Below are positions 1 through 63,182 of a stretch of 63,182 bases of DNA, in pieces. The stretch's first letter is position 1. Every line of letters begins with the position of its first letter. The notes under the pieces are model-generated. The model saw nothing but the letters and a program-made list of their open reading frames with translations. It was not told the origin of the DNA and did no database searches. Position numbers and translations under genes: made by a program. This DNA comes from Porphyra umbilicalis (lineage: Eukaryota > Rhodophyta > Bangiophyceae > Bangiales > Bangiaceae): assembly GCA_002049455.2 (NCBI GenBank), contig KV919151.1, positions 1-63,182 of the forward strand, read 5' to 3'.

Positions 1-248
1 CGATGAGAAGGACGCGGGCCGGCACCGTCGCTGGATGCGGCCCGATGTTGGACCGCCGAAAACAGGCGGCCCGGTGAAGGTCCGCAAAAAACACGGGTGG
101 GAAGATGGTGCGCTCATTCGTGGGACAGCGGGCGGTCGGACGACGACGACAATGGGGATGAAACGGGGTGCGACGAGGGTGGGCGGGAGGACGATGGGGA
201 AGCGGGGGGGCGGGACGTCGATGGATGTGGCGTGGCAGCAATGCGTGT
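1..248. other. Left flank, no gene recognised
   Basis: GC-rich sequence left of the first LTR. A short open frame crosses it but shows no recognisable domain or start context. The five bases next to the LTR are CGTGT; no partner duplication was found because the other LTR of copy A is missing. Confidence 0.4.
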
Positions 249-629
249 TGTGGTATGAATTACGTTAGGTCAATCACCAGTGTATTGGGACCGACCGTAG
301 CCAAGCAATAAAGCGAGTTCTATCGCCGTCGCGGCGAGGACGAAGACCTTTCGTTGAAGGGCATCCGATGGGGAGCCGGGTGGTGCCCACGACGGCGGCC
401 CCGGACCCACGGTGGTTTAATACAAACAACGGACTGGTCGATCGACCATCCGATCAATCGATCGTAAGAGTGCCGGCAAACAGATAGGACAGGCAAGCAA
501 ACAAGAAAAAGAATGGGGAAGTAACCCCCAAAAGGGCTTGCCACAAGCCGAGTCACACAAATCCGTGGATTCAGCCAGTCAAGGGGCTACCAGTGGCAAT
601 TCGCCAATTGCGAGTGGAGACATGCTACA
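249..629 (-). repeat. LTR of gypsy copy A (3' LTR)
   Basis: Reverse complement of the 395-bp LTR of copy B, with small indels and substitutions (about 381 bp). On the plus strand it starts TGTGGTAT and ends GCTACA, giving TG...CA ends. The sequence after its right end matches the polypurine-side tail of the other copies, so it is the downstream LTR of a minus-strand element. Confidence 0.85.
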
Positions 630-1259
630 TACCTCCAACGCGATGTTCGAGCCGTCCCGGCGAGATCCCGGAAGGCTGGCGCCTTATTGGGCGATCGCGG
701 GCCGCACAGGCCCGAGCGGGTGTCGCCGCGTTGGCGGCACGAGCCGTGAAGGGGCGCCGATCCGGCCCCTTGGGCGTGGCGGTTGGTCGGTGGCGAGCGT
801 GACCGCTTCAACAACAGGCATGCGCGGGCGTTTGGTCGGCAGCTCGCGCTGTGGGGCCGAGGCTCGTGGTGGAGCGTGCCTGCGCAGGCGGGTCGCCGGG
901 AGCATACGCGGGGCGCGGGCGGACGGGCAGGGTGAAGACCCGTGGTCGCGGCGGCGGGATGGCCAGCGTGCGCTGCGCCACCGTCGTCAGCGCCACTTGG
1001 CGCGTTGTCGTCGGGACTTCGCTACCCGTCGACAAGGCGAAAGCCACGACGCGGAGGGAGTTGACACCCCGTCGATGGTTCATACCGTGCCGAGTGCAAG
1101 CGGGTGGTGGTCTTCCAGCGGCACGGGGCTTCCCGTGCCTAGTGCACTTGCACAGGTGCTGCCTTGCGGCGTTGCTGAGTTGGGGCGCGCTACCGCGAGG
1201 TGGGTAACCTTGGGGTTGGTGGAGTTGGTGTGCGGGCGGGCCAGGAGCGGCGCGCCCGT

Positions 1260-1562
1260 CAGCAAGCGCAGCAAGTGCGTCAAGGGCGGCAAGCGCGGCA
1301 AAGGCGGCAAGCGCGGCAAGGGCGGCAAGCGCGGCGTCGGCAGCAGGCGCTGCAAGTGCGGCAAGCGCGGCGTCGGCGGCAAGCTCGGGACAGAGGCAAG
1401 GGCGGCGTCGGCGGCAAGCGTGGCAAGGGCGGCAAGCGCGACGTCGGCAGCAAGCGCGGCAAGTGCGACAAGGCCGGCAAGCGCGGCGTCGGCAGCACGC
1501 GCGGCACGGGCGGCAAGCGCGGCGTCGGTGGCAAGCGCGGCAAAGGCGGCAAGGGTCAACAC
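1260..1562. repeat. GC-rich minisatellite in the tail of gypsy copy A
   Basis: Imperfect tandem array built from short units around GGCAAGCGCGGCGTCGGC. Related arrays sit at the same place in copy C (14560-14752) and, reverse-complemented, in copy B (23590-24700). The array has few stops in any frame, so the many open frames over it are not evidence of protein coding. It lies just upstream of the antisense ORF start at 1580. Confidence 0.75.
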
Positions 1563-3219
1563 TCCCGAACGGCCAAGCTATGGCGCACTCGGCCGCGATG
1601 GTGGTGGACGGCGGCGTTGCCGATGGCGGGGCGGCTGTCGACGGGGCGCATGCCGCCGCAGGGGGCCTTCTGGAAGTGGATTGCTCCACGGACCTGGAGG
1701 TCTTGCGCCAGTTTCGGACTCGTGGCTCGTACAACGCACACGTGGAACCTTTGGAGGTGGTTGATGGGGTCCCGCGGGTCACCGACAACCGTCTGTATGA
1801 CATGTGCGTGCGCAACCGCGCTCGTGCGCACACGCGTCGTGTCTAGGCGCATAACGAGGCGTTGCCTGACTTCATTGACGTGATGGCGCAAGCCGGTTGC
1901 CGGACCACGCGGTCGACCGCGTGGCCGAGGTCCATGGGGACCGTACTTGGGAACCAGGGCCCCCAGCTTCGTATCTACGAGGTGATGTCGTTTTGCAACA
2001 AGGTCGTGCGCTACCAAGTGCCTCTGCACCCGTTCCACCGCTTGGTTTACTCCGATGCGCTTCTGTTCCCTGGAAGGAACAGAGACGGTCGAGGCGGCGG
2101 CCAACTCGTTGGCCGCTTTGCGCAACTGGCCGAGGCCGTCTTCCTCAAGCGGACTCTCGCCGAGGTTCTTTCGGTCCCGTTCGGGCCCGACTCCGGCCTG
2201 AGCCGTACCTTAAACAGCTTGCGCTGGTGAGGCACGAGAAAAATGACGGCATCGAGGACGACCGCAGTCCGTCTGTCACCGGGTAACCGAACCTCTTACG
2301 GTGCCGATGTTCCATCCGACCACCGTCGGGCCGCGACACGCGCTTCTTTCGCGTCGCGAGTTGATGCCCACCGCGTGGGCGGCTGGATTTCTCCATGCGC
2401 CACGGACGTTCGACTTGTCCTTTTGGCTTCCGCCTATCCCGGCATGGGAGCCACACACGGGGCTGTGGGTGGCGACCCCCGTAGTGGAGTCGTACCTGGC
2501 GGATACGTTCGCAACGCGTACGCCTCAGTCTGGCAGCAGGTGTACTCCGAGTACTACTGCAACTTAGTTGCTGCGTGGGTTCACACCCTACAGGATGACA
2601 AGCTCTTCGGCCACTTTGACGATAGGACGCTTCGTCATTTCGACGTGTTGGACACGTCCAAGTTGAAGGACGCGCCCGACGGCGAGGCCAAGTACGTCTT
2701 TTACGGCAAGATGCGCTAGGCCGTAAAGGCGTTTCCCTGGCGGGAGTCCTTAAGACGTTGTCTGGCGCGACGCGACTCCGGGGAAGCCCGTCAAGTGCGG
2801 ATCACGGTCGACACGACCCAGAGTTCGGCTTTTGCCTTCGTCACCCTTGTGTCGATTTCGACTGGGCGTGGACCCGAACGCGCACTCCCGATGGCTCGAA
2901 TCACTTCGACCCACCCCGAGGTGTGGCGCCGCGGTCGTCGGAACTGGGCTCATGCCGTTGGCGACGTCCGAGAGGCCGCTACCGCCCGCGTTCGCCGCGG
3001 CGCGATCGCTCGCCGTCTCCACCACGGGCGATGGATGCCACTTGGCCAACCCGAGCGTTTTCATCCGCGGCGGTTGCCTTGTTTGGGTCGGCGCGCGCGC
3101 GCCATGTACGCGCTGTCGCGCCTCGAGGGGCGGCCTTGTCGGCGGTGGCTAACGCCTGGGTCGAGCCGATCGCCGGCCTGCGGACCACTGTTGAGCGCGC
3201 GGACGGACGGGGTGTCGAG

Positions 3220-3758
3220 TGTTGAAACGCAGTGGGGATACGGGATGGGGGACCACGGTGAAGTGGTTGAGTGGCTTGAGCTTGTGTGTTGTGCGAACGT
3301 GCTTTGTTGGTTGTCTCTCCAAAGCGCCCTCTTCCATCAAGGGCACTCCTCAAGTAGTCCAAGTCGGCGCACTCAAGCCCACCACGCAGCCCAAGCAGCT
3401 CGCCCGCGCACGCGCCCGCCCACACTCTAAATCAAAACGCTCACCAAATCAAAGCATCACGGATCAAAGCAAAGACCACGCAAATCAAAGCATCAGAAGC
3501 GCAAGAACAAAAAATGTGAAATCGCAAACTTTTCACTCAAAATCGCACGGGTACAAATGTCCAATGCACCAGCGGTCACCAAACCGCGAGGAAGTCGCAT
3601 GGGTAGCCTAGTGGGAAGTAGGCACCCACTCTCATTAGGCGTGACCTTCGGGTCGCGTCCGGGAGTCGGGGGATCGAACCCTGTCAATACCTGGTTTCTT
3701 GAATTTTGCTTTTTACAGCAGTAGGGCTTACAGCGGCGTTGAGCATGACGTTCCAACA
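3220..3758 (-). repeat. Copia LTR (3' LTR of minus-strand element)
   Basis: 539 bp, plus-strand ends TGTTGAAACG and TTCCAACA. Nearly identical to 8009-8551. Preceded by TSD TCGAG. It contains a tRNA-like internal Pol III promoter on the plus strand. Confidence 0.93.
3604..3680 (+). promoter_or_regulatory. tRNA-like A/B box pair inside copia LTR
   Basis: On the plus strand, antisense to the copia genes, TAGCCTAGTGG (3604-3614) fits the A-box consensus TRGYNNARNNG, and GATCGAACC (3672-3680) fits the B-box consensus GWTCRANNC, 57 nt apart. GCCT/AGGC could form a D-arm around the A box, GACC-TTCG-GGTC a long variable arm and GGGG/CCCT a T-arm around the B box. T runs about 25-35 nt after the B box could terminate Pol III. 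I could not draw a convincing anticodon or acceptor stem, so this is a tRNA-like or SINE-like promoter, not a tRNA gene. Confidence 0.45.
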
Positions 3759-3920
3759 CGCCCCCTTGCTTGACGCGCTGACAGCTGACCGCCTTGAAGT
3801 ACTTGTCGAGAAGTAAGTCCGCCTAGAATCTTGACGTCCCAAATCCGATGCCGCCCGTCATGGCCGCCTTGGAGGAGCAATGTAATTATATCCGGATGTT
3901 CTTACGGCGCGTACTTGAAT

Positions 3921-6650
3921 TCAACACATCCCCATCGTCGTGACATGCTTGTCGTGCTTGACCTTGGCGAGCTCCTTCGTCATCGGGTCTGCCGCCATCT
4001 CGTCCGTTGGGCAGTGCTCGAGGATGACCTTGTCCGTCGTGATCGCATCCCGCACAAAGTGGTAGCGAATTTCGATGTGCTTAGTGCGCTTGTGCTCGAC
4101 GGGATTCTTGGCGAAGTCGATGCAGCCGCTGTTGTCGACCTTGATGTTAACCGGCCCAACCAAGTTGTCCGACTGCGTCACGAGCATGGTGACGCGTTGG
4201 ATGAGCTTGTCGAGCCAAACAGCTTCCTTGCTGGCTTCGCAAAGAGCCACGTATTCCGCCTCCATGGTAGATAGCGCCACCGTCTTCTGCAACTTCGAAG
4301 CCCAGCTGACGGCCGCCCGCCAAAGATGAACATGAAGCCCGTCGTAGACCGCCGCGTCTCGTAGTCACCTGCCCAGTCGGCATCGCTAAACCTTGGAGGA
4401 TGCCCGACGCGGACTTGTTGTAGACCAGGCCCTTGTCGACAGACCCCTTTACATATCGAAGGACGCGCTTCACAGCCGCCCAGTGCTGCTTCCCGTAGCC
4501 CGACACGAAACGGCTTAGCTTGCCGACCGCAAAGGCGAGATCAGGACGCGTCCCGACCATCAGGTACATCAGGCTTCTGACGGCCTCGCGATAAGGAAGA
4601 GACTCGTCGCTCTTCTCCGACTTAGCCAGCTGCAGCCCGACCTCCAACGGAGTCGCGATCGGGTTGCACTCCGCCATACCGAGCTTCTCGAGCACTTGTC
4701 CCGCGTACTTGCCCTGCGACAGCTTGAGGGTGCCCAACGTCTTGTCACGGCTGATCTCTAGCCCGAGGATGACCTTGGCCTCGCCCAGGTCCTTCATCTC
4801 GAAGCGCTTGCGAAGCGCCTTCTTGATTTTGTTAATCGCCTCCATGCTTGACCCGACCAGAAGAGGATCGTCGACGTAGACCAGGACGATGATGATCTCA
4901 CCGTCATCCATCTGGAGGTAAGGCAGGCATCCGGGTCGATGTTGTCAAACCCTTGCGACTTGAAGAAGGCGTCGAGCTTGGCGTACCACATCTTGGGGGC
5001 TTGCTTAAGCCCATACAGCGCTTGGAGAAGACGGCACACCTTGTCCGGATACGTGGGATCGACGTATCCCTCCGGCTGCTCCATGTAGACCTCCTCGTCA
5101 AGGTCGCCGTTCAGGAAGGCCGTCTTGACGTCCATCTGATGCAGCTCCCACCCGTTCGCCGCCGTCATCGCCAGGATGCATCGGATGGTAGTGAACTTGG
5201 CCACCGGCGCAAACGTCTCGTTGAAGTCAAGCCCCTTGATCTGCCGATTGCCCATAAAGCACAGGCGGGCCTTGTGCCGCGTCTTGCTGTTCCCGACCTT
5301 GTCCAGCTCGTCCTTGACCTTGTAAACCCACTTGCCCTTGAGCACGCGTCGGCCGACCGGGCGATCCGTCAAACGCCATGTCTTGTTCTTGCGGATAGAG
5401 TCCATATCCTGGTCCATTGCGGCCCGCCACTTGGTCGACTCTTTTCCTTGAACTGCTTGCCCATACTTAATGGGAGCCTCTTGAGCAACGAGGCTCACTG
5501 GACGCCAGTACTCAACCGGCGGCCTCCGCGATCTGCCGCTCCGACGCAGCGTGTCTTGAGATCCGGCAGAACCTAGATTGTGGTCTGCCGATTTGTCCGA
5601 GCCATCATCTTGCTGGTCGTCTCCACCGTCATCTTCAGCGTCCACGTCTTGGTCGTCGCTGCCGGCATTCAAGCCCGTCTCGCCTTCCACGACTTCGTCC
5701 ACGGGTAAGTCCTCTGGAACATCTGCAACCTTTCTTGAGTTGTTCTCGGAGAAAACGACGCTTCGCGCCTTGACGACCTTTCCGTCGTCGAGGATGACCT
5801 TGTACGCCTTGCTGCCGTCGGGATAGCCCACGAAAATGCCCTTTGCCGCCTTGTCTCCGAACTTGCCATCGACGTGGCTCTTGTGCAGTACCACCCAGCA
5901 TGTTGACCCAAACACCCGCATGTGGCTTACGTCGGGCTTGTTCTCGGTCCATAGCTCATGAGGCGTCTTGCCTATGTGAAGGGCACGGCTGGTGACGCGG
6001 TTCTTGATGTAGACCGCCGTCTTGATGGCATCCGCCCAAAGATCCTGGTCGACGTCCTTGTGTCGCATCATGGTGCGTGCCATCTCCACGAGAACTCGGT
6101 TGAGTCGCTCAGCAACCCCGTTCTGCTGCGGCGTGTCGGGCACCGTCGTCTGGTGCGTCGTGCCGTTCTCATCGTGAAGTGCCTTGAATGCGGAAGACAC
6201 GTACTCGCCGCCGTTGTCGCACCGGAGCACCTTGATCTTGTTGCCGGTGTGCAGCTGTGCCTTGGTCAGCCACTTCTTGTACTCCGCGAGAAGATCGCTC
6301 TTCTTGTGCAGGAAGACCACGTCCGTCCAGCGGGAGAAGTCTTCGGTGAACGTGCCGAAGTAGAGCGCTCCGCCACGAGAGGGTTCTGACGTAGGTCCAC
6401 CGAGGTCCGAGTGCACGAGCTGGAGCCGCCTGGTCACACGAACGCCTCTTGCGCTAGGCGTAGGCGTCATTGCCGCTTTGCCGTACACGCACGGCTCGCA
6501 GATGTCCTTGACCACCATGGACGTGCACTTGAGTCCGTCTACGTCCTTGTTCTTGGTCATCCTCTTGACGCCGGCCACGTTCACGTGGCCAAGACGCTCA
6601 TGCCAGAGCTGAAGAGAGGCCACCGCAGCAATATCCGACATAGGGGCCAT
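3921..6650 (-). pseudogene. Copia pol (integrase, RT, RNase H), frame-broken
   Basis: Reading leftward from 6650: the GAG-pre-integrase region with a zinc-binding HERLGH...CEPC pattern, the integrase core with its D-D-E residues (VHSDLGG, RCDNGGEY, QNGVAERLN), then RT (FAPVAKFTTIR, MDVKTAFLNG, YVDD) and RNase H (VALSTMEAEYVAL). The frame breaks near 4913, where loss of one T from CTTTACC would explain the shift, and again near 4392 and 4312. The last segment is open from 4292 to 3921. The RT active-site context is YVDDP, where L is usual after YVDD. It continues in frame from the gag-protease ORF across the stop at 6660-6662. Confidence 0.88.
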
Positions 6651-6659
6651 GTCCAGGTG

Positions 6660-7844
6660 TTAGAGCCCGTTCCTACGCGTGCCGCACGCAGCAATCTTCT
6701 CGTTCATCTTGATGATGGACATACCGCGCTTGATCGACACTTCCGCACCGCGTTCCTTCATCATGCCGACCGACATGAGGTTGAAACCCATATTAGGAAC
6801 ATGGAGCACCTTCTCCAACTTGATCTTGCGCGTCTTGCCTTGAACGATGACGTTGAGGACGACGGTTCCGACGCCCGCCGTGGCGACGGACCCCTTGTCA
6901 CCCATCGTCACGCTCCGTCCCGTGGTCGTCTTGTAGTCATCGAAGCACGCACGCATCAAGCACATGTGTGCAGACGCCGCAGAGTCGACAAGCCACGACT
7001 TGGAAATGTCATCGTTGTCATCCGCGTTGCCAACGAGACAGATGGCGTCGTCGCTGTCGCTACCTTCATCAGCCGCAATGGCGGCCACCTTGTCCTGTCT
7101 CTGCTTCTTGGCCTTGAGCTCTGGGCAATCATGAGCGATGTGCCCAAACTTGTGGCAGTAGTAGCACTCGATCTTGGAGAGGTCACCACGGCGGCCTTGA
7201 CCTCGATAGTTGGCGCCGACGAGTGCCATGTCACCAATGCGCTTGATCGCCGGTGACATGTCCGCCTGACGCCGCTCCTCCTGAAGCAAGCGGCTCTTGA
7301 CAAAGTCGAGGCTTAGCTCTTCCTCGCCCTTGGCGTCTAGAGCCACCAGCAGGTTCTCATACTTTGACGTCAGCCCGTTGAGAACGCTCATGGCGACATC
7401 CATCTCCGTCACCTCGCCGCCCATGGCCTTGAGGCTCTTTCCGAGGTTGCGCACGCGGTTGATGTAGCCCAGCATGCCCTCGCCGACTTTCATCGCGACG
7501 GTGTAGAATTCGCGTCGCGCCTTCATCTTGTTCATCAAACTCTTGCGCTGGAAGACGCCTTGCAGGGTCGACCACATTTCCGCCGTCGTCTTGCACCCCG
7601 ACACGTGCTCGAGCTGCTCAGACCCAAGGGTGAGCCCGATGATGGCGCTCGCCTTTGTGTCCCGACGCTTCCACACCGCCAACTCGCGGTCCTCCGCGTC
7701 CGTCGGCTTGCCGTCTTCGTCCAGCATGTCGTCCAGATCGCGCAGCGCCAGGATCATCTTGATACGCTGGCGCCACTCGTGGAAGTTCGTCTCCGTCAAC
7801 TTGTCAATCTTGATGCCGCCCATGCCGGCAGCGCCACCGTCCAT
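6660..7844 (-). CDS. Copia Gag-protease ORF
   Basis: 394 aa from ATG 7844. The N-terminal two thirds is a copia-type Gag (UBN2-like, with NFHEWRQRI near the start). A CCHC zinc knuckle (CYYCHKFGHIAHDC) packages RNA. The protease follows: its active site reads WLVDSAASAHM, with DSA where DSG is usual. The ORF ends at TAA 6660-6662, at the place where copia polyproteins normally read NGLYHL; one base change from a Tyr codon would give this stop, and the pol frame continues unchanged after it. Nonsense mutation is the simplest reading; a functional readthrough site is less likely. Confidence 0.85.
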   Translation of the reverse strand: MDGGAAGMGGIKIDKLTETNFHEWRQRIKMILALRDLDDMLDEDGKPTDAEDRELAVWKRRDTKASAIIGLTLGSEQLEHVSGCKTTAEMWSTLQGVFQRKSLMNKMKARREFYTVAMKVGEGMLGYINRVRNLGKSLKAMGGEVTEMDVAMSVLNGLTSKYENLLVALDAKGEEELSLDFVKSRLLQEERRQADMSPAIKRIGDMALVGANYRGQGRRGDLSKIECYYCHKFGHIAHDCPELKAKKQRQDKVAAIAADEGSDSDDAICLVGNADDNDDISKSWLVDSAASAHMCLMRACFDDYKTTTGRSVTMGDKGSVATAGVGTVVLNVIVQGKTRKIKLEKVLHVPNMGFNLMSVGMMKERGAEVSIKRGMSIIKMNEKIAACGTRRNGL

Positions 7845-8008
7845 GATGCTTGCTTGTCGTAGCGCTTCCCGATCTTGCCGAACCTTGCGCCTTGACCGTC
7901 ACGCCCTTGAACCACTTTGCACTCGTCTTCTTCGCACTTGTCGCGACCGCCGCGACGCCGTCTGGCACACCTTGCCCTTGTCACAGCGCCGGCTCTGGGC
8001 CTATAACC

Positions 8009-8551
8009 TGTTGAAACGCAGTGGGGATAGGGGATGGGGGACCACGGTGAAGTGGTTGAGTGGCTTGAGCTTGTGTGTTGTGTGCGAACGTGCTTTGTTG
8101 GTTGTCTCTCCAAAGCGCCCCTCTTCCCATCAAGGGCACTCCTCAAGTAGTCCAAGTCGGAGCACTCAAGCCCACCACGCAGCCCAAGCAGCTCGCCCGC
8201 GCACGCGCCCGCCCACACTCTAAATCAAAACGCTCACCAAATCAAAGCATCACGGATCAAAGCAAAGACCACGCAAATCAAAGCATCAGAAGCGCAAGAA
8301 CAAAAAATGTGAAATCGCAAACTTTTCACTCAAAATCGCACGGGTACAAATGTCCAATGCACCAGCGGTCACCAAACCGCGAGGAAGTCGCATGGGTAGC
8401 CTAGTGGGAAGTAGGCACCCACTCTCATTAGGCGTGACCTTCGGGTCGCGTCCGGGAGTCGGGGGATCGAACCCTGTCAATACCTGGTTTCTTGAATTTT
8501 GCTTTTTACAGCAGGAGGGCTTACAGCGGCGTTGAGCATGACGTTCCAACA
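8009..8551 (-). repeat. Copia LTR (5' LTR of minus-strand element)
   Basis: 543 bp, matching 3220-3758 with a few differences, followed by the TSD copy TCGAG at 8552-8556. Transcription of the element would start here and run leftward. The internal primer-binding side begins at 8008. Confidence 0.93.
8397..8473 (+). promoter_or_regulatory. tRNA-like A/B box pair, second LTR copy
   Basis: Same arrangement as at 3604-3680: A box at 8397-8407 and B box at 8465-8473 on the plus strand, unchanged between the two LTRs. In this LTR the pair points out of the element into the flanking gypsy tail, so transcripts could run into 8552 onward. Confidence 0.42.
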
Positions 8552-8965
8552 TCGAGTCGGCTTTGTCCATCATTGGACAGGCCGTGGCTCGCGCCGTTGA
8601 CGGCGATGCCAACTACGGGCGATTTGCTCAGCACCTCGAGGCTATCCAGCCAGAGGAGGACGCCACGCCGGCACGTTTCAACGCGCAGAGCATCCTCGGT
8701 CGTCGGACCCATGAGGGCGGGGGCCCTTCGACGGGGGCTCTGCCCTCGGCGCGCAACGCGCGTGCGCGTAGCGTCTCGCAGGAGTCGGCGGCCAGTGTTG
8801 GCGCGCGCCGCGATTCCCGCCGGAACTCGCGTCGTGGTGACGAGGAGGAGGAGTGACTGCCACTGCAAAGTGGGCGGTTCGGTTGACCGTGGTGGGGTTG
8901 TAGGGCGCGTGCCCTTGTTGTGTTTCTGTCGCGTGACGTGTGTTCGTCCGCTTCCCAGTTGCCTA

Positions 8966-9389
8966 TTAGTCATCGTATGAATGAAGGAAGTGGCAGGTAA
9001 GCATGGCCCATGGTGTGGGAGTCGTATCCCGTTTATCGGATGAGAAAAGTACTTGGTACTCGAAACACGGACGGATGGCGGTGGCGTACCAGCTGGTGTT
9101 GGTCCACTGTGGGGTTACCACGGTGGCCTCTTCTTTGGTCGATACCAAGCGTCTCAGAACTGAGTCGAGGTGTTGTATTGGAGGTACGAAGAACCTGTTG
9201 GGGTGTACGGACTGGGTGGGATCAGGTTTTATCAGTGTCGATTGCGAGGCTTTCGGCCACACATACGTGTAGGGGTCCTATTCAGCATACAGGCGAGCGA
9301 AATTCCGAAAAGCCAGTTGGGCTTCATACGCAAAATTGCGGGTCATCGAGGGCAGGGTGGACTTAAGCCATGTGACAGGAATTACTTCC
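8966..9389 (-). pseudogene. Gypsy copy A: Pol C-terminal extension
   Basis: Open segment from 9262 to 8966 matching the last ~100 residues of copy B pol, including HLDSVLRRLV, VTPQWTNTSWYATAIR and a C-terminus CHFLH.YDD. The stretch between 9262 and 9389 matches the preceding part in another frame. The domain lies beyond the chromodomain and is conserved at amino-acid level between copies. Confidence 0.75.
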
Positions 9390-10499
9390 TTAACTGCGGT
9401 GGCAGTAGTTGACTCTGTCCAAGAGACATTGGCATGGACAACTCTGTCGCCTGTAACATGGACATGTTGGATCGTTGGTGTCCACGTGGGGTCCAGGACG
9501 ATGTTGGCCACAGTTGTGAGCCCGGCTTGTCGGCGACTTCGTCGTGCTGCCGTTTGCCACTCGTACCCCGGCACATGCCTCTTCTTCTGTCGAGGGAAAC
9601 GCACCACCAGGGTGCGGGGGAGGTTCTCCGGGGGATTCCCAGGTGTCGTCCTTCGACCCGTAGTCGAACCAGCGCACCTTAGCGCTATAGCTGTCACCCG
9701 TCTGGCGTAAGCCTGGGAGTTTGTCGATCACATACTCATCGGCAGTTGCCGGGGGTGACTTGCGTTGGTCTAGACCATCTAGTAAGGGGTGCAACACAGT
9801 GTCCGCCGTCGTTGGACGAGCTGGGGTGACATAGTCACTGCTGACGCGTTTCTCCTCCCCGTCAATGACAATGACAAACGTGGAGGCGTCCGCATCGGCG
9901 TCAACGACCACGAAGGGTCCAATGGCTTTGCTATGCAGCTTGTTTTGCCGATCGTGGTTGGTCGTGTATACGTAGTCGCCGATCTTGACGTCCGCATTGC
10001 GGGTTGCGACCCGGTGATCGAAGTTACGTTTGTAACGTTGTTGCGTCTTACGCAAGGCCTCAACGACAACGGGGATCTGCCTGCGAAGGCGTGCCATGAA
10101 TTCGCGTTTGCGGGTTAGGGGTGACCCATCCTTGAGCGTTCCCTTATTGGACAGCGGAGTGCCCGGGGGCAGGTTGCGAACCGTGAGGTTGGGGATCCGC
10201 CTTGGGATTACGAGCTCAAATGGGGCGATGCCCGTCGACCGATACGGTTGGCTATTATACGCCATGGTGATTACCGGGAGTAACTCGTCCAATCGTGATG
10301 GGTCATCATCGACGTAGTGTCGCAGCTGAGTAGCCATGGTACGGTTGTACCGTTCAACTTGCCCATTAGTTTGGGGGTGATACGCCGTGGTGCGAACTGT
10401 TTCAATGCCAAGCATTTTCATCACAGCGATGAAGAAGTTCGACATGAACTGGGGCCCTTGGTCCGATAGGATCCGGTCCGGTGGCCCGTAGGCGGACAC
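9390..10499 (-). pseudogene. Gypsy copy A: integrase C-half and chromodomain
   Basis: 369-aa open segment after the stop at 10500-10502. It holds the second Asp and the Glu of the integrase core (ILSDQGPQF, NGQVERYN), the GPY/F-type linker region, and a chromodomain start (DEYVIDKLPGLRQ, KVRWFDYG.KDDTWE). The frame then slips after TWES, so the C-terminal part is read out of frame to the ORF end; the proper continuation lies in other frames and at 8966-9262. Confidence 0.85.
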
Positions 10500-12503
10500 T
10501 TACGCGTCGATGATGGCTGACGCGACGGACATGGCCGTGATTTGCCGCAAGGTGACGCACTTGGTGAGCTTGGCAACGCGGTCGGTGATAACCAAGATAA
10601 AGCGGTTGCCCTTCTTGGAGGCCGGGATGGGCCCAAAGATGTCAACGGACAGCTCCGTGAGAGGCTCGGTAGCCTGGAACAGGGTCAAGGGCGTGGTGTG
10701 TCGCCGCAAGGCGAGGCGATTTTGCGCACACGTTGTGCATTTGGTGATGGTCGAATGAATATCCGTCACCATTGAAGGCCAGTAGTATGCCTTACGCATT
10801 GTGTAATACATCCGGTTCATACCAGGATGGGCGGCCATGGTTGCGTGGTGCTCGAGGGTCAACACGCGTTCGTGTAAAGACTTTGGAATAACCAGTTGAT
10901 TGCCGTAAGGCGCACGGCGGTACAGAGCGTGATGCTCATCGCGGAAGAAGGCCTTTGCCGTTCCGAGTTCGACACGTTTGGTCATTGCGACACAATAGTC
11001 GTCCGTTTGTTGAGCTTCAACAACGTTGTCGAATTCCACCGGTTCGGGTGTGTCGGTACCCGTGTACCTCCTCGTCAACAAGCCGTTGGCCGTCTCGGCC
11101 AATGCCAGGCACGGTATATCATCATGGATATCGTCTGGCGGCGCCACCGTAGAGGCGCGCGACAGAAAGTCGGGCAAGTGGTGAGATGCACCTGGTTTAT
11201 AAACCATATCGAATGTGTATTCGGAACGGCGAAGTCGCCACCGCATCAAGCGTCCGCTTGAGTCGGTCGTGCTGTAGATCCAGCAAAGTGCTTGGTGATC
11301 CGTTCGGATGAGGAACCGTTGCCCGTCGAGGAAGCGCCTCAACTTGAGGACAGCCCACACGACGCCGAGGAATTCTCGCTCCGTGGTGGAGTAGTTTTGC
11401 TCTGCAGCAGTGAGTCCTCGGCTCCAATATCCGACAGGATGAAGCAGTTCGCCCGGTTCCTCCTGGAGGAGGGTACAGCCAAATTGGTCGGCGCATGCGT
11501 CAACGTCGACGACGAGCTTCCGATTGGCCTTTGGCAAGGCGAGTACCGGGGGGCACAATAGTGCGTTTCGAAGGTCTTCGAATGCGGCGATGGCCACGTC
11601 CGTCGGTGATGGTAGATCCGGTGGGATCTCGGCCCTAGTCAGGGCGTTCAGGGGCTTTGCTCGTTTGGCAAAGTCTTTGACAAACCGTCGATAGACGTTG
11701 CACATGCCCAAGAAGCTTTTCAGCTGAGTCTTTGTAGTTGGGAACTTTGCATGCTTCAGAGCATCCACGTTCTTGTTGTGCACGTGCAGTTGCCCGGGGC
11801 GGACAATGTGTCCGAGGTACTCGACCTCATCGGAGAACCACGTGCACTTTTCCAAGTTGAGGGTAACCCCGGCTTCGCGAAGACGGTGAAGAACCGTGCC
11901 AACGTCTTTGACGTGTTGTTCCGCGTTCGCGGAGAAGATGATGACGTCGTCTAAGTAGACAAGGCATATCTGCCTCTTCAAGCCCGAGAGGATAATATCC
12001 AACGCACGCTGAAAGGTAGCCGGCGCGTTCGTCAAGCCGAAAGGCATGGATAACCAGTGGTATATACCACAGTGCGTCGTGAACGCCGTCTTCTCTTGGT
12101 CGTCCTTGCGTAAGGGTACTTGCCAGTACCCCGCGGTGCAGTCGAGAGACGTGAACACTTGGGCATCTCCCAAGGATTCAAGGCAGTCCTCCATTCGAGG
12201 CAATGGATAAGCATCCTTCTTGGTGATGTTGTTTAACCGACGATAGTCGACACAGAATCGGGCTTTGCCGTTCTTCTTTAGTACAATTACCACGAGGCTC
12301 GCCCAAGCACTATGGCTAGGGGAAATGACGTTGAGCTTCAACATTTTGTTGATCTGATCACAGATGATCTGCCTTTTGAACGGCCCGGTGCGGTAGGGTT
12401 GGGCCCGTATGGGCAGAGCGTCGGGAGGAGTGACGATGGCGTGCTCCGTAGCACGGATGACGCCAAGGGTTCGATCCCACATAGGCGAATGCGTCTTAAG
12501 CAT
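10500..12503 (-). pseudogene. Gypsy copy A: RT, RNase H, integrase N-half
   Basis: 667-aa open segment closely matching copy B pol. RT motifs FCVDYRRLNN, TSLDCTAGYWQ and YLDD are intact; RNase H follows (VVDVDACADQ); the integrase has its HHCC zinc-binding region and the first catalytic Asp (LSVDIFGP). It ends at TAA 10500-10502 where copy B has a Trp codon TGG, a double G-to-A change on the sense strand. It is continuous in frame with 9390-10499. Confidence 0.9.
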
Positions 12504-13376
12504 GTCACGAATCTGCTTGTGCAGGTACTCGGGTGCCTCACTGAGGTCGAGGTCCTCAGGTGGGTCACGACTGGCGTCGTCCGATGAAGTATCGGTACCA
12601 TCTTTGGATGGTTGTCATCCAAGACGGCGGCAACATCGGCCCTTGGTAGGGTTCTGCAAACCCCAAGGTTGAGTTCTTGCGAACAATGACTTGGTCTTTG
12701 CCAAAGTTGCATAACTTGACTAAGAAGGGTTCGTCGGCTTGACGATTGCCAGGCCGCGGGCGACCGCCATTGACTTATGTCGGCATACCAAGCGTTCGGT
12801 GTGATGGTAACCATACCAGGGGTGTCGCATGTGGCCATGATCACTCCTCTTGTTGTCCGTCGACACGTACCTGTTTACAGGCTCTCACCCTTGCGGGTTG
12901 TCTTGCCAATGGCGGTCCCAGGCACTGTCGTTAAGACAAGCCAAGATCGGCGTTGGCCGAGGAAGCTCCTCCGTGCAGCGCACGTGTTCCTGCCAGACGA
13001 TCTTACGCAAACGCGCAAGATCGCCTCATGTTTTGTTCAATGAACTCGGTGCCAAAATGCACGGGACTGACAATTGTCGGAAACGAGGAATCGGTCAATA
13101 GACGTACACCTCCGGTGTCTACATACAGATGTATGGCATACTTCGTCACGAGACGATTGTTGTTTGCATCTCGGATGCGGGAAGCGCGGTCAACTCTTCG
13201 GCGTAAGCCATCCAGTTCGCAGGGAGAACACTAGTTCGCACTATGTTCACCCCGGCGCCCGTGTCAAGTACAGGGCGGCAGCTCCGCATCACGCGCATGC
13301 ACGGGCCAAGCGTGACGGCGATCTCGTANGTGGCGGCTGTGCACCTTGGTTGGGGACAGGCACCCAGTCTTGACAC
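12504..13376 (-). pseudogene. Gypsy copy A: protease region
   Basis: Matches the protease-RT linker and aspartic protease of copy B in broken frames. The segment read from 13376 holds the active site VLDTGAGVNIV but contains the undetermined base N at 13329. Similarity to the element ends at about 13330 and gag is missing beyond it. Confidence 0.75.
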
Positions 13377-13550
13377 AAAAATGACTTATGAAGGCAAAGT
13401 ATGGGTGCCACTTGGCCCATATTGCGAATATTGAGGGTGCTACTTGGGGCGTCGTGAGGGCGTTTTGATTGCCTAATGGGGCGTCAGTAAGGCGTCTTAT
13501 CCGTCGCGCGCCCCTGACGCCCCCGAAATAGGGGCGTCGTGTGCAACCCT
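13331..13550. other. Junction between gypsy pieces with inverted repeat
   Basis: 220 bp resembling neither gag nor LTR. It holds repeated GGGGCGTC words and a perfect 8-bp inverted repeat GACGCCCC (13515-13522) / GGGGCGTC (13530-13537) with a 7-nt loop. It joins truncated pol of copy A to a truncated LTR. It may be a rearrangement point, a small insertion or an assembly join. Confidence 0.5.
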
Positions 13551-13907
13551 AATTGGGACCGACCGTAGCCAAGCAATAAAGCGAGTTCTATCGCCGTCGA
13601 CAAGGCGAGGAAGAAAGACCTTTTGTTGAAGGGCATCCAATGGGGAGCTGGGTGGTGTCCACGACGGCGACCCCGGACCCACGGTGGTTTAATACAAACA
13701 ACGGCAGTGGTCGATCGACCATCCGATCAATCGATCGTAATGAGTGCCGGCGAACAGATAGGACAGGCAAGCAAACAAGAAAATGAACAATGTGAAAGTA
13801 ACACCCCAAAGGGCTTGCCGCAAGCCGAGTCCCACAAATCCGTGGATTCAGCCAGTCAAGGGGGCTACCAGTGGCAATTTGCCAATTGCGAGCAGAGATA
13901 TGCTACA
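13551..13907 (-). repeat. Partial LTR of gypsy copy C
   Basis: Matches the reverse complement of the copy B LTR from the ACCGACCGTAGCC region to the end GCTACA. The opposite LTR end is missing. Confidence 0.85.
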
Positions 13908-14559
13908 TACCTCCAACGCGGGATTCGAGCCGTCCCGGCGAGATCCCGGAAGGCCGGCGCCCGATTGGGCGATCGCAGGCCCGCACAGGCCCGAGCGGGT
14001 GTCACCGCGCCGGCGGCACGAGCCGTGAAGGGGCGCCGATCCGGCCCCGTTGGGGGTGGCGGTTGGTCGGTGGCGACCGCGACCGCTCAACAACACGCAT
14101 GCGCGGGCGTGTGGTCGGCAGCTCGCGCTGTGGGGCCGAGGCTCTTGGTGGAGCGTGCCTGCGCAGGCGGGTCGCCGGAAGCGTACGCGCGGGCGCGGGC
14201 GGACGGGCAGGGTTAAGACCCGTGGTCGCGGCGGCGGGGTGGCCAGTGTGCGCTGCGCCATCGTCGTCAGCGCCACTTGGCACCGTTGTCGTCGGGGTTT
14301 TGTTACCCCGTCGACAAGGCGAAAGCCACGACGCGGAGGGGGGTTGACACCCCGTGGCCGGTTCATACCGTGCCGAGTGCAAGCGGGTGGTGGTCGTCCA
14401 GCGGCACGGGGCCTTCCCGTTCCCTAGTGCACTTGCACAGGTTGCTGCCTTACGGCGTTGTTTGAGTTGGGACGCGCTACCGCGAGGTGGGTAACCTTGG
14501 GGTTGGTGGAGTTGGTGTGCTCGGTTGGGGCAAGTCACGAGCGGCGCGCCCGTCGGCAG

Positions 14560-14752
14560 GGGCGGCAAGGACGGAAAGTGCGTCAAGTGCGTCAAGGGCG
14601 GCAAGGGCGGCAAGCGCGGCGTCCGCGGCAAGCGCGGCACGGGCGGCAAGCGCGGCGTTGGCGGCAAGCGCGGCAAGGGCGGCAAGCGCGGCGTCGGCGG
14701 CAAGCGCGGCACGGGCGGCAAGCGCGGTGTCGGCGGCAAGGGTCAACACCCC
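14560..14752. repeat. GC-rich minisatellite in copy C tail
   Basis: Short tandem GGCAAGCGCGGC-type units, homologous to 1260-1562 but with a different unit number and order. It lies immediately 5' of the antisense ORF start at 14768. Confidence 0.7.
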
Positions 14753-14767
14753 TGAACGGCCAAAGCT

Positions 14768-15163
14768 ATGGCGGACTCGGCCGCGATGGCGGTGGACGGC
14801 GGCGTTGCCGATGGCGGGGCGGTCGTCGACGGGGCCCATGCCGCCGCGGGGGGCCATCCGGATTTGGATTGCTCCACGGACCCGGAGGTCTTGCGCCAGT
14901 TTCGGCCTCGCGGCTCGTACTACGCACACGCGGAACCGGTGGAGGCTGTTGACGGGGTCCCGCGGGTCACCGACAACCGTCTCTACGACATGTGCGTGCG
15001 CAATCGCGCTCGTGCGCACACGCGTCGCCCGCGCCAAGGCGACATTTGCGGGAGGTGGCCGGAGCTCTCCAAGCCATCCACGAACTCGGGAAACGTGCTA
15101 CGTTTTGACAGTGTCCGGGTCGTGCAGGGGGGTAAATATGAAAATATGCAAGTGCCCTGCTAA
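14768..15163 (+). pseudogene. Antisense ORF fragment in gypsy copy C
   Basis: 131-aa open frame from ATG 14768, in the same context as the ATG at 1580. It carries the conserved block CSTDPEVLRQF, VDGVPRVTDNRLYD and VRNRARAHTRR, then runs through CGRWPELSK into unrelated sequence where the copy is truncated. Of the three copies its first block is the best preserved (no frame break). Function unknown. Confidence 0.5.
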
Positions 15164-15170
15164 ATCACTC

Positions 15171-16643
15171 CCAATCTTGTAGCCGAAACTCACTGTACCG
15201 TACTCGTGGCCGAACCTGATATCCTTGGTGAGGCCTGGTACCAACGCCCCACGATGGAGGCCGCTGCTGCAGCGCCCAATGGCCCCCGCCATATGGCGGG
15301 TGCACCAGGAATGCCAGTAGATTCGAGGGGTTTATCTACCGGGGGTGCGTCGAATGATGTGTCATTGGGATTTTCGAAAATACAAAGAGCTATGATTGTG
15401 ACGCGACAATCCCTCAAGCGGCGCATGGAAAACACAAGCAGCACCTCTTCTATTCTTTCATCCCATGAGAGCGACACCACGATGCACACCCCGCTCTTAC
15501 GATTTTCTTCCTTTTTTTCAATGCAGTATCCCGTGAAATCCTGCCGCACGCGTGCAATCGTGATCACTGTAATCGCCTCTGTCAAGGCCCAGCGCTGCCC
15601 TGATCAGCAGCCGCCGCGTCCGACTTCACGCCATCTTTCCGTTCCTGGGCAGCCAGCCGGGCGGCGTGCGCAGCAGTGGGTAAAGATGGCGGGGGTCATT
15701 TTAAGCAGACTGGAGAAGAAGAAACTGCTTGCAGCCGGGAGACTGCGAGCTGTGTAGGGGATGCTGCAGTGGGGGTATGGCAAGCAGCCCTGTGGCTTCG
15801 GGGTGTCTTCGCGAGACTTTGGGAGGGGGGCGGCATCGCCAGGCTTGCGTATTTCCTGTGAGGCTAATTCTGTGGGCGCGCAGGATGTCGGACTTGCCTA
15901 TCATGACTTGCTGGATATGAAGAGAAGACTTTTCTTTTCGGGGAGAGGGACGGCGGCGTCGCATCACAGGCGACCGGATCCAGCTGATACAACTCCTCAG
16001 GCTACAGAAAGCACATGATCAGAATCGCCAGCTCATGCGCACCGTGAAGATGCCTTAGCTTTCATGCGCAGGCGCCGCGATCCTCATGTTTTAGGCAGCA
16101 GAGAGCTGGATACGCGCCAGTTGTTTTTCTTGCAGGTGCCTGGAAAAGCTCTCTTCTGCAGATGTGACAGGTGATTTTATATGATTATAATCATTGTGTT
16201 TTTAATGATTATCATCATGTTACAGCACGGGTCTGATGACTATAATCACATGGGCATGCAGGGTGCTTTTCAGTTGGGAACACATAATGGAGGCTACTAA
16301 AGAATAATGACAGATGGTTGGCCCGCCAACTTGCAGATTCAAGCCTTTCACAGGCTGTTCACCAAGTCTACGACTGTAATTGGTGTCAACATTGCTAAGG
16401 ACATGCACTGCTCCACTCACACGCTACGCTTCCATAGATGGCAGACCTGGCAACGAGCATGGCAGTCTGACGCTTCTGCTCACAGGGAAGAGCAGCGACA
16501 GAGAGCGAAGTGACAGAGCGTCGGGGAGCAAGACATGCGCATGAATACAGACCTCTCCAGAAAAAGCCGAGGTTGCCATGGCGTCAGTACACAATTGCCA
16601 CATAGCATTGTACATAGTACATCTGAGTGAGGTTGACAGATGT
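15171..16643. other. Unassigned DNA between gypsy copies, possible exon
   Basis: Moderate-GC sequence that forms the left flank of the copy B insertion. On the minus strand, 15585-15190 is open for 131 codons without an ATG at its head (an AG precedes it) and is not low complexity, so it might be an exon of an unknown gene, with possible further exons to 15967. No domain is recognised. 16100-16640 is AT-richer and shows nothing I can name. Confidence 0.3.
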
Positions 16644-17038
16644 TGTAGCATATCTCTGCTACCAATTGGCAATTAGCCACGAGTAGCCCCCTTGACTGGC
16701 CGAATCCACGGATGTGTGTGACTCGGCTTGTGGCACGCCCTTTGGGGGGTTACTTCCGCATTGTTTATTTTTTATTTGCTTGTTTGCTTGCCTGTCTTAT
16801 CTGTCTGCCGGCACTCATTACGATCGCTTGATCGGATGGTCGATCGACCAGTGCCGTTGTTTGTATTAAACCACCGTGGGTCCGGGGTCGCCGTCGTGGG
16901 CACCACCCGGCTCCCCATCAGATGCCCTTCAACAAAAGGTCTTTCTTCCTCGCCGCGACGGCGATAGAACTCGCTTTATTGCTTGGCTACGGTCGGTCTC
17001 AGTACACTGGTAATTGAACTAACGTTATTAATACCACA
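16644..17038 (+). repeat. 5' LTR of gypsy copy B
   Basis: 395 bp with TG...CA ends, preceded by GATGT. It should carry the Pol II promoter. One substitution separates it from the 3' LTR. Confidence 0.96.
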
Positions 17039-17040
17039 TT

Positions 17041-17058
17041 TGGTGGAGCAGCAGGGGA
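17041..17058 (+). promoter_or_regulatory. Primer-binding site of gypsy copy B
   Basis: Two bases after the 5' LTR, TGGTGGAGCAGCAGGGGA would pair with a tRNA 3' end consisting of CCA, discriminator A and an acceptor strand CTGCTCC. The TGG start and position are as expected for minus-strand priming. I cannot name the tRNA from this window. Confidence 0.6.
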
Positions 17059-17268
17059 TACCCTCGCCTTCATCGTGCCTCGCGGCACGGTGTCCCCGAG
17101 AACTTTCTCGCTGCCTCGTGGCATTGTGACGGTGTCGATACGGTCGCTTGGCGCGCGGGGCGTAAGCCATCGACTTGTGGGCGTGGTGCCGGGGGCATCA
17201 CGGTTGAGATCTCCGACGTTGGCGCGCAGGGCGTAAGCCAAGTCGGAACACTTTGTTCAGGTCCCAGT

Positions 17269-18915
17269 ATGTCTACTGGTGGTACCGGCGGCACTCGGCG
17301 AGCCAGAGACGGCAAGTTGCCATCTGGCTACCGGCCGCCGGGCGGGGGACAAGGCACTCCTGCCGCCTCCGACGCCCCAACGGACGGTGCTCCAACTCCT
17401 CCCATCCCTGCGGATCAAGCCGCCTCTGGGCAGATGCAGGTGGTGGAGAGCCTGAAGGCGGCCGTTGAAGCACTTCAGCGACGCCTAACGGCCCAAGAAC
17501 AGACTAACGAGTCTCTGGCGCGAGCCAATGACAAGTTGGTCGACGACGTCGAGGCCCTGCGCAAGGTCGACTCCCATGAGGAGGAACGCCGTGTGGCTAA
17601 GTCTCGCCGCCAGTCGGGCGACAAGACCAAGGATGTCAAGAAGACGAGCAAGGTGATTAAGGACAAGTCCGTCCGCAAGGACGCTCCGGCTAACGCCGCG
17701 CTTTCCTCATCTTCCGACGATTCCGCTTCTGGGTCAAGCCCGACGTCGTCAGACGACGACAACCCCAACGCGACGGACACGTCCTCTTCGGACGATGGCC
17801 ACGGGCCCCCACACCCGCCGTCGCCCCCAAGTGGGTCCTCGCCGAGCGAAAGCTCGAGCGAGTCGGACGCGGCCGCGCGCAAGCGCCCGACGCCCCCCAC
17901 CAAACGGAAGGAGCGACTTGAAAAAGCCGATAGGATCAAGGTGATCCGCCCGGCTAATAGCCGCTTCAAGACACTCCTGGACTACAGGACGTACTTCCTG
18001 ATCCGCCGTCAACTGACGTATACGCCTAAAGAGGCACAGCGGTCGCACCGTCTCAACAAACGTTTGGACGGAGCGTTCCATGGGCAACAGCCATTCACGG
18101 GAGCCCTGCCCTTGGGCATCTTCACGTTCTTGACGACCTTTCGCCGCGCGTGCGACGCGGCTGGGCTGACGCACGGTCAAGCCCTTCCGCTTATGGTCTT
18201 TCGACTAGCCGGCAACGCCAAGATGGCCTTCTCCGGCGCGCTTAACAGCACCCTCGGACGTAAGCGTTACGCCATCCGTACCTACGGAGATGCCGTCAAC
18301 TGGCTTCTTTCGAAGTATGCGACGCACGCAACCATGGCTAACGCCTATCAAGACATCATTACGATGAAGCAACAAGACAACGAGGCGCCCACGGCCTTTG
18401 GTCATCGCGTGGAAACGCAATGCGACCTCCTGAACGGTTTGTTCGACATCCAAGACGTTAAGGACGTCTTCATCACTGGTCTTTCGGACCTTGTGCAAGC
18501 GCACGTCCGGGTACTGAACGACCAGTTCCCCGACCGAACCCTGTCCGAGACGGTCGCCACCGCCCAGATGTACTGGGACGGCACCAACAAGTTGCGTTTG
18601 CAACTCAAGATTACCCGCCCAACGGCGATCAAAGTCGCTTACGCGACACAAGACCAGCGGACGACGACGGAACGACCGTTCACACCGGTTCGCACCCCGC
18701 CGCCCCCTCGGGCTGCCGTCCCTCAAGCCAATCGGGCTGGCATCTGTTACAACTGTAACAAGCCGGGGCACTTCGCTGCACAGTGTGCCGAGCCTTATCG
18801 CCCTCGCGAGCGTCGGCAACCGCCTATCGGCGTTCATGCCCTTGCCGACGGCAACGTCGAGGAAGACGAAGTCGAGCATCCGGCCGACGCCGTGGACGAC
18901 TCGAAAAACGTCTAG
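17269..18915 (+). CDS. Gypsy Gag polyprotein
   Basis: 548 aa. The N-terminus is Gly/Pro-rich, then a predicted coiled coil (about residues 55-110), then a Lys-rich and Ser/Asp/Pro-rich stretch. Residues ~235-455 form the retrotransposon Gag (capsid-like) region with a core around FLTTFRRACD. A CCHC zinc knuckle, CYNCNKPGHFAAQC, lies at residues 493-506 and would bind genomic RNA. The start at 17269 is the first ATG of the frame after the primer site. The stop at 18913 overlaps pol, which is in the -1 frame. It assembles cytoplasmic virus-like particles. Confidence 0.92.
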   Translation: MSTGGTGGTRRARDGKLPSGYRPPGGGQGTPAASDAPTDGAPTPPIPADQAASGQMQVVESLKAAVEALQRRLTAQEQTNESLARANDKLVDDVEALRKVDSHEEERRVAKSRRQSGDKTKDVKKTSKVIKDKSVRKDAPANAALSSSSDDSASGSSPTSSDDDNPNATDTSSSDDGHGPPHPPSPPSGSSPSESSSESDAAARKRPTPPTKRKERLEKADRIKVIRPANSRFKTLLDYRTYFLIRRQLTYTPKEAQRSHRLNKRLDGAFHGQQPFTGALPLGIFTFLTTFRRACDAAGLTHGQALPLMVFRLAGNAKMAFSGALNSTLGRKRYAIRTYGDAVNWLLSKYATHATMANAYQDIITMKQQDNEAPTAFGHRVETQCDLLNGLFDIQDVKDVFITGLSDLVQAHVRVLNDQFPDRTLSETVATAQMYWDGTNKLRLQLKITRPTAIKVAYATQDQRTTTERPFTPVRTPPPPRAAVPQANRAGICYNCNKPGHFAAQCAEPYRPRERRQPPIGVHALADGNVEEDEVEHPADAVDDSKNV

Positions 18916-21900
18916 GCCGGGTGCCCGACTTGGGGTTGCCCGGCGGAACGCGAAAGCGTACGGTGACAAGACTCTTACGTCGTGCCCTTCGGCACTATGA
19001 GATCGCAGCCACGTTAGGCCCATGCCTGCGCATAATGCGAAGTTGCCGCCCTGTCTTAGACACGGGCGCCGGGGTGAACATAGTGCGAACTAGTGTTCTC
19101 CCTTCGAACTGGATGGCTTACGCCGAAGAGTTGACTACGCTTCCGCGCATCCGAGATGCAAACAACAATCGTCTTGTGACGAAGTATGCCATACATCTGT
19201 ATGTAGACACCGGAGGTGTGCGTCTATTTGACCGATTCCTCGTTGCCGACAACTTGTCAGTCCCGTGCATTCTTGGCACCGAGTTCATTGAACAAAACAT
19301 CGAGGGCATTCTGCCGCGCTTTCGCAAGATCGTCTGGCAAGAGCACGTGCGATGCACGGAAGAGCAACCTCGGCCAACGCCGATCTTAGCTTGTCTTAAC
19401 GACAGCGCGTGGGACCGCCACTGGCAAGATAAACCCGCTCGGGTTCGAGCCTGCAAACAGGTGCGTGTCAACGGGCACAAGGAGGAGTGGATCATGGCCA
19501 CGTGCGACACGCCTGGTATGGTTACCATCACACCGAACATTCGGTTGTGCCGACACAAGTCCATGGCAGTCGCCCGCGGCATCGCCATCGTCAAACCGGA
19601 CGAACCATTCCTGGTCAAGTTATGCAACTTCGGCAAGGACCAAGTCATTGTTCGCAAGAACTCTACCTTGGGGTTTGCAGAACCCTACCAAGGGCCGATG
19701 CTTTCCGCCGTCTTGGATGACAACACCCCAAAGGGTGGAACCGATAATTCATCGGACGACGCGAGTCGTGACCCACTCGAGGACCTCGACCTCAGTGAGG
19801 CACCCGAGTACCTGCACAAGCAGATTCGAGACATGCTTAAGACGCATTCGTCTATGTGGGATGGAACCCTTGGCGTCATCCGTGCTACGGAGCACGCCAT
19901 CGTCACTCCTCCCGACGCTCTGCCCATACGGGCCCAACCCTACCGCACCGGGCCGTTCAAACGGCAGATCATCGCTGATCAGATCAACAAGATGTTGAAG
20001 CTCAACGTCATTGCCCCTAGCCATAGTGCTTGGGCAAGCCCCGTGGTAATCGTACCAAAGAAGAACGGCAAGGCCCGATTCTGTGTCGACTATCGTCGGT
20101 TAAACAACATCACCAAGAAGGATGCTTATCCCTTGCCTCGGATGGAGGACTGCCTCGACTCCTTGGGAGATGCCCAGGTGTTCACGTCCCTCGACTGCAC
20201 CGCGGGGTACTGGCAAGTACCCTTACGCAAGGACGACCAAGAGAAGACGGCGTTCACGACGCACTGTGGTATATACCACTGGTTATCCATGCCTTTCGGC
20301 TTGACGAACGCGCCCGCTACCTTTCAGCGCGCGTTGGATATTATCCTCTCGGGTTTGAAGTGGCAGATATGCCTCGTCTACTTAGACGATGTCATCATCT
20401 TCTCCGCCAACGCGGAACAACACGTCAAAGACGTTGACACGGTTCTTCACCGTCTCCGTGAAGCCGGGGTCACCCTCAACTTGGAAAAGTGTACGTGGTT
20501 CTCCGATGAGGTCGAGTACCTAGGACACATTGTCCGCCCCGGGCAACTGCACGTGCACAACAAGAACGTGGATGCTCTGAAGCATGCCAAGTTCCCAACC
20601 ACAAAGACCCAGCTGAAAAGCTTCTTGGGCATGTGCAACGTCTATCGACGGTTTGTCAAAGACTTTGCCAAACGAGCAAAGCCCCTGAACGCCCTGACTA
20701 GGGCCGAGATCCCACCGGATTTACCACCACCGACGGACGTGGCTATCGCCGCCTTCGAGGACCTTCGCAACGCACTGTTGTGCCCACCGGTACTTGCCTT
20801 GCCGAAGGCCAATCGGAAGCTCGTCGTTGACGTGGACGCATGCGCCGACCAAGTTGGTTGTACCCTCCTCCAAGAGGAGCCGGGCGAACTGCTTCACCCT
20901 GTCGGGTATTGGAGCCGAGGACTCACTGCTGCAGAGCAAAACTACTCCACTACGGAGCGAGAATGCCTCGGCGTTGTGTGGGCTGTCCTCAAGTTGAGGC
21001 ACTTCCTCGACGGACAACGGTTCCTCATCCGAACGGATCACCCAGCACTTAGCTGGATCTACAGCACGACCGACTCAAGCGGACGCTTGATGCGATGGCG
21101 ACTTCGCCTCTCCGAATACACATTCGATATGGTTTATAAACCAGGTGCATCGCACCACTTGCCCGACTTCCTGTCGCGCGCCTCTACGGTGGCGCCGCCA
21201 GAAGATATCCACGATGACATACCTTGTCTGGCGTTGGCCGAGACGGCCAACGGCTTAAGAACGGGGAGGTACACGGGTACCGACACACCGGAACCGGTGG
21301 AGTTCGACGATGTTGTCGAAGCACAACAAACAGACGACTTTTGCGTCGAGATGTCCACTCGCGTGGAGCGCGGAACGGCCAAGGCCTTCTTCCGCGATGA
21401 GCACCACGCTCTGTACCGTCGTGCGCCTTACGGCAACCAACTGGTTATTCCAAAGTCGCTACGCGAACGCGTGTTGACCCTCGAGCACCACGCAACCGTG
21501 GCCGCCCACCCTGGTATGAACCGGATGTACTACACAATGCGTAAGGCATACTACTGGCCTTCAATGGTGACGGATATTCATTCGACCATCACCAAATGCA
21601 CAACGTGTGCGCAAAACCGCCTCGCCTTGCGGCGGCACACCACGCCCTTGACCCTGTTCCAGGCTACCGAGCCTCTCACGGAGCTATCCGTTGACATCTT
21701 TGGGCCCATCCCGGCCTCCAAGAAGGGCAACCGCTTCATCTTGGTTATCACCGACCGCTTCGCCAAGCTCACCAAGTGCGTCGCCCTGCGGCGAATCACG
21801 GCTATGTCAGTGGCGTCAGCCATCATCGACGCGTGGGTGTCAGCCTACGGGCCACCGGACCGGATCCTATCGGACCAAGGGCCCCAGTTCATGTCGAACT

Positions 21901-23372
21901 TCTTCATCGCTGTGATGAAAATGCTTGGCATTGAAACGGTTCGCACCACGGCGTATCATCCCCAAACCAATGGGCAAGTTGAACGGTACAATCGTACCAT
22001 GGCTACGCAGCTGCGACACTACGTCGCCGACGACCGATCACGATGGGATGAGCTACTCCCGGTAATCACCATGGCGTATAATAGCCAACCACATCGGTCG
22101 ACGGGCATCGCCCCATTTGAGCTTGTTATCCCAAGGCGGATCCCCAACCTCACGGTTCGCAACTTGCCCCCGGGCACTCCGCTTACCAATAAGGGAACGC
22201 TCAAGGATGGGTCACCCCTAGCTCGCAAGCGCGAGTTCATGGCCCGCCTGCGCAAGCAGATCCCCATCGTGGTCGAGGCCTTGCGTAAGACGCAACAACG
22301 TTACAAACGTAACTTCGACCATCGGGTCGCAACCCGCAATGCGGACGTCAAGATCGGCGACTACGTATACACGACCAACCACGATCGGCAAAACAAGCTG
22401 CAAAGCAAAGCCATTGGCCCCTTCGTGGTCGTCGACGCGGACGCGGACGCCTCCACGTTTGTCATTGACATTGACGGCGAGGAGAAACGCGTCAGCAGTG
22501 ACCATGTCACCCCCGCTCCTCGTCCAACGACGACGGACAAGGTTCCACACCCCTTGCTAGATGGTCTAGACCAACGCAAGTCAACCCCGGCAACTGCCGA
22601 TGAGTATGTGATCGACAAACTCCTAGGCTTACGCCAGACGGGTGACAGCTATAGCGCTAAGGTGCGCTGGTTCGACTACGGGTTGAAAGACGACACCTGG
22701 GAACCCCTGGAGAACCTCCCCCGCAACCTGGTGGTGCGTTTCCTTCGACAGAAGAAGAAGCATTTACCGGGGTACGAGTGGCAAACGCCAACGCGACGAA
22801 GTCGCCGACAGGCCGGGCTCACAACCGTGGCCAACATCGTCATGGACTCCACGTGGATACCCACTATCCAACATGTCCATGTTACCGGTGACGGAGTTAT
22901 CCATGCCGACGTCGCGTGGACAGAGTCAAGTACAGACGTTGCACTTAAGGAAGTAATTCCTGTTGCGTGGCTCAAGTCCACTCTGCCGTCCATGACGCGC
23001 AACTTTGCGTATGACCCCAAACTCGCCTTGCGGCATTTCCCTCGGCTGAACCGTGTTTACGGTCCGTACACATATGTGTGGCCGAAGTCCGCGCAGGCGA
23101 CACTGATCGGGAGCGATCCCCCTGTGCCAGTGCTCCCCAACGGGTTTCTGGTACCTCCGGTACAACACTTGGACTCAGTCCTTCGACGCTTGGTAACAAC
23201 CACTGAGGAAGCAACCGTGGTAATACCACAATGGACCAACACCAGTTGGTACGCTACTGCCATACGTGCATGTTTCGAGTACGAAGTGCTTTTATCAGCA
23301 GACTCAAGGGATGAAAATCCCACACCATGGGCCATGCTGGCGTGCCACTTCCTTCATCGCTATGATGACTGA
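18783..23372 (+). CDS. Gypsy Pol polyprotein with chromodomain
   Basis: Open frame of 1,529 codons in the -1 frame relative to gag; the real product probably begins by frameshift at 18903-18909 as a Gag-Pol fusion. Domains in order: aspartic protease (LDTGAG, Asp codon at 19059); RT (FCVDYRRLNN, YLDD at ~20379); RNase H (from ~20825); integrase with HHCC finger (~21484-21620) and D-D-E core (LSVDIFGP, ILSDQGPQF, GQVERYN); chromodomain at ~22606-22740 (EYVIDKLLGLRQ, KVRWFDYGLKDDTWE). About 210 residues follow the chromodomain, ending VVIPQWTNTSWYATAIR...YDD. That part is also present in copy A and has no family I can name. No disabling mutation is seen. Confidence 0.95.
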   Translation: MCRALSPSRASATAYRRSCPCRRQRRGRRSRASGRRRGRLEKRLGRVPDLGLPGGTRKRTVTRLLRRALRHYEIAATLGPCLRIMRSCRPVLDTGAGVNIVRTSVLPSNWMAYAEELTTLPRIRDANNNRLVTKYAIHLYVDTGGVRLFDRFLVADNLSVPCILGTEFIEQNIEGILPRFRKIVWQEHVRCTEEQPRPTPILACLNDSAWDRHWQDKPARVRACKQVRVNGHKEEWIMATCDTPGMVTITPNIRLCRHKSMAVARGIAIVKPDEPFLVKLCNFGKDQVIVRKNSTLGFAEPYQGPMLSAVLDDNTPKGGTDNSSDDASRDPLEDLDLSEAPEYLHKQIRDMLKTHSSMWDGTLGVIRATEHAIVTPPDALPIRAQPYRTGPFKRQIIADQINKMLKLNVIAPSHSAWASPVVIVPKKNGKARFCVDYRRLNNITKKDAYPLPRMEDCLDSLGDAQVFTSLDCTAGYWQVPLRKDDQEKTAFTTHCGIYHWLSMPFGLTNAPATFQRALDIILSGLKWQICLVYLDDVIIFSANAEQHVKDVDTVLHRLREAGVTLNLEKCTWFSDEVEYLGHIVRPGQLHVHNKNVDALKHAKFPTTKTQLKSFLGMCNVYRRFVKDFAKRAKPLNALTRAEIPPDLPPPTDVAIAAFEDLRNALLCPPVLALPKANRKLVVDVDACADQVGCTLLQEEPGELLHPVGYWSRGLTAAEQNYSTTERECLGVVWAVLKLRHFLDGQRFLIRTDHPALSWIYSTTDSSGRLMRWRLRLSEYTFDMVYKPGASHHLPDFLSRASTVAPPEDIHDDIPCLALAETANGLRTGRYTGTDTPEPVEFDDVVEAQQTDDFCVEMSTRVERGTAKAFFRDEHHALYRRAPYGNQLVIPKSLRERVLTLEHHATVAAHPGMNRMYYTMRKAYYWPSMVTDIHSTITKCTTCAQNRLALRRHTTPLTLFQATEPLTELSVDIFGPIPASKKGNRFILVITDRFAKLTKCVALRRITAMSVASAIIDAWVSAYGPPDRILSDQGPQFMSNFFIAVMKMLGIETVRTTAYHPQTNGQVERYNRTMATQLRHYVADDRSRWDELLPVITMAYNSQPHRSTGIAPFELVIPRRIPNLTVRNLPPGTPLTNKGTLKDGSPLARKREFMARLRKQIPIVVEALRKTQQRYKRNFDHRVATRNADVKIGDYVYTTNHDRQNKLQSKAIGPFVVVDADADASTFVIDIDGEEKRVSSDHVTPAPRPTTTDKVPHPLLDGLDQRKSTPATADEYVIDKLLGLRQTGDSYSAKVRWFDYGLKDDTWEPLENLPRNLVVRFLRQKKKHLPGYEWQTPTRRSRRQAGLTTVANIVMDSTWIPTIQHVHVTGDGVIHADVAWTESSTDVALKEVIPVAWLKSTLPSMTRNFAYDPKLALRHFPRLNRVYGPYTYVWPKSAQATLIGSDPPVPVLPNGFLVPPVQHLDSVLRRLVTTTEEATVVIPQWTNTSWYATAIRACFEYEVLLSADSRDENPTPWAMLACHFLHRYDD
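18903..18944 (+). promoter_or_regulatory. Candidate -1 ribosomal frameshift signal
   Basis: Heptamer G-AAA-AAC at 18903-18909 sits two codons before the gag stop. The zero frame reads AAA AAC GTC TAG; slipping back one base reads GAA AAA CGT CTA and enters pol. After a 6-nt spacer (18910-18915) comes a perfect 6-bp stem, GCCGGG (18916-18921) with CCCGGC (18939-18944), whose 17-nt loop can add GCCC/GGGG pairing. Slip site, spacer and stem have the geometry of known -1 signals. The first base is G rather than the A of the classic A-AAA-AAC, which should lower efficiency. Confidence 0.65.
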
Positions 23373-23690
23373 CAAGAAACTGCGAAGTTGATACGCCGAG
23401 TGCGCGCGCGAGCGCGGTTGCGGACGAAAATGTCGTACGGACTCTGGTCAGTAATGACCGGGATCCCATCGACCACCTCGGTCGGGCCAACGTGCGCGTA
23501 GAACGAGCCGCGAGGCTGAGGCGAACATGCATCTCCGGGTCGGTGGACCAAACGACATCGGGTCCGTCACCCGCAACGGCGTGAGCCACGTGCGCCGCGC
23601 CGCCGGCAGTTGCCGCCCTTGCCCGCGTTGCCGGCTCTCGACGCCCGCGCCGCAAGGCGAATCGCCCGCGTCGCCGGCCGTTGCCACCCT
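23360..23690 (-). pseudogene. Antisense ORF remnant in gypsy copy B
   Basis: The minus strand next to the pol stop encodes a block homologous to that of copies A and C: FYAHVGPTEVVDGIP, VITDQSPYDIF, VRNRARARTRR, ending SCQSS-stop at 23360. The upstream part (STDPEM) is in another frame because one base is missing between the two compared with copy C. The rest of the ORF seen in copy A (about 1.4 kb) is absent here, so copy B has a deletion derivative of the tail although its gag and pol are intact. Confidence 0.5.
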
Positions 23691-24720
23691 TGCCCGCGCC
23701 GCAAGGCGAACTGCCTGCGCCGCAAGGCGAATCGCCCGCGCCGCAAGGCGAACTGCATGCGCCGCAAGGCGAATCGTCCGCGCCGCAAGGCGAACTGCCT
23801 GCGCCGCAAGGCGAATCGCCCGCGCCAGCGGCTGTCGTCAACCGCGCCGCCAGGCGAGCCGCCCGCGTCGCTGGCCGATGCCGCCCTTGCCCGCGCTGCC
23901 GGCCCTCGACGCTCGCGCCGCAAGGCGAATTGCCCGCGTCGCCGGCCGTCGCCACCCTTGCCTGCGCCGCAAGGCGAATCGCCCGCGCCAACGGCTGTCG
24001 TCAACCGCGCCGCCAGGCGAGCCGCCCGCGTCGCAGGCCAATGCCGCCCTTGCCTGCGCCGCAAGGCGAATCGCCCGCGTCGCTGGCCGATGCCGCCCTT
24101 GCCCGCGCCGCATGGCAAATCGCCCGTGCCGCCAGGCGAACCGCCCGCGTCGCTGGCCGATGCCGCCCTTGCCCGCGCAGCCGGCCCTCGACGCCCGCGA
24201 CGCAAGGCGAATCGCCCGCGTCGCCGGCCGTTGCCGCCCTTTCCCGCGCCGCAAGGCGAACCACCCGCGCCACCGGCTGTTGTCGACCGCGCCGCAAGGC
24301 AGAAATTACCCGCGCCGCCAGGCAAACCGCCCGCGCCGCCGGCCGTTGCCGCCCTTGCCCGCGTTGCCGCCCCTCGACCCCCGCGCCGCCAGGCGAACCA
24401 CACTTGCCGACGCCGCGCTTGGCCAACGGGCGCGCCGCCCGCACCGCCGGGCGTGCCACCCTTGCCGCCGCCGCGCTTGGCCACCGGGCGCGCCGCCCGC
24501 GTTTCCGACCTTGTCGACCTTGCCGTCCTTGCGCCTTGCCGCCCTTGCCGACCTTGCCTTCCTTGCGCCTTGCCGTCCTTGCCGACCTTGCCTTCCTTGC
24601 TCCTTGCCGCCCTTGCCGCCCTTGCCGCCGTCGCCGCCGGGCTTTCCGCCCTTGCCGCCGTCGCCGCCGGGCTTGCCGCGCTTGCCGCCGTGCGCGCCGC
24701 CCCCCCCACCCAGCGCAAAC
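23590..24720. repeat. GC-rich tandem repeats in gypsy copy B tail
   Basis: Arrays of GCCGCAAGGCGAA-type units. At about 23697-23830 the unit is 21 bp and two versions alternate (GAACTGC and GAATCGC), giving a 42-bp higher-order period. Further on, CCTTGCCG-type units dominate to 24720. Several frames on both strands stay open because the units lack stops. This is the reverse-complemented counterpart of 1260-1562 in copy A. Confidence 0.8.
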
Positions 24721-24898
24721 CCACACTCACCGGGCCCACCACCTCGCGGTGTGCCACCTTGCGGCGGCGCACCCCTACTCAACCTTGCCGTTAGGCCTCA
24801 ACCTGTGCGCGAGCACGATGACACGGGATGGCCCCGTGCCGACAACCGCAGACCCGTACAAGACACGGTGGTCACCGGCCGCAGGGTACGCACCCTTC

Positions 24899-24919
24899 CC
24901 CCCCCCCCCCCCCCCCCTT
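24899..24919 (+). repeat. Poly-C run of about 20
   Basis: A long C homopolymer within the gypsy copy B tail, flanked by TT on both sides. Its length is likely to be unreliable in any assembly. Confidence 0.8.
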
Positions 24920-25384
24920 CCCCTCGGCAACAAGCGCCCGCGTCCCGGCTTTCGCCTTCTCGCCGGGGTAGTCGAACCCCGACGAAGCTGGCGCCACACG
25001 GCACCGACGATGGTCACCCCAGCACGTGCTGCTCGACGCGCCGCCGCGAACAAGGGTCTTAACCCTGGCACCCGCGCCCGCCTCCGCACCAACGTACCCA
25101 CACGCGTGGAACCGCCCGCGCCGGCACGCCTACGCGTAAGCGTCGAGCTGACCCGCAGATCAACCTGCCCGCCACGCACGCACGCGCGTGCGTGATCGGA
25201 CGGTCGCGGCCGACGCCGGCGAACCGCCACCTCCCCCCAATCGGGACTGAGCGGCGCGCCCCTTCGCGACTCCCGCCGCCCGGGCAGTTACGCCCGCGCG
25301 GGCCCGTAAGAGGCCGCGATCGCCCAATCGGGTTTCACCATCCTCGGATCTCACCGGGACGGTTCGAATCTCGCGTTGGAGGTA

Positions 25385-25779
25385 TGTAGCATATCTCTGC
25401 TACCAATTGGCAATTAGCCACGAGTAGCCCCCTTGACTGGCCGAATCCACGGATGTGTGTGACTCGGCTTGTGGCACGCCCTTTGGGGGGTTACTTCCGC
25501 ATTGTTTATTTTTTATTTGCTTGTTTGCTTGCCTGTCTTATCTGTCTGCCGGCACTCATTACGATCGCTTGATCGGATGGTCGATCGACCAGTGCCGTTG
25601 TTTGTATTAAACCACCGTGGGTCCGGGGTCGCCGTCGTGGGCACCACCCGGCTCCCCATCGGATGCCCTTCAACAAAAGGTCTTTCTTCCTCGCCGCGAC
25701 GGCGATAGAACTCGCTTTATTGCTTGGCTACGGTCGGTCTCAGTACACTGGTAATTGAACTAACGTTATTAATACCACA
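25385..25779 (+). repeat. 3' LTR of gypsy copy B
   Basis: 395 bp, preceded by a short purine tract (TTGGAGGTA) that may serve as the plus-strand primer, and followed by TSD GATGT at 25780-25784. It differs from the 5' LTR at one site. Confidence 0.96.
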
Positions 25780-26590
25780 GATGTGGTCGGTTCACATTGG
25801 CCTCCCATGCGTTTTTCATGGCACATCGTCGGCAGCCGCGCCCACCGCATCTCAGCCGCATCTCACTGCACTTCGGCTGCATTTTGCAGACCATCGCATT
25901 TTCGAAAGCTTCGCACGACAGGCCTGCAGATGTCGTCATATGTGAGTCCAGATGCATGGATTCTTTGCAAAGCAATGTCATCCGTTTAACCGGCTGCGGC
26001 GGGGGGATGTGTAATTTGATTAATGTATTTCCTACTTCCTTCAAGCCTTAACGGCTCGCTAATTCTTGTTCAGGCATCCGCCGGTTATCCCGTCACGGAT
26101 GGAGCTTGCCGCCACTTGCCGTCACTTGCATGAAGTTGTCGCCACTTGACTTGAGCTGCCTTCCAGGCAGGCCACTTGACAACCTGACATCAGCGGCCTG
26201 CTGTGTCTGGCACCCGTGTCGGGTGGTCAGACACACTGTCGCAGACACCGGGCACACCACCCTGACACTGTCGTGTCCGGAAGCACAGCCGTGGCTGCTT
26301 CTGAACTGCGGTGCTGGGGCCCCGGGCGAGTCGGAGCTGTGCAACGGGCCAAGTCGAACTGATCAGGTTGCATTTATACTGCACCTGCATTGCATCTCCG
26401 TTCATGGCAACCTCAGCACAGGTGCGTGCCTTCCACGTATCTCCTGGCCAACTCACCCGCCACAGGCGCGGGCGTCATGTCCCCAGCGCGTGAACGAAAA
26501 AAATGGGCTCATCATAGGCAACCAAGAGTAGCACAGGACGAGAAAAGGGCGCAGGGGAGGCGTCAGTTCGTGCGTCCATGAAAAGCACAA
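25780..26590. other. Right flank of copy B, no gene recognised
   Basis: Mixed-composition sequence that continued from 16643 before the insertion. Short open frames occur on both strands without domains, splice support or good starts. Around 26150-26290 a GACAC/GTGTC-rich patch gives small inverted repeats. Confidence 0.4.
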
Positions 26591-26591
26591 G

Positions 26592-27644
26592 GTGGCGCCC
26601 CCCCCCCCACACACACACCCACCCCCCCCCCGCCCCCACCCCAACTTACGCCCACACCCGTGCCGCTGCCGCCACCGCCGTGGCCACCCGTCCCAGGTGA
26701 GCGGCGGCGCCCAGGGCGGCCTCCTCCCGCCCTCCCCCCCCAACTACGCCCAAACCCGAAGCAGGCCGTGGCCTAACGCCCCCAACCCCCTCCCCCCCAA
26801 ACACCCACCTACACCTGCCAGCGGCCTCTTGCCGCCCTCCCCCGCATCCACGGCCAAACCCGCGGGGTGCGCTGCCACCCCAGTGGTCTTACACCCCCCT
26901 TGCACCCCCCCCCTTCAAACCGGGGTCGCCATCGCCGCCGCCACCGCCGTTGCCGCCGCCGTCGGGGGCGTCGCCGTCGCCGCCGCGACCACCCTTGCGG
27001 CCGACATTGGCGCCGTCGGCGCCGTCGCTGCCGCCACCGCCGTTGCCACCTCCTTTCAGGGTGTCGTAGTTGCCGCCGCAAATGCCATTGCCGCCGCCGT
27101 TGGGGGCGTCGCCGTTGCCGCCGCCACCGCTTTTACCGCCGCCGTCGGGGGCGTCGCCGTTGACGCCGCGACCGCCCTTGCCGGCGACAGCGGCGCCGTC
27201 GGCGCCGTCGCTGCCGCCACTGGCGTTGCCGCCGCCGTTGGGGGCGTTGCCGTTTCCGCCGCCACTGCCATTGCCGCCGCCGTTGGGGACGTCGCCGTTT
27301 CCGCCGCCACTGCCCTTGCCGCCGCCGTCGGCGCCGTCGGCGCCGTCGCTGCGGCCAGCGTTGCCGCCATTGCCGCGGCCGCTGCCGCCGCCGCCGTCCT
27401 CGTTGCCGCCGTCGGCGCCTATGCCGCCATTGCCGCCGTCACCGCCGTCGCTGCCGCCCCTGCCGCCGCCGCCGCCGCCGCCGTCGCCGCCGTCGCCGCC
27501 GCCGTCGCCCCTCTCGCCACCACCGTCGCCGCCGTCGCCGCCGCCGTTACCGCCGTTGCCCCGCCGCCCCGTGGCTGCTCCACAACCACCGCATGCCCGT
27601 GGCCGGGCGGCCTTGGCGGGCGTCGGGTGGCGGCGGCGGCGGAA

Positions 27645-27675
<31 letters not shown>

Positions 27676-28085
27676 CGGTCGCGGTGGGCGCGCCGACCAC
27701 TCCGCCGCCGACGGCGGGGGGTACGTCCGCCACGCCGACGGCGGCCGTGACGGCGGTGGCGGGGAGGGCGGTGAGGAGGAGGCGGCGGCACGAGGCCAGG
27801 GCCGTCCACGTGTGGTGGCAGGGCCGCGCGGGGACGCCACCACCGCCGCCGTCGTCGCCGCCGTTGCCATTGTGGTAGAGGGCGGGTGGGTGGCACACAG
27901 GAGGGAGAGGGCGGTGCCGGTGCCGGTGGTGGCCGCTGCCGCAAAGGCGGCCGTCGACGGCCGTCGCGTCACGGACGGCGCGGCGTGGCGCGTGGCCGCC
28001 CCGCCGCCGCCGCCGCCGCTGCCGGCCGCCCCGGCGCGCGGGGCGTCACGGCGAGCCGCGTGCGCGGCGGCGGGGCGGGCCGGTG

Positions 28086-28124
<39 letters not shown>

Positions 28125-28140
28125 GGCCGCCAACCACCAT
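26592..28140. repeat. GCC/GGN triplet-periodic low-complexity tract
   Basis: From about 26920 to 27580 the plus strand is a C-rich array of GCCGCC, GCCGTTGCC and GGGGGCGTC words with 3-base periodicity; from 27620 to 28130 G-rich GGCGGC runs appear on the same strand. All frames are largely open. The plus strand would give Ala/Val repeats (26592-27878) and the minus strand Gly-rich GGN repeats (27944-26889). Either could be coding, but no start context or domain decides, so I call a repeat tract. Confidence 0.6.
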
Positions 28141-28368
28141 TTCCTCGCCGTGATCCAGGGGGAGATCCCACGAGCTCCCTCAAAACATACAGAACTATCC
28201 CGATCTCCAGTTCGCCACTGAGTTGACAGAACTATTTAGAAAACAACATCGAGCACTGATGTACAAATGACGAACGATTTCCATTCAAGAACAAGAAGTC
28301 GGAATTCGAAAACGAGAAATAGCCGCCGAAGATGTGAACAAATACTCCGGTAGTGCAAATGTGGGATT

Positions 28369-28692
28369 CTACGGCCAATCACAGTGCTCATAGAAAACAG
28401 TTCCACGAAGAATTACATACTGATAAACGACTTGTTCAAGGATGCTCAAGAATTGAAATCTTCTTAAGAAAGTTTTTGAGCACCTGACTATTCTTGAGAT
28501 CAGTTCTATGAATTCTCTTCGGTAGTTCTTTGTGGCGTGCTCGAGCTTGACCGCTGCGGCGGCGGCCGTCCAGACTGTGGCGGCGGCAACGGACGCAGTT
28601 GCAAACAGCTCGTCAGGCACGGCGACTCTTGTGGGCGAGACGACACATGTGTGGCCGTGACCGTCGCGACAGTCCACCCCATCGTCCGCCAT
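28369..28692 (-). CDS. Hypothetical small protein
   Basis: 107 aa from an ATG at 28692. The first ~60 residues (MADDGVDCRDG..., an Ala-rich helix, then KLEHATKNYRREF) are not low complexity and look codon-like, while the C-terminal part lies in AT-richer sequence and may instead be an intron read through. No family recognised. The lack of any homologous or splice evidence keeps this weak. Confidence 0.25.
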   Translation of the reverse strand: MADDGVDCRDGHGHTCVVSPTRVAVPDELFATASVAAATVWTAAAAAVKLEHATKNYRREFIELISRIVRCSKTFLRRFQFLSILEQVVYQYVILRGTVFYEHCDWP

Positions 28693-29206
28693 GCCCCCGC
28701 CCGACTGTGCGCAATCCCTTCGCCCCACTTTCCGCCTCGCCCCACCCCGCCGCGCCTCCCCGCCCCCGCATAACCCCCCTCCTAACCCGCCGCTGCCCCA
28801 CAGGTACCGCCGCTCTGGCCGGCCCCCTCTCCCGCATCGCCTGTTTTCCTCCCTCCGCCTCCCTCCGGTTTTGGCGGCGCGCTACCCGCCAAGCCCCATC
28901 CCCCCCGGCACCCTAACCCACCATGGGCGGCGGCGGCGGCACCGTCGGCGGCGCCCCCCCCCCCCCCCGCCGCCCCCCTTGTCTGGAGGGGGCGGCTGGA
29001 CGTGGCCGCCGCCGACGCGGAAGGGGCGGGGGGGGGGGGGTGCTGCGGTTGGTGCACCCTACAGACGCGGACCTCCACGTACACACGTACGTGCTGGAGG
29101 GGGGTTCCGGATGGAGGGGGGTCCACCGCCGCCGGCGGGGGGGGCGGCGCAGCCGACGGCGACGCGGGCCCCGACGGCGTCGCCCTTGACGGCGCCGAAA
29201 TCAGAG

Positions 29207-29316
29207 CCTGAATCACTGCCAAACGTGTGATAGAGATGCTCTCAGACGGCCTCGAAGGCCCTTTTTTTGAGGCTCGCGCACAGCCCAAGTCATTCGGGAG
29301 TGTCTTGGCCGTGAGA
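29207..29316. repeat. 110-bp direct repeat, copy 1
   Basis: Runs from CCTGAATCACTGCC to GGCCGTGAGA. About 85-90% identical to 29439-29548, in the same orientation 232 bp away. The minus strand of both is open and encodes similar peptides (SITRLAVIQ), so it might be a duplicated exon or a small mobile-element remnant. Confidence 0.7.
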
Positions 29317-29438
29317 CCTCTGTTAGCATCTACATGTTTTTGCTGACATTGTACTGCATTGGATGACATTGGATGACATCTCACCCGTCAGACCTCTTCC
29401 ACGAGTGGAAGCTCTTCGGGTCCTCGCCACACCAAAGT

Positions 29439-29548
29439 CCTGAATCACTGCCAAGCGTGTGATGGAAATGCCCTCAGACAGCATCAAAGGCCCTTTTCCG
29501 GAGGCTCGCGCACAGGCCAAGTCATTCGGGAGTGTCTTGGCCGTGAGA
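29439..29548. repeat. 110-bp direct repeat, copy 2
   Basis: Second copy of the repeat at 29207-29316, with scattered substitutions and little length change. Confidence 0.7.
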
Positions 29549-31980
29549 GCTGTTCAACCCAGAATCGTGGTCGCATTAGAGACGCCCGTCCTCGCTGTGG
29601 GTCTCTCTGGTGGCGTCGAGAAGGCACACCTGCGTGATTGGCGATTGTTAGACCACAGGTCCAACGAATCATCTGCAATCAGTCCTGCACGGACTCGGTT
29701 AACTTCCTGTAGCCCCCCAGCACGTGGTCAAAAAACGTTCCTCGTGCTTGTTTACAGGCACGGCGACGCTCACTTGGGCCACTGGGCGCACTGGGGTGGA
29801 TTGAGGACCCACCCTAACGCTTGAGATGCAGATGAAATGATGTCCTAACCGGATCGGAGAACTCCAGTCGACACAGTTGTTGCGGATGGCCGGATGGTTG
29901 CACGCATTTGCCTGCCTTTGGTATCATTATGGACTGACCTAAGGTCAGGTTGGCGGTCAAGTCCTCACGCTCCCAGTCTTAGAATCGACCGGTCGCAGCC
30001 GAGGACATTGCAGCAGAGAAATGACATATACGGACTAGAAAATGACGACAAGATGCAAAAAAGTATTTCTTGGAGCACGTCGAGAGCCGTCCCGATGTCA
30101 TGTACAGCGCTCGAGATGCGGTGCGATGCAGAAAATGACATCCAGATGCAGGTGGGCACGGCTGCCGACGATGAAGCAACTGGAGCGCAGAGGGACGCTT
30201 GGTCAAAGCCATGGCGTTGTCTCGCGCAACCGCTCAGGCCAGACCTGAGTCTCACTACCCAGAATAAAATGTCGCTTCGGCCCTACCGTCGTTTCTCGCC
30301 ATCAGTTGCAGCTCAGCGGCGTCGGTGGTGGCACTGTCTTCTTTCGCCAGGAACACAGCCTGCAACCCTGCCGAAGTCACACTCGTAGGTTTGCACTTGA
30401 TGCTTAGTAACATGGCGTATGACGTCTAATGTCGACTTGGATGCACTGTTGTGTTACTTATGTGTACTTCTGCTCTGTCGTAAAGGCGCTCGATGATGAT
30501 ATTCATGACCAACTCCCCTGGCCTTTAGGACAGGGTACTATCCAACATGCGCATAGGGGCCCCCATTCTTTTCCGAGCTAGGGCACGTTGCGAGAGTACT
30601 TGCGAAAAAGCGGGGTGGCCGCGGAGAGACCTCGTACGGCTCAGGCGGGCGTAGCCATACGGTGAGTAAGACATGGTTAAAAGCATCACTCTGCAACGTA
30701 TCTCTGCATGTGTTTTGGCAGCATGGCCGTACGTTGGGCGTTTGTGAGGTCCGAACATGTGAAGGAAGGGTTTTTTTCTCGTTCAGATGGCTTGAAACGG
30801 GGGTCTGTGCTTCAGACGAGCTGGAAACGAGGATGCGTGCTGCATATGACCGCGTCGGGTGAGGAATTGAGGGCGAAATTGGTGGAACCTGCCCCTGAGA
30901 TGCTCCAGACGGTGTTTTTATTCTTCAAAGTTTTGAACACGCAGCAGAGGGCCAAGATCGGGGACAGCCGAGTCGCGTGGAATGTGGTCTGACCGTGGCG
31001 CGCAGTGACTGGAGCGGGCAGTCGCAAGTGGCGTGATGCAGCTGCCCGCGTGGTGCTGTGCGCGGGCATCGTCGGAAACCCGGTGCCGCCTGACGAAACC
31101 CAACCGGCACAGGACGAACCCGAACGTCACGAAGTCGTTAGGCTTTTGTTCGAGTGTTCGTCCGGCGAACGAACGCCGGATGTTCTCCGGTTTTCGTCCG
31201 ACAGAGTGACAATCCGCCCACAGCGACCTGTCAGAGAGGTGCTTGTCAACGCCTCTGTGAGAGGCATACACACAGCCAGCCCGGCTCGAAGTCGATTTCC
31301 ATGACTGCCCCAGATCTTAACAAAAACAAACATGGGCCAACCAGAGTCCGTCTGGCGGCAAGGTCACCAAGTCTATCAGACAAGTCAAGCCTCGAGTGCT
31401 GGTGCAACTCCAAGTCCGAATGAGAAGGCGCTCCTGGAGCATCATGAGAGCGTCCTGCAATCGACCGCAGACAAACTATTGTATTGATGAAGAAGTTAGG
31501 TGTTTGATTTTTCAAACATGGGCACCCAACCGTGCCTGTCGTACGGTCTTGCCGGGGAAAGGAGAGGTGTGCCGGTCTGGAGTGGAAGCGTCAGGAGAGG
31601 GGCGAGCTCTACGAGAGCAACCGACACATCTTACTGACAGGGCAGTCCTTGCCTTTTCTGACTCTTCCATGTCCGCCATCCTCCCCTCGTCGACACTCAC
31701 GCACTCTGGTTGCCATGCTGCCGAAGGAGCTTTCCTGCATCTGGGGCGGCAGCAGCGGACAAGAGATGGAGGATACTGTGGAGGCGCAAGTTTTACGACG
31801 CGGGGGAGCGGCAATGGCTGCGTACGTCGATAGCGGTGGACGTGGAGGAGGACAGCGGCGTCGGTGGGAGGGGGGCAGCGGTGGGCGGGGCGTGGGAGGT
31901 CGGAAGGGACGAGGTCTGGACGTGAGCAAGAAGGGGCAGGTGCAGGGAAGTGTGGAGAGTTGAGGCGTGGGGAGGGAGGG
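29549..31980. other. No gene supported
   Basis: Moderate-GC sequence with open frames of at most about 165 codons (for example 29894-30388 plus and 31271-30918 minus). None shows a domain, a repeated conserved motif or splice-consistent neighbours. A G+C-rich inverted repeat CCGGCG...CGCCGG lies near 31170. Confidence 0.4.
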
Positions 31981-31985
31981 GAAAG

Positions 31986-32222
31986 GTGGGGTGGGGGACG
32001 GTAGGGTGGGGGACGGCAGGGAGGGGGGCGGCGGGAAGGGGGGCGGCGAGGAGGGGGACGGCGAGGAGGGGGATCGCGGGGAGGGGGACGGCGGGGAGGG
32101 GGACGGCGGGGAGGGGGAAGGCGGGGAGGGGGAAGGCGGGGAGGGGTACGGCGGGGAGGGGGACGGCGGGGAGGGGAACGGCGGGGAGGGGAAGGGCGGG
32201 GAGGGGGACGGAGGAGAGGCAG
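31986..32222 (+). repeat. 15-bp G-rich minisatellite
   Basis: About 15 tandem copies of a unit close to GACGGCGGGGAGGGG, with unit variants at the first codon-like position (GAC, GAA, TAC, AAC, AAG). The plus strand gives a GEGDG pentapeptide repeat, the minus strand VPLPA. The G-runs could form G-quadruplexes. It is in frame over its full length on both strands because the unit is a multiple of three. Confidence 0.85.
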
Positions 32223-33350
32223 AGGACCGGTGTCCTTAGCTTAGCAGTCTTAGTCGTCATAATCAATAGAGAAATTGTAGCACCGGAAGAAGTACTGTCA
32301 GGAGGGTGCCGAGCTGTGTTTTGGGCGCCAACGTTTGTCGGGACGAAAGGCCTGTCGTTCGGCCGCTCGTCTCACCGGACGACTTGCGATCGCTGCGACT
32401 GAAGAAAGTCGATTCGTCCGCTGGATGCAATCCGAACGAGAAGCGGACAAAAAAGAGCGTTCGTTCGAGGGCACCCGATTTCCGACGATGTGACGAGGAG
32501 AGGGCGGCGCCGTCCGTGTGGCCCGTGCGAGGGGGTGGTGGTGTCGCGGTGGCGAAACTGGCCGTGCGGGATGTCTCGCAGCTAACCGCGCGGTACGTCG
32601 TCGGGGGGGGAGACCAGACAGGGGGGTACGTTCGGGGGGTTTCGGAGGGGTTGAGGGGCCTTGGGGCTGTAGGAAGGGGGAGGTGATGACGCCGCTGGCT
32701 TGCCGGTGGCAGCCCCCACGGCGACGGCGGCGGCCCCTGCGCCCGCGCCGCCTGCTGCGATAAGCTTGCTGCTGGGAACAAACCTAGCCACCATGGAAGA
32801 GACGGCGGGAGTGGCGTGGCGTTTGCCCCGGGGGGCGGGTGGGCTGCGCGGTAGTGGTGGCCAAGGTGAACGTAGGTGTGAGGCCGGTGGGCTGGGGGGG
32901 GTGAGGCTGTCGGCGAGCCGTGCGTGACTTAGGACTGTCGCAAGCACGGCGTCGCCTGGGTGGGGGGCCGGCGCGCTCCGGGGAGGACGGCTCTGGTGCG
33001 CGCGCCCGCCCGTGGACGCCCGCAGGGACATGAACATAAAAACCCATGCAGTGCATGAAAAATATAACCACGTGCCAAGTGAAGCGCGACGCGGCATGTT
33101 TCAAGTCTAAATAATGCTTCGGAACTTACACAAGTAGATGGTCTTCGATCACAGCACAACTCCAGGCCAGGGTGTTTTCGCGTACGCGTTTTCAGTATCA
33201 TATTCAATAAAAATCGCCCCATACGATTTAAAATCAAGGGGTTGATTATATTCATTTTATCCGAGCCGAGGAATGATTTGAATCACACCTCTGCTCTTCA
33301 GGCCTTGGTAGTGAAATTGATGCCTCTGAGGGGGTGCTCATAATTCCACG
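32223..33350. other. No gene firmly supported
   Basis: A minus-strand frame from ATG 32795 (MVARFVPSSK, then an Ala/Gly-rich stretch) and a plus-strand ATG in perfect Kozak context at 32792 (ACCATGG) overlap, but neither has a domain. 33100-33290 is AT-rich and looks intergenic. Confidence 0.35.
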
Positions 33351-33358
33351 TTGTGACT

Positions 33359-33919
33359 ATGTTTAGGGACCCCCCCTGTACCTCTCGTCCATATCATGCA
33401 CCATCGACGTCTCCGCCACGCCACCCACGCTGTTGCCACCGCGCCGAGCGCGACGATGCCCCCCCGCCCCCCCCCCCGGCAACGCTCGTGCGCTCCGCGG
33501 CTGCTGTGCTCGGCGCGGGCGCCCTCTTCGCCGTCGCCTTTGCGCCGCGCGCGACGCTCGCACCGCCGGCGTCCCCCCCCTCGGGCGGCGGCGGCGGCGG
33601 CGACGGTGGCGCCGGTGCGGCGCCTTTGTCGCCGCTGAGCGCCATGATTGCCACCACCCGCACCGCCAAGCGGAAAGAAAAGCTGGAAGCTGCGACCGCC
33701 GCTCTTGGCGCCATGATGACCCTGCCCGAGGCGGAGGAGGCGGCGTTGGCCACGGCGGCGTCTCCCCCTGGGGGGGAGAGGGGGTCGGCCGCCACCGCCG
33801 ACCACCGGCAGCGGCGGCGAGACATGATACAGGCGCGAATGGGCACTGGACGGAGGGGGGGGGGGGGGGCACCTGGGGAAGAGGTGCAGAGTGAGCGGTA
33901 CCACGGCGGGGACGACTGA
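33359..33919 (+). CDS. Hypothetical protein with one membrane segment
   Basis: 186 aa if started at ATG 33359. Around residues 45-65 a hydrophobic stretch (AAAVLGAGALFAVAFAP) could be a signal anchor, followed by a Gly-rich linker, a Lys/Ala/Glu helix (TAKRKEKLEAATAALGAMM) and a charged tail ending GGDD. The helix and tail look like real coding sequence. The first ~40 residues are Pro/His-rich and may be wrong, for example if an intron ends near 33475. The opposite strand is also open. No family recognised. Confidence 0.35.
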   Translation: MFRDPPCTSRPYHAPSTSPPRHPRCCHRAERDDAPPPPPPATLVRSAAAVLGAGALFAVAFAPRATLAPPASPPSGGGGGGDGGAGAAPLSPLSAMIATTRTAKRKEKLEAATAALGAMMTLPEAEEAALATAASPPGGERGSAATADHRQRRRDMIQARMGTGRRGGGGAPGEEVQSERYHGGDD

Positions 33920-33945
33920 GGGCGTGGGATGCAGAGCAGGTCGCT

Positions 33946-34400
33946 TCACGTCTGGGACGTCTCCAGGGGAGAAATAGAGAGATTGGGGAAGATTTTCTTT
34001 GACGACACATTGGGGAGGATGGACAGCCACGAGACAGAAGCGTGAGAGCGGAACTGGGGCGGGCGGTAGTCAGTTGGGCACCGTGTGATGCAGTGAGCAT
34101 AGTATTTCTTCCATCGCGAACCTTTGCGGCCAGGAAAGGCTACGAGAATGGTGTGCATCGTGTAGTTAAACCGTTCCGTCTGCCCGTTGCTTCCGTGGGT
34201 GTGTCGGGGTGGTCACCGTGGGATCGGTAGAGAGTATTAATAGGTTACTCTCCTGACTCCAGCTGCAGGAGGTAGACTGATGTCCGCTGTCCGTGAGCAG
34301 TTGATACACAACCACCCAATAGTCCAGCTGTGTGCAAGACGGGGGACGGGGCCCCTTCCAGTACAGTAGAGCATGTTCTACCATCTACTTGTTATCGGCT
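33946..34400 (-). pseudogene. Relic of a different Ty3/gypsy integrase
   Basis: Reading leftward, the second catalytic Asp block (LLTDSGHQ, near 34300) and, in another frame, the Glu block HGSNGQTERFNYTM (near 34170) occur at about the spacing of a gypsy integrase core, then MHTILVAFP and RWKKYY. Frames are broken and a stop lies between. It is not closely related to copies A-C, whose Glu block reads NGQVERYN. Confidence 0.55.
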
Positions 34401-34854
34401 ACATCCAGTACTCTGCCCATCCTCGTACGCACCGAACTGGTGCTTGGTAGCCGATCCAGTGAAGCAGGATTCCTGCACAATCAATCAACACCAGCGTCCA
34501 TCGCCGGCACTCACATCCCACACCGAGGCCCCCCTGTCTACGCTGACACGGTCGCGGTTCGCTGACCGCAGGCGCTATCAGCCAGCCGCCCGACGTGGCG
34601 GGCGACCGCGGCATGCCAGACAGCCCCCACGACGGACGCGGGCGCGTGCGGGGTAGCCATCCGGGCCGTCCGCCTCGGCCACCACCCCACCGAGCGGACC
34701 GACAGTCTGCCCCACAATGCTGCACCGCCGAATGACAGAGTCGTCGCTGTCTACAACGTTGTCTCGACGCCCATCTCCGAGCTGGCGCAAAACGCACAGT
34801 CCAAGGCACAACGTGACGGGCTTTGCAGATGCCCGTCACCCCCACCCCCACCGG

Positions 34855-35385
34855 TCACACCGCGGTGCTCGGGTCCAGCACGTCCTCGTCCTCCCCTCCC
34901 GCGTCCACCCCCATCCCGCCCCGCCGCAAGCGATGCCGCAGCCCGGCCTCATCCACCGCCCCGCCCGACGCGTCACCACCCAGCCACCGCACCCCGCCCC
35001 GTCCGTGCCCAACGCCGCCCGCGTCCCCCCACCGCACATCCTCGTCGGCAGCTGCCGACACTGGTGTCGACGCCGCTGCCGCTGCCGTCATGGCCTCACT
35101 CGCTTGGAGCGTCATCAGCGGCTCCCGCCGCCCGCACTCGTCGGCCACCGACAGCGCGCGGAGCAAGCGCATCGGCGGGGAGTGCCACACCGCCCACCGC
35201 TCGAGGGGGAGGTGATGGAGCGCGAGAACGATGAGTGCCAGGGAGAGGAGGATGAGCACCTCGGCGGCGGTCAGGGACGTGCGGCCACCGGTCAGCAACG
35301 ACGCGATAGTGGGGTGGGCCGCTGCTGCGGGGCGGGCGACGCCAGTGGCGGCGCCCGCGCACGGCCATATTCGACCCGTCGCCAT
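34855..35385 (-). CDS. Hypothetical single-pass membrane protein
   Basis: 176 aa from ATG 35385 (G at +4). After a short Ala-rich N-terminus, a strong hydrophobic segment (AEVLILLSLALIVLALHHL, about residues 40-58) is followed by a basic/aromatic patch and an acidic, Gly-rich tail ending EDEDVLDPSTAV. This arrangement suggests an N-in/C-out or tail-facing single-pass protein, but no family is recognised. The reverse strand is Pro/Arg-rich and looks like a shadow. Confidence 0.4.
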   Translation of the reverse strand: MATGRIWPCAGAATGVARPAAAAHPTIASLLTGGRTSLTAAEVLILLSLALIVLALHHLPLERWAVWHSPPMRLLRALSVADECGRREPLMTLQASEAMTAAAAASTPVSAAADEDVRWGDAGGVGHGRGGVRWLGGDASGGAVDEAGLRHRLRRGGMGVDAGGEDEDVLDPSTAV

Positions 35386-36225
35386 AGGGGGATTGGTGAC
35401 AGAATCGGGTCGTCGACCATGTGGCGGGGCGGGCGTTGGGGAGCAAAAGCGTGGACGGGACGCGCGACGCCAAGGACGCAACAAGGAAGGGAAACGATGG
35501 GGGAGAGGGGGAAAACAGTACGGTGGTGGCGGCGGCGCCGGGTGGAGGAGCGCCGTCAGTGAGACGCAAGGATGAAAGGCTCTTCAAGCAACAGGCAACA
35601 GCCCGCGGCGCAGCAAGCCAATAGCCAAACAGAGAGGAGCACCTGACGACCAGAGCGTCTGGTATCGCACGCTGGCGCCATACATTGGTTGGCACACATC
35701 CCCCTGCATGGCCCTCCACGACGTGCCACGCGACAGCCGCGCGGCACGTCCGCACCACTGCGCCGGCCGGCCACTGGACAATGGGCCTTGCTGGCCATCC
35801 TGACGCGTGAGAGGACCTTGCTGTCCTTGGCGAGGTAGCGGACTGGAACTGTAAGCTTCGACGAACTGGGCATTGTTTGCGGGCGGATGTTGGATTGATC
35901 GGCTCCGAGGTGGCGCGGCGCGCCAACTTTCTGGCGATACGACCCGTCGTGTGGCCGTGTCACGGCTATTGACGGTGGCTGCAGCTCTTTGTCGTCTTGG
36001 AGTGTCATCGTGACGACCTGCAACTGCATCAATTGCCGACGGCGGCGCCGCGGCCTCTTCGCCAGCACCACGGCGGGCAGACGGAGCATGGGTGAGGCTC
36101 GTCGTTGCGCGCGCCATTGCTCCGTCGGTCCGGCCCTGGCAGCTGCCTTGACCGCATCCCCGCCCCTCCCCCCATTCTTCATGGTTCAGAGGTGATTTAT
36201 CGCCCCCTCCTGGCTTGGTTCGGCC
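35386..36225. other. Intergenic, upstream of the phosphatase gene
   Basis: A minus-strand open frame (36182-35556) contains a stretch that is not low complexity (TLQDDKELQPPSIAVTRPH) but has no domain and no clear start; it could be a divergently transcribed gene. Promoter elements were not recognised. Confidence 0.35.
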
Positions 36226-37780
36226 ATGTCACCCAACACGGCGATGGTCTTTGATGCCGCCGCCGCCTCGTCCTCCCCCCCCCCAGCGTGGCGGTTGGTG
36301 TCGACGACCCCGTCGCGTCCGCCTTTGGGGTGGAGCCCCCCGAGGAGCTCGAGTGCCAGATGCCCTTTCGGTGGCCCCCCGACGGGGGCGCCCCCGCCCC
36401 CCCTGACGAGGAGGAGTGGATGCGCGGCTTCCTTCGTCGGCTCGTCACCGCCTCCCACCGGGAGCCGGAGCTTCTCGCCCTCTACGCCCTGCGCAAACCC
36501 GATATGACCCGTCTTGTCGGGGCCGCCAAGGACACTTTTTGCCGCTGCTCCACCGTCCTCGAAGTGCCCATCCCAGCGACTGGCCGCGTGCGCGTCGTGG
36601 GGGACCTTCATGGCAACTACCACGACCTGGTGCACGTGCTCGCCGTCGCCGGTCTCCCTGCTCCAGACAATGTGTATGTGTTTGCGGGCGACTACGTCGA
36701 CCGCGGCAACTGGGGGATAGAAGTCCTTTTGGCGCTTTTTGCACTCAAGGCGTGGCGTCCAGCGTCCGTGCACCTGCTGCGAGGCAACCACGAAACGTCG
36801 GGGTGTGTGGCGCGGTACGGCTTTGGGGTGGAGGCGGCGAGAAAGTATGGGGACAAGGCCCTCGGGGGATTCCTTGCCGCCTTTCGGGAGCTGCCCATTG
36901 CCGCTGTGGTCGTCTCGGCACCTACGCCGGCAACGGCGGCCGGCAACGGGGCGGCCGATAGGGCGGCGGCGGCAGCGGCGGCGGCGGGCAGCTCTCCCTC
37001 CCGCCGTGGCGGCCGCGGCAAAGCCGCCTACGGCGTCACCCGCCCCGTGCGGCGGGGCGCTGGCGGACGCGGCGCCGCCGCCCGCGGTGGGGCGGCGGCG
37101 ACCGACGCTGCCGTGGCCGCCCTTCCCATTTGGGAGCGGCCGCTGGTGCCCGGTGAGCGACGGGTGCTAGTGCTTCACGGTGGCATTTGGCGGGACCGCC
37201 GGTCGCCACACGCGGCCAGCGGCGGCGCCGACCGGCGGGGCGCCCTCGGCTCCCTCGCGACGCTGGCGGCCACGCCCCGGCGGTCGGCCGACCCCGAAGG
37301 CGACGCCGTCGAAGACGCTCTATGGTCCGACCCGGCAGGCGGCGACGGGGCCGCCGGCGGGGTGGCCGCCAACACCCTCCGCGGCGCGGGCGTCTTTTAC
37401 GGCGCCGGCGCGGCGGAGCGGTGGCTTCGCGACAACCGCTTGGCGGGGCTCATCCGTGCTCACGAGGGGCCCGACATTCGGGAGACGCGCGCGGGGATGG
37501 CGGATATGCGGTGCGGGTGGGCGGTGGATATGGAGTGGCCGTCGAGCGCGTACGTGGCCACCGTCTTTTCGGCTGCAAATTACCTGGGCAGGGGCAACGA
37601 CGCGGGCGTTGCGACGCTCGCGGGGCGGGCGGATCCGGCGGTGGTGGCGGGAGGGGGGGAGGGATCGGCCTCTTGCCCGTCTTTGCGTCCTACCCGTCAC
37701 GCGGGCGGCCCGACGGGGAGGACTGGGCGTGCCCGCCGTCGGCCGAGGAGCGCCCATCGACGCCGCGGTTGTACGGCTGA
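36226..37780 (+). CDS. PPP-family Ser/Thr phosphatase, PP5/PPEF-like
   Basis: Metallophosphatase of the PPP superfamily, removing phosphate from Ser/Thr. All signature motifs are present in order: GDLHGN (~36600), GDYVDRGN (~36690), LLRGNHE (~36775), LVLHGGI (~37170), ALWSDP (~37320), RAHE (~37460) and VFSAANYLGRGND (~37565). Tyr-Gly-Phe after RGNHE fits the PP5/PPEF/PP7 branch. A 90-residue Ala/Gly/Arg-rich insertion splits the domain before the HGG motif. The main frame is open from 36288, but ATG 36226 and the last block (LPVFASYPSRGRP, stop at 37780) are in other frames; the shifts fall at a C10 run (36275-36284) and a G7 run (~37655), so base-count errors are likely. No EF hands or TPR seen. 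Confidence 0.85.
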
Positions 37781-39063
37781 GCAGGGGCTCCAAGGGGGTT
37801 GGGCGTGGCACAGCGGCCCAGCCAGGTGCCGCCGACACCGACCTCTCCCACCGGCCGTTGCCGGTGCCGCGCGCCATTTGCAGTGCGGCGGCATGTGCGG
37901 CGTTGCGGGTGACGAATGGCCAGCTACGCCACAGCTCGCCCGCGGGAGGGCGGCGTTCGGTCGAGGCGGCAGTGCTGCCATCGGCTCTCGGACGGCACCG
38001 CTGTGCAGGTCACGGCAGCAGGTGACGTCCGCGTCTCGGCCGGGTGGCCATGCCGCGGTGATTTCTGGGGGCGTACCCCGCGTTGGTGGCAACGGGGACG
38101 GCGTCACACCTGTCGGTTATGGTCGTCTGCCTTCGGGTGACGCGCACGTCACCCGAGGGCAGACGACCCCCCGGAGCAGTCGAGGTCTCTTCTCGGCGGC
38201 TCCTGTCCCAGCGCCGTCCTTGGTGTCGCCGCTGTCCGCTGGGCGCTGGCGGACAGCGATTGGAGAACCTCGCGTTTCGACGGTCGCGGCGCGAGATGAG
38301 CTGCCATCACGGTCATCGAGACACCGCCTCCCCCACGGGAGGGACCTGGTCGAGGCATCGCTGGCCGTCCTCTCTCCGTACGACAAGACATTTCCAACGC
38401 TTCAGGTGTTTGCCCCATCTGTGACCTCTCCAGATTCCGACCGAATCTTTGTTTACCTATGTATGCAAGCCGTACAGTATGGGTGGAGCCTCGCTCACAA
38501 GCACCTCGTCCACGTGGGCGTTTGTGCTGCACACAAGTCAGGTGTTGGTGCCATCTCGTGAGGCTCATGGCGATCCGCCGATTCGATTGGCCATGCGACC
38601 GGCCTCTGACGATCACACGCCAGCTGCCAGTGTCCGGCAGGCCTTGCCAGTCGCTGTCGCGGTCCACGTCGGCCGCGCCTCGGCCTCCCGCGAGGTCTGC
38701 TGCGGCGCCCAACACTTCCAGAGCGCACGGCCGACGGCCCGCTTGAGGTCATGAGTGTTTGGTGAAAACCATTTTGCGGCCGCGACCGTGCACTGGCGGC
38801 ACTCGGTACGCGACGGACGATCTCCCTCCCGGACTGCGTCACTTCGCCTTCGCGACGGGTGGCGGCGGCAGCGGCGGTGGTGGCGGCGACGGCGGCGGCG
38901 GGTGCGCTTCGCGTCCGCAACCCCTCCAAGACGGCGTTTAGCGCCATCATCGGGGTCGCAACGGACGTCCCGCCCCGCCCCCCGCACCAGCACTGCCAGT
39001 CGCCTGCTCCGTCGGTCGCGTCCCCCCCGGCCGCCCCACCCACCGCCTTTGCCGGCGGCCACC
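37781..39063. other. Intergenic between phosphatase and transporter
   Basis: The phosphatase frame stays open to 38561, but the sequence after 37700 lacks conserved residues. A palindromic repeat, CTGCCTTCGGGTGACG (38128) and CGTCACCCGAGGGCAG (38147), forms a strong hairpin that could mark a 3' end. Nothing else recognised. Confidence 0.4.
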
Positions 39064-41152
39064 ATGCCTAGAGACGAGCAGCGCCTGGTGCCCGACGTTG
39101 CCGACGCTGCCGGCATGGCCTCCCGCCTCCCCGATCGGGAGCGGCGCCCGCCCGGCGCTGACGTGCGCGGTCAGGGCCTCTACGCCTTTGACGCGCCCGC
39201 GGGCGACGGGGCCGCCCCCTCCCCCGAAGGCCGCACCGTCCGCGGCGCGACGGGGCGCCTGGCCCGCCCCGGCGCAGGCGCCTACTCGACGCTCCTCTCC
39301 CCTGCCTCGTCAGAGAACTCCCTCCTCGACGGGGAGGCGCGGGGAGCCAAGGAGTATGGCGCCACGGGGCGGGCGGCGGGCGTGGCACCGGCGGCGAGGG
39401 GCCCCACCAAGGCGGGTGGGGTGCGGGCGAGCTTTTCCTTTTACGGCCTACCGAGCGTGCCGTCGCAGCTGACGCTCGCCGCCGCGGAGCGGGCGGCGCG
39501 GCGGGGCGACGGGAGCAGCGTGGATTGGACGTCCATTGCGGTCGTCTACCTGGTCGTTTTGACGTCAGAGGCTGCCCGCGGGCTCCTCCTCCCCACACAG
39601 TGGCCATACTTGCAGTCTGTAGGAGGCTCCCAGGCAATGCTTGGGGTGCTCGTCGGCAGCTTTTCGCTCGGCCGTATGGCCGCGACCATCCCGCTCGGTG
39701 TGCTCAGTGACCGCCTGTCGATGCGCGCGGTGTTGGCGCTGAGCAGCGGACTACAAATTGTGGGGCACCTGGCATACGGCTTGGTCGGGACACCGTGGAC
39801 GCTTGTCGCCGCGAGGGTGGTGGTTGGCTTCGGGTCGGCAACGATGTCAGGTACGTTGGGGGTGTAGAATGGAGAGAGACCGGTATGCTGGGAGGACGAG
39901 ATGAGGGCAACTGCACTGGCACTGTGGTGTAGTGTATGTAGTGCATGTCCTCGATTACTGCTGCTGCGCTGAGAGACTAACTTCTCTGGACCTTGAATGC
40001 GCTGCACGCCATCCGCGCTCTTGTTGCTCCCTGTATGTGTTTGGCTGTCCTTGAAACTGCCTTCTCACTGCCCTGTTCCGTCGGCCCGCCCCAGTGTGCC
40101 GCTCGCACATTGCGCGGGCCATCCCCAAGCAAAAGCAGACCTACCACTTTGCGTACCTGTCGGGCCTGCAGTTTGTCGGCTTTGCTGTCCTCCCCGGCGT
40201 TGGTGGACTGCTCAGCTACTTGCCTTCCAACAAAGTGTTCAATACCTACACTTACCCCGCATACGTGTTGATGCTAGTCAATGCCATTGCCATTGGCTTC
40301 CTTTACTTTTGCTACCTCGACCCACCGGCGCAGGTGCGGCCGCGCGGGCCACGGCGGGACGCGTCGACCTCGTCGTTCCCCAGAGACACCCGCGCGCCCG
40401 TGGGGGTCCCCCCACTGGCGCCGCCGACGTCCGACGCCATCGCGGCAGTCGACCTTCCCGCCGCGGCGCCTGGCAGTTCGGGCGTGGCGTCACGGACAGC
40501 CATCCCCGCGGACCTCATCGACTCGAGCAGCAGCGAGGGCGCGGATGGCTCGGAAGACGAGGGCCCGTCAGCCGACTCTCTCGCGCTCATCGTGTGCTTG
40601 CTCATCAACGTGACGTTCCGCGGGATGGTGGCGGAGCTTGAGACGGTCGTCACGCCCTTCCTCATGGACAATTACGGTGCGTCGATGGAGCGTGCATCCT
40701 TTTTTGTGTCTGTCCTCGGCCTCTTTGGCCTGTTGGTCTACTTTGGCTTCAAGGCCATTGCCAAGCGGTATTCGGACCGGGCGCTGGTGCTCGTCGGCTT
40801 GGCATTCTTGGTCGCCGGCGCAGCGCCGCTCTCCCTCTCGCCCGTCACCGATGCCCTCCCGGTCGGCGCGTACGTGGCGGTGATCGGGCTTATGTGGTCG
40901 CTCGCCTACCCCATTGGCCAAACCGCCGTCCTGTCGCTCTTCTCCAAGGTGCTTGCGGGCCTCCCCGCGGGGGGTTTCCTCGGCATCTTCTCGGCGACGG
41001 GCTCCCTCGCGCGCGTCTTTTTTGCCGTGCTGGCGGCGGCCACGTGGGAGGCTGCGGGGCGCAACGCCGTGTTTGCAGGCATTGTGCTCTACGCGATCGC
41101 AACGGCGGGGCTGGCGCTGCTGGTGTGGCGCCGGCTGGTTCCGCCCGTGTAA
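39064..41152 (+). CDS. MFS transporter, CLN7/MFSD8-like, two exons
   Basis: Two exons, 39064-39850 and 40095-41152, give 614 aa. ATG 39064 has the context GCCACCATG. A ~150-residue Gly/Ala/Arg-rich cytosolic N-terminus precedes twelve expected membrane segments; the first four lie in exon 1 (from VVYLVVLTSEAARG), including the TM2-loop motif GSFSLGRMAATIPLGVLSDR. After TM6 a Ser/Asp/Glu-rich loop (DSSSSEGADGSEDE) precedes FRGMVAELETVVTPFLMDNY, which resembles the second half of CLN7/MFSD8-type lysosomal proteins. The donor GTACGT and acceptor CCCCAG keep phase 1 and join ...TMS to CRSHI. The substrate is not predictable from sequence. Confidence 0.85.
39851..40094 (+). other. Intron of the MFS transporter gene, 244 bp
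   Basis: Starts GTACGT, ends CCGCCCCAG. The first exon runs into a stop 18 bp inside the intron and the second exon has no ATG at its head; joining restores an uninterrupted membrane-protein frame in phase 1. Confidence 0.85.
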
Positions 41153-41406
41153 AGAGACGCAGCGTCGAGCGGTGGGCTGGCGCGACGGTGGTCGCGCCGG
41201 CTGATGTGGGGCGGGGGGACACGCCCACGGTGGCGGCGGCAGCGGGTTGGAGGTGGAACCTAGTTTCGGAGATGGTGTGACGGTGCCCTGCGCGGGGATC
41301 CCGACCGGGCTGGGCCGCTCGTCACGCGCACACCATGCATGTACAAAAACCAAAAGAAGCTGCGAGCCGCTCGGTAGACCTACTCACATTCCTTGGCCCC
41401 CGCCCC

Positions 41407-43839
41407 TCACCCAAGCGCCCGAGACACCAGCTGGTAGGCCAGCCCCGCGGTGCCGTACTCCACCGGCCCGAGCCAGTGCCCGTCGCGGGGGGCGAGGGCG
41501 GCGAGAGACTCGCGCAGCGCCGCCGCCGCCGCGCCGCCGGGAACGAGCGCGTTGCCGCCGATAAAGACGAGCTGAACGGAGCGGAGCGCCGGGTGCGCCG
41601 CCGCCGCCGCCAGCACCGTGGCGGCACCGACCGACGCGGCACTCATCACATGGAGCTCCCGCAGGGCGGGCATGCACCCGCCGTCGGTCGGCGGCGGGGG
41701 GCGCGCGGAGGGGATCATCTGGTCTACCACGGGGACAAAGTGCTCATTGTCCGCAGCGGCCACGTTGGCCGCGGCGCCATCCAAGCCACTGCCCGCGGCA
41801 TGGCCGCCGTCGCCGGGCGCGTCGCCATGGCCAACGCGGTCGTTTCCCCTGTCGAAACTGCCACCGTCGGCGCCACCCCCGTGGCCGCGTCGCCCACACC
41901 ATTGCCATCGCCGGGTCCGGCGTCGCCCACCCCCGCATCGCGCCGCGCGTCAGCGCCAGCGGCGCCGCCCACAGCCACGTTCACAAGGCCCGCCGCGTCC
42001 ACACCGCGCGGCACCGACCCCGCCGTCGATATCGCTGACATCATCACCCCCGCCTATGCCACCACCTGTGACGTTGGCGGCGCCGCCCAACGCCACCGCC
42101 AGGTGCGCGTCGGCAACGCCCCGCTCCGTCGCCCCCAACACCAGCCTCGTTAAGCGCGGCCACCGGACGCTCGCCCACGGGGGCAGGAAGTGCGCCGCGG
42201 CGCCCGCACCCACCAACGATAATGTTGTCAGCGTTGGCGCGAGCGCGGCCAGCGGCGACGGCGGCTCCTCGTCGCCATCGTCCGCGCCAGGCGGCGGTGG
42301 CGGCGGTAGCGCCTCGTAGTGCTTGACTGCCCGGAGCACTTCCATCTCGGTGAGTGCCGGCAGGACAGGCGCCCAGGCGGTGACCCAGGCGTCCACGTCG
42401 GCTGGATGGCTCGGCTCCACCTGCATTGCCAGGCGCCCGACGGCGCCGCACCAGAGCATCATCGCCGCGTCCGACGCGCCCCAGACCGTAGACCCGTCGC
42501 CGCCGACGTGGAGGCTCGCCAGCGCCGGCAGACGCGCGGCGGCCTTGGCGGCGAGGCCCACCCCGGGCGTGGCGAGCCCGTCAATGCACCGGGCGGCGAG
42601 CGCCGTCGCCGCGTCGGGGAGCCCCCCCACGACTGCCGCCGCGTCGGGCCCGTCGGACGCCGGCCGGTTGTGGGCAAACAAGCGCAGCCCGCAGAGGTGG
42701 GCCCAGGCAGGCGCCGCGGCGCTGCTGCGCGGCGGCACCGCCCCGAGCGGCGCGCGAGGCCGACGAGCGACCCGCTGCGGAGGGCGGCGTCGGCGAGCAG
42801 CGACGCCGCGCAGCGGTCTGCCTCGTTGCCGACCGTCGGCAGGGACAGCTCGGTGAGGGTGGCGACCAGGTCGCCCGCCTCAGCCGCCCGCTGCATGAGC
42901 CACCGGGTCGGGGCGCGGAGGGGTACGGGCGGGAGCGGCCGCTGCGGCCGCCGCTCGGTGCGCGGGCGGACGGTCCGCGCCTCGACATCTCGGGCAAGGT
43001 TGGGGCACCCGCCTTCAGGGAGAATGCGCTCCAGGCACACACGCCGCGGCGGCCGCACGCCACGGCCGCAGCCGCCGCCGGTACTGCCGAGCAGCACCGC
43101 AAACGACTCGAGCACCGCCCTCGCTGTGACAACCGCCGCCTCGGCTTTCGCATCCAACCGCGCGGCTGCCGCCGCTGGCGGTTTGCCGCCGCCACCTGGA
43201 AGGCCACCTGCTGCCCGCCCCTCGCCCGCCGCCGGCGCGTCCGCCGCCGCTCCGCCATCCCCTCCTCGGCGGGCGGCCACCTCCAGGGCGGCGGCGCACG
43301 AAGAAGGGGTCCACCAGCCCCCCCCCCGTCGTCTGCCCGTGCCAGCCCCGCCCCCCGCGCCGACCGCACGTGCACGCCCGCCGGCCCCGCCCGCAGCCCC
43401 ATCGGCGAGAGGGGCACGGCCGCTGGAAACGCCACCTCGACGGTCACGGTCGAGGCGCACAGCAGCGCGCCCACCGCCGACCGGGCGCGCGTACAAGCGC
43501 CCGCAAGCGGGAGGAGTACCGCCACAAGGGCGGCGGCGATCACGAGCCTCAGCCGCTCCGTGGCGGGGGGGCCGCCGACGCACAGCGGCGCGGTGATGTT
43601 GGGGGGTTCCCCGCCGGCGGCGCCGCCGCCGCCGCACGGCCGACATACGCGCACGCAACGTGGCCAATGGTGTCGGGGCGGGCCGCGTCGAGGGCGACGG
43701 CGAGCCATGCAAGGTGCACGAGCAGCTCGTCAGGGAGCGACAGGAGGGCGGCGGTCGACAGCGGCGGCCGCAACGTGGGGCCCGGTGGGGGGGGGGGCGG
43801 GGTACCAATGGAGGTGGGGGGGGAGTGCATCGGTGCCAT
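41407..43839 (-). CDS. F-box/LRR-like protein, frame-broken
   Basis: Starts at ATG 43839 (context GCCATGG). Residues ~30-70 resemble an F-box (LLSLPDELLVHLAWLAVALD), which would bind Skp1 in an SCF ubiquitin ligase. Leftward, protein-like sequence continues in changing frames: 43570-43320 (a hydrophobic ITAPLCVGG...VIAAALVAVLLPLAG part), 43320-42750, 42738-41950 and 41784-41407. The last two hold leucine-rich-repeat-like strands (LPALASLHVGG, LTTLSLVGAGA, WPRLTRLVLGA, MPALRELHV, PALRSVQLVFIGG). Changes of frame fall at G6 (~43597) and C-run (~43320) homopolymers and near 42745 and 41900. Either base-count errors or a pseudogene. Confidence 0.6.
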
Positions 43840-45719
43840 GGCGTCACTCTTGGGAGGTGCGCAGCGGGAAACAATATCTTGTGGACCACAAGACAGGTGC
43901 TCGGCAGAGAGCACTCCCAGTGACAGGGGCGGAGCGCCGCATGCACGACCTCTCCTCCCACACCGATGGTTCCCTCCCAACTGCCAGTTGAGCTCCCCCC
44001 AAAACACGGATGCATCCGCAAAGGCACGCAGGATCAATGATCCGGATGGACTCGAGCTCGTGATTGCCACCACGGTCAAGACAGCGGACCACGCCGACGG
44101 CAAGGTGCTCGTGACCAATTGACCGTCCCCTTCTCAGAAGTAGCCAGCCCTCTTGCGATGGTCCTGAGAGAAAAAGGGTCCGCATCTGCTGCTGTGGAGG
44201 AGCCTTGTCAGAGCAAGTCTATCCGTGGGCCATTGTGCTATCGCCATCTGGCCGTATTTTTTGGCTATGGCCAAGAGCATCTCTATCAGTCAATTCTTGT
44301 GCTATATATGCAAATCCAGCTGCTCACCCCCTTCTGAAGGCCCTTACCTCTCGGTTGACTCGCAAAGCACCTTCCAATACAGATGATGGCCTTGTATGGT
44401 TCGAAGTCCGCGCACAGAGGGCCTGTGGTAAGGTAGCCAAAACAATTCCGAACTGGCGCGTTCGAGAGACGCGGTTGCTCGTCGTTCTATTGGTCCACGT
44501 CTTTGGCACAAAGGATGGCTATAGCTATCCTTCTGGCTATCCTGCGCACATTTGGCACGAAGGATAGCAATATGGCACAGGATATGGCAAAATGACCTCC
44601 CGATAGAGATGCCCTTGCACTGCGTGGTGGTATGAAGTTCACGGTATATGTTGAGATCCTTTCTTCTGAAAGAAATAAGGAGGAGTTATCAGGATTCGAT
44701 AGCATCGAGTTCGTCGGCATATCTCTGGGAAAGTACCAGGATCGGTGTGGGATTATCTCAGGGATTATCTTCGCGGGCCGTTAGGATAATCCGGCTGATA
44801 CGCCGCGGAGTTTTACTTGTCCGATCCTAGGATTGCCATGGTCTTCGATGGTGGAACGACCTGGGATCTGATCGAGGACTGTCTTCAAGATTGTTTGCAA
44901 GTTAGTTTCGCGGCGCATCCCATGGCATGGATGCATGACCGCCCAACAGAATAAACCCTGACACAGCACCTCTTTACATCCTTCGGACTGGTCCAAATTT
45001 AAAACCACATCCATCCTGTGTCATGTACCTGAGGAAAAAGCAGGCGCATCGGTCGACGCGGCCCCCAAGGACAATCGAAGCGCCTGTTTGAGGGACAAGG
45101 ATACCGACCGGATGCCCGCCCTTCCGGAGACGTGGTCCGGTGCTTATACTGGGCTTGACACGAGAGATAGGGAGAGAGATGATCTCGCATGCCTACATGG
45201 CATCAGAACGTGGAATGAAGCGAGATGCAACCTTCAGAGCGGTCCTCTCCCTAGGAAGAGGGATTATCCGTCGGATCGCTGCTTGGAATGCCTCGAGTGA
45301 CGGCCTCAGTATTATCTGCACGTACAGATCTGAAATTGTCGTCAGAACAGTCTCCAGAACGACCCCATTTACTCGTCGTCAGACCGTACCCTGTATGCGC
45401 AGCCATCATGACCTCATTTTTATCTCCTGTATTATACGTGCGACTTTTTTAAATAAAAAGATGCGGGAAAAGGCAACAGAAGAAGCACAGAATAAAACCA
45501 AAATCAACCCATGGAGAAATATTTTGACAAACAAAGAAAGTCAGGCATAAAAAAGTCTCCACGAACAGCGCTGCAGTCGCTAACGCCGGCATCGGGGTGT
45601 CGTCCGCAAAACATCGAGTCATGGGATGACCTCAAGGCCAGCTCGTGTTCAGTGCAACCCCATCTCTTACCGACGTGGTGAGAAGGGAAAACTGTGCTGT
45701 TGCAAGTCGTGCTTGTACG
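43840..45719. other. Intergenic, possible transposon left end
   Basis: GC content drops compared with the host genes. Holds a direct repeat TTTGGCAC(A/G)AAGGAT (44503-, 44551-), the 10-bp inverted repeat GCTATCCTTC (44524-44533) / GAAGGATAGC (44559-44568), and GGATTATC / GATAATCC inverted words at 44749-44792. No gene is supported; short frames near 45140-45550 end in AT-rich DNA. Confidence 0.45.
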
Positions 45720-47195
45720 CTAGTCACCTTCCTCATCCGATAGATTGATATCGCCAGCCTTGAGGTCCTTCAACTCGTCACGCATGCACCGGATCACGCC
45801 CTTGCGAGCCTCCGTGCTCTCTGGGCGCAAGAACTTCGGGTACTTTGCGGTGTCCACATAGGCTTTCAGGCAGGCAGCTCCGGCTGCTCGCACGGAGCTC
45901 CATATTTCACTCGGGTCCAGAAACAACAGCTCGGCTATGATAGTCGCCGCCGCTCCGTTCATGTCAAGCGCTCGCTCCATTTCGTGGTCCCCATCTTTGA
46001 GCTTCAATCGATACCCCACGTCTGAGTTCATGGCCAGTGCGCCAGCGGCGAGGACATCTGCGGCGTCGGCAGCGACGACGACACGCTCCATGGAGGCCTC
46101 GTTCACGTCATCATCCATGTAAACTCCAAGGGTGCGGTACGCCAGCAGCCGACCCGAGGTACGCCGTCTATTGCAGCGGGTACGTAGGCCCTTTTTCAGG
46201 GCCTGCTTCACGCCACGACGATTGTTTGACCAGCCGTTGGCACCATAGTCAATCTGGTTCGCATACTTCTCAATAGCTTTAGTCATGACAGCGCGGAGGG
46301 GGCGAGTACAGTCTTTGTTGGGTCCTTCGAGTTGTCCAGATGGGGCCAGCCATGAGAGGCAATCGTGTTCGGGCGAGTCGACGGCGCTTCCATTTCTTCC
46401 GGGGCTCGCAGTTCCTTCGAAGATTTTCTTCAGCATGGCCTGTGCGTATCGTGAAAACAGCGCGCTCAACTCATCCTGGAGCCACAACAGATCCAAGAAG
46501 ATAACAAAGCAATTCCGGTGCTCAACAGTGCGTACGAGTTAGTCTAGAGTCCGACACAGGTACGTAAAGATCGGAGGAGATCGGCGAAAGCAAGGCTGCC
46601 AGGCACAATGGTCCTTGACTCAAAATGTGAAGAGGTCAACGTACTCCATGTGCGTTCCAGACACTCACGAAGAGGGCATTGTCGACCAATGGTGAGTGCG
46701 GAGGTATGTCAGGGGCATCATCGGGGTCGCTGTGTGGCATGGCGTCTTCACCCTCAACAGTGTTCTCAGCCAAGTCACAACAGTGTTCCCAGTCAACGAG
46801 CAGTCGTCCCAGTAGCAGGTCAGGGCGTGTCACGTCTAAGCACCGTGGCAGACTGCGCTTCAAAGTGAATGAGTACTCACCGAGCCGACCTGTTGCAGAC
46901 GGCGGGGTGTCCGTCCAGGCTCACATCAGAGGATCTCCCAAAAAAAGGGCATGTGACCTCGCCGAGCCGGATACCGGGCATGTGAGGCCCCTGGCCGCCT
47001 CCTCACGGCGGGTGTGACGCGGAGATGGGCTTGGCGTGAATTTATTATCGCATTTATTCCATACGATGGACCAGTTGATCACTCACAGGAGAGGCACGCC
47101 CAGGAGCGAGCAGAATCTATCGCTAGCGCGATAGATTGCGGCATGCCCGGGCGGGGCAAACCCTTTGGCGCGCTGGAATCGCTGGAATCGGTCAT
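45720..47195 (-). CDS. Unknown protein, three exons, 371 aa
   Basis: Exons 47195-47087, 46919-46669 and 46475-45720. ATG 47195 opens MTDSSDSSAPKGLPRP; splicing (donors GTGAGTGA and GTGAGTGT, acceptors ...GATGTGAG and ...GGCTCCAG) is in phase 1 and phase 0 and removes all stops, total 1,116 nt. The first exon frame is also open further upstream to 47498, so a longer N-terminus is possible. The protein has an acidic/Pro segment (HSDPDDAPDIPPHSP), helical middle parts (ELSALFSRYAQAMLKKIFEG), a basic patch (KKGLRTRCNRRRT) and an acidic end (NLSDEEGD). No family is recognised. It lies left of the hairpin array and may be part of the candidate transposon. Confidence 0.6.
46476..46668 (-). other. 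Intron 2 of the unknown three-exon gene, 193 bp
   Basis: On the minus strand it starts GTGAGTGT and ends with a pyrimidine-rich stretch and GGCTCCAG. It separates ...VDNALF from DELSALF exactly between codons. Confidence 0.65.
46920..47086 (-). other. Intron 1 of the unknown three-exon gene, 167 bp
   Basis: Starts GTGAGTGATC and ends CTCTGATGTGAG after a T8 run. Joining 47087 to 46919 completes a split codon (T plus CC) and keeps the frame open. Confidence 0.6.
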
Positions 47196-47710
47196 GCGGC
47201 AGATCTCTGCGGCCGGCGACAGCGGGTACTTGACACAAAGTGAGGGGCTTGTGGTAATTTTTAACAATTGATGCGAGATATTGTAACGTATCCGCCTCGC
47301 CCGGCCGGCGGCCGACGAGTGATCTGAATCAGATCGGCCCGCACCCTCCACGGCGCGGATAAACTGCGGAGCACCACACATCCGGAGGAGCGAGGCAGGG
47401 GAGCACGCCGCCAGGCCCATCTCCGTGAAGGGGTGCGTGCCGCTGCGGCATGGGGGCGCGCCACACCTGAAGACCGCCACGCGCGCTCGAGCGTCCACCG
47501 TACCGTCGTGCCACTCATCCCTGCCGCCGCTCTTTGTCTCTCAACGTACGTGCGCGACGCACCTCCCGATCCCCTCATTGTTTTTTCTCTTTCCCCCTTC
47601 CACACTCTCCCCTCATTGTTTTTTTTTCCACCCTTCCACACTCTCCCCCCCGCCCTTTGCCGGCCCACCCCCCCCCCTCCTCCCCCGCTTGTAATTTTGA
47701 GGACCAAGGC

Positions 47711-48694
47711 TCGTCACCCCGCCGGTGGGTGCAGGCCAGACCTTCGCCGGTCGCCCGAAAGGGCGATCGTGTCCTGTTTGTGCCGCGGGCTGCGCCCCAT
47801 TTACTGGGGCCGACCGCTGGGATTTTTCGAGTGGCCGCCACGCCGGGTAGGCGGTCCTCACTGTGCTATTTCGGTCGTCACCCCGCCGGTGGGTGCGTAC
47901 CAGTCTGCCGCCGGTCGCCCGAAAGGGCGATCGTGTCCTGTTTGTGCCGCGGGCTGCGCCCCATTTACTGGGGCCGACCGCTGGGATTTTTCGAGTGGCC
48001 GCCACGCCGGGTAGGCGGTCCTCACTGTGCTATTTCGGTCGTCACCCCGCCGGTGGGTGCGTACCAGTCTGCCGCCGGTCGCCCGAAAGGGCGATCGTGT
48101 CCTGTTTGTGCCGCGGGCTGCGCCCCATTTACTGGGGCCGACCGCTGGGATTTTTCGAGTGGCCGCCACGCCGGGTAGGCGGTCCTCACTGTGCTATTTC
48201 GGTCGTCACCCCGCCGGTGGGTGCGTACCAGTCTGCCGCCGATCGCCCAAACGGGCGATCGAGCTGTCGTGGTGCCACGTGCTGAGCCCCTCTTGCTGGG
48301 CTCAGCCGTGTCCCCCTCTTGCCCTGACCATTTGGTCGGGGACAGAGGCTCGGCACCCCGCCGGTGGGTGCAGGGCAGACCACCGCCGATCGCCCGATCG
48401 GGCGGTCGTGCTTTGGTTGTGCGCCGCGGGCTGTGTCCCCTTCGCTGGGGCTAACCGCTGGCTTATTAGAGTGGCCGCCACGCCGGGTGGGCGGTCCTCA
48501 CTGTGTTTTTTCGCTCGTCATCCCACGGGTGCGTGCGTGCCGGCCCGCAGGTGATCGCCCAGGAGGGCCTGTTCGCTGTTGTGCTGCTGCCGGCTGTGCC
48601 CGCTTTCTCGGGCCAGCCGCTGACAGTTGGGCGTGGCCACCACTCCGACTGAGTCGTTCTTTGTGACTCGTCACCCCATCTGTGGGTGCGGGCC
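47711..48694 (+). repeat. Tandem ~164-bp hairpin repeat array
   Basis: Units begin TCGTCACCCC or a variant at 47711, 47875, 48039, 48203, 48350, 48515 and 48668 (the last partial). The first three are 164 bp and almost identical; later units are 147, 165 and 153 bp and diverged. Each can form hairpin A (GGTCGCCC-GAAA-GGGCGATC in units 1-3) and hairpin B (GCCCC-ATTTACT-GGGGC); most can form a third (GGCCGCC...GGCGGTC). Both arms of A and B change together between units. The array ends at the ATG of the JmjC ORF. Several frames are open, so short ORFs here are not evidence of protein. Confidence 0.9.
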
Positions 48695-51600
48695 ATGGAG
48701 GGGCGCGATGCCTCCGAGCCACTCAGGCCCATGCCCGGCGAAATTTCTCGCAACCAACGTCGCCAAGTGGCACGGGCCCGGCGGCGGGCGGAGGCCATGA
48801 CCGCCGAAGCAGCCCGTGCGGCTGAAGAAGCCGCGCGAGCCGTTGAGGCCGCGGATGCGGCCGAGCGCGGGGCCGTGGCACTGGCCCGACGGGCCGAGAC
48901 TGCTCCCCCACCGGCCCCCACGATTCCGCTCGGTATCAGCCGCGGAAGCGCTGGCCGGGGCGGTCGTGGCCGCGGACGTGGCCACGGCAGTGCCAGGGGA
49001 CGTGGCGGTGGCGAGCACCCGCCGGCTCGAAAATTCGGGCCGTCCCTGCTGCAAGGACAGGTAGATGGCGGCGGATCGCGGCATGGTGCGGTTGCCGACA
49101 CTGCATCCCACTCAGTGGGGGGGCGCCAACCCCCGCGTGCGATGAGGGGACGAGGTCGGCTCGGGGCCCGGGGACCGAGCGTCGAGTGCACTCGCGTGCG
49201 GCCAGACGGGGCGCCATCTGGCTGTGACGGGTCTCTGCCGGCATCGGATGCCATGTCCGTCGTCAACGACGCACGGCGGGTATTGGCTGGTCGATCCGGT
49301 GGGCTGACAGCTTCGCAGCTGCGGATGCTCCTGTCCGCCCTGGAACTGGCTGGGCCGGAGTTTCTTCCCAGCCCCGTCCGGCTGCAAGTGCTGAGACAGT
49401 GTCGCGGGGGGTGTGGCGACGTGGAGGCGATTGATTCGCTGTTGGGTTCCGCTGTAAGGATCTTGCAAGGCGACCGCGGCGGTGTGCCCGACTCGGCCGA
49501 TACTGCGCCAGCCGGGTTCCTCGTCCAGCAAGCACTGGCCTCCCACGGATGCAAGGGCCAGTGTCGCGCGGCTGCGCACCGAGCCCCACCTCCTGCCCGC
49601 CTCCCGAGTTCTTCTTGTCCACCGGCCGCACCCCCGTCCATCCCGCCCCTCCAGCCTTCTGGCCACACCGCGGCAGAGGTGAGCGCTCGCAGGCGTCCAC
49701 CTCGGCGCCCCGTGCCCCCTCCCCCCAAGCGGTTCCGCGGCACGGGGAGCCGCGATGGCGACCCAACATCGACCGCCACCGTCACGACCTTTGCGCCACC
49801 GACGCCTCGTGGCGTGCCATCTATGCCATCCACCGCTCGCGCAGATGCCGGCCGGCAGGCGCCCTCCGTGCCCGTTGGTCTGGTGCCACCACGTTTTCTT
49901 TTTCCCATCCGCGCTGAGCGGCAGCGCGAGCTGTTGACAGCGGACGTTGCGTCGTTGAGAGACGGCAATGACATGTCAACGCAAATGATGGACGGATTGC
50001 TGCTGTGGTTCCTCTACTGGACCAAGAGCGGCGGGGTTAACGGGGGCCTGCGCGTGCTTTCGGCTCTCGATGCCCAGGACATCAAGGACGCGTCGATCGA
50101 CGACAACCTGTTTGTCAACAGGGCCGCTAATGTCCTGCTCGACCGCTTCGTGTTCAGCGGCGGGACGGTCCTGATACCAGTTTACAGTGGTCGGGGGTGG
50201 TCGGGTGTGGTTGTGAGAGACCTGCACAAGGTCGTGCCCTCGGTCGCCCAGGCCGTCCTCGATGGCGACGCTCAACCCGTTGCCGGGGCGTTTGTGATCC
50301 TCATCAACACGCATGCAGGGAACGGGGGTGCGGAGGTGGACTTTGATGTGGTGAATGGCCTCTTCCACTCCTTGACTGCCGCCATCTGTCAGACACGTCT
50401 CCGCCACATGGACTCCGTCGGCATGAGAATGCGTGTTAACGGCTGCCTGCGGACACGGTTGCCCGTGAGTCGGGTGACGACCCCTGACGGGGAGCTCGCG
50501 GAGACGGCAGACCACCTTCTGGCGTACTTTGCGTTGCTCTTGTCCGCTGAGCCGAAAGCAGCAGATTGTCTTTTGCGCACTGACAATGGACTGCAGTGGA
50601 GCAAAGCCCATGCCCCCCGGCGGCTACGAGGCCTCGTCCGTCGCATCGTCGAAGCGCATCGACCGGAAGGCGAGGTCTGGAATGAGCAGGAGCCGGGCGA
50701 AGAGCTATTGAACGGTCGCGACGTGTCTGAGGACGAGGTCGCTGACAGTGGCGATGGCATGCGTGACTTGACGGACGACGACGAAGCTGGCGGAGACGGC
50801 AGCACACGCAATGGCGGTCGCGATGGCGACGTTGTTGTCGACGACCGACCACACGGCGGCGGCCAACGACGGGGACGCGGCGGAGGGCGTGATGGTGGCG
50901 ACGGGGGACACGTGGGCACCAAGGACGACGCCGCCGGCGATGTTGTCGCCGACGACGGGCGTCATGGCGGCGGCCAACGACACGGACGCTGCGGAGGGCA
51001 CATTGGTGTTGACGGGGGACTCCTTTATGGAAGCGACGCCGGTGACGCCGGTGGCTACTCACGCGGTCACGGCGCAGGTGCAAACGACGACGCCGCTGAC
51101 GACGTCGGCGTGGACGACCGACGACAATGCGGCGACCAACGACAGGGACGCGGGGGAGGGCATTTCGGTGTCGACGGGGGACACGTGCACGCAAGCAGCG
51201 CCGGTGACGCCAGTGGGCGCGCACTAGGTCACGTCGTGGGCGCCATGGCCGAAGCCGCCGCCGACGTCGTCGTGGACGACGGACCGCACGGCGACGGCCA
51301 ACGACAACGACGTGGAGGAGGGCGTGTTGGTCACGACGGGGGACTCGTCGGTGTAGTACCCATCGATGACGCCGCCTCCGAAGTCGTCGCTGACGTCGGA
51401 CGTCACGGCCGCGGCCAAGGACACGGGCGCGGAGGAGGGCACGTGCGTGTTGACGGGGGACACGTGCACGACAGCCGCGCCGGTGACACCGATAGCGACG
51501 GTGTTGTCGACGGCCGACCACACGGCGGCGGCCAACGACGGGGACACGGCGGAGAGCATGTCGGCGTCGACGGGAGACTCGTGCACCCACGCCACGCCGC

Positions 51601-54600
51601 TTACGCCGGTGCCCACGCACTCAGTCACGGCGCAAGCGACAACGACGACGCCGCCGCCAACGTCTTCGTGGACGACCGACGACACGGCAGTGGCCAACGA
51701 CACGTACGCACCGATTCACGTGTTGGTGGCGACGGGGGACTCGTGGGCGCCAACGATGACGCCGCCGCCGACGTCGTCGTGGACAACCGACGTGGCGGCG
51801 GCGGCGCACGACACGGACTCGGTGGAGGGCACGTTGCCGGTGACGGGGAACACGTGCACAAAAGCCGCGCTGGTGACAATGATGGCCACGCACTTGATGA
51901 CGTCGTTGGCGGCGACGACAACGCCGCCGCCGACGTCGTCGTCGACGACCGCCGACAAGGCGGCGGCGAACGACAGGGACGTGGAGGAGGGCACGTTGCC
52001 GGTGACGGGGAACACGTGCACCAAAGCCGCGCCGATGACAATGATGGCCAAGCACTTGATGACGTTGTTGGCGGCGACGACAACGCCGCCGCCGACGTCG
52101 TCGCCGACGACCGACGACACGGCAGTGGCCAACGACACGTACGCACCGATTCACGTGTTGGTGGCGACGGGGGACTCGTGGGCGCCAACGATGACGCCGC
52201 CGCCGACGTCGTCGAGGACAACCGACGTGGCGGCGGCGGCGCACGACACGGACTCGGTGGAGGGCACGTTGTTGGTGATGGGGGACACGTGCACAAAAGC
52301 CGCGCTGGTGACAATGATGGCCACGCACTTGATGACGTCGTTGGCGGCGACGACAACGCCGCCGCCGACGTCGTCGTCGACGACCGCCGACAAGGCGGCG
52401 GCGAACAAAAGGGACGTGGAGGAGGGCACGTTGCCGGTGACGGGGAACACGTGCACCAAAGCCGCGCCGGTGACATTGATGGCCAAGCACTTGATGACGT
52501 TGTTGGCGGCGACGACAACGCCGCCGCCGACGTCGTCGCCGACGACCGCCGACAAGGCGGCGGCCAACGACACGGACGTGGTCATGGGAATGTTGGTGGC
52601 GACGGGGGATTCGTGGGCGCCAACGATCACGCCACCGCTGACGTCGTCGTACTCGACCGACGTCGCGGCGGCGGTCAACGACACGGACTCGGTGCAGGGA
52701 ACGTTGTTGGAGATGGGGGACACGTGCACAAATGCCGCGCTGGTGACAATGATGGCCACGCACTTGATGAAGTCGTTGGCGGCGACGACAACGCCGCCGC
52801 CGACGTCGTCGTCGACGACCGCCGACAAGGCGGCGGCGAACAACAGGGACGTGGAGGAGGACGCGTTGGTCGCCACTGGGCACTAGTGCGCGCAGGACCC
52901 GACGCCGACGCCGCCACAGACGTCGTCGTCGAAGGCCGACCAAACGGCGGCGGCCAACGACGGGGACGTGGCAGAGGGCATGTCGGCGGCGACGGGGGAC
53001 CCGTGCACCCACGCCACGCCGCTTACGCCGGTGCCCACGCACTCAGTCACGGCGCAAGCGACAACGACGACGCCGCCGCCGACGTCGTCTTGGACGACCG
53101 ACGACACGGCATTGGCTTACGACACGTACGCACCGATTCACGTGTTGGTGGCGACGGGGGACTCGTGGGCGCCAACGATGACGCCGCCGCCGACGTCGTC
53201 GTGGACAACCGACGTGGCGGCGGCGGCGCACGACACGGACTCGGTGGAGGGCACGTTGCCGGTGACGGGGGACACGTGCACAAAAGCCGCGCTGGTGACA
53301 ATGATGGCCACGCACTTGATGACGTCGTTGGCGGCGACGACAACGCCGCCGCCGACGTCGTCGTCGACGACCGCCGACAAGGCGGCGGCGAACGACAGGG
53401 ACGTGGAGGAGGGCACGTTGCCGGTGACGGGGAACACGTGCACCAAAGCCGCGCCGGTGACCATGATGGCCAAGCACCTGATGACGTTGTTGGCGGCGAC
53501 GACAACGCCGCCGCCGACGTCGTCGCCGACGACCGCCGAAAATGTGGCGGCCAACGACACGGTCGTGGTGATGGGAATGTTGGTGGCCACGGGGAACTCG
53601 TGGGCGCGAACGACGACGCCGCCGCCGACGTCGTTGCCGACGACCGACGTCGCGGCGGCGGCCACGGACACGGACTGGGTGGAGGGCACGCTGCTTGTGA
53701 CGGGGGACATGTGCATCAAAGGCGTGCCGGTTACGCCGCCGGCCACGCACTTGGTCACGGCGCAGGCGGCAACGACGACGCCGCTGCAGACGTCATCGTG
53801 GACGAGCGACCAGTCGGCGGCGGCCAACGACACGGACGTGGTGATGGGAATGTTGGTGGCGACGGGGGACTCGTGGGCGTGAACGACGACGCCGCCGCCG
53901 ACGTCGTTGCCGACGACCGACGTCGCGGCGGCGGCCAACGACACGGAATGGGTGGAGGGCACGTTGCTGGTGACGGGGGACATGTGCATCAAAAGCGCGC
54001 CGGTGAATCCGGTGGCCACGCACTCGTTCACGGCACAGGAGCCAAGGACGACGCCGCCGCCGACGTCGTCGTGGACGACCTACCAGACGGCGGCGGCCAA
54101 CGACACGGACGTGGCGATGGGAATGTTGGTGTTGACGGGGGACTCGTTCGTGCAAAGCAAGCCGCTGAGGCTGTTGGCCACAGGCACAGCCGAGACGTGG
54201 CCGACGGCATTGCCAACGACGCATGTAACGCCGGCACAGGGGAGGGTGAACCCGTTGAACGTCCCACCGTGCGAGTTGGCCGTCTCGGGGGTGGTCTGTC
54301 GTTGTTGGGTGGAGTGTCTGTCTCGTGTCGCGATGATCCATTGTCGAGCTTAGACGCCGAAGATCTCAGGTTCCTTGCAGGCGCTCTGTCTTCGTCTTGC
54401 TCGCCTGAAGGACTCCCGAGCCGTTCTGACCTGTCATGCCCGCACACTAGCGATGGAGAGCATCTCGGGGCTGTGGTTGCTGTCGCGAGCGCCCAAAACT
54501 GCGGTACATCCGGAGTGGGTGGCGGCTCAGAGGTGCCCGCCCACGGGCTTGGGTCTCTACAGCGATGCGTCAAGCAGTTCCACTCAGCACCCATAACTAA

Positions 54601-56365
54601 ATTATCATCGGTGCCTGAATTTGGACTGCACAGTCTGATTCGATCACACAGTGGGTCAATTCGGACTTTTGGTGCGCACGTGTTCCGCATAGTAGCACCC
54701 GAGAAACGCCCTGTGTCCAGTCGTATGCCAAAGCGACTTTCCGGGGACAAGATCAGGGTGCGGGTTCAAACCTTTCCACAGTTCCCGACCATTGTGTGCG
54801 ACGCATTCTATGGCCAACCTGCGGCAGACCCTAGCGTTAAGCGCCAAGAGTTACGTGCTCATCTGCCGTCGGAACGGGAAAGGCGGTGGTCAGGTGCGGA
54901 GATCAACACCAAAGTCAGCCAGAGTGCAGACGCCCTTCGAGCGGAGTACAAACACTTTGATGTGAAACGCTTCCTCAGCAGCGTGAATGATCCGAGCTTG
55001 ACATGGGTGAGACGGACAACCTCTGCTGGGAACGAGAAGATGGTGTTGGGGGGGGAGCCAGGACCAATCGATGTGTACTATCTTTCAGATATGTCACCTC
55101 GCAACGAGGATGGATGCGGCAGGAGCCTTGGTGACCCTGCGTGCACCGCCATCGCGGCTCGTGTTCCTCCTCGCGAGCGATTTGAAAATCCACGCACTCT
55201 AAACCACCACACCATGCTCGGTGCCGCATCTACGTACGAAGGGATTAACACCAACTTGCTCTACATTGGTTCCAGAGGCTCCCACTTCAGCTGGCACGTG
55301 GAGGACAGTCTATTACAGTCCACATCGTACTTGCAGAAGGGCTCCATCAAGTTCTGGTTTTTTATTCCTGCCCCCGAACGTCCGCGAGCGGAGCGCGTCA
55401 TGCGGGAACACATGGACCCGGCTGTACTTGCAGCGGCTGGAGGGGATGTATGGGAGGTACTCGCTGTGAAAGCGTGCCTGTGGCCTGCGACTCTTTTCCT
55501 AGCGCATGGCGTTCGCGTCGGGTTCCACAAAATGGAGACCGGTGACTTCGTTGTAACGGGGTACGGAGTACTGCACAGTGGATTCAACGGGGGACCAAAC
55601 ATAGCCTCGGCGGTGAACCTGGCATGCACCGGGTGGCTCTCGTATGCGATGGAACATGCCGCGCACTGGCGTACAAAGCTCACAATCCACATCCCTTTCG
55701 AAAAGTTACTGGTGCTTGCGGCTCAAAAGCTAGCCGATGGGGAATGGTGGTGCGGCGACGCAAAGACCTATGAATCGTGGGAGCCAGAAGAGTTCAGACG
55801 CGATGTGGTCGTGATGGTGTCGTACTTGGAAGAATACCTCAACGCTGTCCTCGACTTCATGGAAATGGAATCCCAACCAGGCTGGGGGGGCAAAAAGCCC
55901 ACTGCTGTGGCCCTGGAAAGCGCATCACGAGCTGTCCAACAGTTTATCGTTGAAAATGCGATCCAGCCGGACGGTGAGCCCTTGGAGCTCCCGAACGAGA
56001 TAAAGGGAACTGCTACAGACTACTCTGTCGACGGCGCGTCATGCCCGCACTGTGGTGTAGTGACATGGATTTCTACGGTTGTCTGTCCGTCGTGCATTGA
56101 GCAGCTCGGTGATGATGCGGTTGCAAATGCGCCACTGTGCTGCTGGCGGTGTGCACGTGGCATGCTCAATGAAGAGCATGATCGGCTTCGCAAGGGCCTG
56201 CAGACTTCGAAGGGCCTGGTGGGATGTCATGCTCCTGTGTTGGTGCAGCGGCTGGCCAACAGTGACGTGTACCTGTTGGTAGACAAGCTGAAGAGGCTCG
56301 GTGGGGGGGGGGGAAGGGTGGCTCTTGAGAAGACTCGTTTTTGGTTTCCATCGACTGTCTTTTAA
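48695..56365 (+). CDS. Giant JmjC-domain protein, 2,556 aa
   Basis: Single-exon ORF from ATG 48695. N-terminus: helical Arg/Ala/Glu segment, then an RG-rich stretch. Residues ~400-640 look like a decayed Ulp1 (C48) protease fold. Residues ~700-1850 are Gly/Asp/His-rich tandem repeats. Residues ~2165-2330 form a JmjC domain of KDM4/KDM5 type: iron ligands His2201, Glu2203 (FSWHVED) and His2294 (VLHSGFNGG), a 2-oxoglutarate-binding Lys in KGSIKFW, and the FHKMETGDFVVT strand. A Cys-rich element follows (CPHC...CPSC...CCWRC), like the zinc-binding region after JmjC in KDM4/5. The expected activity is Fe(II)/2-oxoglutarate-dependent histone lysine demethylation; no PHD, Tudor or clear JmjN domain is seen. 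It faces the transposase gene tail to tail. Confidence 0.85.
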   Translation: MEGRDASEPLRPMPGEISRNQRRQVARARRRAEAMTAEAARAAEEAARAVEAADAAERGAVALARRAETAPPPAPTIPLGISRGSAGRGGRGRGRGHGSARGRGGGEHPPARKFGPSLLQGQVDGGGSRHGAVADTASHSVGGRQPPRAMRGRGRLGARGPSVECTRVRPDGAPSGCDGSLPASDAMSVVNDARRVLAGRSGGLTASQLRMLLSALELAGPEFLPSPVRLQVLRQCRGGCGDVEAIDSLLGSAVRILQGDRGGVPDSADTAPAGFLVQQALASHGCKGQCRAAAHRAPPPARLPSSSCPPAAPPSIPPLQPSGHTAAEVSARRRPPRRPVPPPPKRFRGTGSRDGDPTSTATVTTFAPPTPRGVPSMPSTARADAGRQAPSVPVGLVPPRFLFPIRAERQRELLTADVASLRDGNDMSTQMMDGLLLWFLYWTKSGGVNGGLRVLSALDAQDIKDASIDDNLFVNRAANVLLDRFVFSGGTVLIPVYSGRGWSGVVVRDLHKVVPSVAQAVLDGDAQPVAGAFVILINTHAGNGGAEVDFDVVNGLFHSLTAAICQTRLRHMDSVGMRMRVNGCLRTRLPVSRVTTPDGELAETADHLLAYFALLLSAEPKAADCLLRTDNGLQWSKAHAPRRLRGLVRRIVEAHRPEGEVWNEQEPGEELLNGRDVSEDEVADSGDGMRDLTDDDEAGGDGSTRNGGRDGDVVVDDRPHGGGQRRGRGGGRDGGDGGHVGTKDDAAGDVVADDGRHGGGQRHGRCGGHIGVDGGLLYGSDAGDAGGYSRGHGAGANDDAADDVGVDDRRQCGDQRQGRGGGHFGVDGGHVHASSAGDASGRALGHVVGAMAEAAADVVVDDGPHGDGQRQRRGGGRVGHDGGLVGVVPIDDAASEVVADVGRHGRGQGHGRGGGHVRVDGGHVHDSRAGDTDSDGVVDGRPHGGGQRRGHGGEHVGVDGRLVHPRHAAYAGAHALSHGASDNDDAAANVFVDDRRHGSGQRHVRTDSRVGGDGGLVGANDDAAADVVVDNRRGGGGARHGLGGGHVAGDGEHVHKSRAGDNDGHALDDVVGGDDNAAADVVVDDRRQGGGERQGRGGGHVAGDGEHVHQSRADDNDGQALDDVVGGDDNAAADVVADDRRHGSGQRHVRTDSRVGGDGGLVGANDDAAADVVEDNRRGGGGARHGLGGGHVVGDGGHVHKSRAGDNDGHALDDVVGGDDNAAADVVVDDRRQGGGEQKGRGGGHVAGDGEHVHQSRAGDIDGQALDDVVGGDDNAAADVVADDRRQGGGQRHGRGHGNVGGDGGFVGANDHATADVVVLDRRRGGGQRHGLGAGNVVGDGGHVHKCRAGDNDGHALDEVVGGDDNAAADVVVDDRRQGGGEQQGRGGGRVGRHWALVRAGPDADAATDVVVEGRPNGGGQRRGRGRGHVGGDGGPVHPRHAAYAGAHALSHGASDNDDAAADVVLDDRRHGIGLRHVRTDSRVGGDGGLVGANDDAAADVVVDNRRGGGGARHGLGGGHVAGDGGHVHKSRAGDNDGHALDDVVGGDDNAAADVVVDDRRQGGGERQGRGGGHVAGDGEHVHQSRAGDHDGQAPDDVVGGDDNAAADVVADDRRKCGGQRHGRGDGNVGGHGELVGANDDAAADVVADDRRRGGGHGHGLGGGHAACDGGHVHQRRAGYAAGHALGHGAGGNDDAAADVIVDERPVGGGQRHGRGDGNVGGDGGLVGVNDDAAADVVADDRRRGGGQRHGMGGGHVAGDGGHVHQKRAGESGGHALVHGTGAKDDAAADVVVDDLPDGGGQRHGRGDGNVGVDGGLVRAKQAAEAVGHRHSRDVADGIANDACNAGTGEGEPVERPTVRVGRLGGGLSLLGGVSVSCRDDPLSSLDAEDLRFLAGALSSSCSPEGLPSRSDLSCPHTSDGEHLGAVVAVASAQNCGTSGVGGGSEVPAHGLGSLQRCVKQFHSAPITKLSSVPEFGLHSLIRSHSGSIRTFGAHVFRIVAPEKRPVSSRMPKRLSGDKIRVRVQTFPQFPTIVCDAFYGQPAADPSVKRQELRAHLPSERERRWSGAEINTKVSQSADALRAEYKHFDVKRFLSSVNDPSLTWVRRTTSAGNEKMVLGGEPGPIDVYYLSDMSPRNEDGCGRSLGDPACTAIAARVPPRERFENPRTLNHHTMLGAASTYEGINTNLLYIGSRGSHFSWHVEDSLLQSTSYLQKGSIKFWFFIPAPERPRAERVMREHMDPAVLAAAGGDVWEVLAVKACLWPATLFLAHGVRVGFHKMETGDFVVTGYGVLHSGFNGGPNIASAVNLACTGWLSYAMEHAAHWRTKLTIHIPFEKLLVLAAQKLADGEWWCGDAKTYESWEPEEFRRDVVVMVSYLEEYLNAVLDFMEMESQPGWGGKKPTAVALESASRAVQQFIVENAIQPDGEPLELPNEIKGTATDYSVDGASCPHCGVVTWISTVVCPSCIEQLGDDAVANAPLCCWRCARGMLNEEHDRLRKGLQTSKGLVGCHAPVLVQRLANSDVYLLVDKLKRLGGGGGRVALEKTRFWFPSTVF
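50795..54240 (+). repeat. Coding tandem repeats inside the JmjC ORF
   Basis: About 25 units alternate between a short type (~37 aa, GGDGGLVGANDDAAADVV with RHGRGGG) and a long type (~53 aa, with HVHKSRAGDNDGHALDDVV). Unit lengths are multiples of three, so the JmjC frame stays open. Because the units lack stops in other frames too, a Thr/Pro/Ala-rich frame (51366-52886) and Arg-rich antisense frames are also open for over 1 kb. The frequent His-Gly-Arg-Gly and Asp-Asp patches suggest a disordered low-complexity region. Confidence 0.88.
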
Positions 56366-56560
56366 TAGTCTCCGGGTCTTGATATCCTAGTTCTGACGTT
56401 CCCGGGGGGGGGTGGGGCGTGGAGGTTGGTGTGCTCGCCGCATTCTCTTTTTCGTGTGCTCAAGTTCTGTTCCGTGAGGTGATGCATCCAGAGAAAGCAA
56501 GATAGTAGTTTGCTCAAAACACCCCGCTACCGCATCTCCAGTGGCCATTGACACCCCTAG
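56366..56560. other. Convergent 3' intergenic gap, 195 bp
   Basis: Separates the stop codons of the JmjC ORF and the transposase. It holds a G8 run and GC-rich words but no AATAAA on either strand that I can see; the two transcripts must end within it or overlap. Confidence 0.5.
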
Positions 56561-59518
56561 TCACCCACTCTTGAAATGGAAGCCAGATCTCTTGGTGAAC
56601 ATGATGTTGTGCTGCCCGCAAGGTAGCACGAAGGCAAGCTGCCTCACACGGTCAGCTGGTATCAAAGACAATCCAGCTACAGTGTCAATTGTGACCTCAG
56701 CAGGCTGTCCTAAGACGCTAAACGCCATCGCTGGTACCTTCCAGGTCTCACAGGCGATATGGAGCTCGCCATCGATGCTTCCAATCGACTGGACACGGAC
56801 AAAGCGCCAGTCTTCGCTATCCACCACATCGGAACCGGACTCGTGTTCGGGGGCGGCTCCATTCTCAAGTAGTGACACTGTGGACCCTTCTCGGATGACA
56901 AACGATCGATGCGCTTGCGTGGCTTGGCGCCAGAATTCCAGAGTCGCGCTGGGCGCACGACTTCTCCAGAACTCCTCCGTGGATCCCAGAACCGTGCGTG
57001 CGGCTATTCTTGGACGCCAAAGCATGTTGGTGTACGGTGCTTGTCGTTTGTGTGGGCCGAGGCTATGAAAAACGACAGACTTCAGTGGCTGGCCTTCTTG
57101 ACCGAGAAGCCACGAAGCGGGAATCCCATGTGCGCCTGGCATGGCCAGCACCCTGGAATATTGCTCTGTGTCTCTCCACCTTTGCATTGAGTACTCAGCG
57201 GGGTTCCGACTGTTGCTCTGGCTCACCTCCCGCTTCGAATGTTGGTGGAACTTCTCGAAAATGAGCTCACATATCGCGGACCCCAGCTGTGCAAGTGGGA
57301 GAGTGCGATATAGCAGTTCCAGTACACGATGCACGGACGGTCGCTCCCAACTTCCGTTAAAGAGTAACAGTCGACGTAGCTCAATCATGAGGCTCTCGCC
57401 GATAACTTGGAGTTCAGCGACGGTCGGCCGCTTTCTCATGGCCTTCTCCCCGTCGGACGAGGCTGTTGGCACATAGAACAGAGCAGTGGAAAACCGTCGC
57501 AGGGCCTTGAGAGCTCTGAGGGTAGCCACCGCATGAGGTGAAGTGGCAGTGTTATGCACGAGATACTGCAACACTGTGGGGCCTACGGTGAGAAGCACTG
57601 CATAGTCTGACATGGACAACGTTGTGCCACCCATTTTTTCTGGCTCGAATGAGGACAGTATCGTGTGTGTCGGAACATGCTTCGCGCTGCGGCGCATTTC
57701 CCGCATGAACTTGTCTCGCTGCTCGACCGAGAGTGCCTCGTACGCTTCCATAAGCAGGTGTGAGCCAATGTTGTAGTACAGTTTATGTGAAGGAGCAACT
57801 ATGACGTGCTCGTGTATGTCAAACGTTCCAGGTCCTCGGGCCTCTGCCAGGCGCATCATCAAACTGCCAGCCTTGTCTGTAATGCCGTTCAGTAGGAGTG
57901 CGTCCCTCACTGCGTCTGTCGACAGCCCCGGTGTGTTCTTTATAACAGACATGATGAGAGAAGTTCGCTCTTGCGTTCTCGAGTACCGTGAATCCCTCAC
58001 ATTGAAAGAAACAGTGCTGCTCATCGCCCGCTCCTTCCTTTCTGTGACTGTTTTTTTGTGGACAATGTCGCAGCTTGTGCAGTGCTCCGTGCCTTGGGCG
58101 CCGATCGAGTTAGAGAACTTTGCGGCCATGGGAAAATCAAAGACACCGAGACATAGGTATACCCGAATGACAACGCTCTCCTTCTTGAAAGCGTCATAGA
58201 CAACCAAGCCCTCCTTACCCGCTCTTATCAAGTCGTCGACGATCTTTTTGAGCAGGGCTTCTGGGCTTGCTCCTGGGGGTAAGTAGAAGAGAGGACGAAC
58301 AGAAAACGCACGATCCTCCAAGCACAGAGAGGTGTAACCCCCGTAGTAGCCCTCCAGGCTTCCACGGCGACGTTTATGCACATTGAACTCGTCCCCGTAC
58401 AGCGACACATACACTACGTATGGATCCTTCTCGGAGAGGTCGTCTTCTCTGGGCTCAGCCACACAGGACAGCTCTAAGGGGCTGGCGGCGGTCAAAGCTG
58501 ACCATGAATCTTTCTCATGCTCGGTGGACTCCCGGACGGCGATAACAAACACGCCACCGGACCGCGTGAAGCGTAGTGTAACCCGGCGTTCTTCCGTGAA
58601 ACATGGAGCCCAGCGCTCTGGCGGCATAAACCCGGGAAGGGCCTCAAACAGCGCGATTGTGTCACCTACGCCTAGCGTGCGTTCAGATGCATACGTGGAC
58701 GCCGACGCAGTTACGCATCCATCAGGCGCAATAGAAGTGCTCAATAAGCGGGCCTCGAACGCGGTCGCGTCATCAAAGAAGACCTTGGCAGTGCATCCAA
58801 TGTCGAACCTGTATTGTTCACGGAAGAAGACGTTCTTCAAATTAAACCTGGCGGGGTCCCTGGCTGCCACTGTTTGAAAGAACTCGGCCGGGCGCTCAGC
58901 TGTGCCCATTCGCGAGTCCCCCTTGTTGTGGAACAGAGCTGCCGTCACAGGATCCGCAAAGTCCCTCTTCAGGTGCTCAGAAAACGTAATGTAAGACACT
59001 TCCACGTTCGGCAGTGTGCGCATGGCTTTGCCTTTTCCAACAGGTAACTGGCGCGTTGTCTTTTCCCGTCGCAAGGGGATTGCAGACTTCAACATGTGCT
59101 CGCGCAGCTTTCGCAAGCGCCACCGCGACGGCCATTTTTCTGTCGGATAAAAGGAGTTTTCTGCCTCTCGCATAATGTCGTACTGCCTCAGCGTGACACG
59201 CGCTCTGCCGTACAGGTATCCGAAGCACAAGAACTCGCGACGCGATGCAAAGCCCCCAGCATCGCGGTCCTCGTCGCAGGAGAAGTCCGAGTCTTCTGAG
59301 GGACACCCGTCACGCCCAGAGTCGGAGGACAGAGCAACGTCCTCCCTGGTGCCCGAATCATGTGGGTTTTGGTTTGCCACACTGCATTCGGTATCCTCCA
59401 AGTCTACAGCTGGTGCGGCAGAGCCCGATGTCGCTTTTTGTTCTTCCATATGCAATAGGTTCCCATCATTGAGATCAAAGAAGGCAGCACCTCGCGGGCC
59501 ACGTCTGCGACGCTTCAT
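56561..59518 (-). CDS. DDE transposase, CACTA/Plavaka/KDZ type
   Basis: 985 aa from ATG 59518, uninterrupted. The N-terminus starts with a basic patch (MKRRRRGPRG) and an acidic Ser/Asp stretch. The central part follows the plan of Transposase_21/Plavaka proteins: YVSLYGDEFNVHK with the presumed first catalytic Asp376; then VFDFPMAAKFSN with Asp461, before a C-x2-C pair (HCTSC) like the zinc-binding site inserted in these transposases; then SHKLYYNIGSHLL; and finally FEKFHQHSKREVSQSN with the presumed catalytic Glu755. It would cut at terminal inverted repeats and move the element. It shares a convergent 3' region with the JmjC ORF. Assignment to one of the related superfamilies needs a profile search. 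Confidence 0.75.
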   Translation of the reverse strand: MKRRRRGPRGAAFFDLNDGNLLHMEEQKATSGSAAPAVDLEDTECSVANQNPHDSGTREDVALSSDSGRDGCPSEDSDFSCDEDRDAGGFASRREFLCFGYLYGRARVTLRQYDIMREAENSFYPTEKWPSRWRLRKLREHMLKSAIPLRREKTTRQLPVGKGKAMRTLPNVEVSYITFSEHLKRDFADPVTAALFHNKGDSRMGTAERPAEFFQTVAARDPARFNLKNVFFREQYRFDIGCTAKVFFDDATAFEARLLSTSIAPDGCVTASASTYASERTLGVGDTIALFEALPGFMPPERWAPCFTEERRVTLRFTRSGGVFVIAVRESTEHEKDSWSALTAASPLELSCVAEPREDDLSEKDPYVVYVSLYGDEFNVHKRRRGSLEGYYGGYTSLCLEDRAFSVRPLFYLPPGASPEALLKKIVDDLIRAGKEGLVVYDAFKKESVVIRVYLCLGVFDFPMAAKFSNSIGAQGTEHCTSCDIVHKKTVTERKERAMSSTVSFNVRDSRYSRTQERTSLIMSVIKNTPGLSTDAVRDALLLNGITDKAGSLMMRLAEARGPGTFDIHEHVIVAPSHKLYYNIGSHLLMEAYEALSVEQRDKFMREMRRSAKHVPTHTILSSFEPEKMGGTTLSMSDYAVLLTVGPTVLQYLVHNTATSPHAVATLRALKALRRFSTALFYVPTASSDGEKAMRKRPTVAELQVIGESLMIELRRLLLFNGSWERPSVHRVLELLYRTLPLAQLGSAICELIFEKFHQHSKREVSQSNSRNPAEYSMQRWRDTEQYSRVLAMPGAHGIPASWLLGQEGQPLKSVVFHSLGPHKRQAPYTNMLWRPRIAARTVLGSTEEFWRSRAPSATLEFWRQATQAHRSFVIREGSTVSLLENGAAPEHESGSDVVDSEDWRFVRVQSIGSIDGELHIACETWKVPAMAFSVLGQPAEVTIDTVAGLSLIPADRVRQLAFVLPCGQHNIMFTKRSGFHFKSG

Positions 59519-61020
59519 GTTTTACTGGATGAGAACAAGTTGGACTGATCCAGGCACTGACGCGACACGGTGCGACGGGAGGATAGGTGGTACCACAAGC
59601 TCTGCATGCGCACAGAGCGGAGGCGGTGAGGCGTGCACGACGTCGAAGCAAAACTTTGAAGGGGCAACGGAGGAAGGAACTCTGGCGAAGAGCGAAGAGC
59701 GGGGCAAAGCCACCACCGCACGTGAACCAATGGGTGAGGCTCAGGCTCATGCGCTGGTGGCAACCGAGGCTCCCGTCTTCAGATCAATGTGGTGTGAGGC
59801 TCCTCGCCTGATTCCCGGATTCGTGGCCACCCAAGAGTATCCCGGCTGGTGCTACAAGGTGCACGGACCACTCCTACAGGAGATTTGCGATACAGAGCCT
59901 TCTGTTCTGCAGTGATTTGTCTGGCCCACCAACTGTGACCAGAGGCTATGTTCTGGCTGTACCCTAGGCGTATGCATCGCCTTGCCCGTCGTTTGATCTC
60001 GCAGACTATCTGAAGGACAGTCCCCGAAAACAGTCCCCCAAAACAGGCCTCACCTGATCTTCAACATTATCCTGAGGACGGTCCAGACGACGCAACGGGA
60101 AAAGCTCACAGGATAGATTCATGATTAATTCCACGACTCGTCCTGTACCGAGTAGGAGATCTCGTCCGGACAGTCCTCTGGAAAATCCGACCGACTTCCC
60201 TGAGCCGATCTCTGGATCGGTACAGGATGATCTCATGCTTGCGCCAAACCAACCTCGAGAATCGATGTGGCTGCATAAGAAATTCTATCCTTCATCATAT
60301 CCTCGGGAAAATCCGATCTCGGGCCCAGGATTAAATAAGGACGCGCTCACGTCTCGCCGTGTGGCCATCGGATGGCAAAATGGCACACCGATAGACTTGA
60401 TCTCACCCCACACCATTGCCAACCCGCACGAGGCCATATGACCGCTGGACCGGCGCCAACCGCCGAGCGACGACCGCGCGCGTGGCACGCGGGCACCCGC
60501 GCCGCATCGTTGGCCGCCCGCTTCGCGATTGCCACCGCCGACGGATCTCGCTGAAGCAGCGGCGGGCGGGGGCACCAACGGCGGGCGGGCGGCGGCAGTC
60601 GGCGGCGGTGCGCAGGGCCCGTGACGATACCCATCGACAATGACGAGCAGCTTGTGCGTGGCAGCAGTGGGGACCCCGCCGCTATCTTCTGCGCTGCCCA
60701 GCGGCGGTACACCACCGCGGCGGCGGCCGCTGCCGGGCGGTGCCGTCGACCGCACCGGTGTGTAGGCGTTCGCTGGAGCGCCGTCGCTCGACACACGACG
60801 CCGACGGCGACCAGCGGCTGTGGTGCCACATGACACGGGGGCGCACCAGCGGGAGGGCGCAGTAGAGCGGCGCGCGGTGCTTTCAGGCATGGAGGCCCGG
60901 CCGGCGAAGACGCGTGCGCCTCGGCTGGAGCAGCAAGCTCGGCGACCCGCGGAGGCGCTCACCTCGAGTACGACACGTGTCTTGCTGTCCTTATTTGGGG
61001 ACTCGCGCTGAAGACTGACT
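59519..61020. other. Upstream of transposase; probable right end
   Basis: 59519-60360 is moderate GC, with repeated GGAC(A/G)GTCC- and AGGATGATCTC-like words at 60010-60240 and CTATCCTTC at 60285, perhaps subterminal repeats. From about 60420 the sequence becomes GC-rich like host DNA; a plus-strand frame (MEARPAKTRAPRLEQQ, ending at 61011) and an overlapping minus-strand frame are both open there, and neither can be preferred. Confidence 0.35.
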
Positions 61021-63182
61021 CAATTGCTACGGTCGCAAACCGGGCCTAAAGTTAGTTAAGGCCCAGTGTATCCGCTCTCACGGGCTTTTGAAAAATTTGC
61101 TGCACATGGTTGGCTTCGACATCCAAAGGCAACTTCTCATTGGGTGACTGCCTTCATGTCAGATATTTTCCCACGACTGTTGGAAGGAAGCGTACTGAAT
61201 TTTCTAGATCACAACATGGCTAATCTCACCTGCGCTCAAGGCCCAGCACGGGACGGTGGCGAGCGAATCGCTTTCGATCGTTGCGCGAATCTTGAACAGG
61301 TCGCGCAGGGGGTTGGTACAGCGGAATCGAGCTCACACCAACGAGTGCCTGACGCTACGGCGGCAAAAACAGCGTATCTCCGCCCCTACTTGACCGTGTG
61401 AGCTCCTCTTGAGAGCATTGTTGACCATGAGATGCTATCGTCATCTTCGCGCCACGTTGCGCAACGTGTTCCATCAAGCACCTGAAGTCCGACGTAACAC
61501 CACTTTTTAGACGAAGAAGCTCTTTTTTTGTTCGGGCCATGGAATTCTAACTCCCTACTTGATTCTGGCTTCCGCTGACCAAGAATAGCTGTGCGGCTAT
61601 CGCTTTTCTATTTCGAGTCGGAATAGCTTTTAGAGCACGGCCAACAACACCACATCGAGTCCGATCCCGAACTCATTTAAGGCTGCCACGTTTGTAACGT
61701 GTGGGACTCTCATTGGGTAATCGGCTCACCCCGACCCTGCTGCGAACCCTGGCTCACACGAGCAGTGTACTTGAACGAAAACAGGGGCTACATCCTTACA
61801 CGAAACTGTAAAAAATGTGGAAATCACATCCTACGTTGGTGGCTGTGTTTCTCCGCATTCAACAGGCGCAGAGGTCTCCCTCATGCCTGGGTACGGTGCC
61901 AGGTGTGGCAATGCAATCGTCACTGGTCATACCTGCGATCATTTTTGAACTTTAGTCGATCGTTAAAGATCAGAGGGCCACTTGCGGCCAAAACACGAGT
62001 GCAGCACGCGGTCGTCGGACAATTTAGGGCTACGTTTCGGGTCAGCACGTGTCTCCATCGCGTGAGATGCCATCTCTCTCAGCCAGATTGTAGCCGGGGC
62101 TCACACGGACGCTTCCGGGCCACGATTGGCTCGGTTACGTTGCGGAGAGGGGCACACAGCGACGAACGAGGCACACAGCGACGAACGAGGCACGGAAAAG
62201 CCGTCGTGTAGCCGTTCCTGGTGGCCCTCAGGGAGCAGCCATCCAGGCTACGCTGAAGGCAATGCCACGCGTACGGCACGAGGCGGAAACAGTGGCCATC
62301 AGCCCCTCTTTTGCTACCTTTGAGTGGCCCTCGCACGCGCCAAGTCTCGAGTGAGGCCGGTGAACCGCCCCCGAGGCTCGGACGAGTCATCGGCAGGCTG
62401 TGGTGATTTTGTTGGAGTGGCCGTGTTGTGGATACGTCGCACACCATGACGCACAGCCCGTCACGGAGGCATGAGACGCGGAAAAGACTGTCAGCGAGCC
62501 ACTTGGGGCGCTGCATGTGCCACATTGCTGACGCTTCTCTGCGATGAACGAATTTTGTCTGGAACTTTCCATTCGCATGCTTCGGTGTTGGCAGGTCAGC
62601 GGGGCAAGATGGGGCCCTCTGACCAGTACACAAAAACACTGGTCTGTAGGGCCTGAAGAAGGGCGTGTGACCATCTCCCGACACCCGTAAGGGGAGGTGG
62701 AGCGCTGAGTGGCCCCCTCAAGCATCCCAGTCAAGAGGGCGGCCGTGCGTCGGGAGCGGCGTTTTTGCCGGCGCTCCATCTCGCCATCGCCTGCTCACCC
62801 GACTGCTTCAACGGCGCTCACCGTGCCGACGGTGGACACCCACATTCACACCCACCACCCACTCACGCGACACCCTACTCATCGCCTCTGATCCCATCGT
62901 CTGTGACCTCATCCTCTCTAATATCATCGTCTCTGGCCCCCTCTGCCGTGGCGAGGCCTTCGCGGTTGTCACACCATCATTCTCTCTCGCGCGCGGACCG
63001 TTGGCCTGGGTGCTTCAGGCCACCTGCTGGCCTCCCTCAAGGCCGACGAAGTGGGGCTCCATTCCGGCTGTCATTCACCTGGCTGCCTGCGGCCTCGGCC
63101 GGCGACAGCAGCAGAGGAGCCGCCCAGGCCAAAACGTCTGAGAACGACGTGGCCGTCAAGTCGGCCACGGCGGCGGGGGATA
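61021..63182. other. No gene supported to window end
   Basis: Moderate-GC sequence with short frames on both strands. A 17-bp tandem duplication CACAGCGACGAACGAGG occurs at 62155-62189. The final ~70 bases (from about 63110) read as a possible exon on the plus strand (AQAKTSENDVAVKSATAAGD, preceded by CAG), cut by the window edge. Confidence 0.35.

Follow-up and report, generated by a model that had tools for sequence, protein, structure and literature searches.

The window analysed here, a 63,182-nt stretch of the Porphyra umbilicalis genome (contig KV919151.1; C391 in our searches), contains a giant, uninterrupted open reading frame (ORF) of 2,556 amino acids on the forward strand (48695..56365, with the ATG at 48695 and the stop at 56365) that encodes a protein with a JmjC domain. 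As the preliminary description of this DNA had stated, it faces tail-to-tail an intact ORF of 985 amino acids on the reverse strand (59518-56561), which encodes a tnp2-type DDE transposase; the two stops lie 195 bp apart. Both ORFs are located within the originally proposed limits of 48695..59518, but these limits are too narrow, since the mobile unit extends from 44618 to 60361 and includes a third gene. A large part of the left half of the window is taken up by Copia-like and chromodomain Gypsy-like retrotransposon ORFs (4794-7844, 9390-12503, and 17269-23372), which were recognized by eye from their translations. The gene pair had also been described as a block less GC-rich than nearby host genes. 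This applies to the transposase gene (55.2%) and the JmjC core (55.9%) when compared with positions 1-44617 (62.9%), a stretch that contains both host genes and retrotransposon ORFs, but not to the repeat and N-terminal part of the JmjC gene (67.6%).

Within the giant ORF, a conserved N-terminal domain with no assigned fold (49883..50695, forward strand) is followed by in-frame, Gly/Asp/Val-rich tandem repeats (50924..54181, forward strand; periods of 111, 117, 162, 273, and 435 bp) and by the JmjC catalytic core with a C-terminal helical, cysteine-rich region (54626..56362, forward strand), in which the JmjC domain proper occupies 55259..55618. The N-terminal domain showed a dN/dS of 0.154 against the copy on contig C117. 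Its best Pfam match was DUF6581 at E 0.31, PDB matches appeared only at E of about 1 or more, and there was none in NCBIfam; a ULP1-like protease, an idea formed by eye, was without support from the Pfam and PDB sequence searches. For the N-terminal domain as for the JmjC core, single-sequence structure models reached a pLDDT of 34 and were unusable. The repeat tract varies in length among copies, and the JmjC ORF ranged from 1,907 to 2,556 amino acids across the four fully read copies (C20, 2,357; C27, 2,490; C117, 1,907). In the C8 copy, the N-terminal domain and JmjC lie in different frames. A tandem array of a 164-bp unit (3.4 copies, 47711..48261) is located between the third gene and the JmjC gene, near the start of the latter, and the C117 copy has related repeats at the equivalent position.

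Pfam identified a JmjC domain in the 2,556-aa ORF above its cut-off (3e-14), and the HxE..H motif and the 2-oxoglutarate-binding Lys are both present in the sequence. A PDB profile search with the JmjC region returned 58 sequences at E <= 0.001, comprising chains of KDM4, KDM5, JMJ13/14, the rice protein Os05g0196500, Rph1, and JARID2, together with one called only '2-oxoglutarate oxygenase'; these matches and the conservation of the predicted catalytic residues agree with the earlier assignment of the protein as KDM4/5-like. The Fe(II) triad (H2201, E2203, and H2294), which had been correctly named as complete, was unchanged in all 15 aligned copies, several of which are near-identical, and core positions Y152, D155, H224, E226, K242, H317, and N325 were kept in the same 15. 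The triad and the Lys and Tyr/Asp positions showed no change even in copies with as little as 33-37% identity to the window. Core position 234, which we take to correspond to N198 of KDM4A, a cofactor-binding Asn that contacts 2-oxoglutarate, is Ser in 15/15 copies, where the cofactor-contact Asn is usual. Pfam found no JmjN in the four segments searched, and a candidate picked by eye was unsupported. The zf-C5HC2 domain was matched by Pfam in one of the 15 copies, at E 0.61 only; the Cys/His region is conserved. KDM4 enzymes usually act on H3K9me and H3K36me, and KDM5 enzymes on H3K4me. By its sequence, the JmjC protein is of the KDM4/KDM5 type, and we infer for it a demethylase activity and an anti-silencing role.

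The transposase of the window (56561..59518, reverse strand) matched Pfam Transposase_21/tnp2 (PF02992) at 4e-6 with 26.6 bits, below the cut-off of 28.6; a tnp2 match at E <= 1 was obtained for 13 of the 14 aligned transposases, the window's included, the best being 2e-8. The probable catalytic residues are D376, D461, and E751 or E755, an assignment that we presume from comparison with tnp2 motifs. D376 and D461 did not vary among the 13 rows (of 14) that extend to them, nor did E751 and E755 among the 12 that do so, and C480 and C483 (C-x2-C), H569, H571, and H578 were the same in all 14. According to the available part of PMC12730594, the segment from the second D to the last E carries a C(2)C and an H(3-4)H motif in transposases of the CMCT clade. 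The spacing of the His residues here (H569/H571/H578) is 1 and 6, as opposed to 3-4 in that motif, and E751 and E755 are both candidates for the last E.

The third gene lies on the reverse strand near the left end of the element. Its exon 2 (45720..46475) had a dN/dS of 0.125 against C117, and a putative exon 1 (46645..46740) was joined to it by a GT..AG intron inferred by eye, the boundary (...SVWNxHG, then GTACGT) being conserved between the window and C117. Neither Pfam nor NCBIfam gave a match to the third gene, and PDB matches occurred only at E above 1. The genome contains at least 150 matches to it (147 of 168 candidates scored), which merged into 131 loci; 73 of these had a JmjC gene no more than 25 kb away and arranged as in the window, and 58 did not; the latter are perhaps deletion derivatives or belong to other elements.

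The edges of the complete transposon (44618..60361) were placed where homology to other copies begins and ends, and from the empty sites of the C117 and C8 copies. The match of the C20 copy to the window begins at 44618, and the matches of three differently flanked insertions (C20, C27, and C117) end at base 60361; the element is therefore 15,744 bp long with the ends 5'-CACTGCG...CGCCGTG-3'. The left terminus (CACTGCG, 44618..44624, forward strand) is identical in C20 and C117 and reads CACCGTG in C8. The right terminus (60355..60361, reverse strand), which is based on the right ends of independent insertions, reads CACGGCG inwards, and CACAGCG in most other copies read. The window insertion is flanked by a target site duplication (TSD) of TG (44616..44617 and 60362..60363). 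The comparison of copies that the preliminary description had called for thus yielded common CAC..GTG ends and 2-bp TSDs in all four insertions read at both ends (TG in the window, CT in C20, AA in C117, and GA in C8). The C117 and C8 copies are 14,700 bp and 16,500 bp long, respectively, and copies range from 99% down to about 35% JmjC identity. Since the C16 copy aligns with the window through the right flank as well, it represents the same insertion (an allele or duplicate) and not an independent one. In two divergent copies (L022 and L025), the shared sequence extends two bases (CA) beyond the terminal GTG, and the end or TSD assigned to them is tentative. A 36-nt inverted repeat (44207-44242/60371-60406, 83% complementary) was rejected as the terminal inverted repeat, as it lies outside the ends of the element; it is perhaps part of a repeat that was hit by the insertion.

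Empty sites were searched for with the joined flanks of two of the four copies read at both ends (C117 and C8), the junction being at base 120 of the query. For C117, whose query kept a single AA, 40 matches were listed (40 of 100 candidates scored). At least 27 other loci read across the junction, with identities of 96-100% in alignments covering query bases 27-240 or more; C209 did so at 98% over a shorter stretch (92-240), and nine further loci among the matches listed at 78-81%. The remainder consisted of both flanks of the copy itself and a single match stopping before the junction. The C117 copy sits within a dispersed repeat family. For C8, the junction was crossed by C52 (95%), C1 (93%), C39 (92%, query 1-229), and C298 (93%, query 53-240), the others of the ten matches being weaker. 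One of the two traced insertion sites is in low-copy sequence. These uninterrupted junctions show directly that the element inserted as one piece at the C117 and C8 sites. The JmjC gene, the transposase gene, and the third gene are one mobile unit with exact ends; the earlier proposal that the first two belong to one mobile element is borne out by the common ends, the TSDs, and the empty sites of two copies.

The distribution of the pair was determined in the whole assembly searched (83.8 Mb, 665 contigs); the counts are minimum values, and they may include allelic pairs of loci such as C391 and C16. The window transposase gave at least 49 matches (46 of 305 candidates scored), which fell into 46 loci, and 43 of these 46 best loci had a convergent JmjC gene 903-1976 bp away. 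In a wider set, which also drew on a second, divergent transposase as query (71 of 243 candidates scored) and on the PF02992 matches of the JmjC-associated type (136 PF02992 matches in all, 150 of 176 candidates scored), a convergent JmjC gene lay within 8 kb at 79 of 93 transposase loci (median distance, 989 bp), and a JmjC gene in any arrangement at 82, among the matches listed. Co-occurrence, which the preliminary description had suggested checking, is thus frequent, with 14 of the 93 loci lacking a listed convergent JmjC gene; three of these 14 have one within 8 kb in another arrangement. Pfam JmjC gave 105 matches in the genome, of which 79 were paired, and among the remaining 26 were three host-like genes along with matches that are weak or broken. 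Among 20 JmjC loci fetched for inspection, 17 had a tail-to-tail relative of the transposase, although L024 had it only partly.

As a control, we used a second class of tnp2 transposases, which we split off by a profile start under 60. A JmjC gene was present within 8 kb at 0 of its 67 loci among the matches listed, compared with 60 of 69 JmjC-type transposases in the same search. Many members of this class have open frames of 929-1046 amino acids with equal scores, and it is apparently a different CACTA family without JmjC. If the JmjC gene and the transposase gene were chance neighbours, pairing within 6 kb would be expected at about 0.4% of loci; set against this are the pairing within 8 kb in the wider set, the control, and the common ends. 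The preliminary description had named a single-copy JmjC gene, with the transposase elsewhere in other copies, as the sign of a chance association, and within this genome JmjC proved to be multicopy and mostly paired. Because the pair recurs across the genome, chance pairing is excluded for practical purposes.

The two genes also diverge together. Pairwise identities of JmjC and transposase were strongly correlated across 12 copies, some of them near-identical (r = 0.97; Spearman, 0.83; Mantel p = 0.0001), and the two trees agreed except for the L014 family, which is weakly placed. Module swapping was considered for this family and rejected, as AU tests did not reject agreement of the trees (p 0.052 and 0.155). 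Ratios of dN/dS are given only for finite dS, a saturated dS allowing no ratio. For JmjC, dN/dS was 0.21 between the window and C117, 0.17 between L016 and L021, and 0.12-0.19 for deeper pairs, in which dS was finite but high (1.6-2.2), and for the transposase it was 0.12-0.17; recent copy pairs gave JmjC values of 0.41-1.87, on few changes. Both genes are thus under purifying selection. DNA transposons commonly capture host genes, and the JmjC gene might accordingly travel as a passenger of no use to the element; however, its dN/dS of 0.12-0.21 in the sampled families is near that of the transposase, and it adjoins the great majority of the transposase loci among the matches listed, which makes this explanation very improbable.

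Three of the 20 JmjC loci fetched (C344, C30, and C263) are host-like and without a transposase. The C344 gene is the closest to the element, with 29% identity over 333 aligned positions including the C-terminal cysteine-rich region, and the two have HVEDSLLxSxSY in common, whereas the other two host-like genes have HTED...INY. Likewise, C344 (L026) has Ser at position 234 like the element copies, and the other two retain Asn. Pfam found no JmjN in C344 and one at E 0.087 in C30. The match through the cysteine-rich C-terminus and the common motif suggest that a C344-like host gene is the likely source of the element's JmjC, although C344 itself could be a domesticated transposon copy. A viral origin was rejected: tblastn against 30 and 113 pattern-matching stretches of viral_contigs revealed no relative of the JmjC protein or the transposase.

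CACTA elements have a second small gene and repeats near their ends, a likeness to the element described here. It also resembles CACTA/EnSpm transposons in its tnp2 transposase, CAC..GTG ends, and short TSD, and differs from them in its JmjC gene, its TSD of 2 bp instead of 3 bp, and its very short, imperfect inverted ends. In the available part of PMC12730594, TSDs are given as 3 bp in fungal EnSpm and 2-5 bp in CMCT elements, and Plavaka termini as TGT..ACA or CATCA..TGATG. The 2-bp TSD found here is inside the CMCT range and differs from that of EnSpm, and the CAC..GTG termini are those of CACTA/EnSpm and unlike the published Plavaka ends, which places the element nearer EnSpm/CACTA than Plavaka. 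The original label of a CACTA/Plavaka-type transposase therefore stands in its first half, as a CACTA/EnSpm-like tnp2 enzyme, and not in its second.

Taken together, we read the element as an autonomous, CACTA/EnSpm-like cut-and-paste transposon with three genes, in which a host-derived demethylase of the KDM4/KDM5 type would erase a repressive mark and keep the transposase gene expressible; we put the probability of this reading at roughly 0.7. A host demethylase similar to that of C344 would have been the source from which a progenitor acquired its JmjC gene. The enzyme, produced together with the transposase, would act on the chromatin of the element itself or of its target and strip from it a repressive methyl mark on histones, and the transposase gene would stay expressible as a result, self-protection being the simplest reading. 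The N-terminal domain and the repeats may target or anchor the enzyme, and the small third gene could be a TnpA-like DNA-binding partner. The fuller account, in which an old and diversified CACTA-like clade carries an active histone lysine demethylase that was captured once from the host and selected as an anti-silencing eraser, is in our view somewhat better than an even bet.

Two other roles for a stable JmjC component deserve weight. The protein may act by binding, as a pseudo-demethylase whose role is to bring in host factors or to keep silencing complexes away, or it may hydroxylate a non-histone protein such as the transposase. The change from Asn to Ser at one usual 2-oxoglutarate contact, common to all copies aligned, is consistent with such a role, and a non-enzymatic role is described for the fission yeast JmjC protein Epe1 in the available part of PMC7192584. 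On the other hand, if catalysis had been lost, some of the Fe triad, Lys, and Tyr/Asp residues should have gone with it, whereas all of them persist in the most divergent copies; we regard a binding or non-histone role as unlikely, if the strongest of the alternatives. Somewhat less probable still is that the enzyme acts in trans on chromatin at target sites or genome-wide and steers insertion rather than guarding the element from silencing. The location of the C117 copy in a dispersed repeat family makes insertion into silenced DNA conceivable, but just two insertion sites were traced, including the one in low-copy sequence.

Among the matches listed in a search of the open-licence PMC literature, we found no DNA transposon carrying a histone demethylase or JmjC gene. 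The nearest parallel is provided by the fungal DNA transposons (EnSpm, Plavaka, KDZ, and others) that carry TET/JBP genes, as described in the available part of PMC12730594: they too encode an Fe(II)/2-oxoglutarate dioxygenase for an epigenetic mark, and their EnSpm members have CAC..GTG ends, but their enzyme acts on 5mC in DNA and the EnSpm TSD is 3 bp, in contrast to the histone-demethylase-type JmjC and 2-bp TSD observed here. The same text describes Phytophthora elements (HarbingerS and MuDR) that carry SET methyltransferase genes, another case of a histone-modifying enzyme on a DNA transposon, although these enzymes are writers and not erasers and the elements belong to other superfamilies (PMC12730594). 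In Arabidopsis VANDAL elements, the element-encoded VANC counters silencing of the element, as we propose for the JmjC protein; in the part of PMC10398659 available, VANC is presented as a sequence-specific anti-silencing protein of MuDR-type elements and not as a demethylase. Multicopy KDM4-like JmjC genes on a mobile or viral genome are described for the endogenous giant viruses of Amoebidium, but there the giant-virus insertions carry JmjC, and the Plavaka-flanked repeats are described, in the available text, with tyrosine recombinases and not with JmjC (PMC11244446).

Transposons known to counter silencing do so with sequence-specific anti-silencing proteins or with enzymes that demethylate DNA (TET/JBP). 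A clade that keeps a histone-demethylase-type JmjC across deep divergence would show that the arms race is also fought at the histone level and, if our reading is true, would be the histone counterpart of the TET-carrying fungal transposons. The mark that the enzyme erases would then point, as a natural experiment, to the histone modification by which this lineage silences its transposons.
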